64,000 nucleotides of DNA from a virus, in IMG/VR virus record IMGVR_UViG_3300042879_006196, positions 62,001 through 126,000 of that record; one strand, 5' to 3'. The notes under the pieces were generated by a model that made no database searches, was not told where the DNA came from, and worked only from the letters and a program-made list of their open reading frames with translations. Shown here piece by piece: positions 1 to 64,000 of this stretch. How positions within the stretch are numbered: position 1 is the first letter of the stretch; every line of letters starts with the position of its first letter. The position numbers and the translations under genes are program-made.

Positions 1-99
1 CGAGAATTGCTCGCTGTTGCCAGAGAAGGTGGCTCAATCGGCACCTTTTACAATACAAGGCTTCGACCCTTGCCTATAACAAAGTCAGATTCTTTCTGA
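1..99 (+). CDS. C-terminal end of a KTSC-like small protein (cut by window edge)
   Basis: Frame 1 from the window edge reads 32 codons to TGA at 97-99. The peptide resembles the end of the gene at 5836-6093: both have an ELL.VA.EGGS.GTFYN core followed by an R.LPI.K tail. The pattern (a GGS-G-FYN step after a vR..p segment) looks like the KTSC domain family of small proteins of uncertain function. The start lies outside the window. The two copies bracket the accessory array, suggesting duplication with it. Family assignment is by eye only. Confidence 0.55.
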   Translation, partial: RELLAVAREGGSIGTFYNTRLRPLPITKSDSF

Positions 100-101
100 A
101 T

Positions 102-125
102 GATAGGGGAATAAAATCCCCTATC
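102..125 (+). terminator. Hairpin after the partial KTSC-like gene
   Basis: A perfect 8-bp stem (GATAGGGG / CCCCTATC, 102-109 and 118-125) closes an 8-nt AT loop directly after the stop codon. A short T-run (131-134) follows, which is also the start of the next promoter cassette. Related AGGGGATAAATTCCCCT hairpins follow the paralogous gene near 6100-6175, so gene and terminator were copied together. Confidence 0.6.
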
Positions 126-167
126 TAAAATTTTCCAGGTTTAACAAAACCTGATTATAATGAATGT

Positions 168-316
168 AAGAACGAAAGTTCTACAAGGTGACGACTCTGC
201 ACCTTGAGGGGAACGGAATTGCCCCTTGAAACCAGTAGCTCCTGTCAAATGGAGTGACGACATCTATTAAGTGCTTTGGGAATAGTTTCTAGAAAGAGGC
301 TATTCCCCCTCCAAGA
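168..316 (+). ncRNA. Candidate structured small RNA driven by an array promoter
   Basis: The cassette promoter at 131-161 leads into about 150 nt with no usable reading frame (the ATG at 164 is followed at once by TAA). Instead it holds five successive hairpins: GAAC-GAAA-GTTC with a GNRA-type loop (170-181), CAAGGTG/CACCTTG (184-206), AGGGG/CCCCT (207-226), CTCC/GGAG (239-254) and the 8-bp GGGAATAG/CTATTCCC (278-307). It ends at the next cassette terminator. Every other cassette drives an ORF, so this looks like a dedicated non-coding RNA. I do not recognise its family. Confidence 0.55.
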
Positions 317-366
317 GCCCCGCCGCCCGCTTTTTCCAGGTTTAACACAATCTGATTATAATAGAT

Positions 367-765
367 ATGACATTAGAACAACTGCAACAAATCTTTCCAG
401 GTGCTACGGCTGATACTTGGCATCAGCACCCAAACGGTGGTGGATGGGTGCAAAATACTGCAAAGGTATATGAAACTGCTTGGGTTGGCAAAGATGCCGT
501 AGTGTATGGGGATGCTGTGGTGCTTTGGAATTCTTCTATATCGGGGAATGCTAGGGTGTTGGCTGACGGGTATGGGTCTGGAGGAGAAGAAATGACCTTA
601 GAAAAAGCGTTGGAGCGGATTGAGTTCCTTGAGAACGCTCTGAACGGAGCGATTGGTTCCTGCATTAAGGATGAGGAATGTGATTTCACGAAAAAGCCAG
701 AACTGGTGGAATACATTAAGCAAAACTGGTTGAATGCATTAATCAAAGAAATAGATAATGAATAA
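367..765 (+). CDS. Array protein: beta-helix-like N-terminus joined to a small helical module
   Basis: 132 aa. The start is fixed by the cassette (TATAATAGAT then ATG). Residues about 18-66 contain short repeats such as AWVGKDAVVYGDAVV and SSISGNARV, resembling left-handed beta-helix (hexapeptide) strands. From residue 75 a different module begins, MTLEKALERIEFLENAL, which is duplicated in the next gene. A strong SD (GGAGGAGAAGAA) lies directly before the in-frame ATG at 591, so the second module may also be made separately. Function unknown. Confidence 0.6.
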   Translation: MTLEQLQQIFPGATADTWHQHPNGGGWVQNTAKVYETAWVGKDAVVYGDAVVLWNSSISGNARVLADGYGSGGEEMTLEKALERIEFLENALNGAIGSCIKDEECDFTKKPELVEYIKQNWLNALIKEIDNE

Positions 766-964
766 CATGACATTAGAAGAGGCATTGAAACGGATTGAGT
801 TCCTTGAGAACGCTTTAGACCAAGCCATTGACTTGGCAGTAATCCGAACTTGGGATTTAGGATATATTGTAGCAGGTTATGGTGGTGATAATGCAACTTA
901 TGACGTTAGAGAGCCACAAAGAGCTTTTCCTGCTCTAGTGGAATACTTGGAGGGGAAGGAGTGA
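758..964 (+). CDS. Small helical protein, paralogue of the preceding gene's C-terminus
   Basis: 68 aa (or 65 aa from ATG 767). The start overlaps the previous stop, implying translational coupling. The N-terminus MTLEEALKRIEFLENALDQA is nearly the same as the module starting at 591, with a 24-bp identical stretch of DNA, so the two arose by recent duplication. The remainder differs. The homologous module starts at MTLE, which favours ATG 767. Function unknown. Confidence 0.55.
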   Translation: MNNMTLEEALKRIEFLENALDQAIDLAVIRTWDLGYIVAGYGGDNATYDVREPQRAFPALVEYLEGKE

Positions 965-1029
965 AAACCCCCTCCAAGAGTTTCGCTGCCCGCTTTTTCC
1001 AGGTTTAACACAATCTGATTATAATAGAT

Positions 1030-1248
1030 GTGATGTTACCTTACGAATATCTCAACGAAGTGCTTCAAAAGGGCGTTTGCCCAAATTGCAACAAGCCCAG
1101 CAAGTCTATTGACTTCCAATTCTCATATGGCGTGTACGCTGGTGTGATGTGCACTAAATGTGCCATCAATGGCTACAGAGACTCCTGCGGTCACAAGCGA
1201 CCAATGGGCACTAGAGCCGAGTACGAGTCCTTTGGAGAGGATTATTAA
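1030..1248 (+). CDS. Small zinc-binding protein of the array
   Basis: 72 aa. The cassette places GTG (1030) exactly where other units have ATG; an ATG follows immediately at 1033. Two CxxC pairs (CPNC near residue 17 and CTKC near 41), with another Cys and a His in DSCGHK near 52-55, suggest one structural zinc site. It is a single-gene unit with its own promoter and terminator. No family recognised. Confidence 0.65.
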   Translation: MMLPYEYLNEVLQKGVCPNCNKPSKSIDFQFSYGVYAGVMCTKCAINGYRDSCGHKRPMGTRAEYESFGEDY

Positions 1249-1311
1249 TCCCCCTCCAAAGGGGCGGCAGATCGTTTTTTCCAGGTTTAACACAATCTGA
1301 TTATAATAGAT

Positions 1312-1515
1312 ATGAGCAGTGATACAAAAGAATCGTTGGTTGTACTATCTCTCCTCGGAGGATTTGTTCCGTTGGTCTTTGCAATAGTGTGTCTCCCCAA
1401 GTATACGGAAGCCTCACTTTATTGGCTGAAGTTCGCCATGACCGCTTCAATTGTGTGTCCCGCAGTTGGATTTACAATTGACAGAGTGTGGAGAAAAGTC
1501 ACAAAAAATGACTAG
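1312..1515 (+). CDS. Small two-helix membrane protein
   Basis: 67 aa, starting at the cassette ATG. Two hydrophobic segments (about residues 9-27 and 36-55) are joined by a short polar loop, and the C-terminus is basic (RVWRKVTKND). This is the layout of a small inner-membrane protein. It is the first gene of a two-gene unit and overlaps the next by 8 nt. Function unknown; an early host-takeover or exclusion role would be a guess. Confidence 0.65.
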   Translation: MSSDTKESLVVLSLLGGFVPLVFAIVCLPKYTEASLYWLKFAMTASIVCPAVGFTIDRVWRKVTKND

Positions 1516-1723
1516 CATCTATGAAGAACTCAAAAACGCTGGTGTGGAAATCTCCAACTGGCAAAGTGACCTTTATTGTCCAAAAAATGCCCAGACTATC
1601 CCAATAGTCAAAAAGTATGAAAAAGAACACTATATTTCTACTTTCAAAAACTTAAACGACGGTCTCACTTGGTATGATGTTGCTTTTGCTTACGACCCTT
1701 ACTGGTCAAAATTAGGAAAGTAA
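1508..1723 (+). CDS. Small array protein, unknown function
   Basis: 71 aa from the ATG at 1508, which overlaps the upstream stop. A longer frame from 1451 would run far into the membrane-protein gene and is less likely. The protein starts MTSIYEELKNAGVEISNWQS and ends in an aromatic-rich segment. It is probably co-transcribed and coupled with the gene at 1312. No recognisable family. Confidence 0.55.
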   Translation: MTSIYEELKNAGVEISNWQSDLYCPKNAQTIPIVKKYEKEHYISTFKNLNDGLTWYDVAFAYDPYWSKLGK

Positions 1724-1786
1724 TTCCCCTCCAAGGGGGCGGCAGACCATTTTTTCCAGGTTTAACACAATCTGATTATAATAAAT

Positions 1787-1981
1787 ATGAGCAATAAAAA
1801 GGCTTCAATCAAAAAACGAATAACAATGAATGGCAAAACATCAATTGTTGAAATAGATGTCTTCCAGCCCACTGGACATATGTCTTACTCAGGATTCGGT
1901 GCTCATGGAAGACAAAATCGAAAATCCGAGCGTCGCCAAAATCGAGCTGAAGCTCGCAACGTAATGAGAGGTGCATTTTAA
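1787..1981 (+). CDS. Small basic array protein
   Basis: 64 aa from the cassette ATG (TATAATAAAT before it). Strongly basic with an Arg-rich C-terminal third (RQNRKSERRQNRAEARN), suggestive of nucleic-acid binding. It is followed by a 41-aa acidic gene whose ATG overlaps its stop, so a basic/acidic pair is co-expressed. Function unknown. Confidence 0.6.
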   Translation: MSNKKASIKKRITMNGKTSIVEIDVFQPTGHMSYSGFGAHGRQNRKSERRQNRAEARNVMRGAF

Positions 1982-2106
1982 TGATTGACCCAAATGAATA
2001 CAAAGATGACTCTATATCTTTTGATGACGGTTCTCAATTAATTCTGCCCGACATAGAAATTTCTGATGATAATTGGGCATTTGGCACTCTAGATGTTGAA
2101 ACTTGA
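1981..2106 (+). CDS. Very small acidic protein (41 aa)
   Basis: A 41-aa frame starts at ATG 1981, overlapping the previous stop (TAATG), and ends at TGA 2104-2106. It is strongly acidic (MIDPNEYKDDSISFDDGSQ at the N-terminus). Its position directly after a basic protein suggests they may interact. The tRNA promoter begins at its stop codon. Confidence 0.45.
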   Translation: MIDPNEYKDDSISFDDGSQLILPDIEISDDNWAFGTLDVET

Positions 2107-2125
2107 TGTATAATACTACAGTTCA

Positions 2126-2202
2126 GCCTCTCCATAGCTCAGTGGATAGAGCAACTGCCTTCTAAGCAGTAGGTCGGAGGTTCGAGTCCTCTTGGGGAGG
2201 CT
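2126..2202 (+). tRNA. tRNA-Arg (UCU)
   Basis: A full cloverleaf: acceptor GCCTCTC pairing with GGGAGGC (one G-U), D arm with AGCTCAGTGG, anticodon stem ACTGC/GCAGT with loop CTTCTAA giving anticodon TCT, variable loop, and T arm GGAGG-TTCGAGT-CCTCT. It decodes AGA, a common codon in this AT-rich genome. CCA is not encoded, so a CCA-adding enzyme is needed. A TGTATAAT box lies 11 nt upstream (2107-2114). Confidence 0.93.
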
Positions 2203-2271
2203 GAGCAATCCCCCTCCAAGAGGGTGGCAGCCCGTTTTTTCCAGGTTTAACATTTCCTGATTATAATAGAT

Positions 2272-2373
2272 ATGGAGTTACTAAAAAACATAGTGGTTGT
2301 TCTTGAAGCATTAGCAGCCATTGGGATTTTCATCGTTCTTGCTAAGATTTGGAAGCAAAACAGCAATCGCTAA
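2272..2373 (+). CDS. 33-aa single-helix membrane peptide
   Basis: Starts at a cassette ATG (2272) and stops at TAA 2371-2373. About 20 hydrophobic residues (IVVVLEALAAIGIFIVLA) are followed by a basic tail (KIWKQNSNR), the form of a single-pass membrane microprotein. Its own promoter and a strong following terminator support it being real. Function unknown. Confidence 0.6.
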   Translation: MELLKNIVVVLEALAAIGIFIVLAKIWKQNSNR

Positions 2374-2387
2374 ATCGCCACTTCCCC

Positions 2388-2411
2388 AGCTCCCCTCGAT
2401 TGAGGGGAGCT
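2388..2411 (+). terminator. Strong hairpin after the 33-aa membrane peptide gene
   Basis: A perfect 10-bp stem, AGCTCCCCTC / GAGGGGAGCT, with a 4-nt loop (GATT) lies 15 nt after the stop codon. It precedes the usual cassette terminator element, so this unit has two in series. Confidence 0.6.
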
Positions 2412-2477
2412 GTTCCCCCTCCAAAGGCTTCGCCGCCCGCTTTTTCCAGGTTTAACACAATCTGATTATAATAGATA

Positions 2478-2735
2478 TTGAAAGTGATAGAAAAAACAAA
2501 GAAAGAAACAATAAAGTCTAGGAAAAAATATACAATTAATTATATTCAAGACCTTGGTAATCTTACTTTTATTGTTGAAGAAAAATTCAGTAGCTTAAAA
2601 AAAGCTATTGAGAGGGTGCAAGAAAAAGAAGCATTTTGGATACAAGAGTGTTTTGATGAAGATTTAGGAATATTTGAGCTCAAGCCCCGAATCGCTGGAG
2701 AGCTTGAATTACGATATTCTCTCAGATTTGAGTAA
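2478..2735 (+). CDS. Small array protein with a TTG start
   Basis: 85 aa. In this unit the base triplet at the usual ATG position reads ATT, and the open frame starts one base later at TTG (2478); GTG at 2484 is an alternative. The N-terminal 20 residues are very Lys-rich, followed by a mixed alpha/beta region. It may be a cassette whose start codon has drifted. Function unknown. Confidence 0.5.
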   Translation: MKVIEKTKKETIKSRKKYTINYIQDLGNLTFIVEEKFSSLKKAIERVQEKEAFWIQECFDEDLGIFELKPRIAGELELRYSLRFE

Positions 2736-2811
2736 CACTCTGAAACTTAACCCCTCCAAAGGCTTCGCCGCCCGCTTTTTCCAGGTTTAACACAATCTGA
2801 TTATAATAAAT

Positions 2812-3231
2812 ATGACACTGAAAGATTTTGAGAAAGAGCTTCGCGTAAAAGTTTTAGCAACTTGGGGAACTGTTATAAAGCCTGCAAACTATGGAAAGTT
2901 TACAGATATTAAAGTGAGAGTTTCTTCAGGTGATGAGTTGTTTATTGTTGAAGTTAACTGGGAACATGATGAAAAGTGCTTCAATAAGTATGCTGATTTC
3001 ACAGGCGAATATTCAACGGATGTAATGCTCGATGAAACTGATATTTATGCTTCAGGGTGTTTTGCTCAATTCAAAATACATAGAAAAAGAAGAACTTTTG
3101 AAATAGGTTTAGTAGGCGAGCATTTTAATGATTTTGAATACTTAGGTTTCAAAAATCTAAAGTATGGAGTGCAATTGTATTTCGAAAATAGACAAGCTCT
3201 AGGTTCTTTCAGAGAATTTAGTGATGTTTAA
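2812..3231 (+). CDS. Array protein, unknown function (139 aa)
   Basis: Starts at a cassette ATG and is the sole gene of its unit. Alternating charged and aromatic segments (for example FIVEVNWEHDEKCF and FKIHRKRRTFEIGLV) suggest a compact alpha/beta or all-beta domain with no membrane segments. No family recognised. Confidence 0.6.
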   Translation: MTLKDFEKELRVKVLATWGTVIKPANYGKFTDIKVRVSSGDELFIVEVNWEHDEKCFNKYADFTGEYSTDVMLDETDIYASGCFAQFKIHRKRRTFEIGLVGEHFNDFEYLGFKNLKYGVQLYFENRQALGSFREFSDV

Positions 3232-3292
3232 CCCCTCCAAAGGGGAGGCAGATCGTGTTTTCCAGGTTTAACACAATCTGATTATAATAGAT

Positions 3293-3490
3293 ATGAGCAA
3301 CGTGTTTGAACAAAGATTCTACAATGGTCAGGGTAATACATCAATTGAAAAATGCCGATACTTTGGAGAGTCTCATGCTTCTTATGAATGGCATAGACAA
3401 CTTGACCCAAGATGGACAGATGAACAGCAAAAAGCATATCATGAAGGCTATGATATGGTTCTTGAGGAATTGAAGAGAAACAAAAATTAA
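3293..3490 (+). CDS. Small array protein, unknown function (65 aa)
   Basis: Cassette ATG start, single-gene unit. Rich in aromatic and charged residues (YEWHRQLDPRWTDEQQKAY), probably helical in its C-terminal half. No known motif seen. Confidence 0.55.
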   Translation: MSNVFEQRFYNGQGNTSIEKCRYFGESHASYEWHRQLDPRWTDEQQKAYHEGYDMVLEELKRNKN

Positions 3491-3554
3491 ATCCCCCTCC
3501 AAGGGGGCGGCAGATCGTGTTTTCCAGGTTTAACATTTTCGAATTATAATAGAT

Positions 3555-3890
3555 ATGACACCAAGAGAAATTAAAAAGTTGATTGAGCGAATGGCAACTA
3601 ATGGTTTTACCTTAGTAGATGGATTCTTTCACCGACACATATACACTGGTAGAAAGTTGTATAGTGACGTGGTTAAGTTTGAGGATGCCTTGAATTGGCT
3701 CGAAAAGCCTGTTCTCACTGAAAGAATAAGAGACGAAGATATTATGGTGTTTATAAAAAATTATGGCAACGATGTAGCCGCTCGCTATGATGGTTGTTTA
3801 ATTTATGCGTCTATTAGTGGCTTTCGTGACAAAAGACTCACAGATGAACAAGTGGACGCCATTCATAAACAATGGCTTAAGTTACGCTGA
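3555..3890 (+). CDS. Array protein, unknown function (111 aa)
   Basis: Cassette ATG start. Its promoter is the most divergent of the intact copies (ATTTTCGAAT before TATAAT instead of ACAATCTGAT), so it may respond differently. The protein ends RLTDEQVDAIHKQWLKLR, a helix. No family recognised. Confidence 0.6.
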   Translation: MTPREIKKLIERMATNGFTLVDGFFHRHIYTGRKLYSDVVKFEDALNWLEKPVLTERIRDEDIMVFIKNYGNDVAARYDGCLIYASISGFRDKRLTDEQVDAIHKQWLKLR

Positions 3891-3954
3891 TTTCCCCTCC
3901 AAAGGGGCGGCAGATCGTGTTTTCCAGGTTTAACACAATCTGATTATAATAGAT

Positions 3955-4581
3955 ATGATTCAATACAAGCAGTCGCAAAAACTAAAGAAGCTTCAATTGG
4001 AAAAGAACTTTGCAGAAGCAAACTGGCAAGAAGTTGAAGCGGAATGTAAAATCATCGACTCAGAAAATTCGGCGTTGCATAAAGAGAAATCTCAAGAACT
4101 TCAAAATCATATCAAAGCTATTGAATCTATTTGCAATCTGACTAAAGCCCAAAGTAAATACTTGAATGGATTCTATGCTCCAATCGTTTATACAAGAGAA
4201 GTTGATACTCTGCAAAGAATAAAAAGCAACTACGAAGGCATAATCAAGGAAAAAGAAAAACAAGAAATGTTGGCTAAACAGCAAGAATATCAAGCTAATT
4301 TGCAACAAAAAGCAATTATCTTTTTACTTGAAAATGGTAAAGTTCTTGGACAAGATTTTACTTTGGAAAATGCAATAAATTCTGCTAATAAATTGAAGTT
4401 TAAGCAACTAATTAAAGAGAAACTAGAAAGTTCAAGTGAATTCTCTTTTGACGGTGAAACTTGTGATGAAGATTGTGGTTGGGATGGTATGGGTCACAGA
4501 TGTTTCTGTGGTTGCCGAAGAGTAGATTGGGAATATAACGGCAATTTTGACAATATGTATATTTATGCCCAAGCATACTAA
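3955..4581 (+). CDS. Coiled-coil protein with a Cys-rich C-terminus
   Basis: 208 aa, cassette ATG start, the largest gene of the array. Residues about 5-125 are charged and helical, compatible with coiled coil (KLKKLQLEKNFAEANWQEVE). Near residues 168-190 a cluster CDEDCGWDGMGHRCFCGCRR offers five Cys and one His for one or two metal sites. The combination suggests a dimeric regulator or adaptor, but I cannot name it. Confidence 0.6.
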   Translation: MIQYKQSQKLKKLQLEKNFAEANWQEVEAECKIIDSENSALHKEKSQELQNHIKAIESICNLTKAQSKYLNGFYAPIVYTREVDTLQRIKSNYEGIIKEKEKQEMLAKQQEYQANLQQKAIIFLLENGKVLGQDFTLENAINSANKLKFKQLIKEKLESSSEFSFDGETCDEDCGWDGMGHRCFCGCRRVDWEYNGNFDNMYIYAQAY

Positions 4582-4643
4582 CCCCCTCCAAAGGGGAGGC
4601 AGATTGTTTTTTCCAGGTTTAACACAATCTGATTATAATAGAT

Positions 4644-4814
4644 ATGAGCGACAAAGAATTGAAGCTGATGATTGCTGGACAATGCCTCACGGGGTTGCTT
4701 GCAAATAATTCTCCTTGGAATAACGAATTAAGCCGACCAGCGCTTGTAGACTTTGCTTGGGGGGTTGCAACAGCTTTAATGGAGTTAAGTAAAGAGGAAG
4801 AGGAGAAGAAATGA
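4644..4814 (+). CDS. 56-aa small protein, first gene of a two-gene unit
   Basis: Starts at a cassette ATG (4644) and ends at TGA 4812-4814, overlapping the next ATG by four bases (ATGA). The middle is mildly hydrophobic and the tail acidic (ELSKEEEEKK). The tail codons double as the SD (GAGGAGAAGAA) of the next gene. Function unknown. Confidence 0.6.
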   Translation: MSDKELKLMIAGQCLTGLLANNSPWNNELSRPALVDFAWGVATALMELSKEEEEKK

Positions 4815-5059
4815 CGCTAAGAGAGTGCATCAAACAAGAACTTAACTATCCCCGTAAAATGCATGGAAGTATTGTTGTTTACCGTGTAAGGCGGGATGGG
4901 GCAACTACATACACCTGTGCGGAGTGGGCTTTGCTTGAAAACAGACCACCCGTTGCAGAAATTTGGCGGGATTGGGGGAACAAAGAATGGCAAGTAAGTT
5001 ATTATAGAAAGCCAACAAAGCAAGAAAAAAAGGTGATAGATGCCTTTAGTTGTTTGTAG
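4811..5059 (+). CDS. Small array protein, SD-initiated second gene
   Basis: 82 aa. Preceded by AGGAGAAGAA just before ATG, a good Shine-Dalgarno site, unlike the leaderless first genes of the units. Contains basic and aromatic residues with Trp-rich stretches (AEIWRDWGNKEWQVSYY). Coupled with the 56-aa gene upstream. No family recognised. Confidence 0.6.
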   Translation: MTLRECIKQELNYPRKMHGSIVVYRVRRDGATTYTCAEWALLENRPPVAEIWRDWGNKEWQVSYYRKPTKQEKKVIDAFSCL

Positions 5060-5102
5060 GGGAAGGATTAAGTCCCTCCCCCTCCAAGAGGGTGGCAGCC
5101 CG

Positions 5103-5202
5103 TTTTTTCCAGGTTTAACATTTTCTGATTATAATAATTATTTACAAATTTTTTTTCAAAAAATATTTTTTCCAGGTTTAACATTTTCTGATTATAATAG
5201 AT
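5103..5202 (+). promoter_or_regulatory. Tandem pair of array promoters
   Basis: Two cassette promoters (5103-5141 and 5165-5202), both of the ATTTTCTGAT subtype, lie head to tail, separated by an AT-rich 30-bp stretch. Only the second is positioned for a start codon (GTG 5203). The first lacks an ORF and would give a transcript with a short leader running through the second. Confidence 0.65.
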
Positions 5203-5637
5203 GTGATACACATTCACGCAACCAATCTAGGAGTCAGGTTTGGAACCTCTGACACTACTCTCGTTACTGCAAAAGACTATGATTGGGACTTCCAATTGTC
5301 TACCGAAGCCACTTCCAACGATAAGGACGTTATCGTGTTAAAAATGCCCGAAAACATGGCATTGGAACTATTCTGGGAATACTGCCGTAAAGAAGCATCG
5401 AGCCACCTTCTTTTGCACATTAGTGCTCTATTAGACGAAACTCCAAAAGAGCACATTGTTGAACAACTCCGTTGGTCAGTTGAAATACTGACTGATGATA
5501 GAAATAACAAAGTATTTGGGCGGGTAATCAAGCGTTCCGAGGCGTACATGGCAAAAGATATTGAGAATTTGCTTTTCTATAATCAAGAGCTTAAACTTTA
5601 TGCTCTATTGGATGAGGCTTATTTTTTCCAGGTTTAA
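5203..5637 (+). CDS. Array protein, unknown function (144 aa)
   Basis: The cassette puts GTG at 5203 in the usual ATG position. Mixed alpha/beta composition, no membrane segments. The last codons (FFQV-stop) are supplied by the next promoter cassette itself (TTTTTCCAGGTTTAA), so cassette insertion or copying appears to have reshaped the C-terminus. Function unknown. Confidence 0.6.
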   Translation: MIHIHATNLGVRFGTSDTTLVTAKDYDWDFQLSTEATSNDKDVIVLKMPENMALELFWEYCRKEASSHLLLHISALLDETPKEHIVEQLRWSVEILTDDRNNKVFGRVIKRSEAYMAKDIENLLFYNQELKLYALLDEAYFFQV

Positions 5638-5654
5638 CATTTCCTGATTATAAT

Positions 5655-5683
5655 AATTGCCATAGAAAAAAACTATGGCAATT
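5655..5683. promoter_or_regulatory. Perfect inverted repeat over a promoter start site
   Basis: AATTGCCATAG (5655-5665), a 7-nt A spacer, then CTATGGCAATT (5673-5683): 11 bp per arm. It begins immediately after the TATAAT of the cassette at 5622-5654, so it covers the predicted transcription start. This is where a repressor site would sit. No ORF follows, so the promoter may be silenced or may make a hairpin RNA. Confidence 0.5.
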
Positions 5684-5835
5684 ATATCTAGTTTGCAAAA
5701 ATCTATGACAAATTTTCCAGGTTTAACAAAACCTGATTATAATATAGTTGCAAAAAATTAAAAAATTTTTTGGCGGCGGAGCCTTTGGAGGGGAAAAAAA
5801 TTTTCCAGGTTTAACATTTTCTGATTATAATAGAT
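5684..5835 (+). promoter_or_regulatory. Gene-free promoter cluster with an inverted terminator element
   Basis: Two more cassette promoters (5713-5746 and 5801-5835) flank GGCGGCGGAGCCTTTGGAGG (5771-5790), the reverse complement of the terminator element that normally precedes each cassette. The first promoter drives no ORF; the second serves the gene at 5836. It looks like a site of cassette rearrangement. Confidence 0.55.
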
Positions 5836-6093
5836 ATGGTTAAGAACCATAAAATCAAAAAAAGCAAAGGCAAGGTAACCATCCTCCCTGAAGCTTCTTT
5901 CGTCGAACGACTTGAACTGAAAGGCAATAACCTGAAGTTCAAAATGAAATCAGGTGATAGCGTATATTCTACCGTTTTGAATCCTGAAAACATTTCAGAA
6001 TTGCTTACCGTAGCAACCGAAGGCGGTAGCCTTGGCACTTTTTATAATTCCGTTGTAAGGAAGTTGCCGATAGAAAAGGTAGCAACCTTCTAG
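5836..6093 (+). CDS. KTSC-like small protein
   Basis: 85 aa, cassette ATG start. A basic N-terminus leads to a segment that fits the KTSC pattern: LKFKMKSGDSVYS, then a variable region, then GGSLGTFYNSVVRKLP. KTSC proteins are small, and some are fused to lysyl-tRNA synthetase, but their role is unclear. The partial gene at 1-99 is a paralogue. The gene is followed by an AGGGGATAAATTCCCCT hairpin. Confidence 0.6.
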   Translation: MVKNHKIKKSKGKVTILPEASFVERLELKGNNLKFKMKSGDSVYSTVLNPENISELLTVATEGGSLGTFYNSVVRKLPIEKVATF

Positions 6094-6385
6094 ACAATTT
6101 AGGGGATAAATTCCCCTATTCCATTTTTTCCAGTTTTAACAAATTCTAGACAGAATAGGGGATAAATTCCCCTATTCCATTTTTTCCAGGTTTAACACAA
6201 TCTGAATTATAATGTATATACAGATTGTGGGGTGGGGTTTTTATTTTGCTATAGATAGCGAAAGGGGCACCTTTTTTTATTTTCAGATTGTGTCGTAGCC
6301 TATATATAGGGAGGGGGGGGAGGTTTTTCTCACACAATCTGACCCCCCCTTCTTTTTTCTAGGCCCCTCGTTTACACCGACACTA
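6094..6385. other. Gene-free control region: decayed promoters, G-tracts, motif inversions
   Basis: No gene seen. It holds two copies of an AGGGGATAAATTCCCCT hairpin plus CATTTTTTCCAG (6102-6135 and 6158-6190), the first promoter copy degenerate and the second with an extra A before TATAAT. CAGATTGTG occurs on the plus strand at 6222 and 6284, and CACAATCTGA at 6332, giving the octamer in both orientations around G-runs (6226-6238, 6310-6321) and a C-run (6342-6348). It leads directly into the iterons. Confidence 0.6.
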
Positions 6386-6511
6386 CACAATCTAAAAACC
6401 ACAATCTGAGAATCACAATCTAAAAACCACAATCTAAAAACCACAATCTAAAAATCACAATCTAAAAACCACAATCTGAGAATCACAATCTGAGAATCAC
6501 AATTTTTTAGT
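6386..6511 (+). repeat. Nine 14-bp iterons carrying CACAATCT
   Basis: CACAATCT starts at 6386, 6400, 6414, 6428, 6442, 6456, 6470 and 6484, exactly 14 bp apart, with a decayed ninth copy (CACAATTT) at 6498. The 6-bp remainder alternates between two types, AAAAAC/AAAAAT and GAGAAT. Regular directly repeated short sites beside AT-rich DNA are typical of replication-initiator binding arrays. The same octamer recurs through the window, so one protein probably binds all of them. Confidence 0.85.
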
Positions 6512-6623
6512 TTATTTTTTTTATTCTCGGATCATAGGGGGGGTGTTTAAATTTAGGGGGGGTGTTTTAAAAAGGGTGTATAGATATATATACATATAGG
6601 GGTAAATTTTCGTATAATTAATA
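6512..6623. other. AT-rich and G-tract segment next to the iterons
   Basis: T- and A-rich DNA (6505-6522), then two repeats of a seven-G run followed by TGTTT (6538-6547 and 6556-6565), a GGG run (6574-6576), and a GGGG run (6599-6602). The four G-tracts within 70 bp could form a G-quadruplex on the plus strand. CGTATAATTAATA at 6610-6622 is a promoter-like box before the ATG at 6624. Confidence 0.5.
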
Positions 6624-6818
6624 ATGGTATACACGATTTTTCTTTTTCTAGCTATATATACAAATCTTTGTTTACTAGAAGCCTTGATACAATACAAAAC
6701 TTTTGTTTCTCGCTTAGGGTCATATTTAATGATTAAATATTTAAATTTCTTATCGTGGTTAAATTTCTTTACATACACAATCTGTCTTTTAAAGGGATCA
6801 CATTTGATAAATTTTTGA
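6624..6818 (+). CDS. Small hydrophobic membrane protein
   Basis: 64 aa, starting MVYTIFLFLAIYTNLCLLEA: one N-terminal membrane helix (2-19), then a second hydrophobic stretch (38-56). A CGTATAAT box ends 5 nt before the ATG, the same leaderless arrangement as many genes here, which is why I accept it over the 117-aa frame on the opposite strand. Function unknown. Confidence 0.45.
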   Translation: MVYTIFLFLAIYTNLCLLEALIQYKTFVSRLGSYLMIKYLNFLSWLNFFTYTICLLKGSHLINF

Positions 6819-6909
6819 TTAAAAAATAATTCCAGAAACACTGTTTTATGCATTTCCCCGTAATCTAAGAGCACAAGGATTTCGAATATAAATTTAGTAA
6901 TTTAAGATT

Positions 6910-8466
6910 GTGTGGTATAGATATTGCAGATTAATTATAGCTGGCAAAGAACATATAATTAAAAAGATCATTGGTTATTTTAGAGAACAAGGGATTGGAC
7001 AAGTTGACTTAGATAATCTCCAACACAATCTGAATACCTTAGATAAGAATAATTTATTACCAGCGAGAATAGAACCTAGAAAAGATGGTGTATTTTTTGG
7101 TGATAGATTGTATGAAGATTTTTTAGAATTTCAAGAAATAGTGGATGGATTATATGGAGAATATAAATTAAGACAAAAAACAAAAGAACAAAAGAAATTA
7201 AGAGAAGAAAAAATAGAATTTGTTCCAGGTAAAACATCTGTTTATCCATGTAATAGTGTAAATGATGCGATCAAATATGGGGTTGGTACAGATTGGTGTA
7301 TTTCTCAACCTGGTAATGGAAATTATGATTCATATAGATCCGACTATCAATCTACATTTTATTATGTACAAGATAACACTAGACAATCTGATGATCCTTT
7401 ATCTAGAGTAATGGTGGATATACAAGCAAATGGTGTTGTCAAACTCACTGATATAAATAATACCACTGGTACAATAGCTGAATTTGGTACAGATTGGAAA
7501 AAGTATTTCGAGTATTTGGAAAAAAGTGGTGTAGATATTTCTCAATTTGTTAATAAACCTTTGACACAAGAAGAGATAGAAGAAAATAAGTTGATTGGTA
7601 AAGAAATAAATGATTTGGAGAAATTTGAAAAATTACCATTAGAATATAAATTCAAATACATTGGTCGTGGTCATTTATTAACGACAAAACAATTGGAGTC
7701 TATTATTAATCTTCAATCTGTTCATAGCAATGATGTAAAAAATACATTGATAAAACATTATTTAAAAACAGGAAGATCTTTACCAGCAATTCAAAAATTC
7801 ATTTTATTTGAAAGCAATCAAGGATGGAGAACAACATACATAAGAAGTAGAAAAATAGTAATAGATCAAATTAGAAAAAATTTATTGGATGACGACGAAG
7901 TAGCTCGCGAATTTCTAGATGCTGATGAAAGGGCTCTTTATGAAAATCCATTGAAATCAACAAATATTGTTGTGAAAAATATTGAAGATTTTGATTTTTT
8001 ATTAACTAAAGGTGTAAGTTTAAATCAGTTTAATTGGTCTAGTGTTTCTCAGATTCGTAATTTATCTGAAGATTTTATAAGAGAATATAAAGATAAAGTG
8101 GATTGGCTTGATATTTCTACTTATCCAAGATTATCTGAAGATTTTATCAGAGAATTTCAAGATAAGGTGTACTGGTGGATAATTTCTCAATATCAAACAT
8201 TATCTGAAGATTTTATAAGAGAATTTCAAGATAAGGTAAAATGGGGAACAATTTCTTACACACAGGAATTATCTGAAGATTTTATAAGAGAATTTAAAGA
8301 TAAGGTGGATTGGGAGAAAATTTCCAGATATCAAAAATTATCTGAAGATTTTATAAGAGAATTTAAAGATAAGGTGGATTGGTATTATATACGGTGGAAC
8401 GAGAATATTTCCGATGAAACCAAACGCAATCTGCAAGCACAAGGATTTCCTATAAAAATTTACTAA
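6910..8466 (+). CDS. MWY-tagged repeat protein 1 (five 23-residue repeats)
   Basis: 518 aa from a GTG start inside AGATTGTGTGG. Three parts: an N-terminal segment MWYRYCRLIIAGKEHIIKK shared with two paralogues; a central domain (about 95-225) with PGKTSVYPC, GTDWCIS, STFYYVQD and DPLSRVMVD motifs; and five C-terminal repeats (about 390-505) of the form LSEDFIREFQDKVxWxxIS, 23 residues each, predicted as a helical solenoid. The repeats resemble those in some large-virus hypothetical proteins. The role is unknown; a host-interaction or virion-associated binding protein is possible. It heads a cluster of three paralogues. Confidence 0.7.
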   Translation: MWYRYCRLIIAGKEHIIKKIIGYFREQGIGQVDLDNLQHNLNTLDKNNLLPARIEPRKDGVFFGDRLYEDFLEFQEIVDGLYGEYKLRQKTKEQKKLREEKIEFVPGKTSVYPCNSVNDAIKYGVGTDWCISQPGNGNYDSYRSDYQSTFYYVQDNTRQSDDPLSRVMVDIQANGVVKLTDINNTTGTIAEFGTDWKKYFEYLEKSGVDISQFVNKPLTQEEIEENKLIGKEINDLEKFEKLPLEYKFKYIGRGHLLTTKQLESIINLQSVHSNDVKNTLIKHYLKTGRSLPAIQKFILFESNQGWRTTYIRSRKIVIDQIRKNLLDDDEVAREFLDADERALYENPLKSTNIVVKNIEDFDFLLTKGVSLNQFNWSSVSQIRNLSEDFIREYKDKVDWLDISTYPRLSEDFIREFQDKVYWWIISQYQTLSEDFIREFQDKVKWGTISYTQELSEDFIREFKDKVDWEKISRYQKLSEDFIREFKDKVDWYYIRWNENISDETKRNLQAQGFPIKIY

Positions 8467-8490
8467 TTTTTGAACAAATCATATTTTTTA

Positions 8491-8504
8491 TCGTATAATA
8501 ATAA
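8491..8504 (+). promoter_or_regulatory. tRNA operon promoter
   Basis: TCGTATAATAATAA: the TATAAT hexamer (8494-8499) lies 6 nt before the mature tRNA-Met 5' end at 8505-8506. If the transcript starts at the tRNA end, this sets the hexamer-to-start distance, and the same distance elsewhere places starts at the ATG. Confidence 0.6.
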
Positions 8505-8579
8505 TGCGGGGTGGAGCAGAGGTAGCTTGTCTGGCTCATAACCAGAAGGTCGTGGGTTCAAATCCCTCCCCCGCACCCA
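8505..8579 (+). tRNA. Initiator-like tRNA-Met (CAU)
   Basis: Cloverleaf with anticodon loop CTCATAA (CAT). It resembles bacterial initiator tRNA: GCGGGGTGGAGCAG, GGTAGCT, GGCTCATAACC, AAGGTCGT and GGTTCAAATCC are all shared with the E. coli fMet tRNA. D-stem pair A11-U24, an initiator hallmark, is present. Position 1 would be U opposite A72, a weak pair in place of C1-A72. Only two of the three anticodon-stem G-C pairs are kept (29-41 is U-A). With this numbering CCA is encoded at 8577-8579. An elongator Met or an Ile-lysidine tRNA is less likely. Confidence 0.85.
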
Positions 8580-8580
8580 A

Positions 8581-8654
8581 GCTCCGATCGTCTAGCGGTT
8601 TAGGACATCGCTCTTTCACGGCGAAGATCACGGGTTCGAATCCCGTTCGGAGTA
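8581..8654 (+). tRNA. tRNA-Glu (UUC)
   Basis: Starts one base after the previous tRNA's CCA. Acceptor GCTCCGA with TCGGAGT (G1-U72 wobble), anticodon stem TCGCT/GGCGA, loop CTTTCAC giving anticodon TTC, T arm ACGGG-TTCGAAT-CCCGT. It closely follows the bacterial tRNA-Glu pattern. CCA is not encoded. It decodes GAA, one of the commonest codons here. Confidence 0.95.
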
Positions 8655-8677
8655 ATTAAAAAAGATTGGAATAAAAT

Positions 8678-9424
8678 ATGTATTTACCTTTATTAGCTTT
8701 TTCCCTTTTCACACAATCTACTTTAGATGACACACAATGTAGAAAGGCATTAAATGAAATTCTCCCTATGATGCGCACAACCAATGCTATGAGTTTTAGA
8801 TTAGAGGGGGAGAATGAATACAAGGGGTTTTTTACAAAATATTCGGGCAGTTTTAAATGGTTCAAAAATGAATCTGTGATAAAGTCAGAGTTAAAGTTAT
8901 CGCGAGATCAGATTGGCTTACAAAGAATTGTGGCTGATGGTAAAAAGATTTGGGCACACAATCTGCAAAGAAATGAATATACAGTGGCTCGTTATTCTTT
9001 AGAATTATCTGTGGGCGAAGATTACATGAAAAGATATATAAATGGTGTAAAGTACCCTGTGCTAGGGATGGGGCAACATTTAATGACACTTGCAGATCAG
9101 GTAGGTTTTGTATCACCTTCTCTCAAAGACTGGATTGGTGGTATTGAGTGGCAGGGAAAATTAGAAATAGATAAAAATAATTCTTTAAGAATTGTGAAGA
9201 GAATTTATCAGATTGTGGCTGATTATCGTTATGTGGTTTGGGAGCTTGAATCATTTGATGAGGGTGTCACATTTAATTTTTCAAGCATAAAGATTTACAA
9301 TAAAAGTTTTGATGGGTCAACCACCACCACATATCTTTATTTGGACGATTGTGTGGGTGCGGATCATTTAGGATTTAAATTTGTTCCTCCATCTGGCAGC
9401 AAAGTATTATGGATAAAAGATTGA
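8678..9424 (+). CDS. Secreted LolA-like protein
   Basis: 248 aa. The N-terminus MYLPLLAFSLFTQS is a short hydrophobic signal-like segment. The body (about 25-180) resembles the LolA/DUF2092 fold: repeated beta-strands with a 'GxFxWFKNESVIKSELKL' strand pair and VADGKKIWAHNLQRNEYTVA, like the usual 'dGktlw.ydp..n.yt' motif of lipoprotein-carrier-like proteins. Such proteins bind lipid or lipoprotein acyl chains in the periplasm. A host-derived gene is likely. No clear SD; GGAATAAAAT precedes the ATG. Assignment is by pattern only. Confidence 0.5.
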   Translation: MYLPLLAFSLFTQSTLDDTQCRKALNEILPMMRTTNAMSFRLEGENEYKGFFTKYSGSFKWFKNESVIKSELKLSRDQIGLQRIVADGKKIWAHNLQRNEYTVARYSLELSVGEDYMKRYINGVKYPVLGMGQHLMTLADQVGFVSPSLKDWIGGIEWQGKLEIDKNNSLRIVKRIYQIVADYRYVVWELESFDEGVTFNFSSIKIYNKSFDGSTTTTYLYLDDCVGADHLGFKFVPPSGSKVLWIKD

Positions 9425-9460
9425 GAAGGAAGATTTTTTCTCATTCTATAATACTATACT

Positions 9461-9883
9461 ATGAACAAACACAATCTATTAAACAAAATAGCTTCAATTG
9501 CTACAGAACTCGACGTAAAAGGTTTCACAAAGGAAGCAAAGACCTTGGATAATGTGTTAATTAGAGTGGCGGATATTAATCCTGAAGAATATTGGGATAA
9601 AGAATGGAGAAGAGAGTTTCGTGAAGAAGAAAGAACTATTGTTCCAACAAAAAAAGTTTGGGAGTATGTTAAAAGCGCACACACTAAAGAATTAGAATAC
9701 GCACTTGAAGGTGGCGGCTTAGACGTGAAAAATTTTGCTGAATTTTGCTGGTCTTTAAAAGATGAAAATTTAAACAACATGATCAAAAATAGCCCAGATC
9801 TTAATTGGGCATGGTTGGAAGAAGCATTTATAGATCATTTGGAATATATTCAACATTCTAAGTTTGACTCAGAACCAGAATGA
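9461..9883 (+). CDS. Tagged protein A (IASIATELD N-terminal module)
   Basis: 140 aa. Residues 5-30 (NLLNKIASIATELDVKGFTK onward) form a two-helix module that is nearly identical in the next gene and in the minus-strand gene at 19990. The remainder is acidic and Trp-rich and shares nothing with those proteins. A shared N-terminal module on otherwise unrelated proteins suggests a targeting or cleavable propeptide. TATAATACTATACT directly precedes the ATG, so the mRNA is nearly leaderless. Confidence 0.6.
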   Translation: MNKHNLLNKIASIATELDVKGFTKEAKTLDNVLIRVADINPEEYWDKEWRREFREEERTIVPTKKVWEYVKSAHTKELEYALEGGGLDVKNFAEFCWSLKDENLNNMIKNSPDLNWAWLEEAFIDHLEYIQHSKFDSEPE

Positions 9884-9975
9884 TTAGGAGGGAGGCTAAT
9901 TTTACGATTAAGCTTCCCCCGAAAAGGTGCGCTTTTTCTAACGTAAATCAATTTTCACATTTAAAGGAGAAAAAA

Positions 9976-10551
9976 ATGAACAAACACAATCTGCTAAAAC
10001 GAATTGCTTCTGTTGCCACAGAGCTTGATATGAAGGGTTTCACTAAGGAAGCAAAACATTTAGATTCTATGCTTTTAAGGTTGGCTATGGATGATGACAT
10101 GCCTGAAATTGAAAAAAGTATTGATAGTGTCACTCCAACTTTTCAAGATTGGGAAGGTTTAAATGCCTTGAATGGTATTTTGATTAGTGTGCTTGGCGGT
10201 CGTAAAGATTTAGACAAAAATTACTATCATGGTGTTGACATTATCATGGATCTTGTTAATGATATTTTCACTGAGTTGAAAAACTTTAATAAATTAAATG
10301 CTAATGAAAATTTTGAACAAAAACAAGATTTGGGCATGGAAATAAAAATGCTTCTTGACACTGTTAGGGATGAGACAAAAGCTTTAATTAAAGAATTTAG
10401 AATTACTTTAGATATGGGTAGGCAAATAATTTTGGATCATGCTTATGATTTAGTGGACAAATTCAAAGATACAATAGATGATTTGTTGGATATGAGCTCT
10501 CTTGACTTTTTACCTAAAAATGATGAACAGTGGCCTGACAAACTGTATTGA
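9976..10551 (+). CDS. Tagged protein B (IASVATELD N-terminal module)
   Basis: 191 aa from ATG 9976, chosen because AAAGGAG lies 6 nt upstream and because the product then begins MNKHNLLKRIASVATELDMK, matching its neighbour. The remainder is a long helical region with several LD/LI heptad-like stretches. A longer frame from 9880 would run through the SD and is rejected. Probably made with the previous gene. Function unknown. Confidence 0.65.
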   Translation: MNKHNLLKRIASVATELDMKGFTKEAKHLDSMLLRLAMDDDMPEIEKSIDSVTPTFQDWEGLNALNGILISVLGGRKDLDKNYYHGVDIIMDLVNDIFTELKNFNKLNANENFEQKQDLGMEIKMLLDTVRDETKALIKEFRITLDMGRQIILDHAYDLVDKFKDTIDDLLDMSSLDFLPKNDEQWPDKLY

Positions 10552-10590
10552 TTAAAAGGAAGAGCACCGCGCAAAATTTAAATATAGATT

Positions 10591-12891
10591 GTGTGGTATA
10601 GATATTGCAGATTAATTATAGCTGGAAAAGAACATATAATTAAAAATGTTATTAATTATTTTAGAGAACAAGGGGAGTCTGAAGTAAATCTAAATGAAAT
10701 CTCACAGAAACTAAATGTTTTAGATAAATCACAAAAATTGCCAATTATTGAAAGAAGAAAAAAAAGTATTTTTTTTAATAATCAAGAATTCACCAAATTT
10801 CTTGACTTTTCAGAAAAAGTGGATCGTTTATTTTCTGAACATTTACGAAATGAAAAAACAAAAGAACAAAAAAAAATACAGAAAGAAGAAAAAACAGAAT
10901 TCATTCCAGGCAAAATATCTGTTTATCCATGCAAAAATGTAAATGATACAATCAAATATGGCGCTGGTACAAGTTGGTGTGTTTCACAGCCTGGTAATAA
11001 CATGTATGATAGTTACAGAAATCAAAGTGCGTCCACATTTTATTACATTCAAGATGGAACAAGAGATTCTAGTGATCCATTATCAAGGGTAATGTTAGAT
11101 GTACAAGATGGCGATGAAATTACATTAACTGACACAGATAATGACACTGGCGCTATAGCTGAATTTGGCACAAATGTAGATGCTTATTTAGATTATTTAG
11201 AAAACAATGGCGTAAACACTGCTCAGTTTGTCAATAAACCTTTGACAAATGAGGAAAGAGAAGAATTTCGAATATTAGGTCAAAGAAATAATGATTTAGA
11301 ATGGTTTGAAAATTTAAGTTTAGATTATAAATTCAAATATATTGGAAGAGGTCATCGTTTAACAGATGAACAGCTTTCATCAATTATAAATTTAGAATCT
11401 GTTGACACAAAAAAGATTGCATTAGAATTAATTAATGATTATGTTAACACAGGCTTAAATTTACCTTTAAATCAACAAAAAATTCTATTTGAAATTAATC
11501 CACAAATTCAAAAAACCTATAAAAGAAGAAGAGCAATTGCAATTGAAGCAATTAAGAAATATTATTTTAATAATACATATGAATTAAAAAATTATGCTTT
11601 ACAAAATAAAGATCTTGAATTGATTGATTCAATTATTGAAGAAAAAGGTATTGAAGCATTCAAAAATGCGAGGGCAGCTCAGCCTGTAATTGAATATTTA
11701 TTATCAAAAGGCTTGGACCCTAGTTATGTGAAATGGCAAGACATGTATTTAGAAAAATTATCAGAAGACTTTATAATCAAATACATCAACTTTTTAGACA
11801 TTAAGCGTATATCTCACTATCAAAAACTATCTGAAGATTTTATAAGAAAATATTCAGATCTTGTTGATTGGCGAAATATTTCATATTTTCAAAAATTGTC
11901 AGAAAATTTTATTGAAGAATTTAAAGATCGCGTAGATTGGCAAGAAATTTCAAGCAGACAAATATTATCTGAAGATTTTATAAGAAAATTTCAAGATAAG
12001 ATAGAACAAAGCAGATCATGGTCTGAAATTACACAATATCAAAATTTATCTGAAGAATTTATGGATGAATTTCAAAATAAATTAGATTGGGAAAAACTTT
12101 CAGATTACCATGAAAATAGAAAATATGGACAGAAACTTTCAATTGAATTTCTTTTAAGGCATAAAGATAAAATTGATTGGGAAACATATTCACGTAAATA
12201 CGGTGCCAATATCGCTGAGGAATATTTGAGAGCTCTCAAATATTATATACACTGGGATAAAGTAAGTTATCATAATGTATCTGATGAATTTTTGTTTGAA
12301 TTTGAAAATTATATAAATTGGAAAAAAGCAGCGAGCACAAAAGAAAATATCCCTGAAATTTTACTCCGAAGACACGCTGATGATTTAAATTGGTATCATA
12401 TTTCAGCTTTCCAAACATTATCTGAAGATTTTATAAGAGATTTTGCTGATCGTTTTAATTGGGTTTTTATTTCTCAACATCAAAAATTATCTGAAGATTT
12501 TATAAGAGAATTTAAAGATAAGGTGGATTGGTATTATATTTCTGAATATCAAACATTATCTGAAGATTTTATAAGAGAATTTCAAGATAAGGTAAAATGG
12601 GGAACAATTTCTGTATATCAAAAATTATCTGAAGATTTTATAAGAGAATTTCAAGATAAGGTAGTTTGGCATTTTATTTGTAGATATCAAACATTATCTG
12701 AAGATTTTATAAGAGAGTTTCAAAATAAGGTATATTGGGCAGAAATTTCTCAAGATCAAAAATTATCTGAAGATTTTATAAGAGAATTTCAAGATCGTGT
12801 AAAATTGCATTATTTATTGCGAAATGAAAACCTTTCTGATGAAATCAAACACAATCTGCAAACAAAAGGTTATCAAATAAAACATTTTTAA
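10591..12891 (+). CDS. MWY-tagged repeat protein 2 (about 15 repeats)
   Basis: 766 aa, GTG start in AGATTGTGTGG. Same plan as protein 1: N-terminal MWYRYCRLIIAGKEHIIKN, central domain with PGKISVYPC, GTSWCVS, STFYYIQD and DPLSRVMLD, then about fifteen repeats from residue 395 to the end. The first repeats are diverged (some with insertions such as EQSRSW), the last five nearly identical in DNA, so the array grows by recent duplication at its 3' end. Function unknown. Confidence 0.7.
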   Translation: MWYRYCRLIIAGKEHIIKNVINYFREQGESEVNLNEISQKLNVLDKSQKLPIIERRKKSIFFNNQEFTKFLDFSEKVDRLFSEHLRNEKTKEQKKIQKEEKTEFIPGKISVYPCKNVNDTIKYGAGTSWCVSQPGNNMYDSYRNQSASTFYYIQDGTRDSSDPLSRVMLDVQDGDEITLTDTDNDTGAIAEFGTNVDAYLDYLENNGVNTAQFVNKPLTNEEREEFRILGQRNNDLEWFENLSLDYKFKYIGRGHRLTDEQLSSIINLESVDTKKIALELINDYVNTGLNLPLNQQKILFEINPQIQKTYKRRRAIAIEAIKKYYFNNTYELKNYALQNKDLELIDSIIEEKGIEAFKNARAAQPVIEYLLSKGLDPSYVKWQDMYLEKLSEDFIIKYINFLDIKRISHYQKLSEDFIRKYSDLVDWRNISYFQKLSENFIEEFKDRVDWQEISSRQILSEDFIRKFQDKIEQSRSWSEITQYQNLSEEFMDEFQNKLDWEKLSDYHENRKYGQKLSIEFLLRHKDKIDWETYSRKYGANIAEEYLRALKYYIHWDKVSYHNVSDEFLFEFENYINWKKAASTKENIPEILLRRHADDLNWYHISAFQTLSEDFIRDFADRFNWVFISQHQKLSEDFIREFKDKVDWYYISEYQTLSEDFIREFQDKVKWGTISVYQKLSEDFIREFQDKVVWHFICRYQTLSEDFIREFQNKVYWAEISQDQKLSEDFIREFQDRVKLHYLLRNENLSDEIKHNLQTKGYQIKHF

Positions 12892-12900
12892 TTTAAGATT

Positions 12901-14598
12901 GTGTGGTATAGATATTGCAGATTAATTATAGCTGGCAAAGAACATATAATTAAAAATGTCATTAATTATTTTAGACAAAAAGGCGAAATTGAAGACAATC
13001 TAAATGAAATTTATCGCAAGCTTTTGGATCTTGACAAATCCAACAAAATACAAAATATTGGAATAATAGAAGATAAAGTTAATTTTAATGATAATTCATT
13101 CAATAATTTTATAGATTTTTCAGAAAAAATAGATGAATTACATACAAATTATTTTTGGTTGAAGCAACAAGAAAAATTAAAAAAGGAACAAAAAGAATTA
13201 CAAAAAAATGAAATAGAATTTGTTCCAGGTAAAATATCTGTTTATCCATGTAATGATGTAAGTGATACAATCAAATATGGAGCTGGTACAAGTTGGTGTA
13301 TTTCTAGACCTGGTAATCGCATGTATGATTCATATAGATCCAGCAATCAATCCACATTTTATTATGTGCAAGATGGAACTAGGCAATCTGATGATCCATT
13401 ATCAAGGGTAATGATAGATAGGCAGAAAAATGGTGTTGTCAAGCTCACTGATATTAATAACCGTACTGGCACAATAGCTGAGTTTGGTACAGATTGGCAA
13501 GCATATTTTGACTATTTGGAAAGCAAAGGCGTAAAAACTTCTCAATTTGTTAATAAACCTAGAACACAAGAAGAAATTGAAGAGACTAAAAAATTAGGCA
13601 CAAAAAAAGACAATTTAGTATGGTTTAAAAACTTAACAAACGATGAAAAATCAAAATATATTGGAAGAGGTCACCTATTAACTAATAAACAATTAGAATA
13701 TTTATTATCAAGAGATGATATAGGCAAATTATTAATTCCTCAATATTTAAATACTGGTGTTAGTTTGCCTCCAAAACAAAAAAAAATGTTATTTTCTAAC
13801 AAACAATATGAAAATACATATTATAAAAATATTGAAATTGCACATCAAGAAATTAAAAAATACTGCTTTTCAAAACACAGTGATAATATTGCTTGTGAGT
13901 TAGAAATTTTAATAAATGCATTAGAAACAAATCAATTTGAACTTGTAGAAGAATATCAAAATAGAATTAATTTGTTAGACATTGAAAACTTTGAACCCAT
14001 TCCTAATTTTTATGATGATGAAGATGATGAAGATGAAGATGATGATGAAGATGATGAAGAGGTTATTTTTATCGACGGGCGAGCTTATACTTTTAATTTG
14101 AGTGTTAATATTTCAGTGGAAATGGCTGAATTTTTATACGAAATAGGAGCTGCTGAAGACAATTTAAATGAGATCTGCCACATGCGAGGATTATCTGAAG
14201 ATTTTATAAGAGAATTTCAAGATAAGGTGAATTGGAGGGCAGTATCTGAATATCAAACATTATCTGTAGATTTTATAAGAGAATTTCAAAATAAGATAGA
14301 AGAAACAAGATCTTGGGATAGAATTTCTGGATATCAAAAATTATCTGAAGATTTTATAAGAGAATTTAAAGATAAGTTGAGTTGGGATAGAATTTCTGGA
14401 TATCAAAAATTATCTGAAGATTTTATAAGAGAATTTAAAGATAAGTTGAGTTGGGGGAAAATTTCTTATTTCCAAAAATTATCTGAAGATTTTATAAGAG
14501 AATTTCAGGATAAAGTGAATTGGGAGTATATACAGAGCAACGAAAATATATCTGATGAAACCAAACACAATCTGAAAGCGCAAGGATTTCCGATGTAA
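12901..14598 (+). CDS. MWY-tagged repeat protein 3 (five repeats, acidic insert)
   Basis: 565 aa, GTG start 9 bp after the previous stop. N-terminal and central domains match the two paralogues (GTSWCIS, STFYYVQD, DPLSRVMID). An Asp/Glu-only run (about 367-381) and a short unique domain separate these from five C-terminal repeats. Two adjacent repeats carry an identical 69-bp DNA unit, a sign of very recent duplication. Function unknown. Confidence 0.7.
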   Translation: MWYRYCRLIIAGKEHIIKNVINYFRQKGEIEDNLNEIYRKLLDLDKSNKIQNIGIIEDKVNFNDNSFNNFIDFSEKIDELHTNYFWLKQQEKLKKEQKELQKNEIEFVPGKISVYPCNDVSDTIKYGAGTSWCISRPGNRMYDSYRSSNQSTFYYVQDGTRQSDDPLSRVMIDRQKNGVVKLTDINNRTGTIAEFGTDWQAYFDYLESKGVKTSQFVNKPRTQEEIEETKKLGTKKDNLVWFKNLTNDEKSKYIGRGHLLTNKQLEYLLSRDDIGKLLIPQYLNTGVSLPPKQKKMLFSNKQYENTYYKNIEIAHQEIKKYCFSKHSDNIACELEILINALETNQFELVEEYQNRINLLDIENFEPIPNFYDDEDDEDEDDDEDDEEVIFIDGRAYTFNLSVNISVEMAEFLYEIGAAEDNLNEICHMRGLSEDFIREFQDKVNWRAVSEYQTLSVDFIREFQNKIEETRSWDRISGYQKLSEDFIREFKDKLSWDRISGYQKLSEDFIREFKDKLSWGKISYFQKLSEDFIREFQDKVNWEYIQSNENISDETKHNLKAQGFPM

Positions 14599-14634
14599 AT
14601 TTAGAAATCATACATCATTTTAAATATCTATAAA

Positions 14635-14949
14635 CTAGTTAAAATCAATTTTTGCATCGAGAGAAAAACCTACAATTTTTCTTCCAATGGGATTCCACCA
14701 AGGTTTATTATAAATTGCCTTCACATTTGAATATGACCTAGATAACCCTTGGCATTCTAAAAACTCCTCTAATTTAATTATGGTCGTTGTGGATGAATGA
14801 GAGCATACAAAATCCACAGCATAGCTACCTGAATGAGACAAAGAAGGAATGATTTTAATTTGATCTACACTGTAATTAACTCCACTTACTACTTTAATAA
14901 TTTTGTGAATTTCGTGAAAGTTATATGAAAAATGTTTAGGGATATACAT
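14635..14949 (-). CDS. Hypothetical protein (104 aa)
   Basis: I start at ATG 14949 and not the upstream TTG at 14964, because TTGTATAAAAATATT in front reads as a TGTATAAA promoter box 6 nt before the ATG. That box lies at the 3' end of the upstream gene, so this gene could be transcribed separately. Composition is mixed; no motif recognised. Confidence 0.5.
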   Translation of the reverse strand: MYIPKHFSYNFHEIHKIIKVVSGVNYSVDQIKIIPSLSHSGSYAVDFVCSHSSTTTIIKLEEFLECQGLSRSYSNVKAIYNKPWWNPIGRKIVGFSLDAKIDFN

Positions 14950-14956
14950 AATATTT

Positions 14957-15622
14957 TTATACAATTGAACGAATGTAGTCTATAAATTCACCTTGTTTTT
15001 TCATAGAATTTTCAAGCTCCATGCATGAACACGATGTGCCCCAATATTCTTTAGGAGCAGCTTTTAAATAATCAAAATCAGATTCGTAATTACCAATGTG
15101 TTCTGAGTACCAATTTTTTCTATCTTTTCTCACTGAAGAAATGTGGTTACAATAAATTGGATACATATTCAAAGATTCTTTTAATTCATGAAAATGATTT
15201 CTTCTATTGAGAAGATCTTCTCTGTAGTGTGATAAATCTAAACAAATTCCTGCGAAATGTTCAAGCTGCAATCTTGTCAATACTCTAGAATTTTCAGCTA
15301 ATATATAATGCCTGTAGCTATATATATCACTTGTCACAAAAACATCTTGGTGAATTCCATGCAAATTGAACCATTCTGTGCTAAAATTATTTAAGCAAAA
15401 ATCCAATTCTTCAGGAGTGGAATCAATTCTAATATGCACAAGCGGAATTACACAATCTCCCAGATCTTTTAATCTTTGCATTAACTTCATACGATCATCT
15501 TTGACATGCATGCCAGTTAAAAAAAGCCCAAATTCTCTCAAGCTTGAATTATTTTCTACTTCATTTAATTGTATTTCTGTTATTTCGAAATTTGATGTGG
15601 TTATTGATGGTATTATTTTCAT
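14957..15622 (-). CDS. Possible TIM-barrel (xylose-isomerase-like) protein
   Basis: 221 aa. Strand-like segments FGLFLTGMHV, CVIPLVHIRID, WFNLHGI, GICLDLSHY and YPIYCNHIS alternate with helices, with His, Asp and Glu at strand ends, as in AP-endonuclease-2/sugar-isomerase-type barrels. It is shorter than the usual 250-290 aa, so either minimal or something else. Overlaps the upstream gene by 62 nt. Substrate unknown. Confidence 0.4.
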   Translation of the reverse strand: MKIIPSITTSNFEITEIQLNEVENNSSLREFGLFLTGMHVKDDRMKLMQRLKDLGDCVIPLVHIRIDSTPEELDFCLNNFSTEWFNLHGIHQDVFVTSDIYSYRHYILAENSRVLTRLQLEHFAGICLDLSHYREDLLNRRNHFHELKESLNMYPIYCNHISSVRKDRKNWYSEHIGNYESDFDYLKAAPKEYWGTSCSCMELENSMKKQGEFIDYIRSIV

Positions 15623-15785
15623 ATTGTTTCTCTAAAATTTTTCGCTCTAATGAATCAGATAAAAGATTGGCTTTATCAATGTAATCTTGAGTTGACATTT
15701 CTTTTTTTTGTTTTTTATTGTTGCTTTTAATATACGTGACAACGGCGGCACATGCAAGCAAAGAAATTACAAAATTTGGTTTCAC
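15561..15785 (-). CDS. Small N-terminally anchored membrane protein
   Basis: 74 aa from a GTG start. Residues 4-18 (NFVISLLACAAVVTY) form one membrane helix or signal anchor, followed by a basic, Asn-rich cytoplasmic-type tail. TATATACT directly precedes the GTG. Its 3' end overlaps the next gene. Function unknown. Confidence 0.45.
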   Translation of the reverse strand: MKPNFVISLLACAAVVTYIKSNNKKQKKEMSTQDYIDKANLLSDSLERKILEKQYENNTINNHIKFRNNRNTIK

Positions 15786-15822
15786 AGTATATATTTTACT
15801 GGAAATGTGTCAACAAAACATT

Positions 15823-18474
15823 TTAGATTGTGTTAAATTTTGTTAAGTTTTTTTTCATCCACTGAAGGGCTTCAGCTTTATCGTTAAACTCTCCATTCAG
15901 CTGTGCTTTCCAGGCTTCATCTAACATATCTTTGATATCTCTTCCTTTCAGATTAGTGTTTTCAACAACATCATAGCCATTAATAAACGCCACTTCTCTT
16001 TGCATTCTATTTTGCAACCATTCTAATGCTGTTTCTCTGTTTTTCATTCTTGGATCATGATCCAAAATCATTTTTCTATGTTCTTTCAAAATTTGCCCGA
16101 TTATTGGACCACCTTTTTTCGTGTAAACCATAATATCTCTACCTTGTAAAAGATCTTGTGCTTTATCTTCAAATACACCGAGCTCATTTGCTTTTTCAAT
16201 CATTGTTTTTGCTTCATCTGGTAGTTTTTTTTCTAAAGGTGGTCTACCTGAATGATCTGCCTCAATTAAATAAGAAAGCATTTTAAGATTTGAAGGATAA
16301 ATTTTTTCTGCTAAATTTTTCACAAAAGAATCTTGTTTGGAAGTGTTTGAGTGATGAATGTGTGCAAGATGGTATTCTACCAAAGGTACCACTTGATCTA
16401 TCACTTTCTTGGGAGCCCCTATTGATTCTAAAAACGCTCTAGCTTTAGGTCCGCCTTTTTCTTCATGACCATGAGATGTAATTCTATCTTTTCCTTTTTT
16501 ATTAGTTACAGCTGTCGTTTCAGGTTTTGCAAAATCATGTGCAAGAGCCGCATAAATTAACACTTCTCTTTGTTCAGGAGAAAGATTTTCTCTGTCAGCA
16601 ATTCTAGCTGCTTCATTCATAACATGTGCAGTATGAACGTCCACGCTGCCCTCAGGGTGCCACTCCGAATCTTGTGGGGTATCTTTCAGATCATGTATTT
16701 CAGGGAAATTAGCAGACCAACCAGTGGTATAAAGAAAATCTAATGCCTTTCCTGGTTCAATACCTTTTGTTACAAGTTTTTTAAATTCTTCATAAATTCT
16801 CTCTTTAGGGAGATGCTGGAATTCTTCTCTTATAGATTGTGCTAATTCAGCTGTTTCAGGTGCAATATCAAAACCAAATCTAGATGCAAATTGCATGCCT
16901 CTTAAAACTCTCAATGGATCTTCAGCAAAAGCATCAGATGTATGTCTTAATATTTTATTAGTAAGATCTTGTCTACCGTTATATGGATCCACTATTTCAT
17001 GCGTGATAGGATCATATGAAATAGCATTAATTGTAAAATCTCTTCTAGCAGCAGCCTCTTCAGGTGTAAGATCTGACCTCACCTCTACATTAAAATCTTT
17101 ATGCCCCACTCCTGCTTTAGAATCAAGTCTGGGTAATGAAAAATCAAAATCCATACCATCTTTGCCAACAAATTTAATCACTCCAAATGATTGTCCAACA
17201 AGATCTGCTTTACCATACTTAGACAAAATCTGATTCAATTCATCATAATTAAGCCCATACACTTCAAAATCAATATCCTTTGGTGATTTACCTAAAATGG
17301 CATCTCTTACAGCTCCTCCAACAACAAGTGCCCTACCTCCTGAATTTGAAATATCAGAAAGCAAATCATACACATAATCTGGAAGTGATATCAGTAAATT
17401 TTGTTTTTCACCGTATTTTTTCAAATTAAAAGATACATTTCTTACATAAGCCAATTTATGAATTTTCCTCTCAACATAATCTACGTATTCTTGTAAATAT
17501 ATAGCATTAGATCTTTTTGTTTCTGGATTAATTTTATTTTTTTCTGATTCCAATGCGGACAAAAGATTTCTATAGGCTTCCAATTCGCCTATAGAATATC
17601 TTTCTTTTTCAAAAATTTTATATGCATCTGAAATAATTTTTTTGACAGGTTCAGGCATTATAATTATTGGTTTAGTTCCTTTTTGATTGAAGATATAATC
17701 GTATAATCCTTTTTTAAGGAAAAGCAGATATTCTTTTCCAAAATAATCTCTATGAGTATAATTTGGCAAATATTGTCTATGTTTTAAAACTATATCATTA
17801 ATACAATATTCAATGACATCATGCACAGATTTTCTGACAGATTGATTGTGAAGCTTCGAATAATTTTCTACGAACTCTACATTTAGGATATTGTTGTGTT
17901 TCTGAATTAAGCCTTGTAAATTAGCCCTTGCTTCTTCAGGTGATTGATAATAATAGGGAAATTTCTGCTGATCTTCTCTAGAAAGTTGGCTTTGATGTTT
18001 TTTATCTGTTCTATCTAAAAGTTTTTCATTTCTCCACCAATCTGTTTTGCTTTTTTGTTTACTAATAACATGGGTAATTTCATGAGCCATGTTAGATTTA
18101 ATATAAATTAAATCTTTATTTTTGTCCGATGCAGCATTAATGCCAATTTCTTTGTCAATAGTGGCTTTTGCGTGTTGTTTTTTATTTTTATCAAAATAAA
18201 TAAATACGGGTATTTTTAAATCTAAGGCTTTTGACTCTAACACACAATCTAAAAATAAAGTTTGAATCTTTTGATAAATATCACCCCATAAAAGAAGTTT
18301 TTTTTCATAAGCAACAGTAGAAGTATCAGTGGCATTTTGTAATTCTTCTCTCATAATTGATTCTTTTTCAGAGATCTCTAAAAAAGCTGGATTTGTAATC
18401 ATGGCATATATATTATTTGCCACTGAATCAAAATTATCAAAGTATTGTGTTACTGAGCTATACTTATACCACAC
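15823..18474 (-). CDS. Zincin-like / CCA-adding tRNA nucleotidyltransferase / HD fusion
   Basis: 883 aa, GTG start in AGATTGTGTGG (N-terminus MWYKY). Residues 1-350 hold HEITH (131-135) and a downstream SPEEAR (179-183) that could supply the third ligand of a zinc metallopeptidase. Residues about 378-640 are a class II tRNA nucleotidyltransferase/poly(A) polymerase head: VVGGAVRD (384-391), DID (400-402), RRDFTINA, and DPLRVLR. A C-terminal HD-type region follows (DVHTAH, ALAHDFAK, HLAHIH). The enzyme would add or repair CCA on tRNAs; two of the phage tRNAs lack an encoded CCA. Usual CCA enzymes are 400-480 aa; the metallopeptidase-like half is extra. Confidence 0.85.
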   Translation of the reverse strand: MWYKYSSVTQYFDNFDSVANNIYAMITNPAFLEISEKESIMREELQNATDTSTVAYEKKLLLWGDIYQKIQTLFLDCVLESKALDLKIPVFIYFDKNKKQHAKATIDKEIGINAASDKNKDLIYIKSNMAHEITHVISKQKSKTDWWRNEKLLDRTDKKHQSQLSREDQQKFPYYYQSPEEARANLQGLIQKHNNILNVEFVENYSKLHNQSVRKSVHDVIEYCINDIVLKHRQYLPNYTHRDYFGKEYLLFLKKGLYDYIFNQKGTKPIIIMPEPVKKIISDAYKIFEKERYSIGELEAYRNLLSALESEKNKINPETKRSNAIYLQEYVDYVERKIHKLAYVRNVSFNLKKYGEKQNLLISLPDYVYDLLSDISNSGGRALVVGGAVRDAILGKSPKDIDFEVYGLNYDELNQILSKYGKADLVGQSFGVIKFVGKDGMDFDFSLPRLDSKAGVGHKDFNVEVRSDLTPEEAAARRDFTINAISYDPITHEIVDPYNGRQDLTNKILRHTSDAFAEDPLRVLRGMQFASRFGFDIAPETAELAQSIREEFQHLPKERIYEEFKKLVTKGIEPGKALDFLYTTGWSANFPEIHDLKDTPQDSEWHPEGSVDVHTAHVMNEAARIADRENLSPEQREVLIYAALAHDFAKPETTAVTNKKGKDRITSHGHEEKGGPKARAFLESIGAPKKVIDQVVPLVEYHLAHIHHSNTSKQDSFVKNLAEKIYPSNLKMLSYLIEADHSGRPPLEKKLPDEAKTMIEKANELGVFEDKAQDLLQGRDIMVYTKKGGPIIGQILKEHRKMILDHDPRMKNRETALEWLQNRMQREVAFINGYDVVENTNLKGRDIKDMLDEAWKAQLNGEFNDKAEALQWMKKNLTKFNTI

Positions 18475-18522
18475 AATCTAGTATTAAAAATTTTTAAGTT
18501 ATATACCTCGTATTTAAAATAT

Positions 18523-18795
18523 ATGAAAGAATTCACTGTGACATTTGATAAGTCAAATTTTTCTAGAGAAAATGCAATTATGAAGTCCAAGAGAATCAAT
18601 TTAAAATTGAACACAATTTTACTTTGGCTAGGTAGACATGTTGTGTATGATCATTATTTAAATTCAGAATGGTTTGGCGGAAAAGAAGATGGCACAGATT
18701 ATGTGTTTTGGTTTAAATTAGAAAAAGATAGAGATAGAGCAGAAATATTTATCAATGAAATAATTGAAAATGGAATTCCAAGAATTAGAAACTAA
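18523..18795 (+). CDS. Hypothetical protein (90 aa)
   Basis: CTCGTATTTAAAATAT precedes the ATG, a -10-like box 6 nt away, divergent from the CCA-enzyme gene 48 bp to the left. Charged, with aromatic patches (YDHYLNSEWFGG, YVFWFKLEK), probably alpha/beta. No family recognised. Confidence 0.55.
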   Translation: MKEFTVTFDKSNFSRENAIMKSKRINLKLNTILLWLGRHVVYDHYLNSEWFGGKEDGTDYVFWFKLEKDRDRAEIFINEIIENGIPRIRN

Positions 18796-18839
18796 ATTTA
18801 TATTCCAACATCTGATTGTTCTGTTTCAAATGGTAATGG

Positions 18840-19442
18840 TTATCCAAAATCTTCTGTTTGTTTTTCAATAGATTTATTTACAGGTTCTTGAGGTGGTTGA
18901 TCAGGTTTCTGTGCAGGTTTTTGAGGTGGTTGTGGAATTAAATATCTGTTAAAATTTTCTTTCATATCTCTTAAAATTTGCATGGGGTTAGTTCCTGGCA
19001 TCCAAAATACTTGCGATTGAAATTCTTTTCCATCTATCCCTGTAAGTTTTACTATACCATTATTTATCTTTACTTTATACGAATATAAATACGTTTCTAA
19101 TTTATATTTGTTTGGGTCTTCAGTTTCATTTACACCTCTTTGTGGCAATGTTTTCTGATTTGTTTGTTGTGGGTTAAAATTATTGGTTGGTGCAGGATTT
19201 GTTCGTGGGGGCATTGCTGGTGGCGTCGAACGAGTTGCAGACAAGGCAGGTGTGGGAGAATTTGTTTGTGTAGTTGAAGGTTTTAGAGGTGGCTTCAGAT
19301 TAGCATACCCAAGACCCCCAGTGAGTTTTTTTAAATAAAAATCATTGTCTTTATTTTCTGCCACAATTCTTGGAATTACCACGCTTCCATCAGGCAATTT
19401 TACCGCTTGATTTATCACTGTTTGACAAAATCTGTACCACAC
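18840..19442 (-). CDS. MWY-tagged Pro-rich protein
   Basis: 200 aa, GTG start within AGATTGTGTGG (N-terminus MWYRFCQTVINQ). Two low-complexity Pro/Thr/Gln linkers (about 50-105 and 170-190) flank a compact domain (about 110-165, with SYKVKINNGIVKLTGIDGKE). Linker-domain-linker layout suits a virion-attached or scaffold-like protein. Shares only its first residues with the other MWY proteins. Confidence 0.55.
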   Translation of the reverse strand: MWYRFCQTVINQAVKLPDGSVVIPRIVAENKDNDFYLKKLTGGLGYANLKPPLKPSTTQTNSPTPALSATRSTPPAMPPRTNPAPTNNFNPQQTNQKTLPQRGVNETEDPNKYKLETYLYSYKVKINNGIVKLTGIDGKEFQSQVFWMPGTNPMQILRDMKENFNRYLIPQPPQKPAQKPDQPPQEPVNKSIEKQTEDFG

Positions 19443-19520
19443 AATCTGATATTAAATAAATTTCACATTATTTCCTTCGAATGAATTCAGCAAATTCGTG
19501 TATGTTTTTTCGTATATAAA

Positions 19521-19988
19521 ATGATGATTGAAAAATTAAATGAACAAATACATGAATTTTACAATAATAAATATCTAAGAAATAGATATCCATCTTTGTC
19601 ATATGTTTCATCTACACATGGTTTTGTTAATGGAGATTCGCCAGATTTAGCTGCTGTAGCTTTGGGTTATAAACCTGCGGCTTTATGGCATGAAAATTGG
19701 ACAGATGTAAATTCTGATTACATCACTTCTTGTTGCTATAGAGGTAATGAATTATTGTATTTGGACACTTATACTGTAGTGGTTTGTGAGAGAAAAGATT
19801 TTGATAAGTACAAAGCCATATTTAATAAGCCAAATACATCCAGGGAGTGGGGAGAACTTTTAGGATACCCAAAACATCTTGTTGATTTGTTTGTAGAATG
19901 CTGCGAAGGAAGAGAAATTCCAGACTGGGACACTTACAATACCAAAGCTGAAGAAATGGCTCTCAGATTGTGTATGGAAATGGATTAG
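19521..19988 (+). CDS. Hypothetical protein (155 aa)
   Basis: TCGTATATAAAATG precedes, so the mRNA would be leaderless from ATG 19521 or 19524. Acidic, with several Cys (SCCYRGNE, VECCEGRE) and Trp. Convergent with the minus-strand gene that begins one base after its stop. No family recognised. Confidence 0.5.
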   Translation: MMIEKLNEQIHEFYNNKYLRNRYPSLSYVSSTHGFVNGDSPDLAAVALGYKPAALWHENWTDVNSDYITSCCYRGNELLYLDTYTVVVCERKDFDKYKAIFNKPNTSREWGELLGYPKHLVDLFVECCEGREIPDWDTYNTKAEEMALRLCMEMD

Positions 19989-19989
19989 T

Positions 19990-20778
19990 TTATCGAACAG
20001 GTTCGTAAGGTCTATTTCTTTCTCTTTCAAGATATTCTTGCCTTTCTTTTTCAGCTTTTTCAGCTGCTTCTTGTGCTTTAAAATATTTTCGACTTTCTTC
20101 ATTCATTCTTTCTAGTTCATCTGGGTCAATATTAGCATAGTATTTTTCTTGAGCATCTCTTTGTTCTTGAGTTATCTTGAGTTTTTCATCTATTTTTCTC
20201 TGATTTTCTCGTTGTTCTTCTTCCTGTTGTTTTCTTGAAATTAAGTTTGCATTTTCAATTTGTTGATACTTTTCCATTTCAGTTTGTGAATTATTATCGT
20301 TTAAGCGTTCTTCTTCTTCTAAAAAATTTCTTGCAAGGTATTCAAATATTTCTGCTTTCTCAAGGGATACTTTTGGCTGCTCAGCATGTATTGGTTCAAA
20401 TATTTGCTCTAGCCCTTCATTTTTCAAACGCTCTAACACGTAATTTAATCTTCTTTCAGCTCGGTTTTTTTTAGCTAATAATGTTCCAGCCATTACTCGA
20501 TTTGGTGCAATCTCAAAGCGTTTATCTGAAAATAAAAATCTGTCAAAATACTCTTGATTTTCCATTTTTTCCATTTCTCTAAAATATGCATTTTCTGCTT
20601 TGAGAAATTCTTTTTGAGCCTCAGCAAGTTCAGCTTTGAACGCATGAACTCTTAGAGGGCTTTGTGCATATTTTGCAATTTTTATAAAAACGCTGTGCAT
20701 TTGTTTAGCCTCTTTAGTGAGCCCAGCATAATCAAGTTCTGTAGCGATTGAGGCAATTTTAACAAGCAGATTTTTCAT
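19990..20778 (-). CDS. Tagged coiled-coil protein C
   Basis: 262 aa; SD AGGAA precedes ATG. N-terminal MKNLLVKIASIATELDYAGL matches the module of the genes at 9461 and 9976. From residue 50 onward it is almost entirely charged helix, with long Glu/Lys/Gln coiled-coil stretches and a QRDAQEKYYANIDPDELERM segment. It could be a scaffold or internal head protein carrying a targeting module. Confidence 0.6.
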   Translation of the reverse strand: MKNLLVKIASIATELDYAGLTKEAKQMHSVFIKIAKYAQSPLRVHAFKAELAEAQKEFLKAENAYFREMEKMENQEYFDRFLFSDKRFEIAPNRVMAGTLLAKKNRAERRLNYVLERLKNEGLEQIFEPIHAEQPKVSLEKAEIFEYLARNFLEEEERLNDNNSQTEMEKYQQIENANLISRKQQEEEQRENQRKIDEKLKITQEQRDAQEKYYANIDPDELERMNEESRKYFKAQEAAEKAEKERQEYLERERNRPYEPVR

Positions 20779-20780
20779 TT

Positions 20781-21368
20781 TTAATTCCTAATATTTTTTA
20801 CCACTTGGTTCCAGTCCATAATTTCTAAAATTGCATCAATGTACCCTTCGCGGTCTGTTCCAAAATCTGGGAAATAAGCATGTTCATACATGTCTATTGC
20901 TGCAATTAATTCACAATTCCACATAGGGAATGTGTTTTGTGTATCACCGATTACATTAATAATCATTTCGTGGTCGTAGCAATAACCAACAAATGCCCAG
21001 CCACGTGATGCTAATGCTGTGGCTTTTAAGTCATTAATGTAGTTTGAAAAATTATCATAATCAGCTTTAATTAAAGCATTGAATTCTGAGGTGGGTTTTC
21101 CATCTCCATTCAAATGATTAAAAAATATTTTGTGATTTAAAAAACCTCCATATGCAAAAGATTCAGCCATTTTTTGATCTCTCACTTCAGAAAAAATAGT
21201 GTTGATCTCTTTTAAATTTTTTCTTTTGTTTAAAGCTTCCACTGCTTTATTATTATTTTTGGCGTAGCTTTGCCAAAGTTTCAAATGTTCCTCATTTGTT
21301 TTTTTAGAAATCCCTACTTTTTGTAATTTGTTTTTAGGTAATTCTTTTGGAATGTCTAATTTTACCAC
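20781..21368 (-). CDS. sodA/sodB-like: Fe/Mn superoxide dismutase
   Basis: 195 aa from GTG 21368 (VVKLDIP); a longer frame from 21470 would overlap the divergent gene and adds unrelated residues. Family features: EEHLKLW near the N-terminus (first His ligand), YGGFLNHKIFFNHL (second His), ASRGWAFVGY, AAIDMYEHAYFPDFG (Asp and His ligands), and the terminal YIDAILEIMDWNQV. It converts superoxide to O2 and H2O2. The second His pair of the usual HYxxHHxxY motif is missing. Fe/Mn SODs are rare in phages. A Dps-like gene lies 1.7 kb away. Confidence 0.85.
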   Translation of the reverse strand: MVKLDIPKELPKNKLQKVGISKKTNEEHLKLWQSYAKNNNKAVEALNKRKNLKEINTIFSEVRDQKMAESFAYGGFLNHKIFFNHLNGDGKPTSEFNALIKADYDNFSNYINDLKATALASRGWAFVGYCYDHEMIINVIGDTQNTFPMWNCELIAAIDMYEHAYFPDFGTDREGYIDAILEIMDWNQVVKNIRN

Positions 21369-21439
21369 ATTCTTTTTTTCTTGATGACAACTTATATTAC
21401 CTTGAAGGAATTTGAAGTGAGATTGTGTAATTAGATTGT

Positions 21440-22972
21440 ATGAGTGGTTGTGTTCCTTGCATGAAGGCAAATGAAAATATTTTCAGCTTGATTGATTATG
21501 CAAATAGCTTAGACATTAAAAATCCTAAACTCGCATCAAAAATTGATCAGATTGTGTTGGGGATGGTGAAGGAAAGTCAAGCTACAGACAACAGTTTAGC
21601 TTTTCAAGGACCAGGTACTAATGTGGAAAGAACTAAAGTAGAACAAACAGACAACAGTTTAGCTTTTCGAGGACCAGGTACTAATGTAAATAGAAAGCAA
21701 GATTCATCTGAAAAAAAAGGTGGTTTAGGGGAATCTTTGTCGAAAGTTGCACCTTCAGCAGCTTATATTGGTTTAACTGGAATGCAATTTGTTGCAAATA
21801 AATGGTGGGATGAGCTTTTTATGGAACGTAGATTTTATTATTTATATAGTCTTGCAAATCAACAAAAAGACCCGACAAAAAAGAAACAACTATTCAAAGA
21901 AGCAGCATTTGCCTTTCAAACAATAGAAAAAAACCACCCACAACTTTTTAACAAAATTGTAGAAAATTTAAATTTGAAAAACGTAGATAGCCTAAATGGA
22001 TTTTTTTTGTTACAGTTAAAAACTGTAAAAAAAGAACTCAATAACTTTCAAAAAACTTTAAAAGCAATGGGCGGATATGAAAATCTTATACCAAGTGTAG
22101 CAAAATTAATTGAAGAATTGCAAGACAAAATGCTTTCTAATAATGTTCCAAATGGACAAGTACAATTTTACGTGGAAAAATTAAAAAAAGCTTTAGCAGG
22201 AAAAAATTTCGAAGATGCCTATAAATTTATAAGTAATTGGAGACAGCCTAACACATTAATGAATACTATTGCTAAAAATCTGACACAAAGAAACCCCCAA
22301 GGAGTCATTATTGCTGATGGCGCGGAAGTTTTAAAAAAAACAACAAATGCTACTATGGTTGTATCAGAGAAAGAAGTAAGTAAGTTGGGGAAATTCCTTG
22401 AAGAAATTACATTAGCATTTCCATTTTTAAAAGATTATATTAAACCGATAAAAGTGTTTGGAGGTATTGTAATAAATCTGGGTTTGGGTTTAGCACAATT
22501 AGTTGACGTAATTAATATGATGCGCACTGGTCAAGCTAGAGGTGCTAAATTTTGGTGTCAGGTATTTGGAGCACTTTCATCTTTTATTCAATCAGCTTCT
22601 TTTATACCCGCTGTTATGGTAGCCACAGAAGGAATTTCTGCAGGAGTTGGTGCTTTTATGAAAGCTATAGATTTAATAATAAATGGTGCTTACTGTACTT
22701 CTGTTTTTTTCTTTTCAGCTAGTGATGCCAAAAATCTTCAAGGATCTATCACACAATCTCAACTATCTCCTAATGATTTGAATGTTGCTAATCAATTAGT
22801 AAACATTAAAAATAAAAAAATGATCAATGATCAATTTAAAGGAATGGTTGCTAATAATAAAATTGAGAATCCTAATGAAGTGGGGGCATATTTGAGAAAA
22901 CAATTATTAACTAAGCCGATTGCCCAACCTGGACAGCCAGTTGCTCAACCAGGACAACCTGCTGTAGCATAA
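21440..22972 (+). CDS. Large tagged protein with hydrophobic C-terminal half
   Basis: 510 aa. The N-terminus has ENIFSLIDYANSLDIKNPK, a diverged version of the IAxxxxxLD module. A 17-residue unit (DNSLAFQGPGTNVERTK) is directly repeated near residues 53-85. Helical middle, then hydrophobic segments (about 330-365 and 375-430) that could be membrane-active, and an Ala/Gln/Pro repeat tail (QPGQPVAQPGQPAVA). Possibly an ejected or internal virion protein. Starts in AGATTGTATG, next to another copy of the octamer. Confidence 0.5.
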   Translation: MSGCVPCMKANENIFSLIDYANSLDIKNPKLASKIDQIVLGMVKESQATDNSLAFQGPGTNVERTKVEQTDNSLAFRGPGTNVNRKQDSSEKKGGLGESLSKVAPSAAYIGLTGMQFVANKWWDELFMERRFYYLYSLANQQKDPTKKKQLFKEAAFAFQTIEKNHPQLFNKIVENLNLKNVDSLNGFFLLQLKTVKKELNNFQKTLKAMGGYENLIPSVAKLIEELQDKMLSNNVPNGQVQFYVEKLKKALAGKNFEDAYKFISNWRQPNTLMNTIAKNLTQRNPQGVIIADGAEVLKKTTNATMVVSEKEVSKLGKFLEEITLAFPFLKDYIKPIKVFGGIVINLGLGLAQLVDVINMMRTGQARGAKFWCQVFGALSSFIQSASFIPAVMVATEGISAGVGAFMKAIDLIINGAYCTSVFFFSASDAKNLQGSITQSQLSPNDLNVANQLVNIKNKKMINDQFKGMVANNKIENPNEVGAYLRKQLLTKPIAQPGQPVAQPGQPAVA

Positions 22973-23035
22973 AGCCCAATATAAACTGAAAAAACATTTA
23001 AAAAAAACAAATGTTTAAAGTTTATGTTGGGCTTT
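22971..23035. terminator. Bidirectional terminator between convergent genes
   Basis: A 17-nt arm AAAGCCCAATATAAACT (22971-22987) pairs with AGTTTATGTTGGGCTTT (23019-23035) with one mismatch, and inside it AAACATTT pairs with AAATGTTT. A-run on one side and T-run on the other fit termination on both strands, between the 510-aa gene and the Dps-like gene. Confidence 0.85.
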
Positions 23036-23039
23036 ACAA

Positions 23040-23399
23040 TTATTTAAGAGTGAGAAGATATTTTAATTGATTAAGTGCGCCAAGCATTTCATCTCTGATG
23101 TTTAAAAGATCTGTATCTTTCTCATTAAGAGCTTGTGGAATTTTGTCTTCAAGCACTTCAATATAAGCATCAATGTTGTCTTTAAAATTATCTGCATAAT
23201 TGAACAAAGTTATGTTAAATTTATCACTTGCCACTGGTCTTTTATATTTGCCGATATGAATTTCCATAAATGAATCAATCAAATCATCTAATGTTTCATA
23301 AGCGTTGCCTAATGCCTTATGTTCTGCATAACTTTCTGTTTGCCAATGGTAAATTCTAAGTTGATTTTGCAACGTAAGAAATAATTCAACTATGCTCAT
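23040..23399 (-). CDS. Dps/ferritin-like small protein
   Basis: 119 aa, helical. The segment YHWQTESYAEHKALGNAYET then LDDLIDSFME keeps a His-Trp followed by His, and an Asp and Glu spaced 15 and 19 residues after that His, the same spacing as Dps ferroxidase ligands (H43, D58, E62). It is shorter than true Dps and belongs with a ferritin-like group that I recall from phages and giant viruses. A role in iron storage or DNA protection is inferred, consistent with the nearby superoxide dismutase. Confidence 0.6.
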   Translation of the reverse strand: MSIVELFLTLQNQLRIYHWQTESYAEHKALGNAYETLDDLIDSFMEIHIGKYKRPVASDKFNITLFNYADNFKDNIDAYIEVLEDKIPQALNEKDTDLLNIRDEMLGALNQLKYLLTLK

Positions 23400-23414
23400 A
23401 CTTATTACTTAAAA

Positions 23415-23439
23415 AAAAATAGGGCAAAGCCCTATTTTT
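23415..23439 (-). terminator. Terminator after the glycosyltransferase gene
   Basis: Perfect 11-bp arms AAAAATAGGGC / GCCCTATTTTT with a 3-nt loop. On the minus strand it follows the glycosyltransferase stop and ends in a run of nine T, a classic rho-independent form. It sits just before the start of the Dps-like gene. Confidence 0.9.
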
Positions 23440-23460
23440 AATTCTTTTATGAAATAAATT

Positions 23461-24258
23461 TTATTTCAAGACTATCATTTTTTCATGTCCCACTCTCACA
23501 CTTGGATCAACATAACATTTAATTCCTTTTTCTCTTAATTCAAGGAAGAAGCTTGCATCTTCGGAAGAAAAGTCATAAATTTGCCCACCTTTAAGTTCAT
23601 GGAATTGCGGTTTGAAGAATGGATATTCAAAAGATTCATGCACTCCAGATCTGACCATAAGCCAGCCAAAACCAATGTAAACACACTCAAACACTCCATC
23701 ATTCTTTTGAACTTCTGGAAGTTTTGATTTTTTATCCATTTGTTCAAGAGTAAGGAATTGAAAACTGCCATTGTTTTGGAAGTAATCTTCATCCCATTCA
23801 TCCACGCAAGTGGTGTGGTGACCATCTGCCATTAAATAAACGCCAGAAAGCATTTGCATTTGTGGGTTTTTTTGCATTCTTTGAAGAAGTTTGAAAAAAT
23901 CTTCAGGAGAAAATACGATGTCAGAATCAATCCACATAATGTAATCATAAGTAAATTGACCATCGAATGGTTTTTGATTTCTCCCTCTCAATACATGTGC
24001 CCTCAAGCAAGCTGAACGTGCGTAATAAACTACAGGGCTGTAAGCATTACTTAATGCAAATGAGATCCCATTTTGATACATGGCATTGCAAAGATTTGTC
24101 CAACTTTGTAGAAAATTAGCAGTGAATTCTCTACCAGGAATGCAAAAAATTACATTGATGTGTGGTTTTTGACCTGGTAGAGGTTGAGAGGGAGTTTGCT
24201 GTGCATAATTTGATGCGACTTGTGCTTGGTTTGAAACTGAATCAAGTTTAAACTTCAT
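23461..24258 (-). CDS. GT-A fold glycosyltransferase-like protein
   Basis: 265 aa. After a 30-residue linker, NVIFCIPGREFT begins a GT-A nucleotide-sugar-binding domain; DYIMWIDSDIVFSP (about 108-121) contains the DxD metal-binding motif, and EDASFFLELREKG plus the C-terminal GHEK fit the acceptor end. It could glycosylate phage DNA, virion proteins or cell-surface glycans. TGTAAAATAACTTT precedes the ATG, a box inside the end of the bS21 gene. Confidence 0.7.
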   Translation of the reverse strand: MKFKLDSVSNQAQVASNYAQQTPSQPLPGQKPHINVIFCIPGREFTANFLQSWTNLCNAMYQNGISFALSNAYSPVVYYARSACLRAHVLRGRNQKPFDGQFTYDYIMWIDSDIVFSPEDFFKLLQRMQKNPQMQMLSGVYLMADGHHTTCVDEWDEDYFQNNGSFQFLTLEQMDKKSKLPEVQKNDGVFECVYIGFGWLMVRSGVHESFEYPFFKPQFHELKGGQIYDFSSEDASFFLELREKGIKCYVDPSVRVGHEKMIVLK

Positions 24259-24262
24259 AAAG

Positions 24263-24448
24263 TTATTTTACAGGATTTTTCAGTTCTTTTTTCCTTTCAA
24301 TAGCTTTTCTTCGTTTTTTTACAGAAGGTTTTTCATATCTTGATCTATCTTTTAATTCTTTGAGAACGCCATCCTGTACGACGGCTGTGTTGAATCTACG
24401 AAGTAGAGAGTCAATGCTTTCATTTTGTCTTGAGTTTACTTTTATCAT
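24263..24448 (-). CDS. rpsU: Ribosomal protein bS21, phage copy
   Basis: 61 aa. MIKVNSRQNESIDSLLRRFN, then GVLKELKDRSRYEKPSVKKR match the bS21 family closely (IKV..nE..d.aLrrF ... .g.l.e.r.r..yekPs..rkr) and the length is typical. bS21 sits on the 30S platform near the anti-SD and is needed for initiation. Phage-encoded copies are known from other large phages and are thought to exchange with the host protein. An AGGG SD-like site precedes. Placed with late-type genes. Confidence 0.92.
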   Translation of the reverse strand: MIKVNSRQNESIDSLLRRFNTAVVQDGVLKELKDRSRYEKPSVKKRRKAIERKKELKNPVK

Positions 24449-24451
24449 TTT

Positions 24452-24976
24452 TTACCCTAAAATATCGCGTGGTGATTCTAAAACAATGATACCAGATTGA
24501 TTTTCATTAGTCAAATCCAACACAATCTTCATTCCTATATTTTTTGTTAAAAAAGCAATAATATCATCAGCTTTGTGAATCAAGCGCTGATCAATTATAC
24601 TATACGTAGAATTTGAGAAAAAGATTCCTGGTATTTCTTCATTCATAACTTTAATATTTGACAGCAATTTGAATTCAGAAATGTCAATATTTAAATATTT
24701 CAAAAGATAAACCATGTGATCATCTAAATGGCTTATCACTGGATCATCAGCTTTAATAATGTATTCGAAAAAAACATTTTTTGTTTTTTTGGTTTTTAAT
24801 TTTTTATAAATAAATTTGCCAGCACCCACATAGAAAAAAGGCGAAAATTCTCCATTAATTTTTAATCTTACAATTCTATTTGGATATTGTGTATCAAAAT
24901 CTTTTAATAAGCTATTCATTGTGGATTTTTGATCTACGTCTACACAGATAAAAGGATCTATAAAATTATCAAACAT
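24452..24976 (-). CDS. Hypothetical protein (174 aa)
   Basis: Preceded by CGTATATTAATT directly before ATG (leaderless pattern). Mixed alpha/beta with no membrane segments. It forms a head-to-tail pair with the next gene upstream and may head the transcript that includes bS21. No family recognised. Confidence 0.55.
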   Translation of the reverse strand: MFDNFIDPFICVDVDQKSTMNSLLKDFDTQYPNRIVRLKINGEFSPFFYVGAGKFIYKKLKTKKTKNVFFEYIIKADDPVISHLDDHMVYLLKYLNIDISEFKLLSNIKVMNEEIPGIFFSNSTYSIIDQRLIHKADDIIAFLTKNIGMKIVLDLTNENQSGIIVLESPRDILG

Positions 24977-24978
24977 AA

Positions 24979-25716
24979 TTAATATACGGGGGCTTTAATG
25001 TGATGTTCTTTAAATTTAAGCACGTTTTTGATAGAAGCAATTTTTTCCACTGAATAAATATAAGTGGATTCAAAATATTCACGATCTACAAAAAAACCTG
25101 TTGTGTGATATTTTTGATTTACACATTCAATAATTTTTATTTTTGCATTGAAAAAACATTTCAGTTTCGATAGATTGTATTCAGAGATTGGTTCACCAAA
25201 GTAAATATAAGGAGCTGTGGAAGTGAAGCATTTCAAAAGAATTTTTTCTCTGTCACCAGTAGCCACACATACATCATCAAGAGGTTGTTTTTTTAATTTT
25301 ACATTTATAAAGTCATCAATATTTGGTTCTAGTATTGGTAGTAGAATTTCTTGTCTGTAAAATGATTTGAAATTATCTTTCAAATTTTTAATAATAATTA
25401 TTGGCTCTTTATCGAGAATCAATACTGCTTCACCTAATGCTCTTAGTTCTTTATAAGTTACGATTGCACTGGTTTGATCTTGAGGCACAATTATCAACCA
25501 TTTCACACAATCTGACAATACTGTTTTCCAATAATTTTCAATGAATTGATTTGATTCTTTATAAATCATTACTAAATTTGGATTGTCGGATTCTTTAATA
25601 TTTTTATTCAAAAGTAAAAGATTATTTTTTGCATGTAGATCAAAATAATTGCCATAAAACCTATAAGATTCAATCTCGTTCTGTAGTAAAATAAAAAACA
25701 GACAATAATCTAGCAT
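24979..25716 (-). CDS. Hypothetical protein (245 aa)
   Basis: I start at ATG 25716 and not the TTG at 25731, because TTGTATAAAATATTG reads as a promoter box ending 6 nt before this ATG. Alternating beta and alpha segments (WLIIVPQDQTSAIVTYKEL, AVLILDKEPIIIIKNL) suggest a Rossmann-like domain, but no catalytic motif is evident. Confidence 0.5.
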   Translation of the reverse strand: MLDYCLFFILLQNEIESYRFYGNYFDLHAKNNLLLLNKNIKESDNPNLVMIYKESNQFIENYWKTVLSDCVKWLIIVPQDQTSAIVTYKELRALGEAVLILDKEPIIIIKNLKDNFKSFYRQEILLPILEPNIDDFINVKLKKQPLDDVCVATGDREKILLKCFTSTAPYIYFGEPISEYNLSKLKCFFNAKIKIIECVNQKYHTTGFFVDREYFESTYIYSVEKIASIKNVLKFKEHHIKAPVY

Positions 25717-25809
25717 CAATATTTTATACAAGCCTAGTGATAATATTACCTTAATTAAAAATAAGGAAAAATCAATTTTTTTTCAGAAACAAAAACCAGG
25801 AGAATCGAA

Positions 25810-26076
25810 ATGCCTAGAAAAGGAGTGCCACACAGAGTAGATGAAGTTGCAGATGCAATAGTTGACAAAATGAAAAAAAGTAAGAAAAAAATGAGTGAAG
25901 AAAAAATGTATGAAATCGCTTATGGTACTGCTTGGAAACAATTTTATAAAGAAAATCCAGATTCAAAGAAAAAGAGTAAAAAAGAAAAGAAATCTTTTGA
26001 AATCATTAATAACTTAAAAATCGCACAATTGTTAGATGATATAAATTTACCAGAATATGCTGATTTATATAGCTAA
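25810..26076 (+). CDS. Small basic protein
   Basis: 88 aa with a good SD (AGGAG, 6 nt spacing). N-terminal MPRKGVPHRVDEVADAIVDK, a Lys-rich linker, then EKMYEIAYGTAWKQFYKENP, resembling short modules seen in many phage small proteins. The C-terminus (LKIAQLLDDINLPEYADLYS) echoes the IAxxLD module found at the N-termini of other proteins here. Confidence 0.6.
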   Translation: MPRKGVPHRVDEVADAIVDKMKKSKKKMSEEKMYEIAYGTAWKQFYKENPDSKKKSKKEKKSFEIINNLKIAQLLDDINLPEYADLYS

Positions 26077-26078
26077 AA

Positions 26079-27065
26079 TTAATTTGTGGATTTCACCCAC
26101 ACTTCAAGAGCTTTTACTGTACCAAGTGCTGCGATTGATCCAGAAGTAATTCCCATTGAGGTAATACCAAGTGCTCTATAAGTGGAGTTGTTAAAAATGC
26201 CGATGTTTGCCCTTCCAGTGGCGTTTGTGGTGCTTAAATTCACTACTGTGGTTACACCTGTAGATAAATAAACAGTGATCCCTAAATTAGAAAATAAATT
26301 GGTGCATGAAAGTCCTGTTATTGAAGCAGTGCCAAATCTAAATTCGAAATATTCTGCATTTTTAATTGGTCTAAAAGCATATAATGTTGATGAAGTTGTA
26401 CTAATTGGACCAGAAAGAATTATAGTATTTGTATTCAAAACTCCGACCACTGTTGTAGAGAGGGATATAGCTGAAGAGCTAGGTAATCCGCTTACAGGTG
26501 AAGCTACAATAATGTCTCCATTCATGGCAAAATTAGTTATAGGTGAAAATCCAGAAACAGTAACATTATTGCCTGAAATTGTAGAAATGCTTGCAACATT
26601 TTGTTTATTAGTAATTGGCGAGGTAGCTGGATAATAAATTAAACTTGTTCCATTCCAGGATGCAAAACCAATTTGCTGAACTAGTTCTTGAGCATTTGCT
26701 TGATACCAAGATTCTTTGAATGAATTTTGCCAAGCCACGTTGCGAGAAATACTTAGAGCATTAAACCAGTCTCGAAGAGCAGATGAATATGTGTTATTGA
26801 AAAAATTATTCAGAGTTTGATTTACTGTTTTTGCAATGTTTAACGCACCTGTAGAGTATGTATTTTCATTGCTTAAATGCGCATTAACCACACTCACACC
26901 ATTAGCCACTTCAGTGGTGGACATACTTGCTAAGAATAGTTGTCTAGAGGCAATGTATGTGATAAGTGTAGATGTAGGGCTATACACTTCTTCAAAACCT
27001 TTGGCATAAGATGTGCCAATTATGGCTTGATAAGAACTAAAAAAACTTGTATCAGAAATAGCCAT
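26079..27065 (-). CDS. Probable virion structural protein (beta-rich)
   Basis: 328 aa. Residues 1-145 are helical; the remainder is Ser/Thr/Gly/Val-rich beta sequence (ISTISGNNVTVSGFSPITN) typical of phage tail, fibre or decoration proteins. No enzyme motif. Near a holin-like gene and other candidate virion genes on the same strand. Exact part of the particle unknown. Confidence 0.55.
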   Translation of the reverse strand: MAISDTSFFSSYQAIIGTSYAKGFEEVYSPTSTLITYIASRQLFLASMSTTEVANGVSVVNAHLSNENTYSTGALNIAKTVNQTLNNFFNNTYSSALRDWFNALSISRNVAWQNSFKESWYQANAQELVQQIGFASWNGTSLIYYPATSPITNKQNVASISTISGNNVTVSGFSPITNFAMNGDIIVASPVSGLPSSSAISLSTTVVGVLNTNTIILSGPISTTSSTLYAFRPIKNAEYFEFRFGTASITGLSCTNLFSNLGITVYLSTGVTTVVNLSTTNATGRANIGIFNNSTYRALGITSMGITSGSIAALGTVKALEVWVKSTN

Positions 27066-27091
27066 ACTGATACAAGTTTATGACAACGATG

Positions 27092-27349
27092 TTAATTTTC
27101 CTTCTTTGTTTGCATTGCTGAAACCATTGCTTTAACTTCTGGTTGCTTGAAAAAGTTGAATGTCAACTGATCAAAACCAAGAGCATATAGTACAGCTTGT
27201 GGCAACACAGCCAAACCTGCATCAACTGCAGCTTTGAGATCATGTGCGCTTAGCCATTGATTACTGAAAGCAGTAAGAAAAGCTGTGCCAACAAAAATAA
27301 GAATCTTTTGAACCATTAGATTCAGTTTGAAATCCTTAAAATAACTCAT
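27092..27349 (-). CDS. Small membrane protein, holin candidate
   Basis: 85 aa with the best SD in the window (AGGAGGTGAAAC before ATG). Hydrophobic segments at about 13-30 (VQKILIFVGTAFLTAF) and 40-58 (AGLAVLPQAVLYALGF) are joined by a short polar loop; the C-terminus is charged. Size and layout suit a class II holin, but no endolysin is adjacent, so this stays a candidate. A CGTATATT box sits just before the SD. Confidence 0.45.
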   Translation of the reverse strand: MSYFKDFKLNLMVQKILIFVGTAFLTAFSNQWLSAHDLKAAVDAGLAVLPQAVLYALGFDQLTFNFFKQPEVKAMVSAMQTKKEN

Positions 27350-27374
27350 GTTTCACCTCCTATTATAATATACG

Positions 27375-28361
27375 TTAGTTATGTCTCAAAATTGCATACT
27401 TTCTGAAATCTTCTAAATTATTTACTCCAGAATAGGTTAAAGCAGACTTAATTCCTGCCAAGAAATCTTTGAGAATGTCTGAAGTTTCGCCAGCATAAGG
27501 CAATCTAATTGCTTTACCTTCTGGTGCAACATGAGATTTTCTAACTCCAAAAAACTTATCCATAGCTGTCTTTGAAGACATGCCATAATAAAGTTTGTAG
27601 GAGCTTCCATCAGGATCATGAACTAACTCAGAAGGGGAATCAGAGGTAGGTGCTAACACGCTACCAAGACAAACAAAATCTGCTCCAGCTGCTAATGCTT
27701 TCGCTGCATCACCAGAAGTAGAAATACCACCATCTGCAATAATTGATGCTGTGGTTTTACACGAAGCAACCTCATAAACAGATTGTAAAGTTGGAATATG
27801 ATGACCAGTAACATATTTGGTTGTGCAAGCTTTTCCTCCAGCCACACCAACTCTGACAGAATCTGCTCCATGATCAACTAAAAACTTATAGCCCTCTTGT
27901 GTGGCTACATTTCCAGCAACGACAGTATTGAAGCCAATTTTTTTAACTTTAGAAACAAAATCTCCCATTTTTTTGGAATGCCCATGAGCTATATCCACTA
28001 AAATAATTGCATCATTTCCAAGCATATAAAAAATGTCTTTTGCAACATTAAGATCTTCTTCTTTCACTCCAATAGAAAAAGGAAAATACTTCATTTTAGC
28101 TGGAAAAGATGTGGTCAAGTGAATTAAATCATCTCTGGAAAGAAACCGATGATAAAATGCTATTGATCCACTTTTATCTAACGTATGTGCCATTTTTTCA
28201 CCAACTACAGATGCCATGTTTGTGGCAATTACAGGATGTTTAAGAGTGACAAAAGGCGATAAGGCACTTGATAAGTCTGGATTTGATCTGCTTTCAATTT
28301 CTGAATAGCGTGGCTCAAGCCAAACATCATCAAAAGATAATAAATTAGTTTTTTTTAACAC
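27375..28361 (-). CDS. guaC-like: GMP reductase / IMP dehydrogenase family enzyme, GuaC-type
   Basis: 328 aa, GTG start directly after CGTATATTAATTT. A TIM barrel without CBS domains. Motifs: SFDDVWLEPRYSE, VDIAHGHS, VAGNVAT, the catalytic loop GVAGGKACTTK with its Cys, IADGGI and LAAGADFVCLGS. The end, YGMSSKTAMDKFFG, then APEGKAIRLPYAG and GIKSALTYSG, matches GMP reductase better than IMPDH (GMSS in place of GMGS). It would turn GMP to IMP with NADPH, feeding adenine nucleotides, plausible for an AT-rich phage. IMPDH activity is not excluded. Confidence 0.85.
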   Translation of the reverse strand: MLKKTNLLSFDDVWLEPRYSEIESRSNPDLSSALSPFVTLKHPVIATNMASVVGEKMAHTLDKSGSIAFYHRFLSRDDLIHLTTSFPAKMKYFPFSIGVKEEDLNVAKDIFYMLGNDAIILVDIAHGHSKKMGDFVSKVKKIGFNTVVAGNVATQEGYKFLVDHGADSVRVGVAGGKACTTKYVTGHHIPTLQSVYEVASCKTTASIIADGGISTSGDAAKALAAGADFVCLGSVLAPTSDSPSELVHDPDGSSYKLYYGMSSKTAMDKFFGVRKSHVAPEGKAIRLPYAGETSDILKDFLAGIKSALTYSGVNNLEDFRKYAILRHN

Positions 28362-28381
28362 AAATTAATATACGAAAAAAA

Positions 28382-28840
28382 TCAATCTTCGTCATCAAAA
28401 TCTTGATCTTCAGGGATGTCGTCGCAAGAATTGAAACCATCAATTGCTTTCATCCAATCTTTTTGATCAGTGGATTCATCAGCCACGTCAATAATTGCGT
28501 TTTTCAGATACATAAGAATTTCTTCTTTATTACTGCAATCACAATTTTCTAAAAACTTTTCATCAAGGGGTTTGATAAAATCTTCAAATTCTGGAGATTC
28601 AAGAATCAAAGTAATAATGTGATATCCTGCAGGATAAACTGAATTCAAAACATATCCGTCAGGAAACTTGGTTTGTACTTTTACTTTTTCTTTAAGATTA
28701 GTAACATCAGCCTTATCTAAAATTTGTAAATATTGCATTAATACTTTTTTAGCATAAGCTTTAGCGTTGTTTTGAAGTCCTGAAGATTGGTCTTCAGAAT
28801 TAAGTTTATTATAAATAGAATCTAGTAAAGCTGGTTTCAT
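28382..28840 (-). CDS. Hypothetical acidic protein (152 aa)
   Basis: GAGGTG SD 5 nt before ATG. Helical N-terminal two-thirds and a very acidic C-terminus (DDIPEDQDFDDED). Follows the next upstream gene by 3 nt, so co-transcribed. No family recognised. Confidence 0.6.
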   Translation of the reverse strand: MKPALLDSIYNKLNSEDQSSGLQNNAKAYAKKVLMQYLQILDKADVTNLKEKVKVQTKFPDGYVLNSVYPAGYHIITLILESPEFEDFIKPLDEKFLENCDCSNKEEILMYLKNAIIDVADESTDQKDWMKAIDGFNSCDDIPEDQDFDDED

Positions 28841-28843
28841 TTT

Positions 28844-29422
28844 TCACCTCATTGTTGTATCAATTAAATGTTCTGGAATCATATTAAAAACTTCCACCCC
28901 TGTATCAGGAATATCAATTACAACATGCTTACCATCAATTATTACAGGAAGATTTAACACTTCCCTTGGCAACAGTTTTTCTATCATTTTAGGAGTAAGA
29001 AGATCGTCAAAATCCCAACTACCTTTCAGATCAAAAAAGTATTCGTCATACATTCTTAAACAATTTAAAAAAGTAGTTTCTATTTTGATACCTTTTGATT
29101 TTACAAGATTTTCAACAAGATTTTTGCTTGCAGTCTTTGGATTTGATTTACCTCCTTGTGTTGGAGTGTAATTAGTCATGTGCGGGCTTTTGCCTTTTCG
29201 TTTTTTCTTTTCGTTTTTTCTTTTAGCTTTGATTCGATTTTTTCTTTCCTTTTCATCTAATGTTCTAGCTTTAGATGCTGGGGTACATACTGGGTATTTT
29301 CCTTTATCAGCATTAGACCTACCACATTCTTCAAAGCCACCATCTTTCTTAGGTCTTGAAACATCAACCCACTTTTCTTCATTAAACCACTTATCTAAAT
29401 CTGATTTTTTAAAAATACTCAT
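28844..29422 (-). CDS. Protein with a WVDVSRP...CGRS...YPVCTP N-terminal module
   Basis: 192 aa. Residues 16-50 (KWVDVSRPKKDGGFEECGRS, then KGKYPVCTPASKA) form a Cys-containing module that I recall from cyanophage and algal-virus proteins of unknown role, followed by a Lys/Arg-rich stretch (50-80) and a separate C-terminal alpha/beta domain. The basic stretch suggests nucleic-acid or ribosome contact. The KFDVYPSAYANAW module often found with it is in the next gene. Confidence 0.55.
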   Translation of the reverse strand: MSIFKKSDLDKWFNEEKWVDVSRPKKDGGFEECGRSNADKGKYPVCTPASKARTLDEKERKNRIKAKRKNEKKKRKGKSPHMTNYTPTQGGKSNPKTASKNLVENLVKSKGIKIETTFLNCLRMYDEYFFDLKGSWDFDDLLTPKMIEKLLPREVLNLPVIIDGKHVVIDIPDTGVEVFNMIPEHLIDTTMR

Positions 29423-29471
29423 TCTAATTTCTCTCAGAACTGCTTGTTAAATTACTGAAGTAAAGACTTTT

Positions 29472-29759
29472 TTAATCCTTTTTCCTGTAACCACCGCCTC
29501 TTGCTTTGTAGGTTTTAACAAGCCAAGCGTTTGCATAAGCACTTGGATAAACATCAAATTTCTTTTTAGCTTCACTTTTCACCCTATTGTATAAAGCCAT
29601 GTCAGTGGGTGCATTTTTAGAAGAACCTTTATACTCTGTAGATTTCTTTTTTTTCTTTGCCAAACGAAGGGCAAAATCTAACATTTCTTCTGCAAGTTTA
29701 ACGTTACCGCTATAATATTCTTTAACACTTTGTTTAACAATTTCGGCAATTTTAAGCAT
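29472..29759 (-). CDS. Small basic protein with a KFDVYPSAYANAW module
   Basis: 95 aa. Residues 1-38 (IVKQSVKEYYSGNVKLAEEM then LDFALRLA) look like a diverged helical N-terminal tag. Residues 50-95 (PTDMALYNRVKSEAKKKFDV then YPSAYANAW and RGGGYRKK) are a conserved domain of unknown function that I recall from phages and giant viruses (possibly DUF5872, unverified). Very basic, probably nucleic-acid binding. Confidence 0.6.
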   Translation of the reverse strand: MLKIAEIVKQSVKEYYSGNVKLAEEMLDFALRLAKKKKKSTEYKGSSKNAPTDMALYNRVKSEAKKKFDVYPSAYANAWLVKTYKARGGGYRKKD

Positions 29760-29764
29760 AATAT

Positions 29765-30460
29765 TTAATTAATATTATCTTCTTCAATTTCCTCCACCGT
29801 GTAAGAACTAATAAATCTTTCCCATGATAAATCTGTGCCAGATTTGAATAAGTTATCTCTTTCAGAATGTAACACTGATTTCAAATCATTTTGAATCCAA
29901 TACTTGAATTTTTCTTTATCATAGCTTATAGGCACCCATTTTAATTGTCCATCTAAAACACCTTTGTCTTGATTTTTGACAAAATTAAAATTTTCAGGTT
30001 GAAAAACAATTAGACCTAAACCCTCAATATCTTTTGGCTCACCATGAAGGGGATTTTGTAAACAAAAAGCATATGCCATTAATTGTAAGAAATAAATACT
30101 AGCAAGTTTCTGAGAAATGTGTGTGGTTTTATAATCAACTACAAAATGCTTGCCATTGTTGGTGTCGAGGAGACAATCAATTTTACCCTTAAAACCCACT
30201 TTGAAATCACCTAACGTAAATAATTTACTTTGAACATTGATGTCTTCGTGAGTGATGTGTCCAGAAGGAGCGCCCTCAACTATGTCAGTGCATTCCACTT
30301 TATCAAATGCATGTCGCATACAAAGATCAATCGTAGTAAATACAGAAGGAAATGCAAGTTTTGGTCTTTGAATTTTTAAAATATATTTATCATAGAATCC
30401 TACTTTAGAGTCTGACCAAAAATAGGATAGGTCGGAAGGCGAGAGCCAAATTTCTTTCAT
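29765..30460 (-). CDS. PD-(D/E)XK nuclease, RecB/Cas4-like
   Basis: 231 aa. WLSPSDLSYFWSD at the start, GFKGKIDCLL (Asp of the core), HFVVDYKTT (D-x-K active-site pair) and FLQLMAYAFCL (the Q-Y motif of RecB-type nucleases) follow in the family order. It would degrade or process DNA ends. Its ATG overlaps the stop of the RusA-like gene upstream, implying a joint role in DNA maturation or recombination. Confidence 0.75.
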   Translation of the reverse strand: MKEIWLSPSDLSYFWSDSKVGFYDKYILKIQRPKLAFPSVFTTIDLCMRHAFDKVECTDIVEGAPSGHITHEDINVQSKLFTLGDFKVGFKGKIDCLLDTNNGKHFVVDYKTTHISQKLASIYFLQLMAYAFCLQNPLHGEPKDIEGLGLIVFQPENFNFVKNQDKGVLDGQLKWVPISYDKEKFKYWIQNDLKSVLHSERDNLFKSGTDLSWERFISSYTVEEIEEDNIN

Positions 30461-31008
30461 TAAAGTTTTTTACGAATTGTTTTACGTTTAGGTTTTGTTT
30501 TTTTTGCGTTTGTGGTTTTTTTCGCCTTTTTTTTCAACACTTGGTCTTTGTCTTTTTCGGAAAATCTTTCAAAAAAATTAGTTCTAGTCTCTAAGGGGTG
30601 CCTGAATCTAAATATTTCAATTTTACAACCTGGATTGTTTTTATCAGGCTCGGTAATCATATGTTTACCAAAATCAGCCCAGTGTATTAAAATATCGTTT
30701 CGAACGATTTTATACTTTTCCAAAATATCACCGATTGCTTGTTGATATCCTACTTGGTCACCAATCACCCAGGTATTTGTAGTTATGGTAATTTTTACAG
30801 AAACACCACACGAAATTGGTTCTTCGCCTTTGTCTTTCCAAACACTTTCAAAAATTTCTTTGCAAGATTTTTCGTAATTTTCATATCTTTCTGATGGTAA
30901 AATTCTTCTTCTGACAATTCTTTGTGATGTTTTTTTTGTTGCGGGTCTTCCTGGCATAAAAAATTCTAATATTTTTATTCCGTCTTCAAGTTCAAAGTGT
31001 TTGTCCAC
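30460..31008 (-). CDS. RusA-like Holliday-junction resolvase with a basic tail
   Basis: 182 aa, GTG start, TGTACAAT box 6 nt before. GRPATKKTSQRIVRRR and the segment GDQVGYQQAIGDILEKYKIV then RNDILIHWADFGKHMI fit RusA (normally DxDN..K...DAL...G...DD), though the first acidic residues are altered (GDQVGY), so catalysis needs checking. A 30-residue Lys/Arg tail is added. RusA enzymes cut four-way DNA junctions, useful before packaging. Confidence 0.6.
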   Translation of the reverse strand: MDKHFELEDGIKILEFFMPGRPATKKTSQRIVRRRILPSERYENYEKSCKEIFESVWKDKGEEPISCGVSVKITITTNTWVIGDQVGYQQAIGDILEKYKIVRNDILIHWADFGKHMITEPDKNNPGCKIEIFRFRHPLETRTNFFERFSEKDKDQVLKKKAKKTTNAKKTKPKRKTIRKKL

Positions 31009-31025
31009 TTTTTAATTGTACATTT

Positions 31026-32042
31026 TTAAGCAAGATCTGAAATAAATAAATTACTATAATCAGGATAGAATGCTGCTCCATCAAAATTGAATTCAAAATC
31101 TGTTTTAATAAGTGATTCTGCAGTCAAAATAAATTTTTTACTTTTACAAAGCATTGGTAATTCTGTTCTCAAAAAAATTAAATTTATCAACGATAAATTT
31201 ATTAATGTATTGTAATACGAATATTCAGATTGTGAAAAATATGCAGGCAGTGTTAATTGCTCAAAACCAGTGACACCAAATCTTTGAGTTATTGCATAAT
31301 TTTTTATGTTGAATGTTACAAGATTTCCTACATTCACAAGAAAGTGTTTTTCATATTCGAATTCAATATCAAAATTATAATCATCAAGAAAAATTCCAGA
31401 TGAGGCTAAGTTAAATTGATAAGAACTCACACCAGGCTCTTCAATATTGAAACCAACAAGAGAATCATAATTTTTGCCCAATCTGCCTAAATAAAAATTA
31501 GATTGTGCGGGAAAATCGCTTGAAGAAAAAAAATAAGAATCAATCCAAAATTCTGAATTGGTATTTCTTGTTAATGGGATGTTAGATTCAATAATTAATG
31601 TTTGTTTTATTTCATTTTCAGAAGCGTTTACAGTATATTTTTTAAGAATGACATACTCTGAAATAAAATCTGTGTTATAATCTGAGTCGCTTGGATAATG
31701 ATGAAGTTTTTGCCATTGCCAGTTAGCTAAGTTTAATGCTAAATAGTTTAAGCAATTAAATCTTAAAAAGCCTTGATTTCCTCCAGCCACGTCAATTATT
31801 ATTGGAGCGGTTATAGTATATGTGTATGTAGGGCTTGGTACGCTCTGAACAAGAATACCTGGTTTTCCTTGTACCATGAGTTTTTTATCCATACCTGAAC
31901 TTAATTCAATTTCAAAATTACTTGCTAAAATTTTTACCAGTGAATTAAATGATGTTGGGATTCCCAATCTTTCAAAAAATTGCCAAAAGTCTAGCTCTAC
32001 AACATAGTAGCTGGAATAATATGATGCAGGTAGAACAGGCAT
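31026..32042 (-). CDS. Probable virion protein (beta-rich)
   Basis: 338 aa from ATG 32042 (MPVLPASYYSSYY). The longer frame to 32108 would overlap the divergent gene's promoter and start. The sequence is Ser/Tyr/Phe/Asn-rich with many beta strands and no catalytic motif, like phage baseplate or tail-tip proteins. Function inferred from composition only. Confidence 0.5.
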   Translation of the reverse strand: MPVLPASYYSSYYVVELDFWQFFERLGIPTSFNSLVKILASNFEIELSSGMDKKLMVQGKPGILVQSVPSPTYTYTITAPIIIDVAGGNQGFLRFNCLNYLALNLANWQWQKLHHYPSDSDYNTDFISEYVILKKYTVNASENEIKQTLIIESNIPLTRNTNSEFWIDSYFFSSSDFPAQSNFYLGRLGKNYDSLVGFNIEEPGVSSYQFNLASSGIFLDDYNFDIEFEYEKHFLVNVGNLVTFNIKNYAITQRFGVTGFEQLTLPAYFSQSEYSYYNTLINLSLINLIFLRTELPMLCKSKKFILTAESLIKTDFEFNFDGAAFYPDYSNLFISDLA

Positions 32043-32097
32043 AAAGTAAATTTCTGATATTTCCAAATATGATCCTAATATTTTGTATAATATTAAA

Positions 32098-32736
32098 ATG
32101 TTTGACAAAAATGCTTATTTAACAGAAAAAATTATTAATAAACTCACACAATCTGAAAATTTTAATGAAAGCATAAAACAGTCAGTGATAGACTTAATGA
32201 ACCACGTAAATGTTGACGTGGTGACAAGCTCATCAATTGACGAAAACAATGTTATAACATTACATTGGGTAAAGTTTTGCACTTTAATTAATGAGTTGTT
32301 AGAATCAGGCATGAATGTAAATATTAAAAATTTCACAGATCTTTTTCATGAAAGTCAATTGAAAAAAACAAAACAAACAGTCAATAATTCAAAACATAAA
32401 GTATCTGAAAAAATTTTGAACAAAAAAGCACCTAATGAAGATACAATAAACAGATTATTGTCAATTGCCGAAGAAGTAGATATGATTGATTCCTTCAATT
32501 TATCTCTTTTAAATGAAAATGGCTTAAGGGTATCAGGTTTTATTAAATCTGATGAAACAAGTTTGGATGGTGAAGAGCTTAATGTTCAAGGATCTGAAAT
32601 TCCATATATTATAGTCGATAAAGATGATGTATTTTTGAGTCCATTCACATCTACTGCTAATATTTACCAATTAGATTCTGACACTTGGTTAGATTTGGAA
32701 ACAGATCAAACTTTTAAAGTTTATTATTCATCTTGA
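32098..32736 (+). CDS. Hypothetical protein (212 aa)
   Basis: ATG 32098 is preferred to the TTG at 32083, since TTGTATAATATTAAA is a TGTATAAT box 6 nt before it. Helical N-terminal half with a LTQSENF copy of the octamer, acidic beta-rich C-terminal half. Its 3' end overlaps the convergent minus gene by 13 nt. No family recognised. Confidence 0.55.
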   Translation: MFDKNAYLTEKIINKLTQSENFNESIKQSVIDLMNHVNVDVVTSSSIDENNVITLHWVKFCTLINELLESGMNVNIKNFTDLFHESQLKKTKQTVNNSKHKVSEKILNKKAPNEDTINRLLSIAEEVDMIDSFNLSLLNENGLRVSGFIKSDETSLDGEELNVQGSEIPYIIVDKDDVFLSPFTSTANIYQLDSDTWLDLETDQTFKVYYSS

Positions 32737-32975
32737 TCTGTTTCTTCATCATTTTGAATGATTGTGTAAACTGGGTCCATGAGATTTTTGATGTCATTGA
32801 TATCTTCATAGATTATTTCTTGGTTATTTTTTATTTCAGAAATTTGTGTTTTAAGATCTTTAAGGTGATTTGAGTTAGATTGAAATAAATCACACAAAAT
32901 TTCACCTAAATCATTTATGTCACCTTTGGCTTCAGTGAATTTTTTTTTCAGTTCTTCTAGTCTTTTGGCTGTCAT
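32724..32975 (-). CDS. Small coiled-coil protein
   Basis: 83 aa, almost wholly heptad-like (LEELKKKFTEAKGDINDLGE and LKDLKTQISEIKNN), with an acidic tail. Overlaps the stop of the upstream gene by 4 nt. Together with the two genes upstream it forms a small translationally coupled set. Function unknown. Confidence 0.6.
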   Translation of the reverse strand: MTAKRLEELKKKFTEAKGDINDLGEILCDLFQSNSNHLKDLKTQISEIKNNQEIIYEDINDIKNLMDPVYTIIQNDEETDQDE

Positions 32976-33232
32976 TTTTCTTTGAATTCCACTTGATTAC
33001 CGTCGAGAACTAATTTTGTTTCACCACCTTGTGAATCAGCATCATCCATTTTATCTTTTAAATCAAGCACTTGTGTATTTATTGCATCAAGTTTATTGTT
33101 CAACTGTTGCTGAGGGGTGATTTTTTTCTTAGTTAAGTTAAAATTTGCAGCAAAAATTTGCTTCTCTAATCTATCTGCTTTAGCAAACATGCCATTTTGG
33201 TCCAATTTATTTAAGTATTCAACAAAATTCAT
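32972..33232 (-). CDS. Small helical tagged protein
   Basis: 86 aa. The N-terminus MNFVEYLNKLDQNGMFAKAD is a short form of the LDxxGxxxEAD-type module. A coiled-coil segment follows (LNNKLDAINTQVLDLKDKMD). Start overlaps the 59-aa gene upstream (ATGA). Function unknown. Confidence 0.6.
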   Translation of the reverse strand: MNFVEYLNKLDQNGMFAKADRLEKQIFAANFNLTKKKITPQQQLNNKLDAINTQVLDLKDKMDDADSQGGETKLVLDGNQVEFKEK

Positions 33233-33408
33233 CGTCCGATTTTAATTTTAGGGTAAACTGCTTGATTTTCAGCATCTTGTGCATGAACTATTAAATCCAC
33301 CAACTCGCTGATGGCTTTAAGTGCATCTTTGTTAGTGAAATCAATTTTGCCTCTGCATTCGTATATTTTATCAAGTACAATATCTCTGTCAACTTTAACT
33401 ACAGGCAT
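33229..33408 (-). CDS. 59-aa protein heading a three-gene minus operon
   Basis: ATG at 33406-33408, TGA at 33229-33231 overlapping the next ATG. MPVVKVDRDIVLDKIYECRG begins a small helical protein ending YPKIKIGR. GATAATACT directly precedes the ATG, so it should be leaderless. Its start is only 17 bp from the divergent plus-strand start. Confidence 0.65.
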   Translation of the reverse strand: MPVVKVDRDIVLDKIYECRGKIDFTNKDALKAISELVDLIVHAQDAENQAVYPKIKIGR

Positions 33409-33425
33409 AGTATTATCTTCTCAAT

Positions 33426-33845
33426 ATGTTAGATTTCCCCTTGAATCAAGTAATAAAATCAGAAAATGGCTGGACGTGCAATGTTTTTCAGCTAAATTAT
33501 ATAAATACAGGTGGGCTATTCATATCAGAAGAAGATTATGAACACATGCAAGTTGATCCATTTAAAGATCAAAATTATAGGTTTTACCAAAAAACAAAGA
33601 AGATTGTGTTATCTGGTTCGGGAGATTTAAGTTATAATTACTGTGCTTTAAACCTAAGATACACTTACTGGAAATGCTTATTGTGCAAAAAGCTAAACAA
33701 AATTTCAGAACCAAATTGTTACTGTTCAACGTATAGTAATTGTTGGTCTCCAGTTGATGGGGTAATTGTAGGTTGTTTATTTGCAAATAATTTATCTTTC
33801 CCATATCATTTTGAAGACACCACGCTTTCAAACTTAATTTTATGA
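33426..33845 (+). CDS. Cys-rich protein opening the plus-strand replication operon
   Basis: 139 aa. A Cys cluster, YWKCLLCKK then NCYCSTYSNCW (about 89-112), suggests a zinc site. Its stop overlaps the next ATG (ATGA), so it is coupled to the SbcC-like gene. It is the first gene after the divergent promoter at 33409-33425. Function unknown; a recombination accessory role would be inferred from position only. Confidence 0.55.
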   Translation: MLDFPLNQVIKSENGWTCNVFQLNYINTGGLFISEEDYEHMQVDPFKDQNYRFYQKTKKIVLSGSGDLSYNYCALNLRYTYWKCLLCKKLNKISEPNCYCSTYSNCWSPVDGVIVGCLFANNLSFPYHFEDTTLSNLIL

Positions 33846-34966
33846 AAAGATATATCAAAACAATTACACTAAAGAACTTTCAGAGTTATAAAAATCAAGT
33901 TATTCACTGTAAGCCAGGTTTGAATTTATTGATTGGAACTTCTGATTCTGGAAAGTCCGCAATTTTAAGGGCTATTTCTTTTGTTCTTTATAATTATCCA
34001 AAAAGAGATTCTTTAATTCATTGGGGTGCAAAAGAAACTGAAGTAACACTTGAGTTTAGTGATGGCTTAAAAGTAACAAGGGTGAAGGGTGAGTCTAAAA
34101 ATGATATTATTGCTATTAAACCTGATGGCAAGGAAATTAAAAAAACAAAAATAGATTCAGAAATCCCCGATGAAATAAAAGAGTTATTGGGCAACCCTCC
34201 AAAAGATGATTTCAATGGTTTAATCTCTTATTCTGATCAGTTTTCAAAATTATTCTTAATTGATTTGTCTCCTAGCGATTTGCCAAGAAGTTTATCAAAT
34301 CTTACAGGTGTTTCAGTGCTTGAGGATTCTGCTAAATATTTGATGTCTTCATATAAAGCGATTGAAAAACAAACCAAAAATGATGAAAAAGAATATAAAA
34401 ATTTAATTGAAGAAATACAATCTTACAGTTTTGTGCAAGATTATGAAAGTAAAGTAAATGATTTGTCTGATAGGTTTGACAGTTTAAATAAACTTGAAAA
34501 TAAAATAGATGAATTTACAAATTTGATTGATGGAATTAATTTAGAAGTTGACAAAAGTTATTTAAAAGTTTTAACAGATTTGATAACAAAAATCGAGACT
34601 GCTACAAAATCTGTAAAGGATGCCTTAGATTTGTCTAGTGATTTACAGAGTCTGCAATTATTTAATCTTTTAAATGATCAGTCTTTTGATGAAAATTGCA
34701 TTTTAAGTTTAGAAAGCATTATCACCAAAGCAGAAAATCAAATAGTTTTAATCAATAATCAAAAAGAAAATTTAAAAACAGTTGAATCATTGAATGACTG
34801 TAAAATATTACATGAAAAAATAAAAGAACACGGTCAAAAACTAAGTGATGACTACAAAAAAATTGCAAATGAAATCACACAGTCTGAAAAAAATTTGAAA
34901 GAGTTTAAGCAATTTTTAATTGATGAAAATATTCAATGTGAAGTTTGCGGGAGTGTATTAAAATGA
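33842..34966 (+). CDS. SbcC/gp46-like ATPase, N-terminal half ending at the zinc hook
   Basis: 374 aa. MKRYIKTITLKNFQSYKNQ and LNLLIGTSDSGKSAILRAI (Walker A) are the standard start of SbcC/Rad50/T4 gp46. FNGLISYSDQFSKLFLIDLS fits the Q-loop region. A long coiled coil follows, and the protein ends at NIQCEVCGSVLK, a CxxC zinc hook. The second coil and the Walker B half are missing here and found at 35919-36819. With SbcD-like nuclease it would resect DNA ends for recombination-dependent replication. Confidence 0.88.
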   Translation: MKRYIKTITLKNFQSYKNQVIHCKPGLNLLIGTSDSGKSAILRAISFVLYNYPKRDSLIHWGAKETEVTLEFSDGLKVTRVKGESKNDIIAIKPDGKEIKKTKIDSEIPDEIKELLGNPPKDDFNGLISYSDQFSKLFLIDLSPSDLPRSLSNLTGVSVLEDSAKYLMSSYKAIEKQTKNDEKEYKNLIEEIQSYSFVQDYESKVNDLSDRFDSLNKLENKIDEFTNLIDGINLEVDKSYLKVLTDLITKIETATKSVKDALDLSSDLQSLQLFNLLNDQSFDENCILSLESIITKAENQIVLINNQKENLKTVESLNDCKILHEKIKEHGQKLSDDYKKIANEITQSEKNLKEFKQFLIDENIQCEVCGSVLK

Positions 34967-35922
34967 ACACAAGATTTTTAGTTATTGGCGATAATCATTT
35001 AGATTCTAAAACACCACAGAATCGATTAGATAATTACATGGAAGCTACTTTAATGGAGCTAGAAGAATGTTTATTAATTGCACAAGCTGCAAAAGTTGAT
35101 TTTTGTGTATTTTTGGGTGACATTTTTAATCGAATGGAGGTTGGTGGTGAGTGTCGAAATCGCGCTTTAAGAATTTTATCTTCCAATAAAGGTGAATTAT
35201 GGTCATTCAAAAAGTATGTGGTTATAGGAAATCACGATATTGCACATAATCCAAATAATTTAGAAAAATCAGCTCTTTATACTCTAATATCGGCAGGAGT
35301 AATTGAGTGTGTAGATTTTCTTCCAGATTTATCAATAAGATTTTGGCATTTTACACCTGATTTAGATCAAAAACTCAGAGAGGGCGTGTTGCTTGATTAT
35401 GATGAGAAGATAATGTTTTTACATGCATCTATCGTTACTGTTCCAGCTAAATTTGATCACGTTCTTTTTGATGATTTGCAAGTTGGTGAAAATACAAAGT
35501 TACTGTTTTCAGGTCATATACACAAAAAAATGCAAGCTGAGAAAAATGGCATTAAATTTGTGAATCCTGGTCCAGTAGGTAGGCACGAAATATCTTCAGA
35601 GTATGAAAAAAATAAAGTGTCAGTTATGTTATGCCAATATGATTACATCACAAATGAATTGAAAACACGCGAAATGTATTTGAAATATTCATTACCTTAT
35701 GACGTAGTATTTGATGTAAATAAAAATTTACAAAAGAAAACTGAAAATAAAAACACAGAACTTTTCATCAAAGCAATCACAGATATAGAAATGGTTTCGC
35801 CAATATCAAGTGATTTAAAGGATGATTTGATTGATTATGCTAAAAAAGCAAACACAACTGAGTCTGTGGTTAAAGAGGCTATTGATGCCATTGATTTAGT
35901 AAAAACAGGTGGAGTATTATGA
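34963..35922 (+). CDS. SbcD/gp47-like metallophosphoesterase nuclease
   Basis: 319 aa from ATG 34963, overlapping the previous stop. Calcineurin-type motifs: VIGDNHLDSK, VFLGDIFNR, VIGNHDIAHN, and FSGHIHKKM, in the usual order and spacing for SbcD/Mre11/gp47. It forms the nuclease subunit of the complex with the split ATPase. Sits between the two halves of that ATPase, and its stop overlaps the next ATG. Confidence 0.88.
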   Translation: MNTRFLVIGDNHLDSKTPQNRLDNYMEATLMELEECLLIAQAAKVDFCVFLGDIFNRMEVGGECRNRALRILSSNKGELWSFKKYVVIGNHDIAHNPNNLEKSALYTLISAGVIECVDFLPDLSIRFWHFTPDLDQKLREGVLLDYDEKIMFLHASIVTVPAKFDHVLFDDLQVGENTKLLFSGHIHKKMQAEKNGIKFVNPGPVGRHEISSEYEKNKVSVMLCQYDYITNELKTREMYLKYSLPYDVVFDVNKNLQKKTENKNTELFIKAITDIEMVSPISSDLKDDLIDYAKKANTTESVVKEAIDAIDLVKTGGVL

Positions 35923-36182
35923 ATTATTCAGAACAATTAAAACAAAAAGAAACAAAACTCATTACTTTAAAAGCGCAAGCTTCTGCAAAAAAACAATCTA
36001 TTGAAGAAATGCTAGAGAAAAGAAAAAAAGCAGAAGATGAAGTGAAATCTAAATTTGGAATTACGCTATCAGAAGTCCCTGACAAACTCGTAGAATATCA
36101 AAAAAATCTCAAAGAGTTATGTGAAAAGTTGAGTTTGGAGGTAGATGAAATTGAGTCCGAATTTGCAAAAATTAAATGCTAA
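35919..36182 (+). CDS. Coiled-coil segment between split SbcC halves
   Basis: 87 aa, nearly all charged helix (LKQKETKLITLKAQASAKKQ and DKLVEYQKNLKELCEKLSL), ending in Cys. It overlaps the next gene by 38 nt in a different frame. Together they look like the returning coil plus C-terminal ATPase of SbcC. Either three separate chains assemble, or a ribosomal frameshift or a sequencing error joins these two. Confidence 0.65.
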   Translation: MNYSEQLKQKETKLITLKAQASAKKQSIEEMLEKRKKAEDEVKSKFGITLSEVPDKLVEYQKNLKELCEKLSLEVDEIESEFAKIKC

Positions 36183-36819
36183 AATCAATTCTTTATCAAA
36201 TCAAGTTTCTTTAGCAAAAGGAGTGAAAGACAGAATTGTCGTTCAAACTAATAATTTAAAAACAAAAATTGATGCAGATGTTTTAGATGCCAAAAATAAA
36301 AAAGATGCTTATCTTTTACTTTTGGGTTTTGTTGCACACAGAAGAGAGAGTGCGATTAAATCTATTGAGAACACAGGCACACATGCTCTCAGGGCAATTT
36401 ATGAAGATGATAGGTCTTTAGTATTTTTGAAAAATGAAGAAAAAAAGAATTCCGCTGCTTTTAAAATGGAAGTGGGAATTGAATCTAATCTAGAATCTAC
36501 ACGAATTATCACTGGATTAAAAGATGAACGAGGCGGAGGCGTTTGTGAATCATCATCCTTTGCTTTAAGATTTGCCGCTCTGGAATGGCTAAAATATTCA
36601 GGTCCAATGCTTTTGGATGAATCTTTTAGATCTATGTCTTCTGACGAAAAAATTAGTAATGTTGCAAAATTTATGAGACGATACATTGACTCTACAGATC
36701 GTCAAATATTTTTTGCCACTCACATGCATGATGTATTTGCAGATTATGCAGATCATATTATTTTTGTTAATCAAAATGATGGAGTATCACAGGTAAACAC
36801 TCAAGATGAAACAGACTGA
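36145..36819 (+). CDS. SbcC/gp46-like ATPase, C-terminal half
   Basis: 224 aa. Coil at 1-75, then LSSGGE-type signature region in altered form (GLKDERGGGVCESSSFALRF), Walker B GPMLLDESFRSMS and the H-loop FFATHMHDVF. These complete the nucleotide-binding domain begun in the gene at 33842. Expected to pair with that half to form the ATP sandwich. Confidence 0.85.
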   Translation: MKLSPNLQKLNAKINSLSNQVSLAKGVKDRIVVQTNNLKTKIDADVLDAKNKKDAYLLLLGFVAHRRESAIKSIENTGTHALRAIYEDDRSLVFLKNEEKKNSAAFKMEVGIESNLESTRIITGLKDERGGGVCESSSFALRFAALEWLKYSGPMLLDESFRSMSSDEKISNVAKFMRRYIDSTDRQIFFATHMHDVFADYADHIIFVNQNDGVSQVNTQDETD

Positions 36820-37492
36820 AGAAAAAATCATCAATATTTTAAATAAGTGGTATGATAATCTTACTCCATTGGAGGAAGAAGATTTCATAAAATATGAGTT
36901 TACTAAAACTAAGTTCAGAACAAAATATTTAATGAGAACTGGTGAATTTCTTAAAATTACAAAAAGATTAGAAGCAATTACGTTTAACAACATTTGTACT
37001 GGTCTTTCAAAAAATTATACTGTAACAGAAGATTTACTTGATCAATATTTAGAGTGGTGCTTTGACAATTATGATTTCTTTTCCAAAAAATACAAAGGTT
37101 TTAGCCTTGCTTCATGTGCTGCGTTTGCTTCTGAATGGGACATAAATTTTTTGAATTTCAAATTTGCAGATAAGCTTTCTCTCAAAGATTTAGATGGCTT
37201 AGAAGTGGGTAAAAATATTTTTTATTGTTTTGAAAAATATGGTATTGCCTTAGCAGCTACAAAATTAATGCAAGAAAAAAACGCTGATCGCAAAAGTTTA
37301 GAAAATGTAATTATTAAAAAATTAGAATCTTTGACTACAAACAAAGAAGATTTAAATAAATTAAAAAATATGTTGCGTACAACAGTAGAAAATGCGCCCT
37401 ATAGTTCAGAAGTATTATTTTGGAATTACGGAAATTCTTTTTCAGAATTATTCCTTTATTTCAAAAATGAACCTTGGTGCCCTAAATGTTGA
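36806..37492 (+). CDS. Hypothetical protein of the recombination operon (228 aa)
   Basis: ATG overlaps the SbcC-like stop by 14 nt. Helical, with Phe- and Cys-containing middle (GFSLASCAAFASEWDINFLN) and a terminal WCPKC pair. No family recognised. Strict coupling with its neighbours suggests a role in DNA metabolism. Confidence 0.6.
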   Translation: MKQTEEKIINILNKWYDNLTPLEEEDFIKYEFTKTKFRTKYLMRTGEFLKITKRLEAITFNNICTGLSKNYTVTEDLLDQYLEWCFDNYDFFSKKYKGFSLASCAAFASEWDINFLNFKFADKLSLKDLDGLEVGKNIFYCFEKYGIALAATKLMQEKNADRKSLENVIIKKLESLTTNKEDLNKLKNMLRTTVENAPYSSEVLFWNYGNSFSELFLYFKNEPWCPKC

Positions 37493-39090
37493 AATCAGAT
37501 GAATACAAATTAGAGTTAGAAAATCAAATTAAATCAAATCGTTCTTTAATTTACATCACTACACATGAGGAGCATAGAGTTGATGATTCAATTCAATCAA
37601 TTGCTTGTAACAGATCAAAGCCTTGGTCGTTTGTTTACTGGGACATTTCATCTGGAGGCATTACTAATTCAAACTCATTCAAAATAGATCCAAACTTAGA
37701 TCAAACAGAAATCTTAGATTGGTTTCAAAAGTTAATTGTAGAAAAAGATGATTTTTGTATATTAGTGTTACATGATTTTTACAAGTTCTTAGCACCTGAG
37801 GGTCATCCTGGTCAAGTAGAAATAGTTACCATAAGAGCTTTAAAAAATTTAGTAGAAAAATGCAACACTGAAAGAAAATGTGTAATTATCACAGGTGCAA
37901 AATATTTTCTCCCCATAGAATTTGAAAAGTTAGTATGTTTATTGGATTGGCCTTTGCCTGAGAAAGAGCTTATCAATGAAAAAGTTCTTTCAATTGTTAA
38001 TCAGGTAAAAAAAAGAACTGAATTAAAAACTTTCAAAACAGAATATAACCATGATGAAATTGAAAATATAACTAGAGCTTTTCAAGGGCTTTCTTTGAGA
38101 GAAGTGGAAATGATTTGCACTTATTTTATTTTAACTGAAAATGAATTTTGCCCAAAAAAAATTGCGTCTAAAAAACAAGACATAATAAAACAATCTGGAA
38201 TTTTAGAATGGATTGAATTAGAGTTTGATCTAAGCAAAGTGGGTGGCTTAGCTAATTTGAAAAATTGGCTTGTTAAAAGAAAACACGCTTTTTCTGACGT
38301 TGCAATTGATTATGGTTTGCCAGCTAATCCCAAAGGCTTAATGATTATAGGAATTCAAGGTGCAGGTAAATCACAAGTTTCAAAAGCAATCGCATCTTTT
38401 TGGCAGTTGCCTTTGTTGAGGCTGGACGTAGGCAGGGTTTTTAGTGGAATTGTAGGAAGTTCAGAAGAGAACCTTCGTAGTGTGATCAAAACAGCAGAGT
38501 CTGTTGCACCATGTATAATGTGGGTAGACGAAATTGATAAAGCGTTTTCTAACATCGGTAATACAGGAGATTCAGGAACGTCTTCGAGAATTTTTGGAAC
38601 TTTTTTGACATGGATGCAAGAAAAAAAGTCTCCTGTATTTGTTGTAGCTACAGCAAACGTGGTAGCAAACATTCCGCCTGAATTAATAAGGAAAGGGAGA
38701 TTTGATGACATTTTTTTTGTTGACCTTCCAGATGATGAAGAAAGAAAAGAAATTTGGTCAATTCATTTAGAACAAAGAAATTTTAATATCGAAAATTTTG
38801 ATTTAAAAAAGCTTGTTTCCAACTCTGAAGGTTTTACAGGTGCTGAGATTGAAGCCGCGATTGTTTCTGCAATGTATGAAGGTTTTTCTGACAACAAAAG
38901 ACCAATAAATTCCGTAGATATTATTAAAGAACTAAAAGAATCGGTACCTATTTACATAACCATGAAAGAGAAAATTGAAGAGTTAAGAGATTGGGCAAGT
39001 AAAAGAGCCAGAAATGCTTCAAAATCTAAAAATGTAGTGATCTTGAAGGATTATGTACCGACGAACAATATCGAAGAAGAAGAATTATGA
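37486..39090 (+). CDS. AAA+ ATPase, Ycf46-like
   Basis: 534 aa. The N-terminal region, RSLIYITTHEEHRVDDSIQS, is the degenerate ATPase-like domain of the Ycf46 group. The AAA+ core has GIQGAGKSQVSKAIA (Walker A), CIMWVDEIDKAF (Walker B), VVATAN (sensor 1) and IRKGRFDDIFFVDLP (arginine-finger region), then the lid GFTGAEIEAAIVSAM. Ycf46 proteins are found in cyanobacteria, plastids and other bacteria, with unclear roles. Position between SbcC-like and helicase-loader genes suggests action in replication or remodelling. Confidence 0.8.
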   Translation: MLKSDEYKLELENQIKSNRSLIYITTHEEHRVDDSIQSIACNRSKPWSFVYWDISSGGITNSNSFKIDPNLDQTEILDWFQKLIVEKDDFCILVLHDFYKFLAPEGHPGQVEIVTIRALKNLVEKCNTERKCVIITGAKYFLPIEFEKLVCLLDWPLPEKELINEKVLSIVNQVKKRTELKTFKTEYNHDEIENITRAFQGLSLREVEMICTYFILTENEFCPKKIASKKQDIIKQSGILEWIELEFDLSKVGGLANLKNWLVKRKHAFSDVAIDYGLPANPKGLMIIGIQGAGKSQVSKAIASFWQLPLLRLDVGRVFSGIVGSSEENLRSVIKTAESVAPCIMWVDEIDKAFSNIGNTGDSGTSSRIFGTFLTWMQEKKSPVFVVATANVVANIPPELIRKGRFDDIFFVDLPDDEERKEIWSIHLEQRNFNIENFDLKKLVSNSEGFTGAEIEAAIVSAMYEGFSDNKRPINSVDIIKELKESVPIYITMKEKIEELRDWASKRARNASKSKNVVILKDYVPTNNIEEEEL

Positions 39091-39800
39091 ACACCAGTCC
39101 TATTTATGACAATCCAGATTTACAAAAGATAGATTTTAAAAACAAGTTGAGAAGATTGTATACCTCATCTGGTATTCCTAAAAAATACCATTTTTGTACT
39201 ATGGAAACTGATTGGTCAGTTACCTACTCACCTAAAGGAAAACTTACAGGTGTGGCAAAAAAAAGAAGTGAATCAATTTATCAATTTGTTGTCAATTATA
39301 TCATGGCATTGGACAGCATTATTAATGGGCAAGGCATGAAAGTTAAGTTCAAAGACTCTGTAGTTTTTGTGTCAGACTTAATTTTGGATGGGACAAAATC
39401 TTCAGGAAAAACTTTTTTACTTTCAATGATTGCTCAGTCTGCAATTAACAATGGGCATACCACAAAATTTGTTGAATGGTCAGATTATTTAGATAGATTT
39501 CAATCGTTTGAAGCCAGAAAAGTACATGAAGATTTTTTTAATGATTGTCTTGATGTAGATTTTTTAATCTTTGATTCAATCTTTCAATATGACATAAACA
39601 ATAAGTTTTTTGCAGTGCAATTAGATAGACTTATTACAACTAGGCTTAATGCTGGAAAAATTACAATTTGCTCAATAGATACAGTTAGTAATCAAAATCC
39701 AGTTTTTGGTTTTATGTGGAATAAGTTCACACGCGAAACTTTTACTTTTAAATTGCCAGAGGCTTCACTAACAAATGAAAATAAATCAAAGAGAACTTGA
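39087..39800 (+). CDS. Helicase-loader-like ATPase (DnaC/IstB type)
   Basis: 237 aa. LILDGTKSSGKTFLLSMIAQ (Walker A) and VDFLIFDSIF (Walker B-like) lie in a DnaC-sized ATPase, with an N-terminal region that could contact the helicase. Directly precedes and overlaps dnaB by 26 nt, the usual place for a loader. The second acidic residue of Walker B is Ser, so ATP hydrolysis may be slow. Confidence 0.65.
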   Translation: MNTSPIYDNPDLQKIDFKNKLRRLYTSSGIPKKYHFCTMETDWSVTYSPKGKLTGVAKKRSESIYQFVVNYIMALDSIINGQGMKVKFKDSVVFVSDLILDGTKSSGKTFLLSMIAQSAINNGHTTKFVEWSDYLDRFQSFEARKVHEDFFNDCLDVDFLIFDSIFQYDINNKFFAVQLDRLITTRLNAGKITICSIDTVSNQNPVFGFMWNKFTRETFTFKLPEASLTNENKSKRT

Positions 39801-41274
39801 ATTCAAAATTTTAAAATGCATCACAACTTATGATGGTGCAGTAGATATAGCTATAGAAAAGGCTCTTCAAGAGTATCACTTCCTGACAAAAGAACCAGGT
39901 GCTGATATTTCTTTAACAGGGAAACTTTTTAAATTATGCCACGAATATTCAAAAGATTCGGGCGGATATAAAATTACAGAAACTGTTTTAGAAAGTTTAC
40001 TTCTAAGAAAAGGCGTAAAGCCACAAACTCAGGCAAAGTTTTTGAATTTGTGGTTAGAAATAGCTGATGAAGAAACTTCAAAAGATGAACTGCCACACTT
40101 AGTTGATTTGATCAAAGATAGATATTGTGTCAAATTGCAAACTGAAATGGTTGATAAAATGGCAGAGTATGTCCAGAATGATCAAATTAAAGACTCAATT
40201 GCTTTAATTACAGATTATGTTAATGCAATGACTCAGGAGCAAGATGAGTTCTCTAAAGATAAAGTTGAATTCAACATGTCTGAAGCCAGCACTTTCTTCT
40301 TTGAAGAATATGATAACAGGGCAGCAAATATGGACTTGTTCAAAGGGATAAATTGTGGTTTATCTCAAATTGACCAAAAGACTTTTGGTTTTATGCCATC
40401 ACAATTAGTTTGTCTTCTTGCTCCAAGCTCTGGAGGTAAATCAGTGCAGTTGCTTAACTGGGCAGACCATGCACACAGAGTTTGTAAAAAAAATGTTCTT
40501 TACTTCTCTTTTGAAATGTCTTCATGGCTGTGTAAGCTTAGACACGCATCATTGATTTCACAAGTTGATTATAGTAGACTTAAAAGTATTTCTATCTCAC
40601 CAAGTGAAAGAGAAAAACTAGAAAAATCTTTCAAAGAGATTGACAATGGAAAATATTTTGAGTACATGGAAGCCATTGAAGACCCAACCCCTGAATTTAT
40701 TGAGCAAAAAATAAGAGAAATTACTGCAACTAAAGGTAAACCAGATCTAGTCGTAGCTGATTATATCGGCAACATGACAACACGATCTACAAGCAAAAAT
40801 GCAAAACACTGGGAAAAAAATGGGGATGCTGCCGAAGGCTTGTTCAAGGTAGCCAAAAGATATGGTATTCCAATTTTGACAGCTCAGCAAATCAACAGAG
40901 ACTCAATTAAAGAAAATAGAAAAAGAAAAGAAGATGGTAAAGCATCTGCATATTATCAAGACGCCGCTTCTGGTGACCAAAGGTTGATGCACTTGTCTAC
41001 TTATGTTATAGGAATGGAGCCAAACAAGGAAGATCAACTTTGCAAGTACTACCCTGTAAAAATGCGAGATGCATGGTTTAAGCCCTTTGATGCTAGATGG
41101 ATACCTGAATATAATAAGGTGGAAGAACTCACTGATTCTGAGCAATCTGCATTAGATTTAATTAGCAATGCCGATGTGAAAAATTATGAAAGCACCAACA
41201 CCAAAAAAACTTATAATAATTTTGAAAATATAGAAACAGATCTTTCAAATTGGACGGAAAATTTTGATTTTTGA
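39775..41274 (+). CDS. dnaB: Replicative DNA helicase, DnaB family
   Basis: 499 aa. N-terminal helical domain, then a RecA-fold: QLVCLLAPSSGGKSVQLLNW (Walker A), NVLYFSFEMSSWLCKLRHAS (DnaB motif with SFEM), LVVADYIGNM (Walker B) and TAQQINRDSIKE, with a final QRLMHLSTYVIGM. Hexameric 5'-3' unwinding at the fork. Overlaps the loader upstream and the primase zinc domain downstream, giving a compact primosome block. Confidence 0.88.
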   Translation: MKINQRELEFKILKCITTYDGAVDIAIEKALQEYHFLTKEPGADISLTGKLFKLCHEYSKDSGGYKITETVLESLLLRKGVKPQTQAKFLNLWLEIADEETSKDELPHLVDLIKDRYCVKLQTEMVDKMAEYVQNDQIKDSIALITDYVNAMTQEQDEFSKDKVEFNMSEASTFFFEEYDNRAANMDLFKGINCGLSQIDQKTFGFMPSQLVCLLAPSSGGKSVQLLNWADHAHRVCKKNVLYFSFEMSSWLCKLRHASLISQVDYSRLKSISISPSEREKLEKSFKEIDNGKYFEYMEAIEDPTPEFIEQKIREITATKGKPDLVVADYIGNMTTRSTSKNAKHWEKNGDAAEGLFKVAKRYGIPILTAQQINRDSIKENRKRKEDGKASAYYQDAASGDQRLMHLSTYVIGMEPNKEDQLCKYYPVKMRDAWFKPFDARWIPEYNKVEELTDSEQSALDLISNADVKNYESTNTKKTYNNFENIETDLSNWTENFDF

Positions 41275-41785
41275 TTATAATGATTTAAATACGATGTTTC
41301 ATGCCGATGCATGGTTGGAGGAAAATTTTGGATGTGAATTTTATAAATCATCTAATGGGAACCTTATGTGTTCATGCCCTTTTGATGATCATGCTGATAC
41401 AAGTCCTTCATTTGGAGTGCATTTAGAGAAAGGCTTATTCAAATGTTTTGGTTGTGGTCGTGAAGGATCTTTAATTACCTTGGTTTCAGAGTTGATGAAA
41501 GTAAATTTTTTTCAAGCTGTAAATATTATTGCTACTTTCGAAGGATTGAATTTAGATAATATAGATTCTTTAACAGCAAAAAATGAAAAGTTTAAAAAAG
41601 CTCTTATGGAATCAAGTAATGAAGAAAATAAATTGACTAAACTTATTCAAAAGGCTACAATTAAAATAAAAAAAACAATGAAAACAGATTTTTACAAAGC
41701 TGATGACATGTATAAATTAATGGATGAATACATTGAGCAACAAAATTATGATGCTCTGAAGGAGATTATAAATGGAACAGCTTGA
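41264..41785 (+). CDS. DnaG primase zinc-binding domain as a separate protein
   Basis: 173 aa (TTG 41264 overlapping the dnaB stop, or ATG 41294). The CHC2 zinc ribbon is clear: CSCPFDDHADTSPSFGVHLE and LFKCFGCGREGSLITLV. No TOPRIM domain follows; the remainder is a helical tail. The catalytic part is encoded 7 kb away at 48675. The domain recognises priming sites on the template, so the two proteins should act together. Confidence 0.85.
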   Translation: MIFDYNDLNTMFHADAWLEENFGCEFYKSSNGNLMCSCPFDDHADTSPSFGVHLEKGLFKCFGCGREGSLITLVSELMKVNFFQAVNIIATFEGLNLDNIDSLTAKNEKFKKALMESSNEENKLTKLIQKATIKIKKTMKTDFYKADDMYKLMDEYIEQQNYDALKEIINGTA

Positions 41786-42065
41786 AGATGCTTTAGGAAA
41801 AAAAATAATTGATGCACAAACCTTGGAGATCATTCAAGAACGAGTTAAGTATCACACGGAAAATCCTCCAAATATGATTTGTGTAAATGTTGTTTTAAAT
41901 GGCGTGGCAGCTTTGAAACACATAATTTGTAAGGAAATAATCATGAACGCAGCAAATGTAAGCGAACAAGAAGCAGATTGGTATATTTTAAGAGCTGGCT
42001 CTGAAAGAGAGTTATCACGCTTAGCAACTATCGGGGTGGTGATGAACTCTGGTGATGAACTCTGA
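41772..42065 (+). CDS. Hypothetical protein (97 aa)
   Basis: ATG overlaps the preceding stop by 14 nt. Helical, with NVVLNGVAALKHIICKEIIM and an acidic ending. Coupled with primase and the next gene. No family recognised. Confidence 0.6.
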   Translation: MEQLEDALGKKIIDAQTLEIIQERVKYHTENPPNMICVNVVLNGVAALKHIICKEIIMNAANVSEQEADWYILRAGSERELSRLATIGVVMNSGDEL

Positions 42066-42661
42066 TGATGAAGTTTGATGTAGAATTGTGTAAATTTGCT
42101 TTAAAAAACAATTTACATGTTGAATATTTCATTTGGGTTTACCTTAGAAGTTTGAACTCTACAGGCTTACACAATCTGGACTTCCCATACAACAAGAGAT
42201 TTTCAAAATCTTGTTTTGAAAGAAAGCTAAAATCAAATCTTTTTTATAAAATTTCTGGAAATAAGATTGTGTTAACAAGCTCAAAAAATCTGCCATTTTT
42301 TTATAAATCGAAAAAATATTCATTTGATATAAGTGTTTTGAATCTTTTTGCCAGAAAAAATTCTTCAACATCTGATAAAATAATTGTTGGATGGACAAGT
42401 ACAAATATAAAATATCTTTTAATTTGTTTGGTGGGCTGCCAATATGATAGTAAAAAACCTTACGCTTTAGAGCTGATAAGTGAAGATACTGGTCAAGCTA
42501 TTTCTACAATTCAAAGAGCCTTAAAAAATCTTTTTGTTCACAGATATAACTTGCCTCAAGGTAATCCCAGCCCACGTTCTTATTTGTATCAAAACAAAAG
42601 TGTGAATCTATCAGCAAATTATAATCAATTTTTGCTGGGAAAAAACACTTCAATTAATTAA
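42065..42661 (+). CDS. Hypothetical protein with a possible winged-helix segment
   Basis: 198 aa from ATG 42065 or 42068. The segment ELISEDTGQAISTIQRALKN (about 137-156) resembles a helix-turn-helix. The rest is basic and aromatic. It closes the primosome block before dnaE, and a new promoter box follows at 42666. It may be a replication or transcription regulator. Confidence 0.5.
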   Translation: MMKFDVELCKFALKNNLHVEYFIWVYLRSLNSTGLHNLDFPYNKRFSKSCFERKLKSNLFYKISGNKIVLTSSKNLPFFYKSKKYSFDISVLNLFARKNSSTSDKIIVGWTSTNIKYLLICLVGCQYDSKKPYALELISEDTGQAISTIQRALKNLFVHRYNLPQGNPSPRSYLYQNKSVNLSANYNQFLLGKNTSIN

Positions 42662-42683
42662 TAATTGCCGTATATTGATATAT

Positions 42684-45600
42684 ATGTGTAACAATAAAGA
42701 CTTCGTGCATTTGCATTGCCACACTCATTACAGTGTTCAAGATGCCCTCCCTACGCCTGAAAAATTGATTTTAGGAGCAAAGGCACAAGGTTTTACATCT
42801 ATTGCTATCACTGATCACGGAAAAATGGCAGGTCATTTTGAATTTGCTGATGCTGCTCATAAAAACAATATTAAACCCATATTAGGATGTGAATTTTATT
42901 TAGCAAAAGATAGATATGATAAAAGCAATTTAGCTGCAGATGGAACAAAAAAAGGTAGAGAAAAATTATCTCACCTTACGATTCTTGCTCAAAATAAAGA
43001 AGGATATAAAAATATTCTACAACTAGGCTATGAGGCTTCAAATCCAGATTGTTATTATTATTTTCCAAGAATTGATTTTGATTATCTTGCCAAATACAGC
43101 GAGGGTTTAATTTGTTTGTCAGGTTGCCTTGCATCAGAATTAAATCAAGCTTTATTAAAAGGTTCTTACGAAGATGGGCTTAGGGTAGCTAAAAAATATA
43201 AAGAAGTGTTTGGAGATCGTTATTTTATTGAGCTTCAGTATCATGGTATTGAAGAACAAAAACACAATCTTCCATCGCTGGTTAAGATTGCCAAAGATTT
43301 AGATATTCGCACTGTGGCGTCCAATGATGTGCACTACGTGGAAGCTATGGATTGGAAACTGCATGACGTATTGATTCAAATGAAAGATTTGCGAGATGAT
43401 AAAGGCTCTAAAAATCAAGGAAAGAAAGAAGCGTATGGATCGCACCAATTCTGGTTAAAATCTTATGATGATATGTATAGAATTTTCGGAGGAAAAGTGC
43501 CAGAATCACTTTCCAATACTAAGCTCATTGAAGAGATGGTAGAGGATTATTATGAAGTAGATTTGCCCCACTTGCTTCCAGAAGGAAAGATTGATACAGA
43601 AAATAAATCATTTGTAAATTTTTGGCAATCAAAACTTCCACACCATGAATCCAAAGAAGCATATTTGGCTTATCAAGGATTTGTTGGACTAAAAAATCTA
43701 GGTTTAGATAAAAACCCCGAATATATAAAAAGACTAAAATATGAAATTGAAACTATTTGGTATATGGGTGTAACAGATTATTTCTTAATTCAAAAAGAAA
43801 TGGTCAATTACATGAATGAGAAAAACATTTTATTTGGAGTGAGAGGTTCAGGAGTTGGATCACTGTTAAATTATTGTTTAGGTGTGTCTTCTGCTGATCC
43901 AATAAAATTCGGCTTAATGTTTGAGCGATTTTTAAATCCTGGCAGAGGAAATCAATACAAAATAGACTTCGAAACCTTCAATGATATTGATGAAAATATA
44001 GATGAAATTGAAGCTAAAAATTGGATAAAAGAACAATGTAAGGTGTTTCTTGAAAACCCAGAAAATAATCAATATGAATCAAGAATTTCTAGAGAACTTT
44101 GGATTTTAGAAAACCAAAAAGCATTAATTAAGTTGATGAGTGCATCAAAGAAAGGTCATAAACTAAAACAAAATTCTTCCAACTTTATTACATTTTTTGT
44201 TGCTGGTATTGCAAATGAAATTCCTACAGGCGAATTAATTATCACTAAAGTTTCAGGTCTGCCTGACATTGATACTGACATTGATGACTCAAAAAGACAA
44301 GAAGTGATTGAGTGGGCTAAATTGAGATTTGGCGAAGATAATGTTAAAGCTGTTGGCACATGGGGTACATATAAAGCTAAAGCATCAATTCTTGGTACAT
44401 TAAAAACATCAGAAAAGTTCAAAAAACAATATGGTGACAATTTGGCACAAATGGCACTGAAAGTTTCAGGTGCAATACCTAATAAGCCTGATATGACAAT
44501 AAAACAGGCTATTAAAGATAGCCCTGATTTTGCATATTGGGCTGGTAGATTCAAGGAAGAAACAGAAAATGCAGAAAAACTGCATGGGACAATTTCAAAT
44601 TTAGGTGTACACGCCGCCGCTGTAGTTGTGTCAAAAAAACCTATTCATCATGTTTTGCCAGTTGAAAATTCTAAAGGCACTATGTGTACAGCTTTCGATA
44701 TGTCAAATGTTGAGAGAACAGGAACAATCAAATATGACTACCTTGGACTTGCTACATATAGACAAATTTCTTTAGCTAAAAAACTCATCAAACAGAGACA
44801 CGATGTTGAAATTGATCTACTGAAAATTGAGCTTGATGATGCAAAAGTTTTCAAATCGGTTTTTACAAAAGGAAACACAGTATCTATTTTTCAGTTTGCA
44901 AGTGCTGGTATGCAAAAAGTGCTGAAAGAAGTAAAAGCTTCTAGCATGGATGATTTAATTGCAGTGGCTGCTCTATATCGTCCAGGTCCCTTAGATTATA
45001 TCCAAGATTATGCCAGAGGAAAATTCAATCCTAGCTCTGTTAAATACTGTCATCCAATGGTTGAAAAACATCTTGCACCTACTTATGGAATTATGGTTTA
45101 CCAGGAACAAGCAATGTTTTTGGCTCGTGAAATGGCAAATTTAGATTGGATCGAAGTAGATAAATTAAGAAAAGGTATCGCTAAGAAATCTGGTAAGCAA
45201 TTTGATGAAGCTTGTGAAAACTTTGCTAAAAAAGCATCTGAAAGAGGCGTTGCAGGCAACGTTATCAAAGAAGTGTTGCAATTAATGTCTAAATTTGGTG
45301 GATATGCATTCAATAAAAGTCATGCTTGTATGTACGCAATTGTTGCTTATTGGACTGCATATCTTAAAACTTATTATCCTGCAGAATGGATGGCATCATG
45401 TATTGAATCAGACAAAGATGACACAGACAAGCTTGATATTTATCTTACAGAATGCGAAAGATTGGGCTTGGTCATTCAAGAGCCAAATGTTAATGAATCT
45501 GACATATTTACCACTGTATCTGAAGATGGAAAAATTTGTCTTCCAATTACATCTTTGAAAGGAGTGGGCAATAGTGGTAGCAGTATTGTGGAAAATAAAC

Positions 45601-45890
45601 CTTACAAAGGCTTAACAGATTTCGTTGAAAGGTCTGGTTGCAATAAATCTTTATTTGTTGCTTTATCAGCAGGAGGCGCTTTAAACTGTTTAATTAATGA
45701 AAAAGATATAGATGAAGAGGACTTTTTAGATTTTTGGTTGGAATATTCCAAATCAAAAGCAAAAACTAAGAAAAAAACCACTGCAATCAACGTAAATTTA
45801 AATACAATGAGTTTGCTTGAGATAAGAAATATTTCACAAAAAAATAATTCAAATGGCTCAGACTTACTTTCAATGTTGGATGAACTATGA
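42684..45890 (+). CDS. dnaE: DNA polymerase III alpha subunit (DnaE-type)
   Basis: 1068 aa from ATG 42684; CGTATATTGATATAT precedes it. PHP domain: VHLHCHTHYSVQDA and ITDHGKMAGHFEFA. Palm: VRGSGVGSLLNYCLG, ERFLNPGRG, and LPDIDTDIDDSKRQ with catalytic Asp residues; fingers: AALYRPGPLDYI, YGIMVYQEQAM and FNKSHACMYAIVAYW. About 100 extra residues (43950-44254) separate ERFLNPGRG from PDIDTDID, which are adjacent in cellular DnaE. No proofreading exonuclease domain seen. It is the replicative polymerase, working with the clamp and loader encoded at 57-60 kb. Confidence 0.95.
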   Translation: MCNNKDFVHLHCHTHYSVQDALPTPEKLILGAKAQGFTSIAITDHGKMAGHFEFADAAHKNNIKPILGCEFYLAKDRYDKSNLAADGTKKGREKLSHLTILAQNKEGYKNILQLGYEASNPDCYYYFPRIDFDYLAKYSEGLICLSGCLASELNQALLKGSYEDGLRVAKKYKEVFGDRYFIELQYHGIEEQKHNLPSLVKIAKDLDIRTVASNDVHYVEAMDWKLHDVLIQMKDLRDDKGSKNQGKKEAYGSHQFWLKSYDDMYRIFGGKVPESLSNTKLIEEMVEDYYEVDLPHLLPEGKIDTENKSFVNFWQSKLPHHESKEAYLAYQGFVGLKNLGLDKNPEYIKRLKYEIETIWYMGVTDYFLIQKEMVNYMNEKNILFGVRGSGVGSLLNYCLGVSSADPIKFGLMFERFLNPGRGNQYKIDFETFNDIDENIDEIEAKNWIKEQCKVFLENPENNQYESRISRELWILENQKALIKLMSASKKGHKLKQNSSNFITFFVAGIANEIPTGELIITKVSGLPDIDTDIDDSKRQEVIEWAKLRFGEDNVKAVGTWGTYKAKASILGTLKTSEKFKKQYGDNLAQMALKVSGAIPNKPDMTIKQAIKDSPDFAYWAGRFKEETENAEKLHGTISNLGVHAAAVVVSKKPIHHVLPVENSKGTMCTAFDMSNVERTGTIKYDYLGLATYRQISLAKKLIKQRHDVEIDLLKIELDDAKVFKSVFTKGNTVSIFQFASAGMQKVLKEVKASSMDDLIAVAALYRPGPLDYIQDYARGKFNPSSVKYCHPMVEKHLAPTYGIMVYQEQAMFLAREMANLDWIEVDKLRKGIAKKSGKQFDEACENFAKKASERGVAGNVIKEVLQLMSKFGGYAFNKSHACMYAIVAYWTAYLKTYYPAEWMASCIESDKDDTDKLDIYLTECERLGLVIQEPNVNESDIFTTVSEDGKICLPITSLKGVGNSGSSIVENKPYKGLTDFVERSGCNKSLFVALSAGGALNCLINEKDIDEEDFLDFWLEYSKSKAKTKKKTTAINVNLNTMSLLEIRNISQKNNSNGSDLLSMLDEL

Positions 45891-46570
45891 TAGAAGATAC
45901 AAATTTTATAGATAAGTTTTTAGATTGGGAAAAGTTTGATGCTACTTCTCAAATCTCAAAAAGAATAAATGGTGTAACCAAAGAAGCAGTGATTGATGAA
46001 GTCACAATTTGGGAGAAAACCATTAAAACAATGATCCCTCTTGATTATCAAGAAATTCATAAAGAAATATCCTCTTGGGATATTTCAGTTCCAAGTGCGC
46101 ATGCTCTCACATATGAAAATATCGCTTCCACTTATGCTAGGCTTGTTTCATACAAGCTAAGAGTAAGCAATCTCTTATCAGCTGCAAAAGCTTGGAGAGA
46201 TACTGCAGAAACTGGCATGAAATATGTGGAAGAACTTGCACAGGGTGCTTTTACAGGCACTGCTGTTGAAAAGAAAGCAAATGCCGCTTATGTAGTACAG
46301 CCTTTTGTTCACCTAAAAGTCCATGCGAGCAGATTAGAAAATTATTTGGAGAAAATACACTCCTCAATAATGTTTTGTGCTCAGCAAATTGATTTGCTTA
46401 TAAAAGAAAAACAATCTATAGCCAAATTAAATTTCAAACTTGGTCAAGAAGGCGAATTAGTCATTTCAAATCAAACTTCATACAATGAAGAAGAGGAAGT
46501 GATTGAAGAAGATGGGGAAATCTGGACTCCCATACAAAAAAGTAACAGAAACCAAAAACATTCGAGATAA
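45887..46570 (+). CDS. Conserved phage-type helical protein next to polymerase
   Basis: 227 aa, ATG overlapping the dnaE stop. Helical core LVSYKLRVSNLLSAAKAWRD then YVEELAQGAFTGTAVEKKAN and QPFVHLKVHASRLENYLEKI resembles proteins that I recall near RecA and polymerase genes of large phages, with no assigned role. The C-terminus is acidic. Probably a replication or recombination accessory factor. Confidence 0.55.
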   Translation: MIEDTNFIDKFLDWEKFDATSQISKRINGVTKEAVIDEVTIWEKTIKTMIPLDYQEIHKEISSWDISVPSAHALTYENIASTYARLVSYKLRVSNLLSAAKAWRDTAETGMKYVEELAQGAFTGTAVEKKANAAYVVQPFVHLKVHASRLENYLEKIHSSIMFCAQQIDLLIKEKQSIAKLNFKLGQEGELVISNQTSYNEEEEVIEEDGEIWTPIQKSNRNQKHSR

Positions 46571-46625
46571 TTTTAAATAATTTTCACGATAATTAAATTG
46601 ACTTATTAAGTCCAAAAGGAAAAAT

Positions 46626-47489
46626 ATGAAAAGAGTAACACCAAAGTCATTACAAGAAAGACAAAACAACAAAAGCAAATATGCTGACCTTCCTAAGTTG
46701 AAGGACATTCTCGTAGACCTCTCTGTCAAAAACACTCCAAAGGTGGTTCGAAAGATCCGTCTTGTTGGTGAGGCACAACTTTTTACAGAGATACAAAATA
46801 AAAAGCGAATCCCTGGTCAAAAAGGAACTGAAGCTGTTCCTTTCCCTGATGTTCATAAAAATGCATCTCCAACTCGTATTGGTCATGATGATGAAACTAA
46901 GTGCCCTTGGAGAGCAATGGGATATATCGGATCAAGACGATATGCTCAACGCTGCTTAGAAGAACAAGAAGATGGTACTTGGGTACACAAGATTCTTGTC
47001 AAAGGACCATCAGTGTTTGACTTTTTCTTTGATTGGGAAGAAGGACGAAGAGCTGAAAACGATCCAAACATTTCCTGCTTCTTGGGTGGTGATGTAGCCC
47101 CTCCAGTGCGAATACAAGCCATTTATGATGCTACCAAGCTTGGCAATGTAGATTATAAAGTATTTGATGTGCCTAAAGATATGCCATTGACAGAAGAGCA
47201 TATTAACTTACTCCGAAGTGTTAGAGAACCGTCTGCTGATGAAATGAACGCTTTCAGGAATGAATACAATGAGGAGCGAAAAAATGATCCATCAATGCCT
47301 GAATGGAGAGACTATTTCGAGTACGGTCACGATATTCGAAGAATCTTCAAGCACACTCCTCCTATTGAAGATAATCCTGAAGAAGAGCAAAAGTCTGAAG
47401 AAAGCCACTCTTTTACACAATCTGAAACTGCCTCTACACAGTCTGAATCTGAAGATAACAGTTTTGATCTAGAGGATGTAAACTGGTAA
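46626..47489 (+). CDS. Candidate single-stranded DNA-binding protein
   Basis: 287 aa, SD AAAAGGA. A basic, aromatic-rich core (VVRKIRLVGEAQLFTEIQNK, CPWRAMGYIGSRRYAQRC, SVFDFFFDWEEGRR) is followed by a disordered acidic Ser/Glu tail ending EDNSFDLEDVNW, the style of SSB C-terminal tails that bind partner proteins. Directly upstream of recA, as gp32-type proteins act with UvsX. The codons here use more C/G than neighbours, suggesting high expression. Not matched to a known SSB family. Confidence 0.5.
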   Translation: MKRVTPKSLQERQNNKSKYADLPKLKDILVDLSVKNTPKVVRKIRLVGEAQLFTEIQNKKRIPGQKGTEAVPFPDVHKNASPTRIGHDDETKCPWRAMGYIGSRRYAQRCLEEQEDGTWVHKILVKGPSVFDFFFDWEEGRRAENDPNISCFLGGDVAPPVRIQAIYDATKLGNVDYKVFDVPKDMPLTEEHINLLRSVREPSADEMNAFRNEYNEERKNDPSMPEWRDYFEYGHDIRRIFKHTPPIEDNPEEEQKSEESHSFTQSETASTQSESEDNSFDLEDVNW

Positions 47490-48691
47490 TGGCAAAAGGA
47501 CCACTTAGCAAAGAAGAAAGACAAAAGCTTTTAGAAATAAAGCTTAAGTCTATTGGTTCCCTTGACAAAATTGTTAAGGGAGAGGATTTTGACGCTAGAC
47601 ACAAAGATTACATTCCTCTTGGAATCCCTGAGATTGAGTGTGAAATGGGTGATTTGCCTGGGTTCGTCATGGGCAACTTGATTGAACTAATTGGTGAAAG
47701 TGGTTCTGGAAAAACTTACGTTGCTTTAAAGGCAGCGGCACAAGCCCAAAAGAAGGGGATGAAAGTGGCTTTCTTTAACGTAGAAAATTCTTTCTACGAA
47801 AAGCGAGCTAACCAAATTGGTGTCATTACTAGAGATCCAAATCTTTTTGAAATGATTCCTAACTTAGGTTCTGGAGAAGTTATCTGTGACACTGTTTGTG
47901 CAATGGTAGAGTCTGGATTATACGGATTAATTATTGTTGACTCTGTAACAGCATTAATTCCAAGTGATAGTTTGGAAAAAAGCTTTAATGATCCTCGGAA
48001 AATTGGTGCACATGCTGTGCTTGTTGGTGAGCTTGCAAAAAAACTCACCTTCTTAACTGGAGAGTACAATACTAATGTAATCTTGATTAACCAATTCAGA
48101 ATTGGCGCAGGAGCTATGCCAAATACTTTTGTGAAGAAACCTACAGGTGGTGAAGGATTATACTTCTATGATCACTATAGATTTACTTTTAAAAAGATTG
48201 GTGGAGCCGCTGGCGCCATTTACAATGCTGATAAACAAATTATTGGAGGTAAAACCGAGCTGACAATGCACAAAATTCGTTATGCCGCTCCAAATACAAA
48301 GGTAATTTTTCCAATCTACTTTACAGAAGAGGACTCAAATCCTGTTATTGACTTTTTAATGAGAGCAAAAGCAAGAAATGTTGAGTTAATCAAAGAAGTG
48401 GGGGCTAAAAACAAAAAGCGTTATCAATATATTACCGAAGACGGTGAAATTATTGAATCAGGTGAAGCAAAAGAGTTTATTAACTTTTTGATGAAAATTC
48501 CAGCGCCTTCAAAACGCACAAGAAATGACCAATCAGCAACAGCATTTGAATACATTTGTCGAAAGATTAAGTTTGACGACAAAATGGTAAGTGAAATGCT
48601 TGAAAAACTTGAAACAGAAAGTGTTTTTGAAACACCTTCCGAGTTGATAGGATATACTGAAGAAGTAGATTTCAATGATAGCTCAGATTGA
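47489..48691 (+). CDS. recA: RecA/UvsX recombinase
   Basis: 400 aa, start overlapping the previous stop. IELIGESGSGKTYVALKAAA (Walker A), KVAFFNVENSFYEKRANQIG, GLIIVDSVTALIPSD (Walker B), NVILINQFRIGAG (L1/L2 region) and KKPTGGEGLYFYDHYRF match RecA. The C-terminal 100 residues differ from bacterial RecA. It forms filaments on ssDNA for strand exchange and recombination-dependent replication, together with the SbcCD-like complex and RecJ. Confidence 0.92.
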   Translation: MAKGPLSKEERQKLLEIKLKSIGSLDKIVKGEDFDARHKDYIPLGIPEIECEMGDLPGFVMGNLIELIGESGSGKTYVALKAAAQAQKKGMKVAFFNVENSFYEKRANQIGVITRDPNLFEMIPNLGSGEVICDTVCAMVESGLYGLIIVDSVTALIPSDSLEKSFNDPRKIGAHAVLVGELAKKLTFLTGEYNTNVILINQFRIGAGAMPNTFVKKPTGGEGLYFYDHYRFTFKKIGGAAGAIYNADKQIIGGKTELTMHKIRYAAPNTKVIFPIYFTEEDSNPVIDFLMRAKARNVELIKEVGAKNKKRYQYITEDGEIIESGEAKEFINFLMKIPAPSKRTRNDQSATAFEYICRKIKFDDKMVSEMLEKLETESVFETPSELIGYTEEVDFNDSSD

Positions 48692-49400
48692 ACAATTCCA
48701 GAGAGAACTAAATCTATCCTCAAGTGCTAAAAAGTATCTTGAGGATAGATTTTTTGATTCAACTACTGTTGAGCAATTTAATATTGGATTTTGTCCTTCA
48801 TGTTCAAGTTTCAATTTTGATTTGCTTAATGGTAGAATTGTAGTTCCAATTTTTGACGTGTATGGAAAGCACATTGCTTTTGCAGGTAGAAAACTTGATA
48901 ATTACAGCACTGACGTTAAAGATTTCTATCAACAAAAAACATCTGATTTAGTGGGTTTGAATAAATTTTTGAAGTGGAAAACCTCTAAATGGATAAACAC
49001 TCCTTATACAAAAGCTAATCACCTGTACAACTTAGACAAAGCTAAAAAACATATTTTTGACTTAGGGTTCTGTGTGATAGTTGAAGGATATTTTGATGTT
49101 ATGCGATTATCTCAGCTTGGGTATAAAAATGTAGTGGCTTTATGTGGCACTTCGCTTACATCAAGACAATGCGAACTAATTTACAGATACACCAACAAAA
49201 TATTAATTATGCTTGATGGTGACGAAGCTGGTAAGACAGCAACAAATAAAACAATTTTCAAAGCAAGGGCAAACAATATTTTCGCCAATGTTATTGATAT
49301 GCCTGAAAATTTAGATCCTGATGATTTAGATCAAGAAACACTTGAAATAATCTTCAATGAGATAATTAATTCAGATGAAGAGGTGTATATAAAACTATGA
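48675..49400 (+). CDS. DnaG primase catalytic (TOPRIM) domain as a separate protein
   Basis: 241 aa. NGRIVVPIFDVYGKHIAFAG, then LGFCVIVEGYFDVMRLSQLG (catalytic Glu) and ILIMLDGDEAGKTA (metal-binding DxD) match the RNA-polymerase core of DnaG. No zinc ribbon and no C-terminal helicase-binding domain. The zinc domain is the gene at 41264. Overlaps recA and recJ, so it is translationally coupled to recombination genes instead of the helicase block. Confidence 0.88.
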   Translation: MIAQIEQFQRELNLSSSAKKYLEDRFFDSTTVEQFNIGFCPSCSSFNFDLLNGRIVVPIFDVYGKHIAFAGRKLDNYSTDVKDFYQQKTSDLVGLNKFLKWKTSKWINTPYTKANHLYNLDKAKKHIFDLGFCVIVEGYFDVMRLSQLGYKNVVALCGTSLTSRQCELIYRYTNKILIMLDGDEAGKTATNKTIFKARANNIFANVIDMPENLDPDDLDQETLEIIFNEIINSDEEVYIKL

Positions 49401-51142
49401 AAAAAGCAGAATGGATTTTAAAATCATTTAGTAGAGAACTCGCATCCACTTTAGCAGAAGAGTGCGAAGTACCTAAGCCTATTGCTAACATTTTAGCAAG
49501 TAGAGGAATTGATTCTAAAGAAAAAGCACTTGAATTTATTGAAAAGCCAGCAAAATTAATTAGAAACCCTAAAAATTTGCCAGATTGTGATAAAGCTGTT
49601 GCGCGATTAAAAAAAGCAATTGAAGAAAAAGAAAAGATTTATGTTTGGGGCGACTATGATGTTGATGGGATCACATCCACTTCTATTGTCGTTACATGTT
49701 TTGAAATGTTTGGTGCAAATTTTATTTATAAAGTACCAAATAGATTTGATGATGGCTATGACATTAAAAGGCACTCTGTTGATGAATGTATTAAAGAAAA
49801 ATGCACACTTCTTATGAGCGTGGACTGTGGAATTGTCGCTTTTGACACTGCAGATTATGCCAAAGAACAAGGCATAGATGTAATTGTTACAGACCATCAC
49901 TCTCCAAGCGAAGACGGTAAAATTCCAGACTGTGTGGCTGTAGTTAATCCAGCTAGATTGGATTCTGAATATGGCTTTTCTGGGCTGTGTGGAGCCACTG
50001 TAGCATTTAAATTAATGTTAGCACTTGGTAGAGCATTAAATTTTGATTTGAATAAAATTGTTTCTGAAACAATTGAATTTGTTGCACTAGGAACTGTCGC
50101 AGACGTTGCGCCAATGACTGATGAAAACAGAGTTTTAGTTCACAAAGGATGCCAAGTACTATCTAACTCTAAAAAAATGGGTATTCAAGAAATTTTAAAA
50201 ATTGCTGGAGCTAAAAATGTTGATACAACAACTATTGGATTCCAAATTGGTCCTAGAATGAATGCTATAGGTAGATTATCTGATCCAATGATTGCTGTAG
50301 AGTTAATGTTAGAGAAAAGCCCACAAAGAGCAAAGTTTTTAGCAAACCAACTTGACACAGCAAATAAACGAAGACAATCCAAACAAGAGCACATGGTTCA
50401 AGAAGCCTTAGATATGGTTGAAGAAGAAAAACTATATGAAATGTCTGCAATTGTATGTTGGGCAAAATCTTGGCATCCAGGGTTGATAGGGCTAGTATCT
50501 GGCAAATTAGCAGAAAAATATCATAGACCTGCGATTGTACTTGCATTAAATGATGAAGGTAAAGCAAAAGGGTCTTGCCGTTCCACTAAATCAGTGAATA
50601 TTTTGAATATTTTGAAACATAAAAAAGTTTTGGATTATTATTCAAAAAAACTTGATGGTAACCCAATAGTTGGTGGACACGCCTTTGCTGCTGGAATGGA
50701 AGTTCCTGAAAAAAATCTTGAGGCGTTTAGAGACTCTGTTTGTGAAGTACTCACAGAACTAAATCCAGACTTTGCTCCTGGCAATAGAATCTTCTTTGCA
50801 GATTCATTTATAGCAGCTGGTGAGGTTAATGATACAACTTTTGAGTCTTTACAGGGACTCGCTCCTTTTGGTTCTGGTCACACAGAGCCAGTGTTTTGGT
50901 TAAATAAAGTTAAGGTCTTAGAGCAAAAACATTTATCCAATGGTAAACATTTGAAATTCATATTACAACATGATAGATTCAAGTACAAAAAACTTTCAGG
51001 GCTATTATGGCATAGGGCTTCAGATTACAATGACAACTATGTAGAAGAATATATTGATCTGCTTTTTACTTTTGGTAAAGAAACTCGCGGTTTTGGTTCA
51101 CAATTTTATTTACAAATTGTAGATTTTAAAATTTCTGAGTAA
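49397..51142 (+). CDS. recJ: Single-strand-specific exonuclease RecJ
   Basis: 581 aa, about full RecJ length. DHH motifs: YVWGDYDVDGITSTSIV, LMSVDCGIVAFDTA, IVTDHHSPSEDGKIP and GTVADVAPMTDENR; DHHA1: SCRSTKSVNI and VGGHAFAAGME; then an OB-fold. It degrades ssDNA 5'-3' and would supply 3' tails for RecA. Ends the recombination block; an AT-rich spacer follows. Confidence 0.93.
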   Translation: MKKAEWILKSFSRELASTLAEECEVPKPIANILASRGIDSKEKALEFIEKPAKLIRNPKNLPDCDKAVARLKKAIEEKEKIYVWGDYDVDGITSTSIVVTCFEMFGANFIYKVPNRFDDGYDIKRHSVDECIKEKCTLLMSVDCGIVAFDTADYAKEQGIDVIVTDHHSPSEDGKIPDCVAVVNPARLDSEYGFSGLCGATVAFKLMLALGRALNFDLNKIVSETIEFVALGTVADVAPMTDENRVLVHKGCQVLSNSKKMGIQEILKIAGAKNVDTTTIGFQIGPRMNAIGRLSDPMIAVELMLEKSPQRAKFLANQLDTANKRRQSKQEHMVQEALDMVEEEKLYEMSAIVCWAKSWHPGLIGLVSGKLAEKYHRPAIVLALNDEGKAKGSCRSTKSVNILNILKHKKVLDYYSKKLDGNPIVGGHAFAAGMEVPEKNLEAFRDSVCEVLTELNPDFAPGNRIFFADSFIAAGEVNDTTFESLQGLAPFGSGHTEPVFWLNKVKVLEQKHLSNGKHLKFILQHDRFKYKKLSGLLWHRASDYNDNYVEEYIDLLFTFGKETRGFGSQFYLQIVDFKISE

Positions 51143-51160
51143 CTTTTTTTATTTCTCATA

Positions 51161-51240
51161 CGTATATATATTTAGTTCGTCTCCTCTAGTAGACCAAAGA
51201 ACTGTTTTTTGCGCAAAAGGATTTGCGTAATAAGGAATAT
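51161..51240 (+). promoter_or_regulatory. Promoter and structured leader
   Basis: CGTATATATAT near 51161 is a -10-like box. Unlike most genes here it is followed by a leader of roughly 65 nt. A hairpin GCGCAAA-AGGA-TTTGCGT (51212-51229) ends just before the SD-like AAGGA of ATG 51241, so its loop and stem could modulate ribosome access. Confidence 0.4.
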
Positions 51241-52152
51241 ATGAGAGGAGACTTATTAAATTCAGAATATCAAAATAGACTCGAAGAAGCGGTAATCAGT
51301 TACCAAGACATAGTTAGCAAAGGCAATTCTAATGAGATAGAACTTGCCTACAAGAGTATTGTTGCTCTTTACAACCCTTTAGATTTTTATCATGAGTGGT
51401 ATGATAAATATAAATACTTATTTGATTCACAAGAAGATTTTGTTGCAGATTACCTTAGGGTTTTTGCAACAGTCTTGCTTGGTTGGAAGCCAAGAGGTGA
51501 AAGAGCTAAATCTCGTTATGAGGGTAGCGGAGAATTTAAAAATTATTTCATTGGCTCACTTTATCACAATTATATTAACCTAGTCAAATCTGACCAAGCA
51601 GCCAAAAGAAATCTAACTAAACAATGTCCAATTTGTAAAGATTGGGTCAATCCAATTTCCACACATTTAATCACATGTCACTCAAATTTATTGTGGGAAT
51701 GTTTAGATGAAATGGGTATTGATTTGGAGTTGTCAACTACTTGCCCGCTATGCACAAATTTCAAAATTGCTAAATCAAACAATGATCGCACAAAAATTAC
51801 ACAGTTATTAAAAGCTCATTTTATTTCTAAACACACTTCTTTGCTTTTCAATAAGTTCAATGAGCTTTATCCAGATATTTCGACTATTGCACCTAAAGTT
51901 TCGTCCGTTTATTTAGAAGATAATAATGAAGAGCTAGATGTCTACGAATTAACTGAATCCAAAGACAGTTTGATAAATAAATTAATGTTACTTGATTTGG
52001 ATGAAGTTCAAAAAAGCATTATTGATCAAATATTGAATGGTGACACTAATTTAGTATATAAAGCAGATAAATATAAATGTACAAAAGACGAGTGGGATCA
52101 TGCAATGGAAAACTTGAAGGAGACTATAAGCATTTATGGATACGAACAATGA
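51241..52152 (+). CDS. Zinc-finger protein, possible sigma-like regulator
   Basis: 303 aa from ATG 51241, AAGGA 6 nt upstream. Residues about 60-118 (FVADYLRVFATVLLGWKPRG, then FKNYFIGSLYHNYINLVKSD) look like sigma region 2 helices. Two Cys/His zinc fingers follow (CPICKDWVNPISTHLITCH and CPLCTN...HFISKH). The C-terminal LDLDEVQKSIIDQILNG then CTKDEWDHAME could be a region-4-like HTH. Weak resemblance only; a DNA-binding regulator is the safe reading. Confidence 0.4.
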   Translation: MRGDLLNSEYQNRLEEAVISYQDIVSKGNSNEIELAYKSIVALYNPLDFYHEWYDKYKYLFDSQEDFVADYLRVFATVLLGWKPRGERAKSRYEGSGEFKNYFIGSLYHNYINLVKSDQAAKRNLTKQCPICKDWVNPISTHLITCHSNLLWECLDEMGIDLELSTTCPLCTNFKIAKSNNDRTKITQLLKAHFISKHTSLLFNKFNELYPDISTIAPKVSSVYLEDNNEELDVYELTESKDSLINKLMLLDLDEVQKSIIDQILNGDTNLVYKADKYKCTKDEWDHAMENLKETISIYGYEQ

Positions 52153-52531
52153 AAAAGAAATTTTGATTGAAAACAACAGTGAAGTTAATGAAAAATTTAT
52201 CTTTGCCGATGACGCTTTTACATTAAGAGTTAGAGGTGGTGTCTATGACCCTGAAAAACCTAGCAAAAAACCGACAGACCCTGTGGCATTATCAAGAGCA
52301 ATATTGCACGTATTGCGAAAAAATGAATACGTTAAAGTCGAGTCTGTCGGTCCTAATGCTTTGGTGATTGCTATGAAAGCGTTTATACTTGCTGCTAACG
52401 AAGTGGAAAGTAGAACAAACGGTGCAGTTTTGGTTTGCAGGCAAGCAGAATATGAAGCAATCGTGAATAATAAAAAAACAAAAGGTGTATGCACAAGAAT
52501 CTTCGGGATACCAATAAAATACACCCTATAG
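52136..52531 (+). CDS. SpoVS-like (Alba-superfamily) protein
   Basis: 131 aa. After an acidic 25-residue extension, LRVRGGVYD, DPVALSRAILHVLRKNEYVK, VESVGPNALVIAMKAFILAA, and NGAVLVCRQAEYEAIVNNKK align well with SpoVS, ending ...GIPIKY. SpoVS is a small protein of sporulating and some other bacteria with an Alba-like fold and proposed nucleic-acid or regulatory binding. Unusual in phages. Overlaps neighbours on both sides. Confidence 0.7.
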   Translation: MDTNNEKEILIENNSEVNEKFIFADDAFTLRVRGGVYDPEKPSKKPTDPVALSRAILHVLRKNEYVKVESVGPNALVIAMKAFILAANEVESRTNGAVLVCRQAEYEAIVNNKKTKGVCTRIFGIPIKYTL

Positions 52532-52881
52532 TTTTACGAGTTTTACGAAATTTTCCTGATTTTTTTGCAGGAAAAACAGAGGAAAAAACAGAGGAAAATT
52601 TGCCTGTTTTAGATCGCGAAAATGTGCAAAAATTAATTGAAAAAAGGGTAAAAATGATAGGCGCTTTTGTCCCTTTTCGAGAAAATAAGATAAGAAAGAG
52701 ACTTCTGGTTTTTATCAAAAAAAACCGCAGGGCTCTTATAAATGAACAAACTTGCTGCAGGCTCATAAAGCAATTTACGCCAGCAGCTTTTTTGTTCTGC
52801 GAAGTTTGTGAACATGAACATGAAACCATAAATTGGGACGCTTGTAAAATGTGCGGAACTTTTAATAATTACATAATTTAA
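52489..52881 (+). CDS. Hypothetical zinc-binding protein
   Basis: 130 aa from ATG 52489 (overlapping the SpoVS-like gene by 43 nt) or shorter from ATG 52654. The C-terminus has CEVCEHEHETINWDACKMCG, two CxxC pairs forming a zinc ribbon. The N-terminal half is charged with Glu/Thr repeats (KTEEKTEENLP). The start is uncertain. Function unknown. Confidence 0.4.
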   Translation: MHKNLRDTNKIHPIVLRVLRNFPDFFAGKTEEKTEENLPVLDRENVQKLIEKRVKMIGAFVPFRENKIRKRLLVFIKKNRRALINEQTCCRLIKQFTPAAFLFCEVCEHEHETINWDACKMCGTFNNYII

Positions 52882-52913
52882 GCTCAATTTAATGAGTATA
52901 TATAGTATATAAA

Positions 52914-52979
52914 ATGAAAAAAATAGACCTGATTCGTGATACTGTTAATATTCATTTTGGAGCAAAAGTGAGAAAATAA
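52914..52979 (+). CDS. 21-aa leader ORF before nrdB
   Basis: ATG 52914 to TAA 52979, one base before the nrdB ATG. GTATATAAA directly precedes the ATG, so it would be leaderless. MKKIDLIRDTVNIHFGAKVR is not obviously functional. It may exist to deliver ribosomes to nrdB, which lacks a clear SD. Confidence 0.4.
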   Translation: MKKIDLIRDTVNIHFGAKVRK

Positions 52980-52980
52980 A

Positions 52981-53955
52981 ATGCTATTTGAAGAACAATT
53001 ATCAAGAAAACCTAATCTATATCCTTGGACACAGGGATTTATCGACGTTATGGAAGAAGGACACTGGACAGCCAAAGAATTCAATTTTCAAAGCGACTTG
53101 CATGATTATAAAATCACATTCAATGATGAAGAAAGAGAAGTGATCAAAAATACTCTTTCAGCTATTGCACAAATTGAAGTAGCTGTTAAAAAGTTTTGGT
53201 CAAAAGTTGGAGATAATTTTCCACACCCAAGCATTAATGATTTGGGAGTGGTAATGAGTCATGTGGAAGTAATTCACAACATTGCTTACGAAAAACTCTT
53301 AAATGTATTAAATTTAGATGATGTGTTTGAAGAAAATCTCAAGCTTGACATCATCAAGGGCAGAGTTAAATATTTACGAAAGTACACACATAGATATTAT
53401 GAAAATTCTAAAAAACAATATCTTTATGCATTAGTGCTTTTTACTCTTTTTGTAGAAAATGTTTCATTGTTTTCTCAATTTTATGTTATCAATTGGTTTA
53501 ACAGACACAAAAATGTTTTGAAAGATACTGCACAGCAAGTGGCATATACTGCCAAAGAAGAGACTGTACATGCTTTGGTAGGTATTAAGCTCATCAATAC
53601 AGTTAGAAATGAGTATCCTGAATTATTTGACCAGGAGTTTGAACAAAAAATCTTGTCAGAAACTGTTGAGGCTTTCGAGTGCGAAGCTAAAATTATTGAT
53701 TGGATTTTAGGTGATTATTCTGGTGAAAAACTATCTACCAATCATTTGAAAGAATTTGTCAAGGACAGATTGAATCAATCACTAGCTGCTATTGGGTTCA
53801 AAGAAGTTTTTGAAGACATAAATAAAGAGATTTTAGCGGAGACAGAATGGTTTAACGAAGATGTGCTCGGTAATACCAACACAGACTTTTTCTATGCTCG
53901 TCCAGTAAATTACTCTAAAGGAAACAAGAGCTATGACTCAGAGGAGCTTTTTTAA
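52981..53955 (+). CDS. nrdB: Class I ribonucleotide reductase beta subunit
   Basis: 324 aa, usual length. Di-iron ligands and radical site: EVIHNIAYEKL (E-x2-H-x3-Y, the Tyr being the radical residue), FVENVSLFSQF (Glu) and AKEETVHALVG (E-x2-H). It generates the tyrosyl radical for NrdA. Stop overlaps the nrdA ATG (TAATG). Confidence 0.95.
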   Translation: MLFEEQLSRKPNLYPWTQGFIDVMEEGHWTAKEFNFQSDLHDYKITFNDEEREVIKNTLSAIAQIEVAVKKFWSKVGDNFPHPSINDLGVVMSHVEVIHNIAYEKLLNVLNLDDVFEENLKLDIIKGRVKYLRKYTHRYYENSKKQYLYALVLFTLFVENVSLFSQFYVINWFNRHKNVLKDTAQQVAYTAKEETVHALVGIKLINTVRNEYPELFDQEFEQKILSETVEAFECEAKIIDWILGDYSGEKLSTNHLKEFVKDRLNQSLAAIGFKEVFEDINKEILAETEWFNEDVLGNTNTDFFYARPVNYSKGNKSYDSEELF

Positions 53956-55604
53956 TGAAGAATATTGAATGGCTTAATGAAGATTCCCGCACGTTTCTTG
54001 CCAGAGGGTATTTAAGAGAGGGCGTAGAACCTGAAGATCGTATCAAAGCTATTGTTGAGACTGCCAGTAAATATCTTTATAAAATTGAAGATTTCAAAGA
54101 AAAATTTGAAGATTACTTAGCTAGGGGTTTTTATTCTTTGGCTTCTCCAGTTTGGAGTAATTATGGAGAGTCCAGAGGTTTACCAATCAGTTGCAATGGT
54201 CAATACATTGATGACTCTATGGACGACATTCTTTATTGTAATGGAGAAACTGGAATGATGACAAAACATGGCGCTGGCACTTCTGCTTATTTTGGAGCTT
54301 TGAGGGGTCGTGGAAGTGATATTTCTGCTGGAGGTAAATCATTTGGATCAGTGCATTTCATGCAAATGTATGATACGACAACAAGAATTGTAAGTCAATC
54401 TAATGTTAGAAGAGGTTCGTTTGCGGCTTATTATCCAATTGAAGGTCCAGATATTCTTGAATTTTTAGAAATTAGAGAAAATGGAAACGCAATTCAAGAC
54501 ATGAGCATTGGAGTCACCATCACTGATGAATGGATGAAAGCCATGAAAGATGGAGATAAAGACAAAAGAAAACTTTGGGCTAGAGTTATTAAAAAACGCT
54601 TTGAAACTGGCTATCCATATATCTTTTGGACTGATACAGTGAACAAAAACGCACCTCTTTGGTATAGAGACAAAGGTATGAAAATTCATGCGTCTAATCT
54701 CTGTTCTGAAATTTGCTTACCATCTGATGTTGAGAACTCTTTTGTGTGTGATCTTTCATCTATGAATTTGCTAAACTTTGAGAAATGGAAGGATACAGAT
54801 GCTGTAGAAATTCTCACTTATTTCCTTGATGCTATTATGGAAGAGTACATAGAAAAAACAAAAGATTTACCTTTCATGAAAAAAGCTCACAATTTTGCAA
54901 AAAATCATAGAGCTTTAGGACTTGGTGGTTTGGGTTGGCATTCATATTTACAATCCAAGATGATTGCATTTGAATCCACAGAAGCAAAAATTAAAAACAC
55001 TCAAATTTGGAAGTTGATCGAAGAAAAAACTATTTTAGCTTCTAAGAAAATGGCAGAACTATATGGAGAACCAGCTGTTCTTAAGGGCTACGGTATGCGA
55101 AACTCCACATTAGTTGCAGTTGCGCCTACCACTTCATCTTCTTTCATATTAGGGCAAGTGTCTCCAAGCATTGAGCCACTTAATTCAAACTATTTTGTTA
55201 AAGACTTAGCTAAAGGAAAATTTACATACAAGAATCCTTTCCTTAAAGAAGTGCTTGCGAAGTATGACAAAGATGATTCAGCAACTTGGAAAACTATTAT
55301 GGTGCATGGTGGTTCTGTTCAACATCTTGATTTCTTAACTGAAAATGAAAAAATGGTATTCAAGACTTTTGGAGAAATTTCACAAAAAGAAATTGTAATC
55401 CAAGCGGCGGCTAGACAAAAGTATATTGATCAAAGTCAAAGCTTAAACTTAATGATTCATCCTGACACTTCTCTCAAAGATGTTAATGAATTAATGATTT
55501 TTGCTTGGGAATCAGGAATAAAAACATTGTATTACCAAAGAGGGACTAATCCAAGTCAAGAATTGGCGAGAAATTTATTAAACTGTGTTAGCTGTGAAGC
55601 GTAA
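53955..55604 (+). CDS. nrdA: Class I ribonucleotide reductase alpha subunit, short form
   Basis: 549 aa against about 750 for typical NrdA: the sequence starts near WLNEDSRTFLARGYL, so the N-terminal ATP-cone is absent and dATP feedback is probably lost. Active-site parts are present: ASPVWSNYG, SCNGQYIDD, NLCSEICLP (Cys/Glu), TLYYQRGTN (radical-transfer Tyr pair) and the C-terminal CVSCEA redox pair. It makes deoxynucleotides for replication. Clamp and polymerase genes follow. Confidence 0.93.
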   Translation: MKNIEWLNEDSRTFLARGYLREGVEPEDRIKAIVETASKYLYKIEDFKEKFEDYLARGFYSLASPVWSNYGESRGLPISCNGQYIDDSMDDILYCNGETGMMTKHGAGTSAYFGALRGRGSDISAGGKSFGSVHFMQMYDTTTRIVSQSNVRRGSFAAYYPIEGPDILEFLEIRENGNAIQDMSIGVTITDEWMKAMKDGDKDKRKLWARVIKKRFETGYPYIFWTDTVNKNAPLWYRDKGMKIHASNLCSEICLPSDVENSFVCDLSSMNLLNFEKWKDTDAVEILTYFLDAIMEEYIEKTKDLPFMKKAHNFAKNHRALGLGGLGWHSYLQSKMIAFESTEAKIKNTQIWKLIEEKTILASKKMAELYGEPAVLKGYGMRNSTLVAVAPTTSSSFILGQVSPSIEPLNSNYFVKDLAKGKFTYKNPFLKEVLAKYDKDDSATWKTIMVHGGSVQHLDFLTENEKMVFKTFGEISQKEIVIQAAARQKYIDQSQSLNLMIHPDTSLKDVNELMIFAWESGIKTLYYQRGTNPSQELARNLLNCVSCEA

Positions 55605-55612
55605 GAGGAATT

Positions 55613-56017
55613 ATGAATAATGAATATGTTGAAAGAGTGGTAAAAATATTAGATGCAGAAGTAAAACAGGATTTAGGAGATAATGAAAATCCAAAATTCA
55701 AGCAATCTTTAGTTCTATTACTTCAAGATATTGAAAATAATGAAGTTTTCAAAACAATTCTTCAAGAAGAAGATATCAGAAAAATTGTAAGAATTAACTC
55801 TCCACTCACCAGCAAGCAACTCATTGATCTTTGTATTTTGCTAAGACAAAGAGAGGAACCATTAAGATTGATGGTTCCTCAGTCATCTTTTGAAATTTCA
55901 GCAGATGACATTTTAAAAAATACTCAACCTCCTAAAAAAAATAGAAGACGTAAAAGAAATTCAAGAAATAGAAAAAAAATCTATCAATCAAACGATAATA
56001 ATCGTAAAATAAATTGA
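55613..56017 (+). CDS. Hypothetical protein with a basic tail
   Basis: 134 aa, SD AGAGGA. Helical N-terminal 100 residues, then a Lys/Arg/Asn-rich tail (KKNRRRKRNSRNRKK) that should bind nucleic acid. Stop overlaps the next ATG (TGATG). No family recognised. Confidence 0.6.
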   Translation: MNNEYVERVVKILDAEVKQDLGDNENPKFKQSLVLLLQDIENNEVFKTILQEEDIRKIVRINSPLTSKQLIDLCILLRQREEPLRLMVPQSSFEISADDILKNTQPPKKNRRRKRNSRNRKKIYQSNDNNRKIN

Positions 56018-56472
56018 TGGATAATTACATTGAATTAGCACTAAGAACCGAACCTACAACAGAACAATATGAAGAAATTCTGAAGCGCGTAGGTAATCCA
56101 GAAATCATTCGACTTTTACATGCTTTTATGGGTCTCAGCACTGAAGCAGGAGAAATTGTAGATGCACTTAAAAAGCACATATTTTACGGAAAAAATTTAG
56201 ATTTAATTAATATTGCTGAGGAACTTGGAGATTGTGAATGGTACGAAGCAATTGCAGTAGATGCTTTATCTAAGCTACTTAATCGCGAACCAAAAGATCT
56301 CGAAAACACAATCAAGGAAATTAACATCAAGAAATTGCAAGAGCGATATCCTGAGAAATTTTCTGAACAAAGTGCCATACACAGGAATATTGATGCAGAA
56401 AGAGACATTTTAGGTGCTGTTGAAGATCCTAAAAAAATGATCAGATATGGCTCAGGAGAAGCAAATGCCTAA
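56017..56472 (+). CDS. mazG: MazG-like nucleotide pyrophosphohydrolase
   Basis: 151 aa from ATG 56017. LSTEAGEIVDALKKHIFYGK then INIAEELGDCEWYEAIA gives the E-x2-E ... E-x2-D metal-binding pattern of the MazG superfamily. Phage MazG proteins hydrolyse (d)NTPs or alarmones and are thought to adjust nucleotide pools. Placed after ribonucleotide reductase. Confidence 0.8.
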   Translation: MDNYIELALRTEPTTEQYEEILKRVGNPEIIRLLHAFMGLSTEAGEIVDALKKHIFYGKNLDLINIAEELGDCEWYEAIAVDALSKLLNREPKDLENTIKEINIKKLQERYPEKFSEQSAIHRNIDAERDILGAVEDPKKMIRYGSGEANA

Positions 56473-56938
56473 GACTATCCACTACACAGAATCTAAAGAG
56501 CTGAAAGAATTAGCCAAAAAACTGCGTGGAGCGTATGTAAATGTTATTGGGTATGTTGATTTAGAAAAAATATTTTTTGCTTTTAAGGGTGGTGATGTAA
56601 ATGATGATTTTCAATACGAAGTGCTAGGGCTAAAAAATGAATGGGTAAAACACACCTCTAGTAAAGGCGACGAACCAAAAGTATACTGTATTGCTTTTGC
56701 ATTTGATGCCTATCAACAAGCTTTAGGTTCACAGCTTGAATGGATTTTGTTAGAAGCTTTATATTCTTGTCATCCACTTATGGATGGAAAATTAAGAAGA
56801 AAAGATGTTCATCAATACTCAAGATTTTTAAAAACTCTTGAAGATCTGGGAGAAAGTTTTACATGGAGAGCAAACAATCACTTGCCTTCTTTACTTGGTG
56901 ATGAAACCATTGTATTTGCATTAGAGGAAGATGAATGA
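56465..56938 (+). CDS. Putative phage metallopeptidase-like protein, active site lost
   Basis: 157 aa from ATG 56465, chosen for its SD (AGGAG). The plan (IGYVDLEKIFFAFKG early, then YCIAFAFDAYQQ, then QLEWILLEALYSCHP, then RKDVHQYSRFLKTLEDLG) resembles phage putative metallopeptidases, but the HELCH motif expected in QLEWILLEALYSC is absent. Likely a non-catalytic relative. Function unknown. Confidence 0.4.
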   Translation: MPKTIHYTESKELKELAKKLRGAYVNVIGYVDLEKIFFAFKGGDVNDDFQYEVLGLKNEWVKHTSSKGDEPKVYCIAFAFDAYQQALGSQLEWILLEALYSCHPLMDGKLRRKDVHQYSRFLKTLEDLGESFTWRANNHLPSLLGDETIVFALEEDE

Positions 56939-57912
56939 GCTTATATAATAAATATAGACCAAATACTTTTGAGAATTTAATACAATCTAAATTTAATAAA
57001 GGTTTTACAAAAGATTCTCTCACACATCATGCATACATGTTTTTTGGTTCTCCAGGAACAGGTAAGACTTCAACTTCCAGGCTGTGTATGGCTGAATTTT
57101 TAGATGATAAAGAAAAAAATTTGGCTATAAATGGTACTCATCCAGACTACATTGAGGTAAATTGTGCCGTCAATAATGGTGTAGATGATATCAGGAACAT
57201 AATCTCAGATATTATCAATACAATGCCTGTGCAAAGCAAATACAAATTTATCACATTTGATGAATGCCACATGCTTACTACACAATCTCAAAATGCATTG
57301 TTAAAAACTGTAGAAGAGCCGCCTAAGCATGTTAAGTTTTTTTTCTGCACTACAGAAGTTAATAAAGTTCTTCCTGCAATCAGATCAAGATGTCAACTTG
57401 TTCCATTTATTAAGTTGAATGAAAAATCTCTAATAAAAATTTTAGAAAATATATGTAAAGGAGAGAATTTCAGCTATAATCAAGAGTGCCTTAAGCTAAT
57501 TTCAAGTTGTGCTGATGGCTCTGCAAGATCTGCAATCAATTTGTTAGAGCAATGTTGCTCTGTTCTCAATGATGAAGATGCTGTGGCTCAGATCGTCGGC
57601 ACTTCAAGTGAAAGCAATTTTTTCAATCTTACAAAATTCATTTGTAACAAAAATAAAAATCAAAGTTTAATTCTATTGGAAGAAATTTTTAATAATTCAA
57701 TTGACCCAGGAAGTTTAATGAATAAGTATGCTGATTTTATAGCTGAACAAATTTTAAACAGAGTGAGTGATCCAGCAAAGTGTGAATTTGAAGGCAAAAA
57801 GCTTTTAATTATTGCAGATTGTGTGACAGAAATATTAAAAGATTTTAAAATTTTGCAAAATATAAAACTTATTTCTAAAATAAACGTATTAAAAGCAATA
57901 GAAAAAATGTAA
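56935..57912 (+). CDS. Clamp-loader ATPase (DnaX/gamma-like)
   Basis: 325 aa. YNKYRPNTFENLIQS, FFGSPGTGKTSTSRLC (Walker A), YKFITFDECHMLTTQSQNAL (Walker B and following helix), LLKTVEEPPKHVKFFFCTTE (sensor 1), IRSRCQLVPF (SRC motif) are all standard. It loads the sliding clamp onto DNA. Overlaps the previous gene by four bases. Confidence 0.92.
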   Translation: MSLYNKYRPNTFENLIQSKFNKGFTKDSLTHHAYMFFGSPGTGKTSTSRLCMAEFLDDKEKNLAINGTHPDYIEVNCAVNNGVDDIRNIISDIINTMPVQSKYKFITFDECHMLTTQSQNALLKTVEEPPKHVKFFFCTTEVNKVLPAIRSRCQLVPFIKLNEKSLIKILENICKGENFSYNQECLKLISSCADGSARSAINLLEQCCSVLNDEDAVAQIVGTSSESNFFNLTKFICNKNKNQSLILLEEIFNNSIDPGSLMNKYADFIAEQILNRVSDPAKCEFEGKKLLIIADCVTEILKDFKILQNIKLISKINVLKAIEKM

Positions 57913-57942
57913 TTCTGCAAATTTATTTGTAAAATTACATAG

Positions 57943-58662
57943 ATGGTTGAAACGGATCTAATTCTTCACGCTCTTGTAGTAAAAGCTAAAAATGGTGACC
58001 AAAGGTCTTTTGATCAAATATTAACAATCCTTGACCCCGATATTAAAAAATTAGCCCACAAATATTACATCGTCGGCAGTGATGAAAACGATGTAATCCA
58101 AGAGTGTAGAATTGGGGTTTGGAAAGCAGTGAAAGATTTTGATGATTCAATGGGCATGACTTTTAAAAACTTCAGTTTGAGTTTGTGTTGCAAGAGGCAT
58201 TTAATCACTGCAATGTCTCATGCAAACACACAAAAATTCAAACTTCAAAATGAAGCTGTATCATTAAGTGCCCCTGTTTCTTTAAATGAAGAAGATGGGA
58301 TTCAAACTTATGCAGATTATATTCCAGATCAAAATTCTGATTTGTTAGAAAATTATATAATTCAAGAAGAATTTGAAACTAATTTAGGGCTTATTTCAGA
58401 CAAACTTACTAAATTAGAAATGTCAATATTTACACAATATGCCTATAATTCTTCTTATAAAGACATTGCAAAAGCACTTGATGTCAAACCAAAAACTGTT
58501 GATAATGCTTTGATGCGAATTCGTAAAAAAAGCGCGGAATCTTACCAAATATATTTGACTTCATTTTCTCAAATTAATATTGGTATAGCTTCGTATATTA
58601 ACTTACATGAAGGCGAAATTATACAAGAATTTATTGGAATCAGCACTTTCACGATGCTTTGA
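57943..58662 (+). CDS. RNA polymerase sigma factor, SigH-like
   Basis: 239 aa. Region 2: LAHKYYIVGSDENDVIQECR then IGVWKAVKDFDDSMGMTFKN and FSLSLCCKRHLITAM closely follow Bacillus SigH (YFLVGADREDIVQEGMIG...). Region 4: LTKLEMSIFTQYAYNSSYKD and IAKALDVKPKTVDNALMRIR. It would redirect host polymerase to phage promoters. TGTAAAAT lies 7 nt before the ATG. The C-terminal 35 residues overlap the clamp gene and may be variable. Confidence 0.88.
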   Translation: MVETDLILHALVVKAKNGDQRSFDQILTILDPDIKKLAHKYYIVGSDENDVIQECRIGVWKAVKDFDDSMGMTFKNFSLSLCCKRHLITAMSHANTQKFKLQNEAVSLSAPVSLNEEDGIQTYADYIPDQNSDLLENYIIQEEFETNLGLISDKLTKLEMSIFTQYAYNSSYKDIAKALDVKPKTVDNALMRIRKKSAESYQIYLTSFSQINIGIASYINLHEGEIIQEFIGISTFTML

Positions 58663-59701
58663 TGCTTGTGAAAAAAAAACTGCTGAATCATTGACACAAT
58701 TCATATTTGAAAATGACAAGCTAATTTTATCAGCTAAGGGCTATTTCACTTATTATGAAGAATGTATAGATTTTATTGAATGCTCTGAAAATGCTATGTT
58801 CACTGTTAAAACAGCAACAATTTTAGAATTCGTTAAACATGTATCCTCAGATTGTGTATTATTGGCTTTTGATGAAGAAAAGAAATCATGTTTAATCTCA
58901 AGTTCTGATAAGAAATCAAAAATAGCTCTGCAAGTGTCAGACACTTCCATAGAAAACAATATTAAATCTGAATATAGTGTCAATTTCAGTTCAGAAAATC
59001 CGCATGAAATTATTTCAAAACTTAATTTTGCTTCTAAGTTTTGCTCAAATAATTTTCAAGACCATCCTTTATCGGCAATTCATTGTGAGATTGACATAAA
59101 CGCATTCAACATCAAAAGCACAAATGGTCCTTCATTTTACTCATCTAGTTTGCCAATTACATCAAGCTCGGCAATGGAGATATTTTTGCCCAAAAAAGCC
59201 CCTGCTATTTTGAAAAATGTTTTTCACGAGCAATTATTCAATAAATGCTCGTTCGATAAACGCTCTGTTTTGTTTGAATCTGACAAATGTAAGCTCACAT
59301 TTTTCGTTGAACAAAGTAATTCAACATTTCCCGACCAAGTTAGGGAATGGATTAAAAAAGATTCTAATGCAAAAATTAAAGCATCAGTTTATGAGTTATC
59401 TAAAACTCTGAAGTTTTTCAATGGTGTATTCAATGAATCATCTGTTAATTTCAACATTAAAGATGGAAAGCTTAATTTAGAATCGAAAGAAAATAATCTA
59501 GCCGCTAAAGAAAACGTGGCAACCGAAGAATGCACAGGTGATGCTACTTCGGCTTACAACTCAAAATACTTCTTGGATTGCTTAGAATCTCTACAATCAT
59601 CTTGGGTAAATCTTGATTTTATAGAAATGAGTGAAAGTTTCTACATTTGTAAACTCACTCACGGTAGCACATTAATATTACTATGTCCAACTATATTTTA
59701 G
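58607..59701 (+). CDS. dnaN: Sliding clamp (DnaN-like)
   Basis: 364 aa, the usual beta-clamp size, between clamp loader and a delta-like gene. FIFENDKLILSAKGYFTYYE, then VKTATILEFVKHVSSDCVLL, and the ending FYICKLTHGSTLILLCPTIF fit the three-domain clamp pattern. Overlaps the sigma gene by 56 nt, the longest overlap in the operon. It tethers DnaE; bacterial clamps are dimers. Confidence 0.75.
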   Translation: MKAKLYKNLLESALSRCFDACEKKTAESLTQFIFENDKLILSAKGYFTYYEECIDFIECSENAMFTVKTATILEFVKHVSSDCVLLAFDEEKKSCLISSSDKKSKIALQVSDTSIENNIKSEYSVNFSSENPHEIISKLNFASKFCSNNFQDHPLSAIHCEIDINAFNIKSTNGPSFYSSSLPITSSSAMEIFLPKKAPAILKNVFHEQLFNKCSFDKRSVLFESDKCKLTFFVEQSNSTFPDQVREWIKKDSNAKIKASVYELSKTLKFFNGVFNESSVNFNIKDGKLNLESKENNLAAKENVATEECTGDATSAYNSKYFLDCLESLQSSWVNLDFIEMSESFYICKLTHGSTLILLCPTIF

Positions 59702-60531
59702 AAGGAGAATCTTTTTTTATTCTTGAGAAGCTTTACGAGTTGACAGAAGGTAAAAAGATTGAAATTAACCCAGAGAAAATTAATCCGTTTTCACTTTTTG
59801 GAAATGTGGATTACTATGTATTTTTTGATCCAGATAAAGAAACTATTGAGTCAATTAATTTCAATAACTTCATTTTGTGTTTCATGGACAAAAATGTTGA
59901 TTTGAGGTTAGATTACATTAAGCGCATAAAGCAAATATCCACTATCAAAACATTTGATCCAATACCAACTACAGATTTTCAAACATTGAAAGAAATTTTT
60001 CCAAATATTACTCAGCCAAATTCTTTGCCAAGTAAAAAAGGAAACTTAAAATATAACGGATCAAAACAAAATTATGAGTGGTTTGACTTATGCTTAATAA
60101 ACGATTTATATTCTTTTGATGATCAAAAAATTTACCAATTAGTTTTTGATTCATATTTTGATATATGGAGATTTACAGATGATTTGTGGTGTGGAAGCAC
60201 AAAATGCTTATCGCAGATTAGATATATTAATGAAAAGAATTTTGAAGATTATTTTAATAGAATAAGAGAAACTTCAAAAGATTATATTGAACTAATACAA
60301 ACACAATCTAAAAACTTCTACTTGCACAAACAAGCGTACAGCTCTACATCAATTACAAATGAATTTAGATTCAGTAAAATAAGAGAAAAATTAATTTTAT
60401 TAAAACCAAATTCAGAAAATTTTGTATTAAGTTTATTTGAAGAATGTTTAAAAAATGTAAGATTAGGTTCAAACCCGAAATTAGAAATGATAAAACTTTT
60501 TTTCAAATTTAAACAAAATGTATCAAAATGA
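59683..60531 (+). CDS. Possible clamp-loader delta subunit
   Basis: 282 aa, overlapping dnaN. NYILEGESFFILEKLYELTE resembles the start of HolA (delta), and VDLRLDYIKRIKQISTIKTF then DPIPTTDFQTLKEIFP matches the delta pattern 'lDkR.k..k.lk....v..f.pl....l..w'. No Walker A, as expected for delta. It would open the clamp. The assignment rests on these segments and on position. Confidence 0.5.
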   Translation: MSNYILEGESFFILEKLYELTEGKKIEINPEKINPFSLFGNVDYYVFFDPDKETIESINFNNFILCFMDKNVDLRLDYIKRIKQISTIKTFDPIPTTDFQTLKEIFPNITQPNSLPSKKGNLKYNGSKQNYEWFDLCLINDLYSFDDQKIYQLVFDSYFDIWRFTDDLWCGSTKCLSQIRYINEKNFEDYFNRIRETSKDYIELIQTQSKNFYLHKQAYSSTSITNEFRFSKIREKLILLKPNSENFVLSLFEECLKNVRLGSNPKLEMIKLFFKFKQNVSK

Positions 60532-61072
60532 CTATTTACATATAGATTCTTTAGTAGCTAAAGTTAAAGAAAACAACACAGACGCACTGTGGGAGCTTTT
60601 TGACTTCTACAAGCCAATAATTAATGTGTGCGTGAATAAAGTACACTCAAAATATAAAACCGTTGAAAAGGATGATTTATTTTCAGAATGTATTTTCATT
60701 TTCAAAGACTTATGTATGAAATATGAAAAAGATAAGTGTTATTTTTCTTATTATTTAGATACAAGGCTTCAGCCATACTTAGTTTCAAAAGTAAAATCAA
60801 AATATATAGATAAAATTAACATTGTCACACTTAATGAGCATGAGCACTACGATCAAGAGGAATTTCTTGGTTATTTTGATGGCAATCCAGTGTTAGAAAA
60901 AGCAATCAATAGCCTACCAGAAAAAACTAAACATATTATTGACTTATTTTACTTCAAGAATCTAACACAATCTGAATGTGCGGTTGTGTTGAAAATTTCT
61001 CAACCAGCATTTAACAAAAAACTTCATAAGGCTTTGGAAATTTTAAGAAAAAATATGGAAAAAGAGTTATAA
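60518..61072 (+). CDS. RNA polymerase sigma factor, second
   Basis: 184 aa. Region 2: NNTDALWELFDFYKPIINVC then KDDLFSECIFIFKDLCMKYE; region 4: SLPEKTKHIIDLFYFKNLTQ and SECAVVLKISQPAFNKKLHK. It has the small two-domain layout of group 4 or phage sigma factors. A copy of the octamer encodes NLTQSEC in region 4. Placed at the end of the replication operon, fitting a switch to later transcription. Confidence 0.85.
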   Translation: MYQNDYLHIDSLVAKVKENNTDALWELFDFYKPIINVCVNKVHSKYKTVEKDDLFSECIFIFKDLCMKYEKDKCYFSYYLDTRLQPYLVSKVKSKYIDKINIVTLNEHEHYDQEEFLGYFDGNPVLEKAINSLPEKTKHIIDLFYFKNLTQSECAVVLKISQPAFNKKLHKALEILRKNMEKEL

Positions 61073-61110
61073 AAAGTAATCCCAGAAATTACTATGTATT
61101 AAGGGTCATT

Positions 61111-61836
61111 ATGAATTCTGCAGATTTCGAAATTTTTTACAACTGGAACAACTCAAACAAAACAAACGACAAAATCCAATTCCGTACCATTCAGTCTAGA
61201 ATGTTACCATTACTTGAAAGAAAAGCTTTCACCAACTCTGAGATTGAAGAAATTCTGATTGCAGAGGGCTACAAGGAATCTTTGGTTAAAGAAGCTTTAA
61301 AAATCACTAACACTAAAGTTGCCTCTGAGCAAGAAGTGGAAATGAATGTTGAGGCAGCCAATGGAGTTCCCAAAAAATACTCAGACATTTCGCATAAGTT
61401 TGAAAGAGTTTTGCAAGCACATGGTCCAAGAAAGTTTGTGAAACTTATGACACAAGGCGAAAGCCCTCTGCTTAAAGTTTCTAGAAAGGAGCTTGAGACT
61501 TTTCAAAAAATTGCTGATGTAGCTTATGAAAATCCAGTGCAATTGCAAACTTTGCATGCATTTATGCAACCTTCCATAATTTCAGAACTTGCAGAAAACG
61601 TGTGTAGGGCAAGAAAAATTGCTCAAAAATGTACAGTTACTAAAGTTGCAAGTGGTAAATTCCAAATTTCACACAATGGCAAAAAAGTAGAAGCATCTAT
61701 CAAGCCTGTTGATTCAACGAGTGATAAATTTGCAAAATCAAATTATGGCGCATTTGGTTTTCCTGACGAATATGTAATACTTGCATACGAGCATAATTCT
61801 CCATATTCACAAATTAAAAAAGATTTAGGTCTTTAA
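61111..61836 (+). CDS. Hypothetical protein (241 aa)
   Basis: AAGGG SD before ATG. Helical N-terminal third (FTNSEIEEILIAEGYKESLV), middle helical domain, beta-rich C-terminal part (KVASGKFQISHNGKKVEASI) ending FPDEYVILAYEHNSPYSQIK. No family recognised. A weak hairpin AGGCT/AGCCT (61851-61871) follows it. Confidence 0.6.
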   Translation: MNSADFEIFYNWNNSNKTNDKIQFRTIQSRMLPLLERKAFTNSEIEEILIAEGYKESLVKEALKITNTKVASEQEVEMNVEAANGVPKKYSDISHKFERVLQAHGPRKFVKLMTQGESPLLKVSRKELETFQKIADVAYENPVQLQTLHAFMQPSIISELAENVCRARKIAQKCTVTKVASGKFQISHNGKKVEASIKPVDSTSDKFAKSNYGAFGFPDEYVILAYEHNSPYSQIKKDLGL

Positions 61837-61871
61837 TTTTTCTTTTATATAGGCTGATTTTTAATTAGCCT

Positions 61872-63200
61872 GTGTGAACTACCCAAGGGCTAAAGACCCT
61901 TGGGCTTCAAGTTTCACAGCCTCTGCTACTGCAGACGACTCCACTTGTTTTTGTTTTATATCCGAATTAGTTCCTAACCCAGATAGATTGTTTAAACCTT
62001 GGATGAGAATATTTTTACTTGCATTTACATCTCTGTCGTGTGTTGTTCCACAAGACACACAAATCCATTCTCTGTCTTTCAAGGTCAATTCTTGATTTAT
62101 CCAATGGCAACTATTACACATTTTACTGCTTGGAAAGAATCTGTCTATTTTAACAATAGTTTTATCATTCCAAGATGCTTTATATGAAAGCATATCGTAA
62201 AATATTCCTAATCCAACATCTGAAATAGATAATGCTAATTTATGATTTTTCATCATGTTTTTTACAGCCAAGTCTTCTACGCAAATAACATCGTGATTTT
62301 TGATTATATCTGTGGATACTTTATGTAAATTGTCTTTCCTTCTGTTTGCTACTTTTTCATGGATTGTAGCTACTATTTTTCTTTGTCTTTCTTTCTGACC
62401 ACTTCCTTTCATTTTTTTTGAAAGTTGCCTTTGTTCGTATTTTAGTTTGCTTAATGATTTCCTTAAACACTTAATATTTTTGTATTTAGTTCCATTACTA
62501 AGAATCGCTAAATCTTTCAATCCTGTATCAATTCCTACAGATGAATTTGTTTTCTCTAATTCTGGATGTTCTACTTCACAAGTTATCGAAATATAATATT
62601 TTCCTGTTGTTGTTTTAGTTATTGTTCCATTAAGAATCCTTCCTTTTATTGGTCGATGAATTACGATTTCTATGCCTTTTTTAAACTTGGGAATAGACAA
62701 TTTTCCATCTTCGATGGCTAAAGACTGAGGAACATGAAACGATTGTTTACCATTCTTTTTCTTATATCTTGGGAACTTTGCTAGTTTTCTGAAAAACCTA
62801 TTGTATGCAATGTCTAAGTTTTTTAAAGCAGATTGTAGTGATTGTGAATTAACTTCTTTCAACCAAACTAAATTTTTTTTTAATTCTGTTAAAGAAGAAG
62901 CATTATCATAATAATTTAATGAATTTCCATTATTAAGATATTCTTCTTGTCGTTCGTTTAGAAATCTATTAAACACAAATCTCATACACCCAAAATGCTT
63001 CGCAAGAAGCATTTCTTGATTCTTTGTTGGATGTATCCTATATTTATATGATTTGTGTATAGTTTTCATCTATAATATAATATACAAGATATTTTATGCA
63101 ACTACCTTTTTTTTGATAATTTTTCAAAAAAATTGTGTAATATATTTATAATGAGCATTCATCCCAGCGGCTAAAGACCACTGGGTTTTCTGCTCACGAT
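61872..63200 (-). mobile_element. IS200/IS605-type element with tnpB only
   Basis: A minus-strand tnpB is flanked by two related subterminal hairpins: CCCAAGGG-CTAAAGA-CCCTTGGG (61882-61904, right end) and CCCAGCGG-CTAAAGA-CCACTGGG (63163-63185, left end), with the same loop. Such imperfect palindromes near each end are the hallmark of the family. No tnpA is present, so movement needs a transposase in trans. Exact tips cannot be set by eye; boundaries are approximate. Confidence 0.8.
61879..63069 (-). CDS. tnpB: TnpB RNA-guided nuclease (IS605 OrfB family)
   Basis: 396 aa, typical length. YKYRIHPTKNQEMLLAKHFG start; RuvC-I SVGIDTGLKDLAIL; RuvC-II VICVEDLAVKNMM; zinc ribbon CNSCHW...CVSCG and RuvC-III THDRDVNASKNI. 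All three catalytic acidic residues appear present, so it may be active. The last codons and stop lie within the right-end hairpin, as expected if the omega-RNA is made from the 3' end. TnpB cuts DNA matching its guide and helps keep the element. Confidence 0.93.
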   Translation of the reverse strand: MKTIHKSYKYRIHPTKNQEMLLAKHFGCMRFVFNRFLNERQEEYLNNGNSLNYYDNASSLTELKKNLVWLKEVNSQSLQSALKNLDIAYNRFFRKLAKFPRYKKKNGKQSFHVPQSLAIEDGKLSIPKFKKGIEIVIHRPIKGRILNGTITKTTTGKYYISITCEVEHPELEKTNSSVGIDTGLKDLAILSNGTKYKNIKCLRKSLSKLKYEQRQLSKKMKGSGQKERQRKIVATIHEKVANRRKDNLHKVSTDIIKNHDVICVEDLAVKNMMKNHKLALSISDVGLGIFYDMLSYKASWNDKTIVKIDRFFPSSKMCNSCHWINQELTLKDREWICVSCGTTHDRDVNASKNILIQGLNNLSGLGTNSDIKQKQVESSAVAEAVKLEAQGSLALG

Positions 63201-63218
63201 TTAATGTATAAATTTATT

Positions 63219-63926
63219 ATGTCACAAAACGATACCCAAGCAATTACTCCAATCATAGATAACATTATTTTAGATGATTCTGTTGCTCATAATGTTGATG
63301 ATATTGAAAATTCTTCTATAGTTTTGTTCAGTACTTTAAAATCTGATGCTAAACCTTTAAAGCCTTTTAAGCTAAATACATCAGGAATTGACTACCCACA
63401 AATGTATGCACCAAAATGCGCAATTTGTAATTCGCCTCACAGAACTTTATTAGAGCATGTGTATTTAGATTGTGGCAAAAAAGTAAATACAACAATAAAG
63501 TTTTTTGAAGATCATTATTCTGCAAAACTTAACTGGGCTCAAGTAAAACAACATGTAAAATATCACTGCGATTTCAATAAAATTGAAACCCCAGGATTAT
63601 TAGATTATGAAGGCAGAGAAGAAGAACTTTCGAGATGGAAATATCGTGAGTTTGAATTAGTTCTCACTGCTCTCATGGTTGAACTGAATGATGTAAGGGG
63701 CATAAATGCAAAAACTGCTGATGAAATTTTAAAAAGATCTGCTATGATCGAAAAACTTACAAGACAGCTAATGCTTGTAAAAGAAAAAAGAGATGATAGT
63801 TCTGGTCTAATGCCAAATGTTTTTGAAGTACTTTTAGAATTGCATGATCAAATGGTTAATGATGAAGATAAAAGATTAATCAGAGAAAAAGGGCGTGATT
63901 TAAGACAAATGTTGGATAGGGCATGA
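63219..63926 (+). CDS. Hypothetical protein, possible small terminase or DNA-binding protein
   Basis: 235 aa from ATG 63219; ATGTATAAATTTATT before it holds a TGTATAAA box 6 nt away, so the upstream ATG 63204 is unlikely. PKCAICNSPHRTLLEHVYLD and HVKYHCDF could bind zinc; the C-terminal half is helical (TADEILKRSAMIEKLTRQLM). Size and the following overlapping gene would fit a packaging pair, but no terminase motif is visible. Confidence 0.45.
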   Translation: MSQNDTQAITPIIDNIILDDSVAHNVDDIENSSIVLFSTLKSDAKPLKPFKLNTSGIDYPQMYAPKCAICNSPHRTLLEHVYLDCGKKVNTTIKFFEDHYSAKLNWAQVKQHVKYHCDFNKIETPGLLDYEGREEELSRWKYREFELVLTALMVELNDVRGINAKTADEILKRSAMIEKLTRQLMLVKEKRDDSSGLMPNVFEVLLELHDQMVNDEDKRLIREKGRDLRQMLDRA

Positions 63927-64000
63927 GCAAAAATCTTAAAAATAAGCAGGCAATTGAACATAAAGAAAAAATGCACCGAGATGCAGCAAAGCTAGATCAG
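63923..64000 (+). CDS. Start of a gene cut by the window edge
   Basis: ATG 63923 overlaps the previous stop (ATGA) and 26 codons are open to the edge (MSKNLKNKQAIEHKEKMHRD). Too short to assign. Overlap implies co-translation with the gene before it. Confidence 0.5.
   Translation, partial: MSKNLKNKQAIEHKEKMHRDAAKLDQ

Follow-up and report, generated by a model that had tools for sequence, protein, structure and literature searches.

Promoter cassettes with a built-in start codon in a jumbo phage: a probable platform for leaderless, shuffled genes

The first 6.2 kb of the window (the whole 64,000 nt stretch analysed, bases 62,001–126,000 of a 347-kb phage record) raises the question of how genes are expressed when a repeated block places their start codon just behind a −10 hexamer. 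A point of comparison is offered by the promoter early stem-loops (PeSLs) of T4-like phages, reportedly described by Arbiol et al. in 2010 and Comeau et al. in 2014. Judging from sequence, we consider it probable that the blocks are promoter cassettes akin to PeSLs, from which leaderless mRNAs are made and which serve as a platform for shuffling genes, most of them small. Promoter and start codon would form one unit, with the gene start locked 4 nt after the −10 element and transcription from the boxes beginning at the start codon; tRNAs, a structured RNA and empty slots lie behind the same cassette, and genes could be gained, lost or rearranged by recombination between near-identical cassettes. 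As each slot has its own promoter and start codon, genes would be movable without an accompanying ribosome-binding site.

Extent and content of the array

Exact searches found TTTCCAGGTTTAACA 18 times in the window, at positions 132–6183 and always on the + strand, and nowhere on the − strand or in the rest of the 64 kb. Leaving box position 8 free raised this to 19, the extra copy (6127) having no −10, which agrees with the original prediction of about 19 cassettes; the record-wide array proved larger. The box TTTCCAG-N-TTTAACA occurs 79 times in the record, on one strand only, and the window holds the right-hand end of a box-studded region of 67 kb (C1:1.2–68.2 kb) in this jumbo phage, containing 76 boxes in a single orientation (75 with a −10), 54 of them in the dense part after C1:44 kb. 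The features of the window are as follows.

132..161 (+), promoter cassette 1 (box, N9 and TATAAT); precedes structured RNA, no ORF
166..255 (+), structured RNA core; limits by eye
333..362 (+), promoter cassette 2
367..765 (+), ORF behind cassette 2, ATG 4 nt past TATAAT; also an in-frame ATG inside, at 592, with SD
758..964 (+), second gene without cassette; G001 ortholog is cassette-first
996..1025 (+), promoter cassette 3
1030..1248 (+), ORF behind cassette 3; GTG 4 nt on, with an in-frame ATG 7 nt on
1278..1307 (+), promoter cassette 4
1312..1515 (+), ORF behind cassette 4
1508..1723 (+), second gene with SD
1753..1782 (+), promoter cassette 5
1787..1981 (+), ORF behind cassette 5
1981..2106 (+), second gene with SD
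2128..2201 (+), tRNA-Arg (tct), within array
2238..2267 (+), promoter cassette 6
2272..2373 (+), ORF behind cassette 6, 33 aa
2443..2472 (+), promoter cassette 7
2478..2735 (+), ORF behind cassette 7; TTG at 5 nt
2778..2807 (+), promoter cassette 8
2812..3231 (+), ORF behind cassette 8
3259..3288 (+), promoter cassette 9
3293..3490 (+), ORF behind cassette 9
3521..3550 (+), promoter cassette 10
3555..3890 (+), ORF behind cassette 10
3921..3950 (+), promoter cassette 11
3955..4581 (+), ORF behind cassette 11
4610..4639 (+), promoter cassette 12
4644..4814 (+), ORF behind cassette 12
4811..5059 (+), second gene with SD (GAGGAGAAGAAATG)
5106..5135 (+), empty cassette 13; lacks an ORF, 63 nt to the following box
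5169..5198 (+), promoter cassette 14
5203..5637 (+), ORF behind cassette 14, GTG
5625..5654 (+), empty cassette 15; 13-bp hairpin 5653–5685 directly after
5714..5743 (+), cassette 16, empty or decayed; only TTG, 31 aa
5802..5831 (+), promoter cassette 17
5836..6093 (+), ORF behind cassette 17; 55% identity to product of C1:61796 cassette gene
6127..6141 (+), box without −10
6183..6213 (+), last cassette, with a 10-nt spacer and lacking a start codon
57943..58662 (+), sigma factor gene; nearest SigH models, below their curated cut-offs

The slots do not all hold small accessory genes, as 13 of 67 cassette ORFs have at least 200 aa (largest 713 aa); homologs in distant relatives exist for several, among them those at C1:11995 and 18029.

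A stem with a T-run had been predicted as part of every block. CCCCTCCAA does stand upstream of 12 of the 18 window boxes, but in four of these (333, 996, 2443 and 2778) it has no pairing partner by eye. In C1:44–69 kb, a CCCC..GGG hairpin accompanies 40 of the 53 boxes with a −10 and is absent at 13, two of which have other perfect hairpins; the best stem ends 9–13 nt upstream of the box in 36 of 53, so that the T-run is not adjacent to it. Terminator-like sites in window positions 1–6400 (both strands) numbered 11, against 6.0 (SD 2.5) in shuffled sequence. Judged by these sequence features, most of the upstream hairpins do not look like canonical terminators.

Conservation of the cassette and position of the start codon

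Record-wide, TAnnnT follows 78 of the 79 boxes, 9 nt on in 77 and 10 nt on in one, giving the consensus TTTCCAG-N-TTTAACA, 9 nt, TATNNT; the variable part, predicted to be 10 bp, thus measures 9 nt everywhere in the window but at 6183. To ask whether the cassette is under constraint, we compared the 25 copies outside C1:44–69 kb, in which pairwise identity was 0.96 for the box and 0.92 for the hexamer but 0.43 for N9, 0.41 for N4 and 0.27–0.31 (background) for the flanks. Retention of box and hexamer amid unrelated flanks points to constraint. As these copies had been chosen by exact box match and a TAnnnT filter, a mismatch scan was added as a control: across the record, the + strand distribution was bimodal, with 78 sites at 0 mismatches and none at 1–3 (TAnnnT at 8–10 nt), whilst the − strand gave none at 0–2 and a chance-like six at 3. 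Were the block a repeat or recombination site that had been amplified recently, homogenised by gene conversion and free of any strict expression role, the likeness of N9 and N4 within C1:44–69 kb (0.69 and 0.83) would be explained, but not the outside copies, which diverged in N9, N4 and flanks and not in box or hexamer, nor the unrelated sequence with the same design in a distant relative (below); we regard this as very improbable.

The start codon lies exactly 4 nt past the hexamer at 57 of the 78 boxes with a −10 record-wide, at another distance (2, 5, 6 or 7 nt) at 10, and is missing nearby at 11. Among the 18 such boxes in the window, 11 have ATG (10) or GTG (1) at 4 nt, opening ORFs of 33–208 aa, and 2443 has its start codon at 5 nt, much as predicted (4–5 nt); boxes 132, 5106, 5625 and 6183 have no start codon behind the −10. 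Searching the record's + strand for TATAAT-Nk-ATG returned 60 sites at k=4 and 1–13 at each other k from 0 to 20, and frames of at least 40 aa follow 55 of the 57 k=4 starts vs 154 of all 554 ATGs in C1:44.0–68.3 kb. Moreover, old copies that differ in the other four bases still retain the ATG at 4 nt. SD sites precede only 1 of 66 cassette-first genes compared with 14 of 42 other array genes (Fisher 4e-6), although 28 of these 42 also lack one by our crude SD caller. Among old k=4 copies, 16 of 18 have a pyrimidine directly ahead of the start codon; the figure is 21 of 57 for SD-led genes (p=1e-4), 73 of 151 for other genes and 24 of 36 for a k=6 class. The cassettes thereby combine a −10 motif near the start codon with the lack of an SD, as leaderless genes do. 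Second genes of units, plus some genes further from a box, have SD sites instead; of the two predicted examples, that at 4811 is real, whereas 591 falls in frame inside ORF 367–765. The predicted leaderless start thus gains backing from the fixed spacing in diverged-flank copies, SD depletion and the preceding pyrimidine. The most likely 5′ end of the transcripts would be the start codon or a point no more than about 2 nt away from it, with leaderless translation.

The same promoter stands upstream of a tRNA Asp-Asn-Thr cluster and RNA genes, and of an ECF sigma gene with a leader. Its position before the tRNA cluster and RNA genes argues that it is not a translation signal. All copies do lie on one strand, mostly directly 5′ of genes, as would suit a signal for translation or RNA processing inside long polycistronic transcripts, with no promoter; this reading, however, must also accommodate the block before tRNAs, structured RNA and the leader-bearing ECF sigma gene, and a TAnnnT rule kept at 78 of 79 boxes while positions 4 and 5 vary, and is extremely unlikely. 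The first stem of the structured RNA (166..255) opens at the 5th nt after TATAAT, as it does in a relative of this RNA in the near relative G001 (at 2574), where one stem is altered on both sides at three pairs (manual pairing); since the stem is extendable by one pair to position 4, it sets a bound on the 5′ end and does not fix it. Rfam gave no match above chance for this RNA.

G001 carries eight boxes, seven with ATG at 4 nt. Three of its seven cassette genes are orthologs of cassette genes in our record, in changed order, one is a second gene there that has become cassette-first, one has homologs only outside the array and two have no match in the record at E 1e-3. The order 49202, 50475, 60441, 60777 of our record reads 50475, 49202, 60777, 60441 among the G001 orthologs, and such reordering, presumably by recombination, corresponds to the gene shuffling of PeSLs. 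Similar cassettes around partly different, reordered genes are what the original prediction of a modular platform had anticipated in related phages. The box was not matched at ≤2 mismatches in 18 other relatives, several of whose contigs do not span the region; only this record and G001 are known to carry such cassettes. Furthermore, the distant relative G011 has an unrelated promoter at 40 sites, 33 of which share exactly the same internal spacing; the start codon occupies one fixed place in 24, with SD in 0 of 24 (3 of 9 where it is further off) and a preceding pyrimidine in 22 of 24. This suggests a design independent of one particular sequence.

Initiation geometry and candidate readers

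Bacterial RNA polymerase favours position 7 downstream of the −10 as its start and seldom initiates further than 1 bp 5′ of that position, according to part of PMC5730371. In the cassette ATG, A is position 5 and G position 7; an ordinary sigma70 start would therefore be the G, contrary to the prediction that normal sigma70 spacing starts RNA at the ATG itself. With A outside the usual sigma70 range, a different initiation geometry is implied; the sequences would need either this or a 0–2 nt leader made in an unusual way. In leaderless genes elsewhere, the −10 motif lies 6–7 bp upstream (portions of PMC12340547 and PMC3160421). The cassettes (4 nt in 57 of 78) depart from this spacing, their start codon being 2 nt nearer the −10 than usual, whereas the other leaderless-like class of the record ([TC]GTAnnnn, k=6) fits it.

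The boxes could instead be PeSL-type promoters read by host sigma70 (TTTCCA as −35, an 18-bp spacer and TATAAT), starting at position 7, with internal codons used and the ATG simply inherited from the copied cassette. A plain scan scores the block 10/12 against TTGACA-18-TATAAT, and PeSL cassettes of T4-like phages are a known precedent in the relevant portion of PMC4503421. Three observations make this unlikely: the ATG at 4 nt is kept in old copies and opens its long frames, the alignments of the three G001 orthologs not cut by a contig end begin at the fixed ATG, and TTTAACA, not required by sigma70 in a spacer, is invariant among boxes with a −10. A phage-encoded RNA polymerase of the phiKZ/AR9 kind, with its own start-site geometry, would account for a box geometry unlike that of the k=6 promoters of the same record, and AR9-type early promoters are typically strictly conserved in what PMC5312081 partly documents; but PF04998 and PF00562 found no match with controls positive in 14/14, and neither DxDGD nor a single-subunit motif-B-like stretch appeared in six frames of the record, leaving little probability for this idea. 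The PF00940 search had no working control.

On the preferred reading of leaderless cassettes, the boxes would be recognised by a phage-directed factor. The sigma factor at 57943..58662, with homologs in 5/5 relatives compared, is a candidate for reading one of these promoter classes; early timing of array expression is assumed by analogy. More tentatively, and with rather less than even confidence, we propose that in some members of this jumbo-phage clade a fused promoter–start-codon socket arose repeatedly from unrelated sequences, read by a phage-directed initiation factor (e.g. a phage sigma factor) with an RNA start 5 nt beyond the −10. If so, one short cassette would give both transcription and translation starts, any captured ORF would be expressed without a ribosome-binding site, and RNA would start two nt earlier than with ordinary polymerase.

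Significance and comparison with known systems

The rapid turnover of phage accessory genes raises the question of how a newly captured ORF gains expression immediately. The array makes the entry point visible as a near-clonal promoter with built-in start codon, and would offer a natural test of how leaderless translation might ease gene capture as well as a case of start-site selection beyond the usual sigma70 window. Box, −10 and ATG together also provide a sequence handle for small phage proteins missed by annotation.

AR9/phiKZ early promoters are likewise highly conserved, phage-specific and present in many copies, but AR9 5′ UTRs of 26–491 nt differ from the leaderless-type cassettes here (both as given in part of PMC5312081). 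The phage RNA polymerase of AR9/phiKZ had no counterpart here in PF04998, PF00562 and DxDGD searches. Integron attC sites come to mind because GTTTAAC of the box fits the RYYYAAC core; unlike integron cassettes, this element stands 5′ of genes and has the −10 inside. Leaderless genes of Deinococcus-Thermus and Actinobacteria share TANNNT directly 5′ of the start codon and the lack of an SD in the relevant parts of PMC12340547 and PMC3160421, but their spacing is 6–7 bp (PMC12340547) rather than the 4 nt found here, and those parts mention no shared 15-bp upstream box.

In common with PeSLs, the array has repeated hairpin and promoter cassettes between accessory genes, in an order shuffled between relatives. 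The phage encodes a DnaE-type Pol III alpha and a DnaB-like helicase and on these markers does not class as T4-like; T4 uses a family-B polymerase. What distinguishes its cassettes from PeSLs is a hairpin often missing or distant from the T-run, 14 invariant box positions over 78 copies and a start codon fixed 4 nt beyond the −10 with no SD.

Box invariance and content of the cassette array

The original prediction of promoter cassettes repeated through the first 6 kb was borne out, with 18 exact copies of the box TTTCCAGGTTTAACA at window 132–6183, all on the + strand, and none in the other 58 kb. With box position 8 left free, 79 boxes were found in the whole record of 347,392 bases (the window is G000:C1:62001-126000; record coordinates carry the prefix C1), 76 of them in C1:1225-68183 (22 before 44 kb and 54 after) and the remainder at C1:320340, 330036 and 335692. 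A −10 hexamer, called with our own filter (TAnnnT), followed 78 of the 79, in 77 cases at exactly 9 nt; it read TATAAT at 70 boxes and TATATT at five, with three single variants. A start codon stood 4 nt past the hexamer at 57 boxes (53 ATG, 3 GTG, 1 TTG) and at 2, 5, 6 or 7 nt at ten, whilst 11 had none. Over the + strand of the record, TATAAT-Nk-ATG (k being the nucleotides between hexamer and start codon) was most frequent at k=4, with 60 sites against 1–13 at other values. A − strand TATAAT-N6-ATG peak (24 sites) was dropped, as all but two were the reverse complement of cassettes. The 67 cassette ORFs had a median length of 94 aa (≤ 150 aa in 50, ≥ 200 aa in 13), as called by a simple hexamer script of our own rather than a published gene finder, such that starts may be wrong. 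None of ten window array proteins tested reached a Pfam cut-off, and the cassettes at window 5106 and 5625 were empty.

The box was strictly kept. On the + strand, 78 sites had no mismatch at the 14 fixed positions together with TAnnnT, and a scan of the record found none with TAnnnT and one, two or three mismatches; the − strand held no site with 0–2 mismatches and six with three. Amongst the 25 copies outside C1:44–69 kb, box and hexamer had pairwise identities of 0.96 and 0.92, compared with 0.43 for the 9-nt spacer and 0.41 for the 4 nt after the hexamer; the same-set backgrounds were 0.27 and 0.30 on the upstream side and 0.31 within the coding sequence. As these copies were chosen by exact match, their box identity taken alone is biased, and the control is the empty class of one to three mismatches. 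For the 52 inner-array boxes with a 9-nt spacer, the corresponding identities were 0.69 (spacer) and 0.83 (4 nt), and on sequence divergence the inner array is younger than the outside copies.

The prediction had also placed a terminator-type stem and T-run in nearly every spacer, and this part held to a limited extent. CCCC..GGG pairs were present at 40 of the 53 boxes with a −10 in C1:44–69 kb, but the best stem finished 9–13 nt ahead of the box in 36 of the 53. The T-run was of six in 27, four in 21, five in four and seven in one, and a scan of both strands of window 1–6400 found 11 terminator-like sites versus 6.0 expected; from sequence, termination is plausible for some boxes.

Several other repeats were seen. 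The 9-mer ACACAATCT, which makes up the commonest cassette spacer (CAATCTGAT), occurs in 336 copies on both strands of the record versus ∼4 expected, with 39 copies in the related viral contig G001, 65 in G002 and chance levels in G009, G011 and G015; the 14-bp direct repeats CACAATCTAAAAAC at window 6386–6503 are an example of it. A CCCCTCCAAAGGCTTCGCCGCC stretch in inverted copy lies ahead of cassette 17 (window ∼5771–5794), and the ∼9 kb of C1:22.6–31.5 kb (L010 595-9456) are rich in imperfect GATCAGGTGTGG-like repeats of 12 nt, amongst which the motif TTAATACAGATTGTGT recurs. A transposase gene (phrog_506) lies on the − strand at window 61879–63069. The record begins exactly at an ATG and finishes exactly at a TGA, as though trimmed at gene boundaries.

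Start geometry and the reader of the box

The box is most probably a promoter rather than a translation signal, as it also precedes a tRNA Asp-Asn-Thr cluster (C1:48876), structured or apparently non-coding RNAs (C1:62132 and C1:59989), a gene led by a Shine–Dalgarno (SD) sequence (C1:46754) and, as the isolated box C1:320340, an ECF sigma gene at C1:320404 that has a leader and whose start is not leaderless. For the coding cassettes, four observations fit a leaderless start: the locked 4 nt, SD depletion, a pyrimidine ahead of the start codon and the position of an RNA stem. An SD motif was found for 1/66 cassette-first genes (leaving out the one at C1:335692) versus 14/42 other + strand genes of the array, some of which lie behind another leaderless-like promoter (Fisher P=4.1 × 10−6). 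A pyrimidine preceded the start codon in 16/18 old k=4 cassettes, a set without boxes of other spacings, versus 21/57 SD-led genes (P=1.1 × 10−4), with 73/151 for other genes and 24/36 for the k=6 class described below; such an excess is expected if the following base is +1.

The stem belongs to a structured RNA at window 166–255, which follows cassette 1 and has a relative in G001 (71 % identity over 83 nt, E-value 0.001):

2574–2720 (L104, the G001 contig): relative of the structured RNA, behind box 2540

In both, the first stem begins five bases past TATAAT, where coding cassettes have the A of their ATG; it can be extended to position 4, and thus bounds the transcript start without fixing its position. 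Between the two RNAs, AGGGG/CCCCT in a later stem is replaced by GGAAG/CTTCC, with both sides altered at three pairs in our pairing. A search of Rfam with the RNA at 166–255 gave a single chance-level hit (E-value 0.66, far under the gathering score). Behind another cassette, C1:60019–60440 (∼420 nt) contains no + strand ORF of > 48 aa, although one of 97 aa runs on the opposite strand, and is possibly a larger RNA; the region after C1:59989 had no Rfam match.

The claim that start codons lie at normal sigma70 spacing failed. According to PMC5730371, bacterial polymerase favours position 7 (8, 55, 29 and 7 % at positions 6–9), with starts > 1 bp upstream of it rare, and leaderless genes elsewhere have the −10 motif 6–7 bp away (PMC12340547). 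Under ordinary geometry the predicted cassette transcript begins at the G of ATG, and it is the start geometry that is the odd part of the finding.

The record has a second promoter class at the usual distance. In 244 confident non-cassette ATG genes, the −10 region opens with [TC]GTA most often at k=6 (30 genes), followed by k=5 (14) and k=7 (12), with 0–6 genes at any other k; the k=6 set of the record also includes a cassette gene with ATG at 6 nt (C1:58402). Outside the array, SD motifs were found in 0/41 genes whose TATA box sits at k=5–7 versus 51/217 of the remainder (Fisher P=7 × 10−5). A TATAAT-type start peak at k=6 also exists in the relatives G002, G009 and G015, with fewer cases in G006 (nine) and G004 (six) and GTATACT at the corresponding place in G018 (11); there was no clear peak in G010, G012, G013 or G016, nor, for k=6, in G011. 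Given the peaks in several relatives, conventional leaderless-looking starts are common in the clade, and by sequence the cassettes are 2 nt tighter.

A sigma70-style scan reads the cassette as TTTCCA-18-TATAAT, scoring 10/12; however, the TTTAACA within that spacer, unneeded by a sigma70 promoter, is as invariant as the rest of the box. Based on the invariant box and a geometry unlike the k=6 class, we consider a phage-directed holoenzyme a likelier reader than plain host sigma70. The record encodes a sigma factor closest to SigH models, although below their cut-offs, with homologues in all five relatives compared. The ECF sigma, encoded behind a box itself, would be another candidate reader. 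No homologue of it was found in those five, of which G001 and G002 end short of that region; the three long ones, G009, G011 and G015, had no ECF match (tblastn, E-value 1 × 10−4) and no box, and carry other small sigma-family proteins. An ECF query against viral contigs found no relative, and a search of the record for the phage's own RNA polymerase detected none.

Cassettes in relatives and known systems

The further suggestion, that small genes are swapped between cassettes, was strengthened by a search of related phages, which found cassettes around partly different, reordered genes in G001 (62 kb; DnaE 83 % identical). Using a loosened pattern, eight were detected in its initial 3.5 kb, with a less strict box bearing CAC versus AAC in the present record. 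Shared cassette genes run 49202, 50475, 60441, 60777 in the record and 50475, 49202, 60777, 60441 in G001 (identities: 50475, 86 % over 58 aa, cut by the contig end; 49202, 94 %; 60777, 75 %; 60441, 72 %). G001 box 1682 precedes the orthologue of window 758–964, here a second gene, and box 972 precedes a repeat protein whose homologues in the record lie outside the array (C1:70–77 kb, plus a weak hit at 305.6 kb). Boxes 2752 and 3143 each precede a gene without a match in the record at E-value 1 × 10−3. Adjoining the array, window 6910–14598 holds three large phrog_3532 paralogues with 69-nt (23-aa) repeats, one G001 homologue being a cassette gene. Within the record, related cassette genes are 38515/58125/58695/59678, 61796/67802 and 54310/55372. 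In our reading, two orthologues in distant relatives have a leader: that of C1:45101 in G011, which follows this phage's own promoter, and that of C1:46040 in G015, which follows one of TTGACA type. Most likely, each cassette would be a complete start module of promoter plus start codon, and recombination between near-identical cassettes would swap the intervening content.

In other viral contigs the strict pattern had no match, and a broader G001-type pattern plus ATG recovered G001 alone. Ten contigs gave one loose-pattern match each, judged chance; none has ATG or GTG 4 nt on, a place taken by TTG in L016 and L021. Across 84,980 species genomes there were four single matches, and in none of them does a start codon follow after 4 nt; as these were judged chance there is no host lead.

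The distant relative G011 (378,848 bases; DnaE 54 %), in which this box was not found, has an array of its own:

C1:1961–59530 of G011: independent cassette array, unrelated promoter

Its unit runs from AAAAATCCC through ATCGGATATATAA and three bases to the start codon, unrelated in sequence to the cassettes described here. One internal spacing is common to 33 of 40 sites, and in 24 the start codon is exactly 13 nt past GG (ATG 19, GTG 5). An SD was found in 0/24 of these versus 3/9 in which the start codon lies at a greater distance (Fisher P=0.015), and a pyrimidine precedes 22 of the 24. A recount gave 43 core sites; four had failed the box filter, of which 14938, 40339 and 366209 are promoter-like and keep the fixed distance to a start codon, and 376800 resembles chance, as probably does 198774 amongst the 40. 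The 13-mer (35 exact copies, ten with one mismatch) is less strict than the present box, and its TATATA begins at −10, as in the cassettes, with a poorer match to TATAAT. Scanned over viral contigs, the pattern occurred in the G011 contig alone. Fifteen tRNAs were called in G011 C1:18.0–45.3 kb.

In the literature searched, mostly without subscription papers and without the two original papers on the promoter early stem-loops (PeSLs) of T4-like phages, we found no description of a phage with arrays of cassettes in which a leaderless start is locked in place. Leaderless genes beside −10 motifs are known from bacteria, according to PMC12340547 and PMC3160421. The nearest known kind are the PeSLs (PMC4503421).
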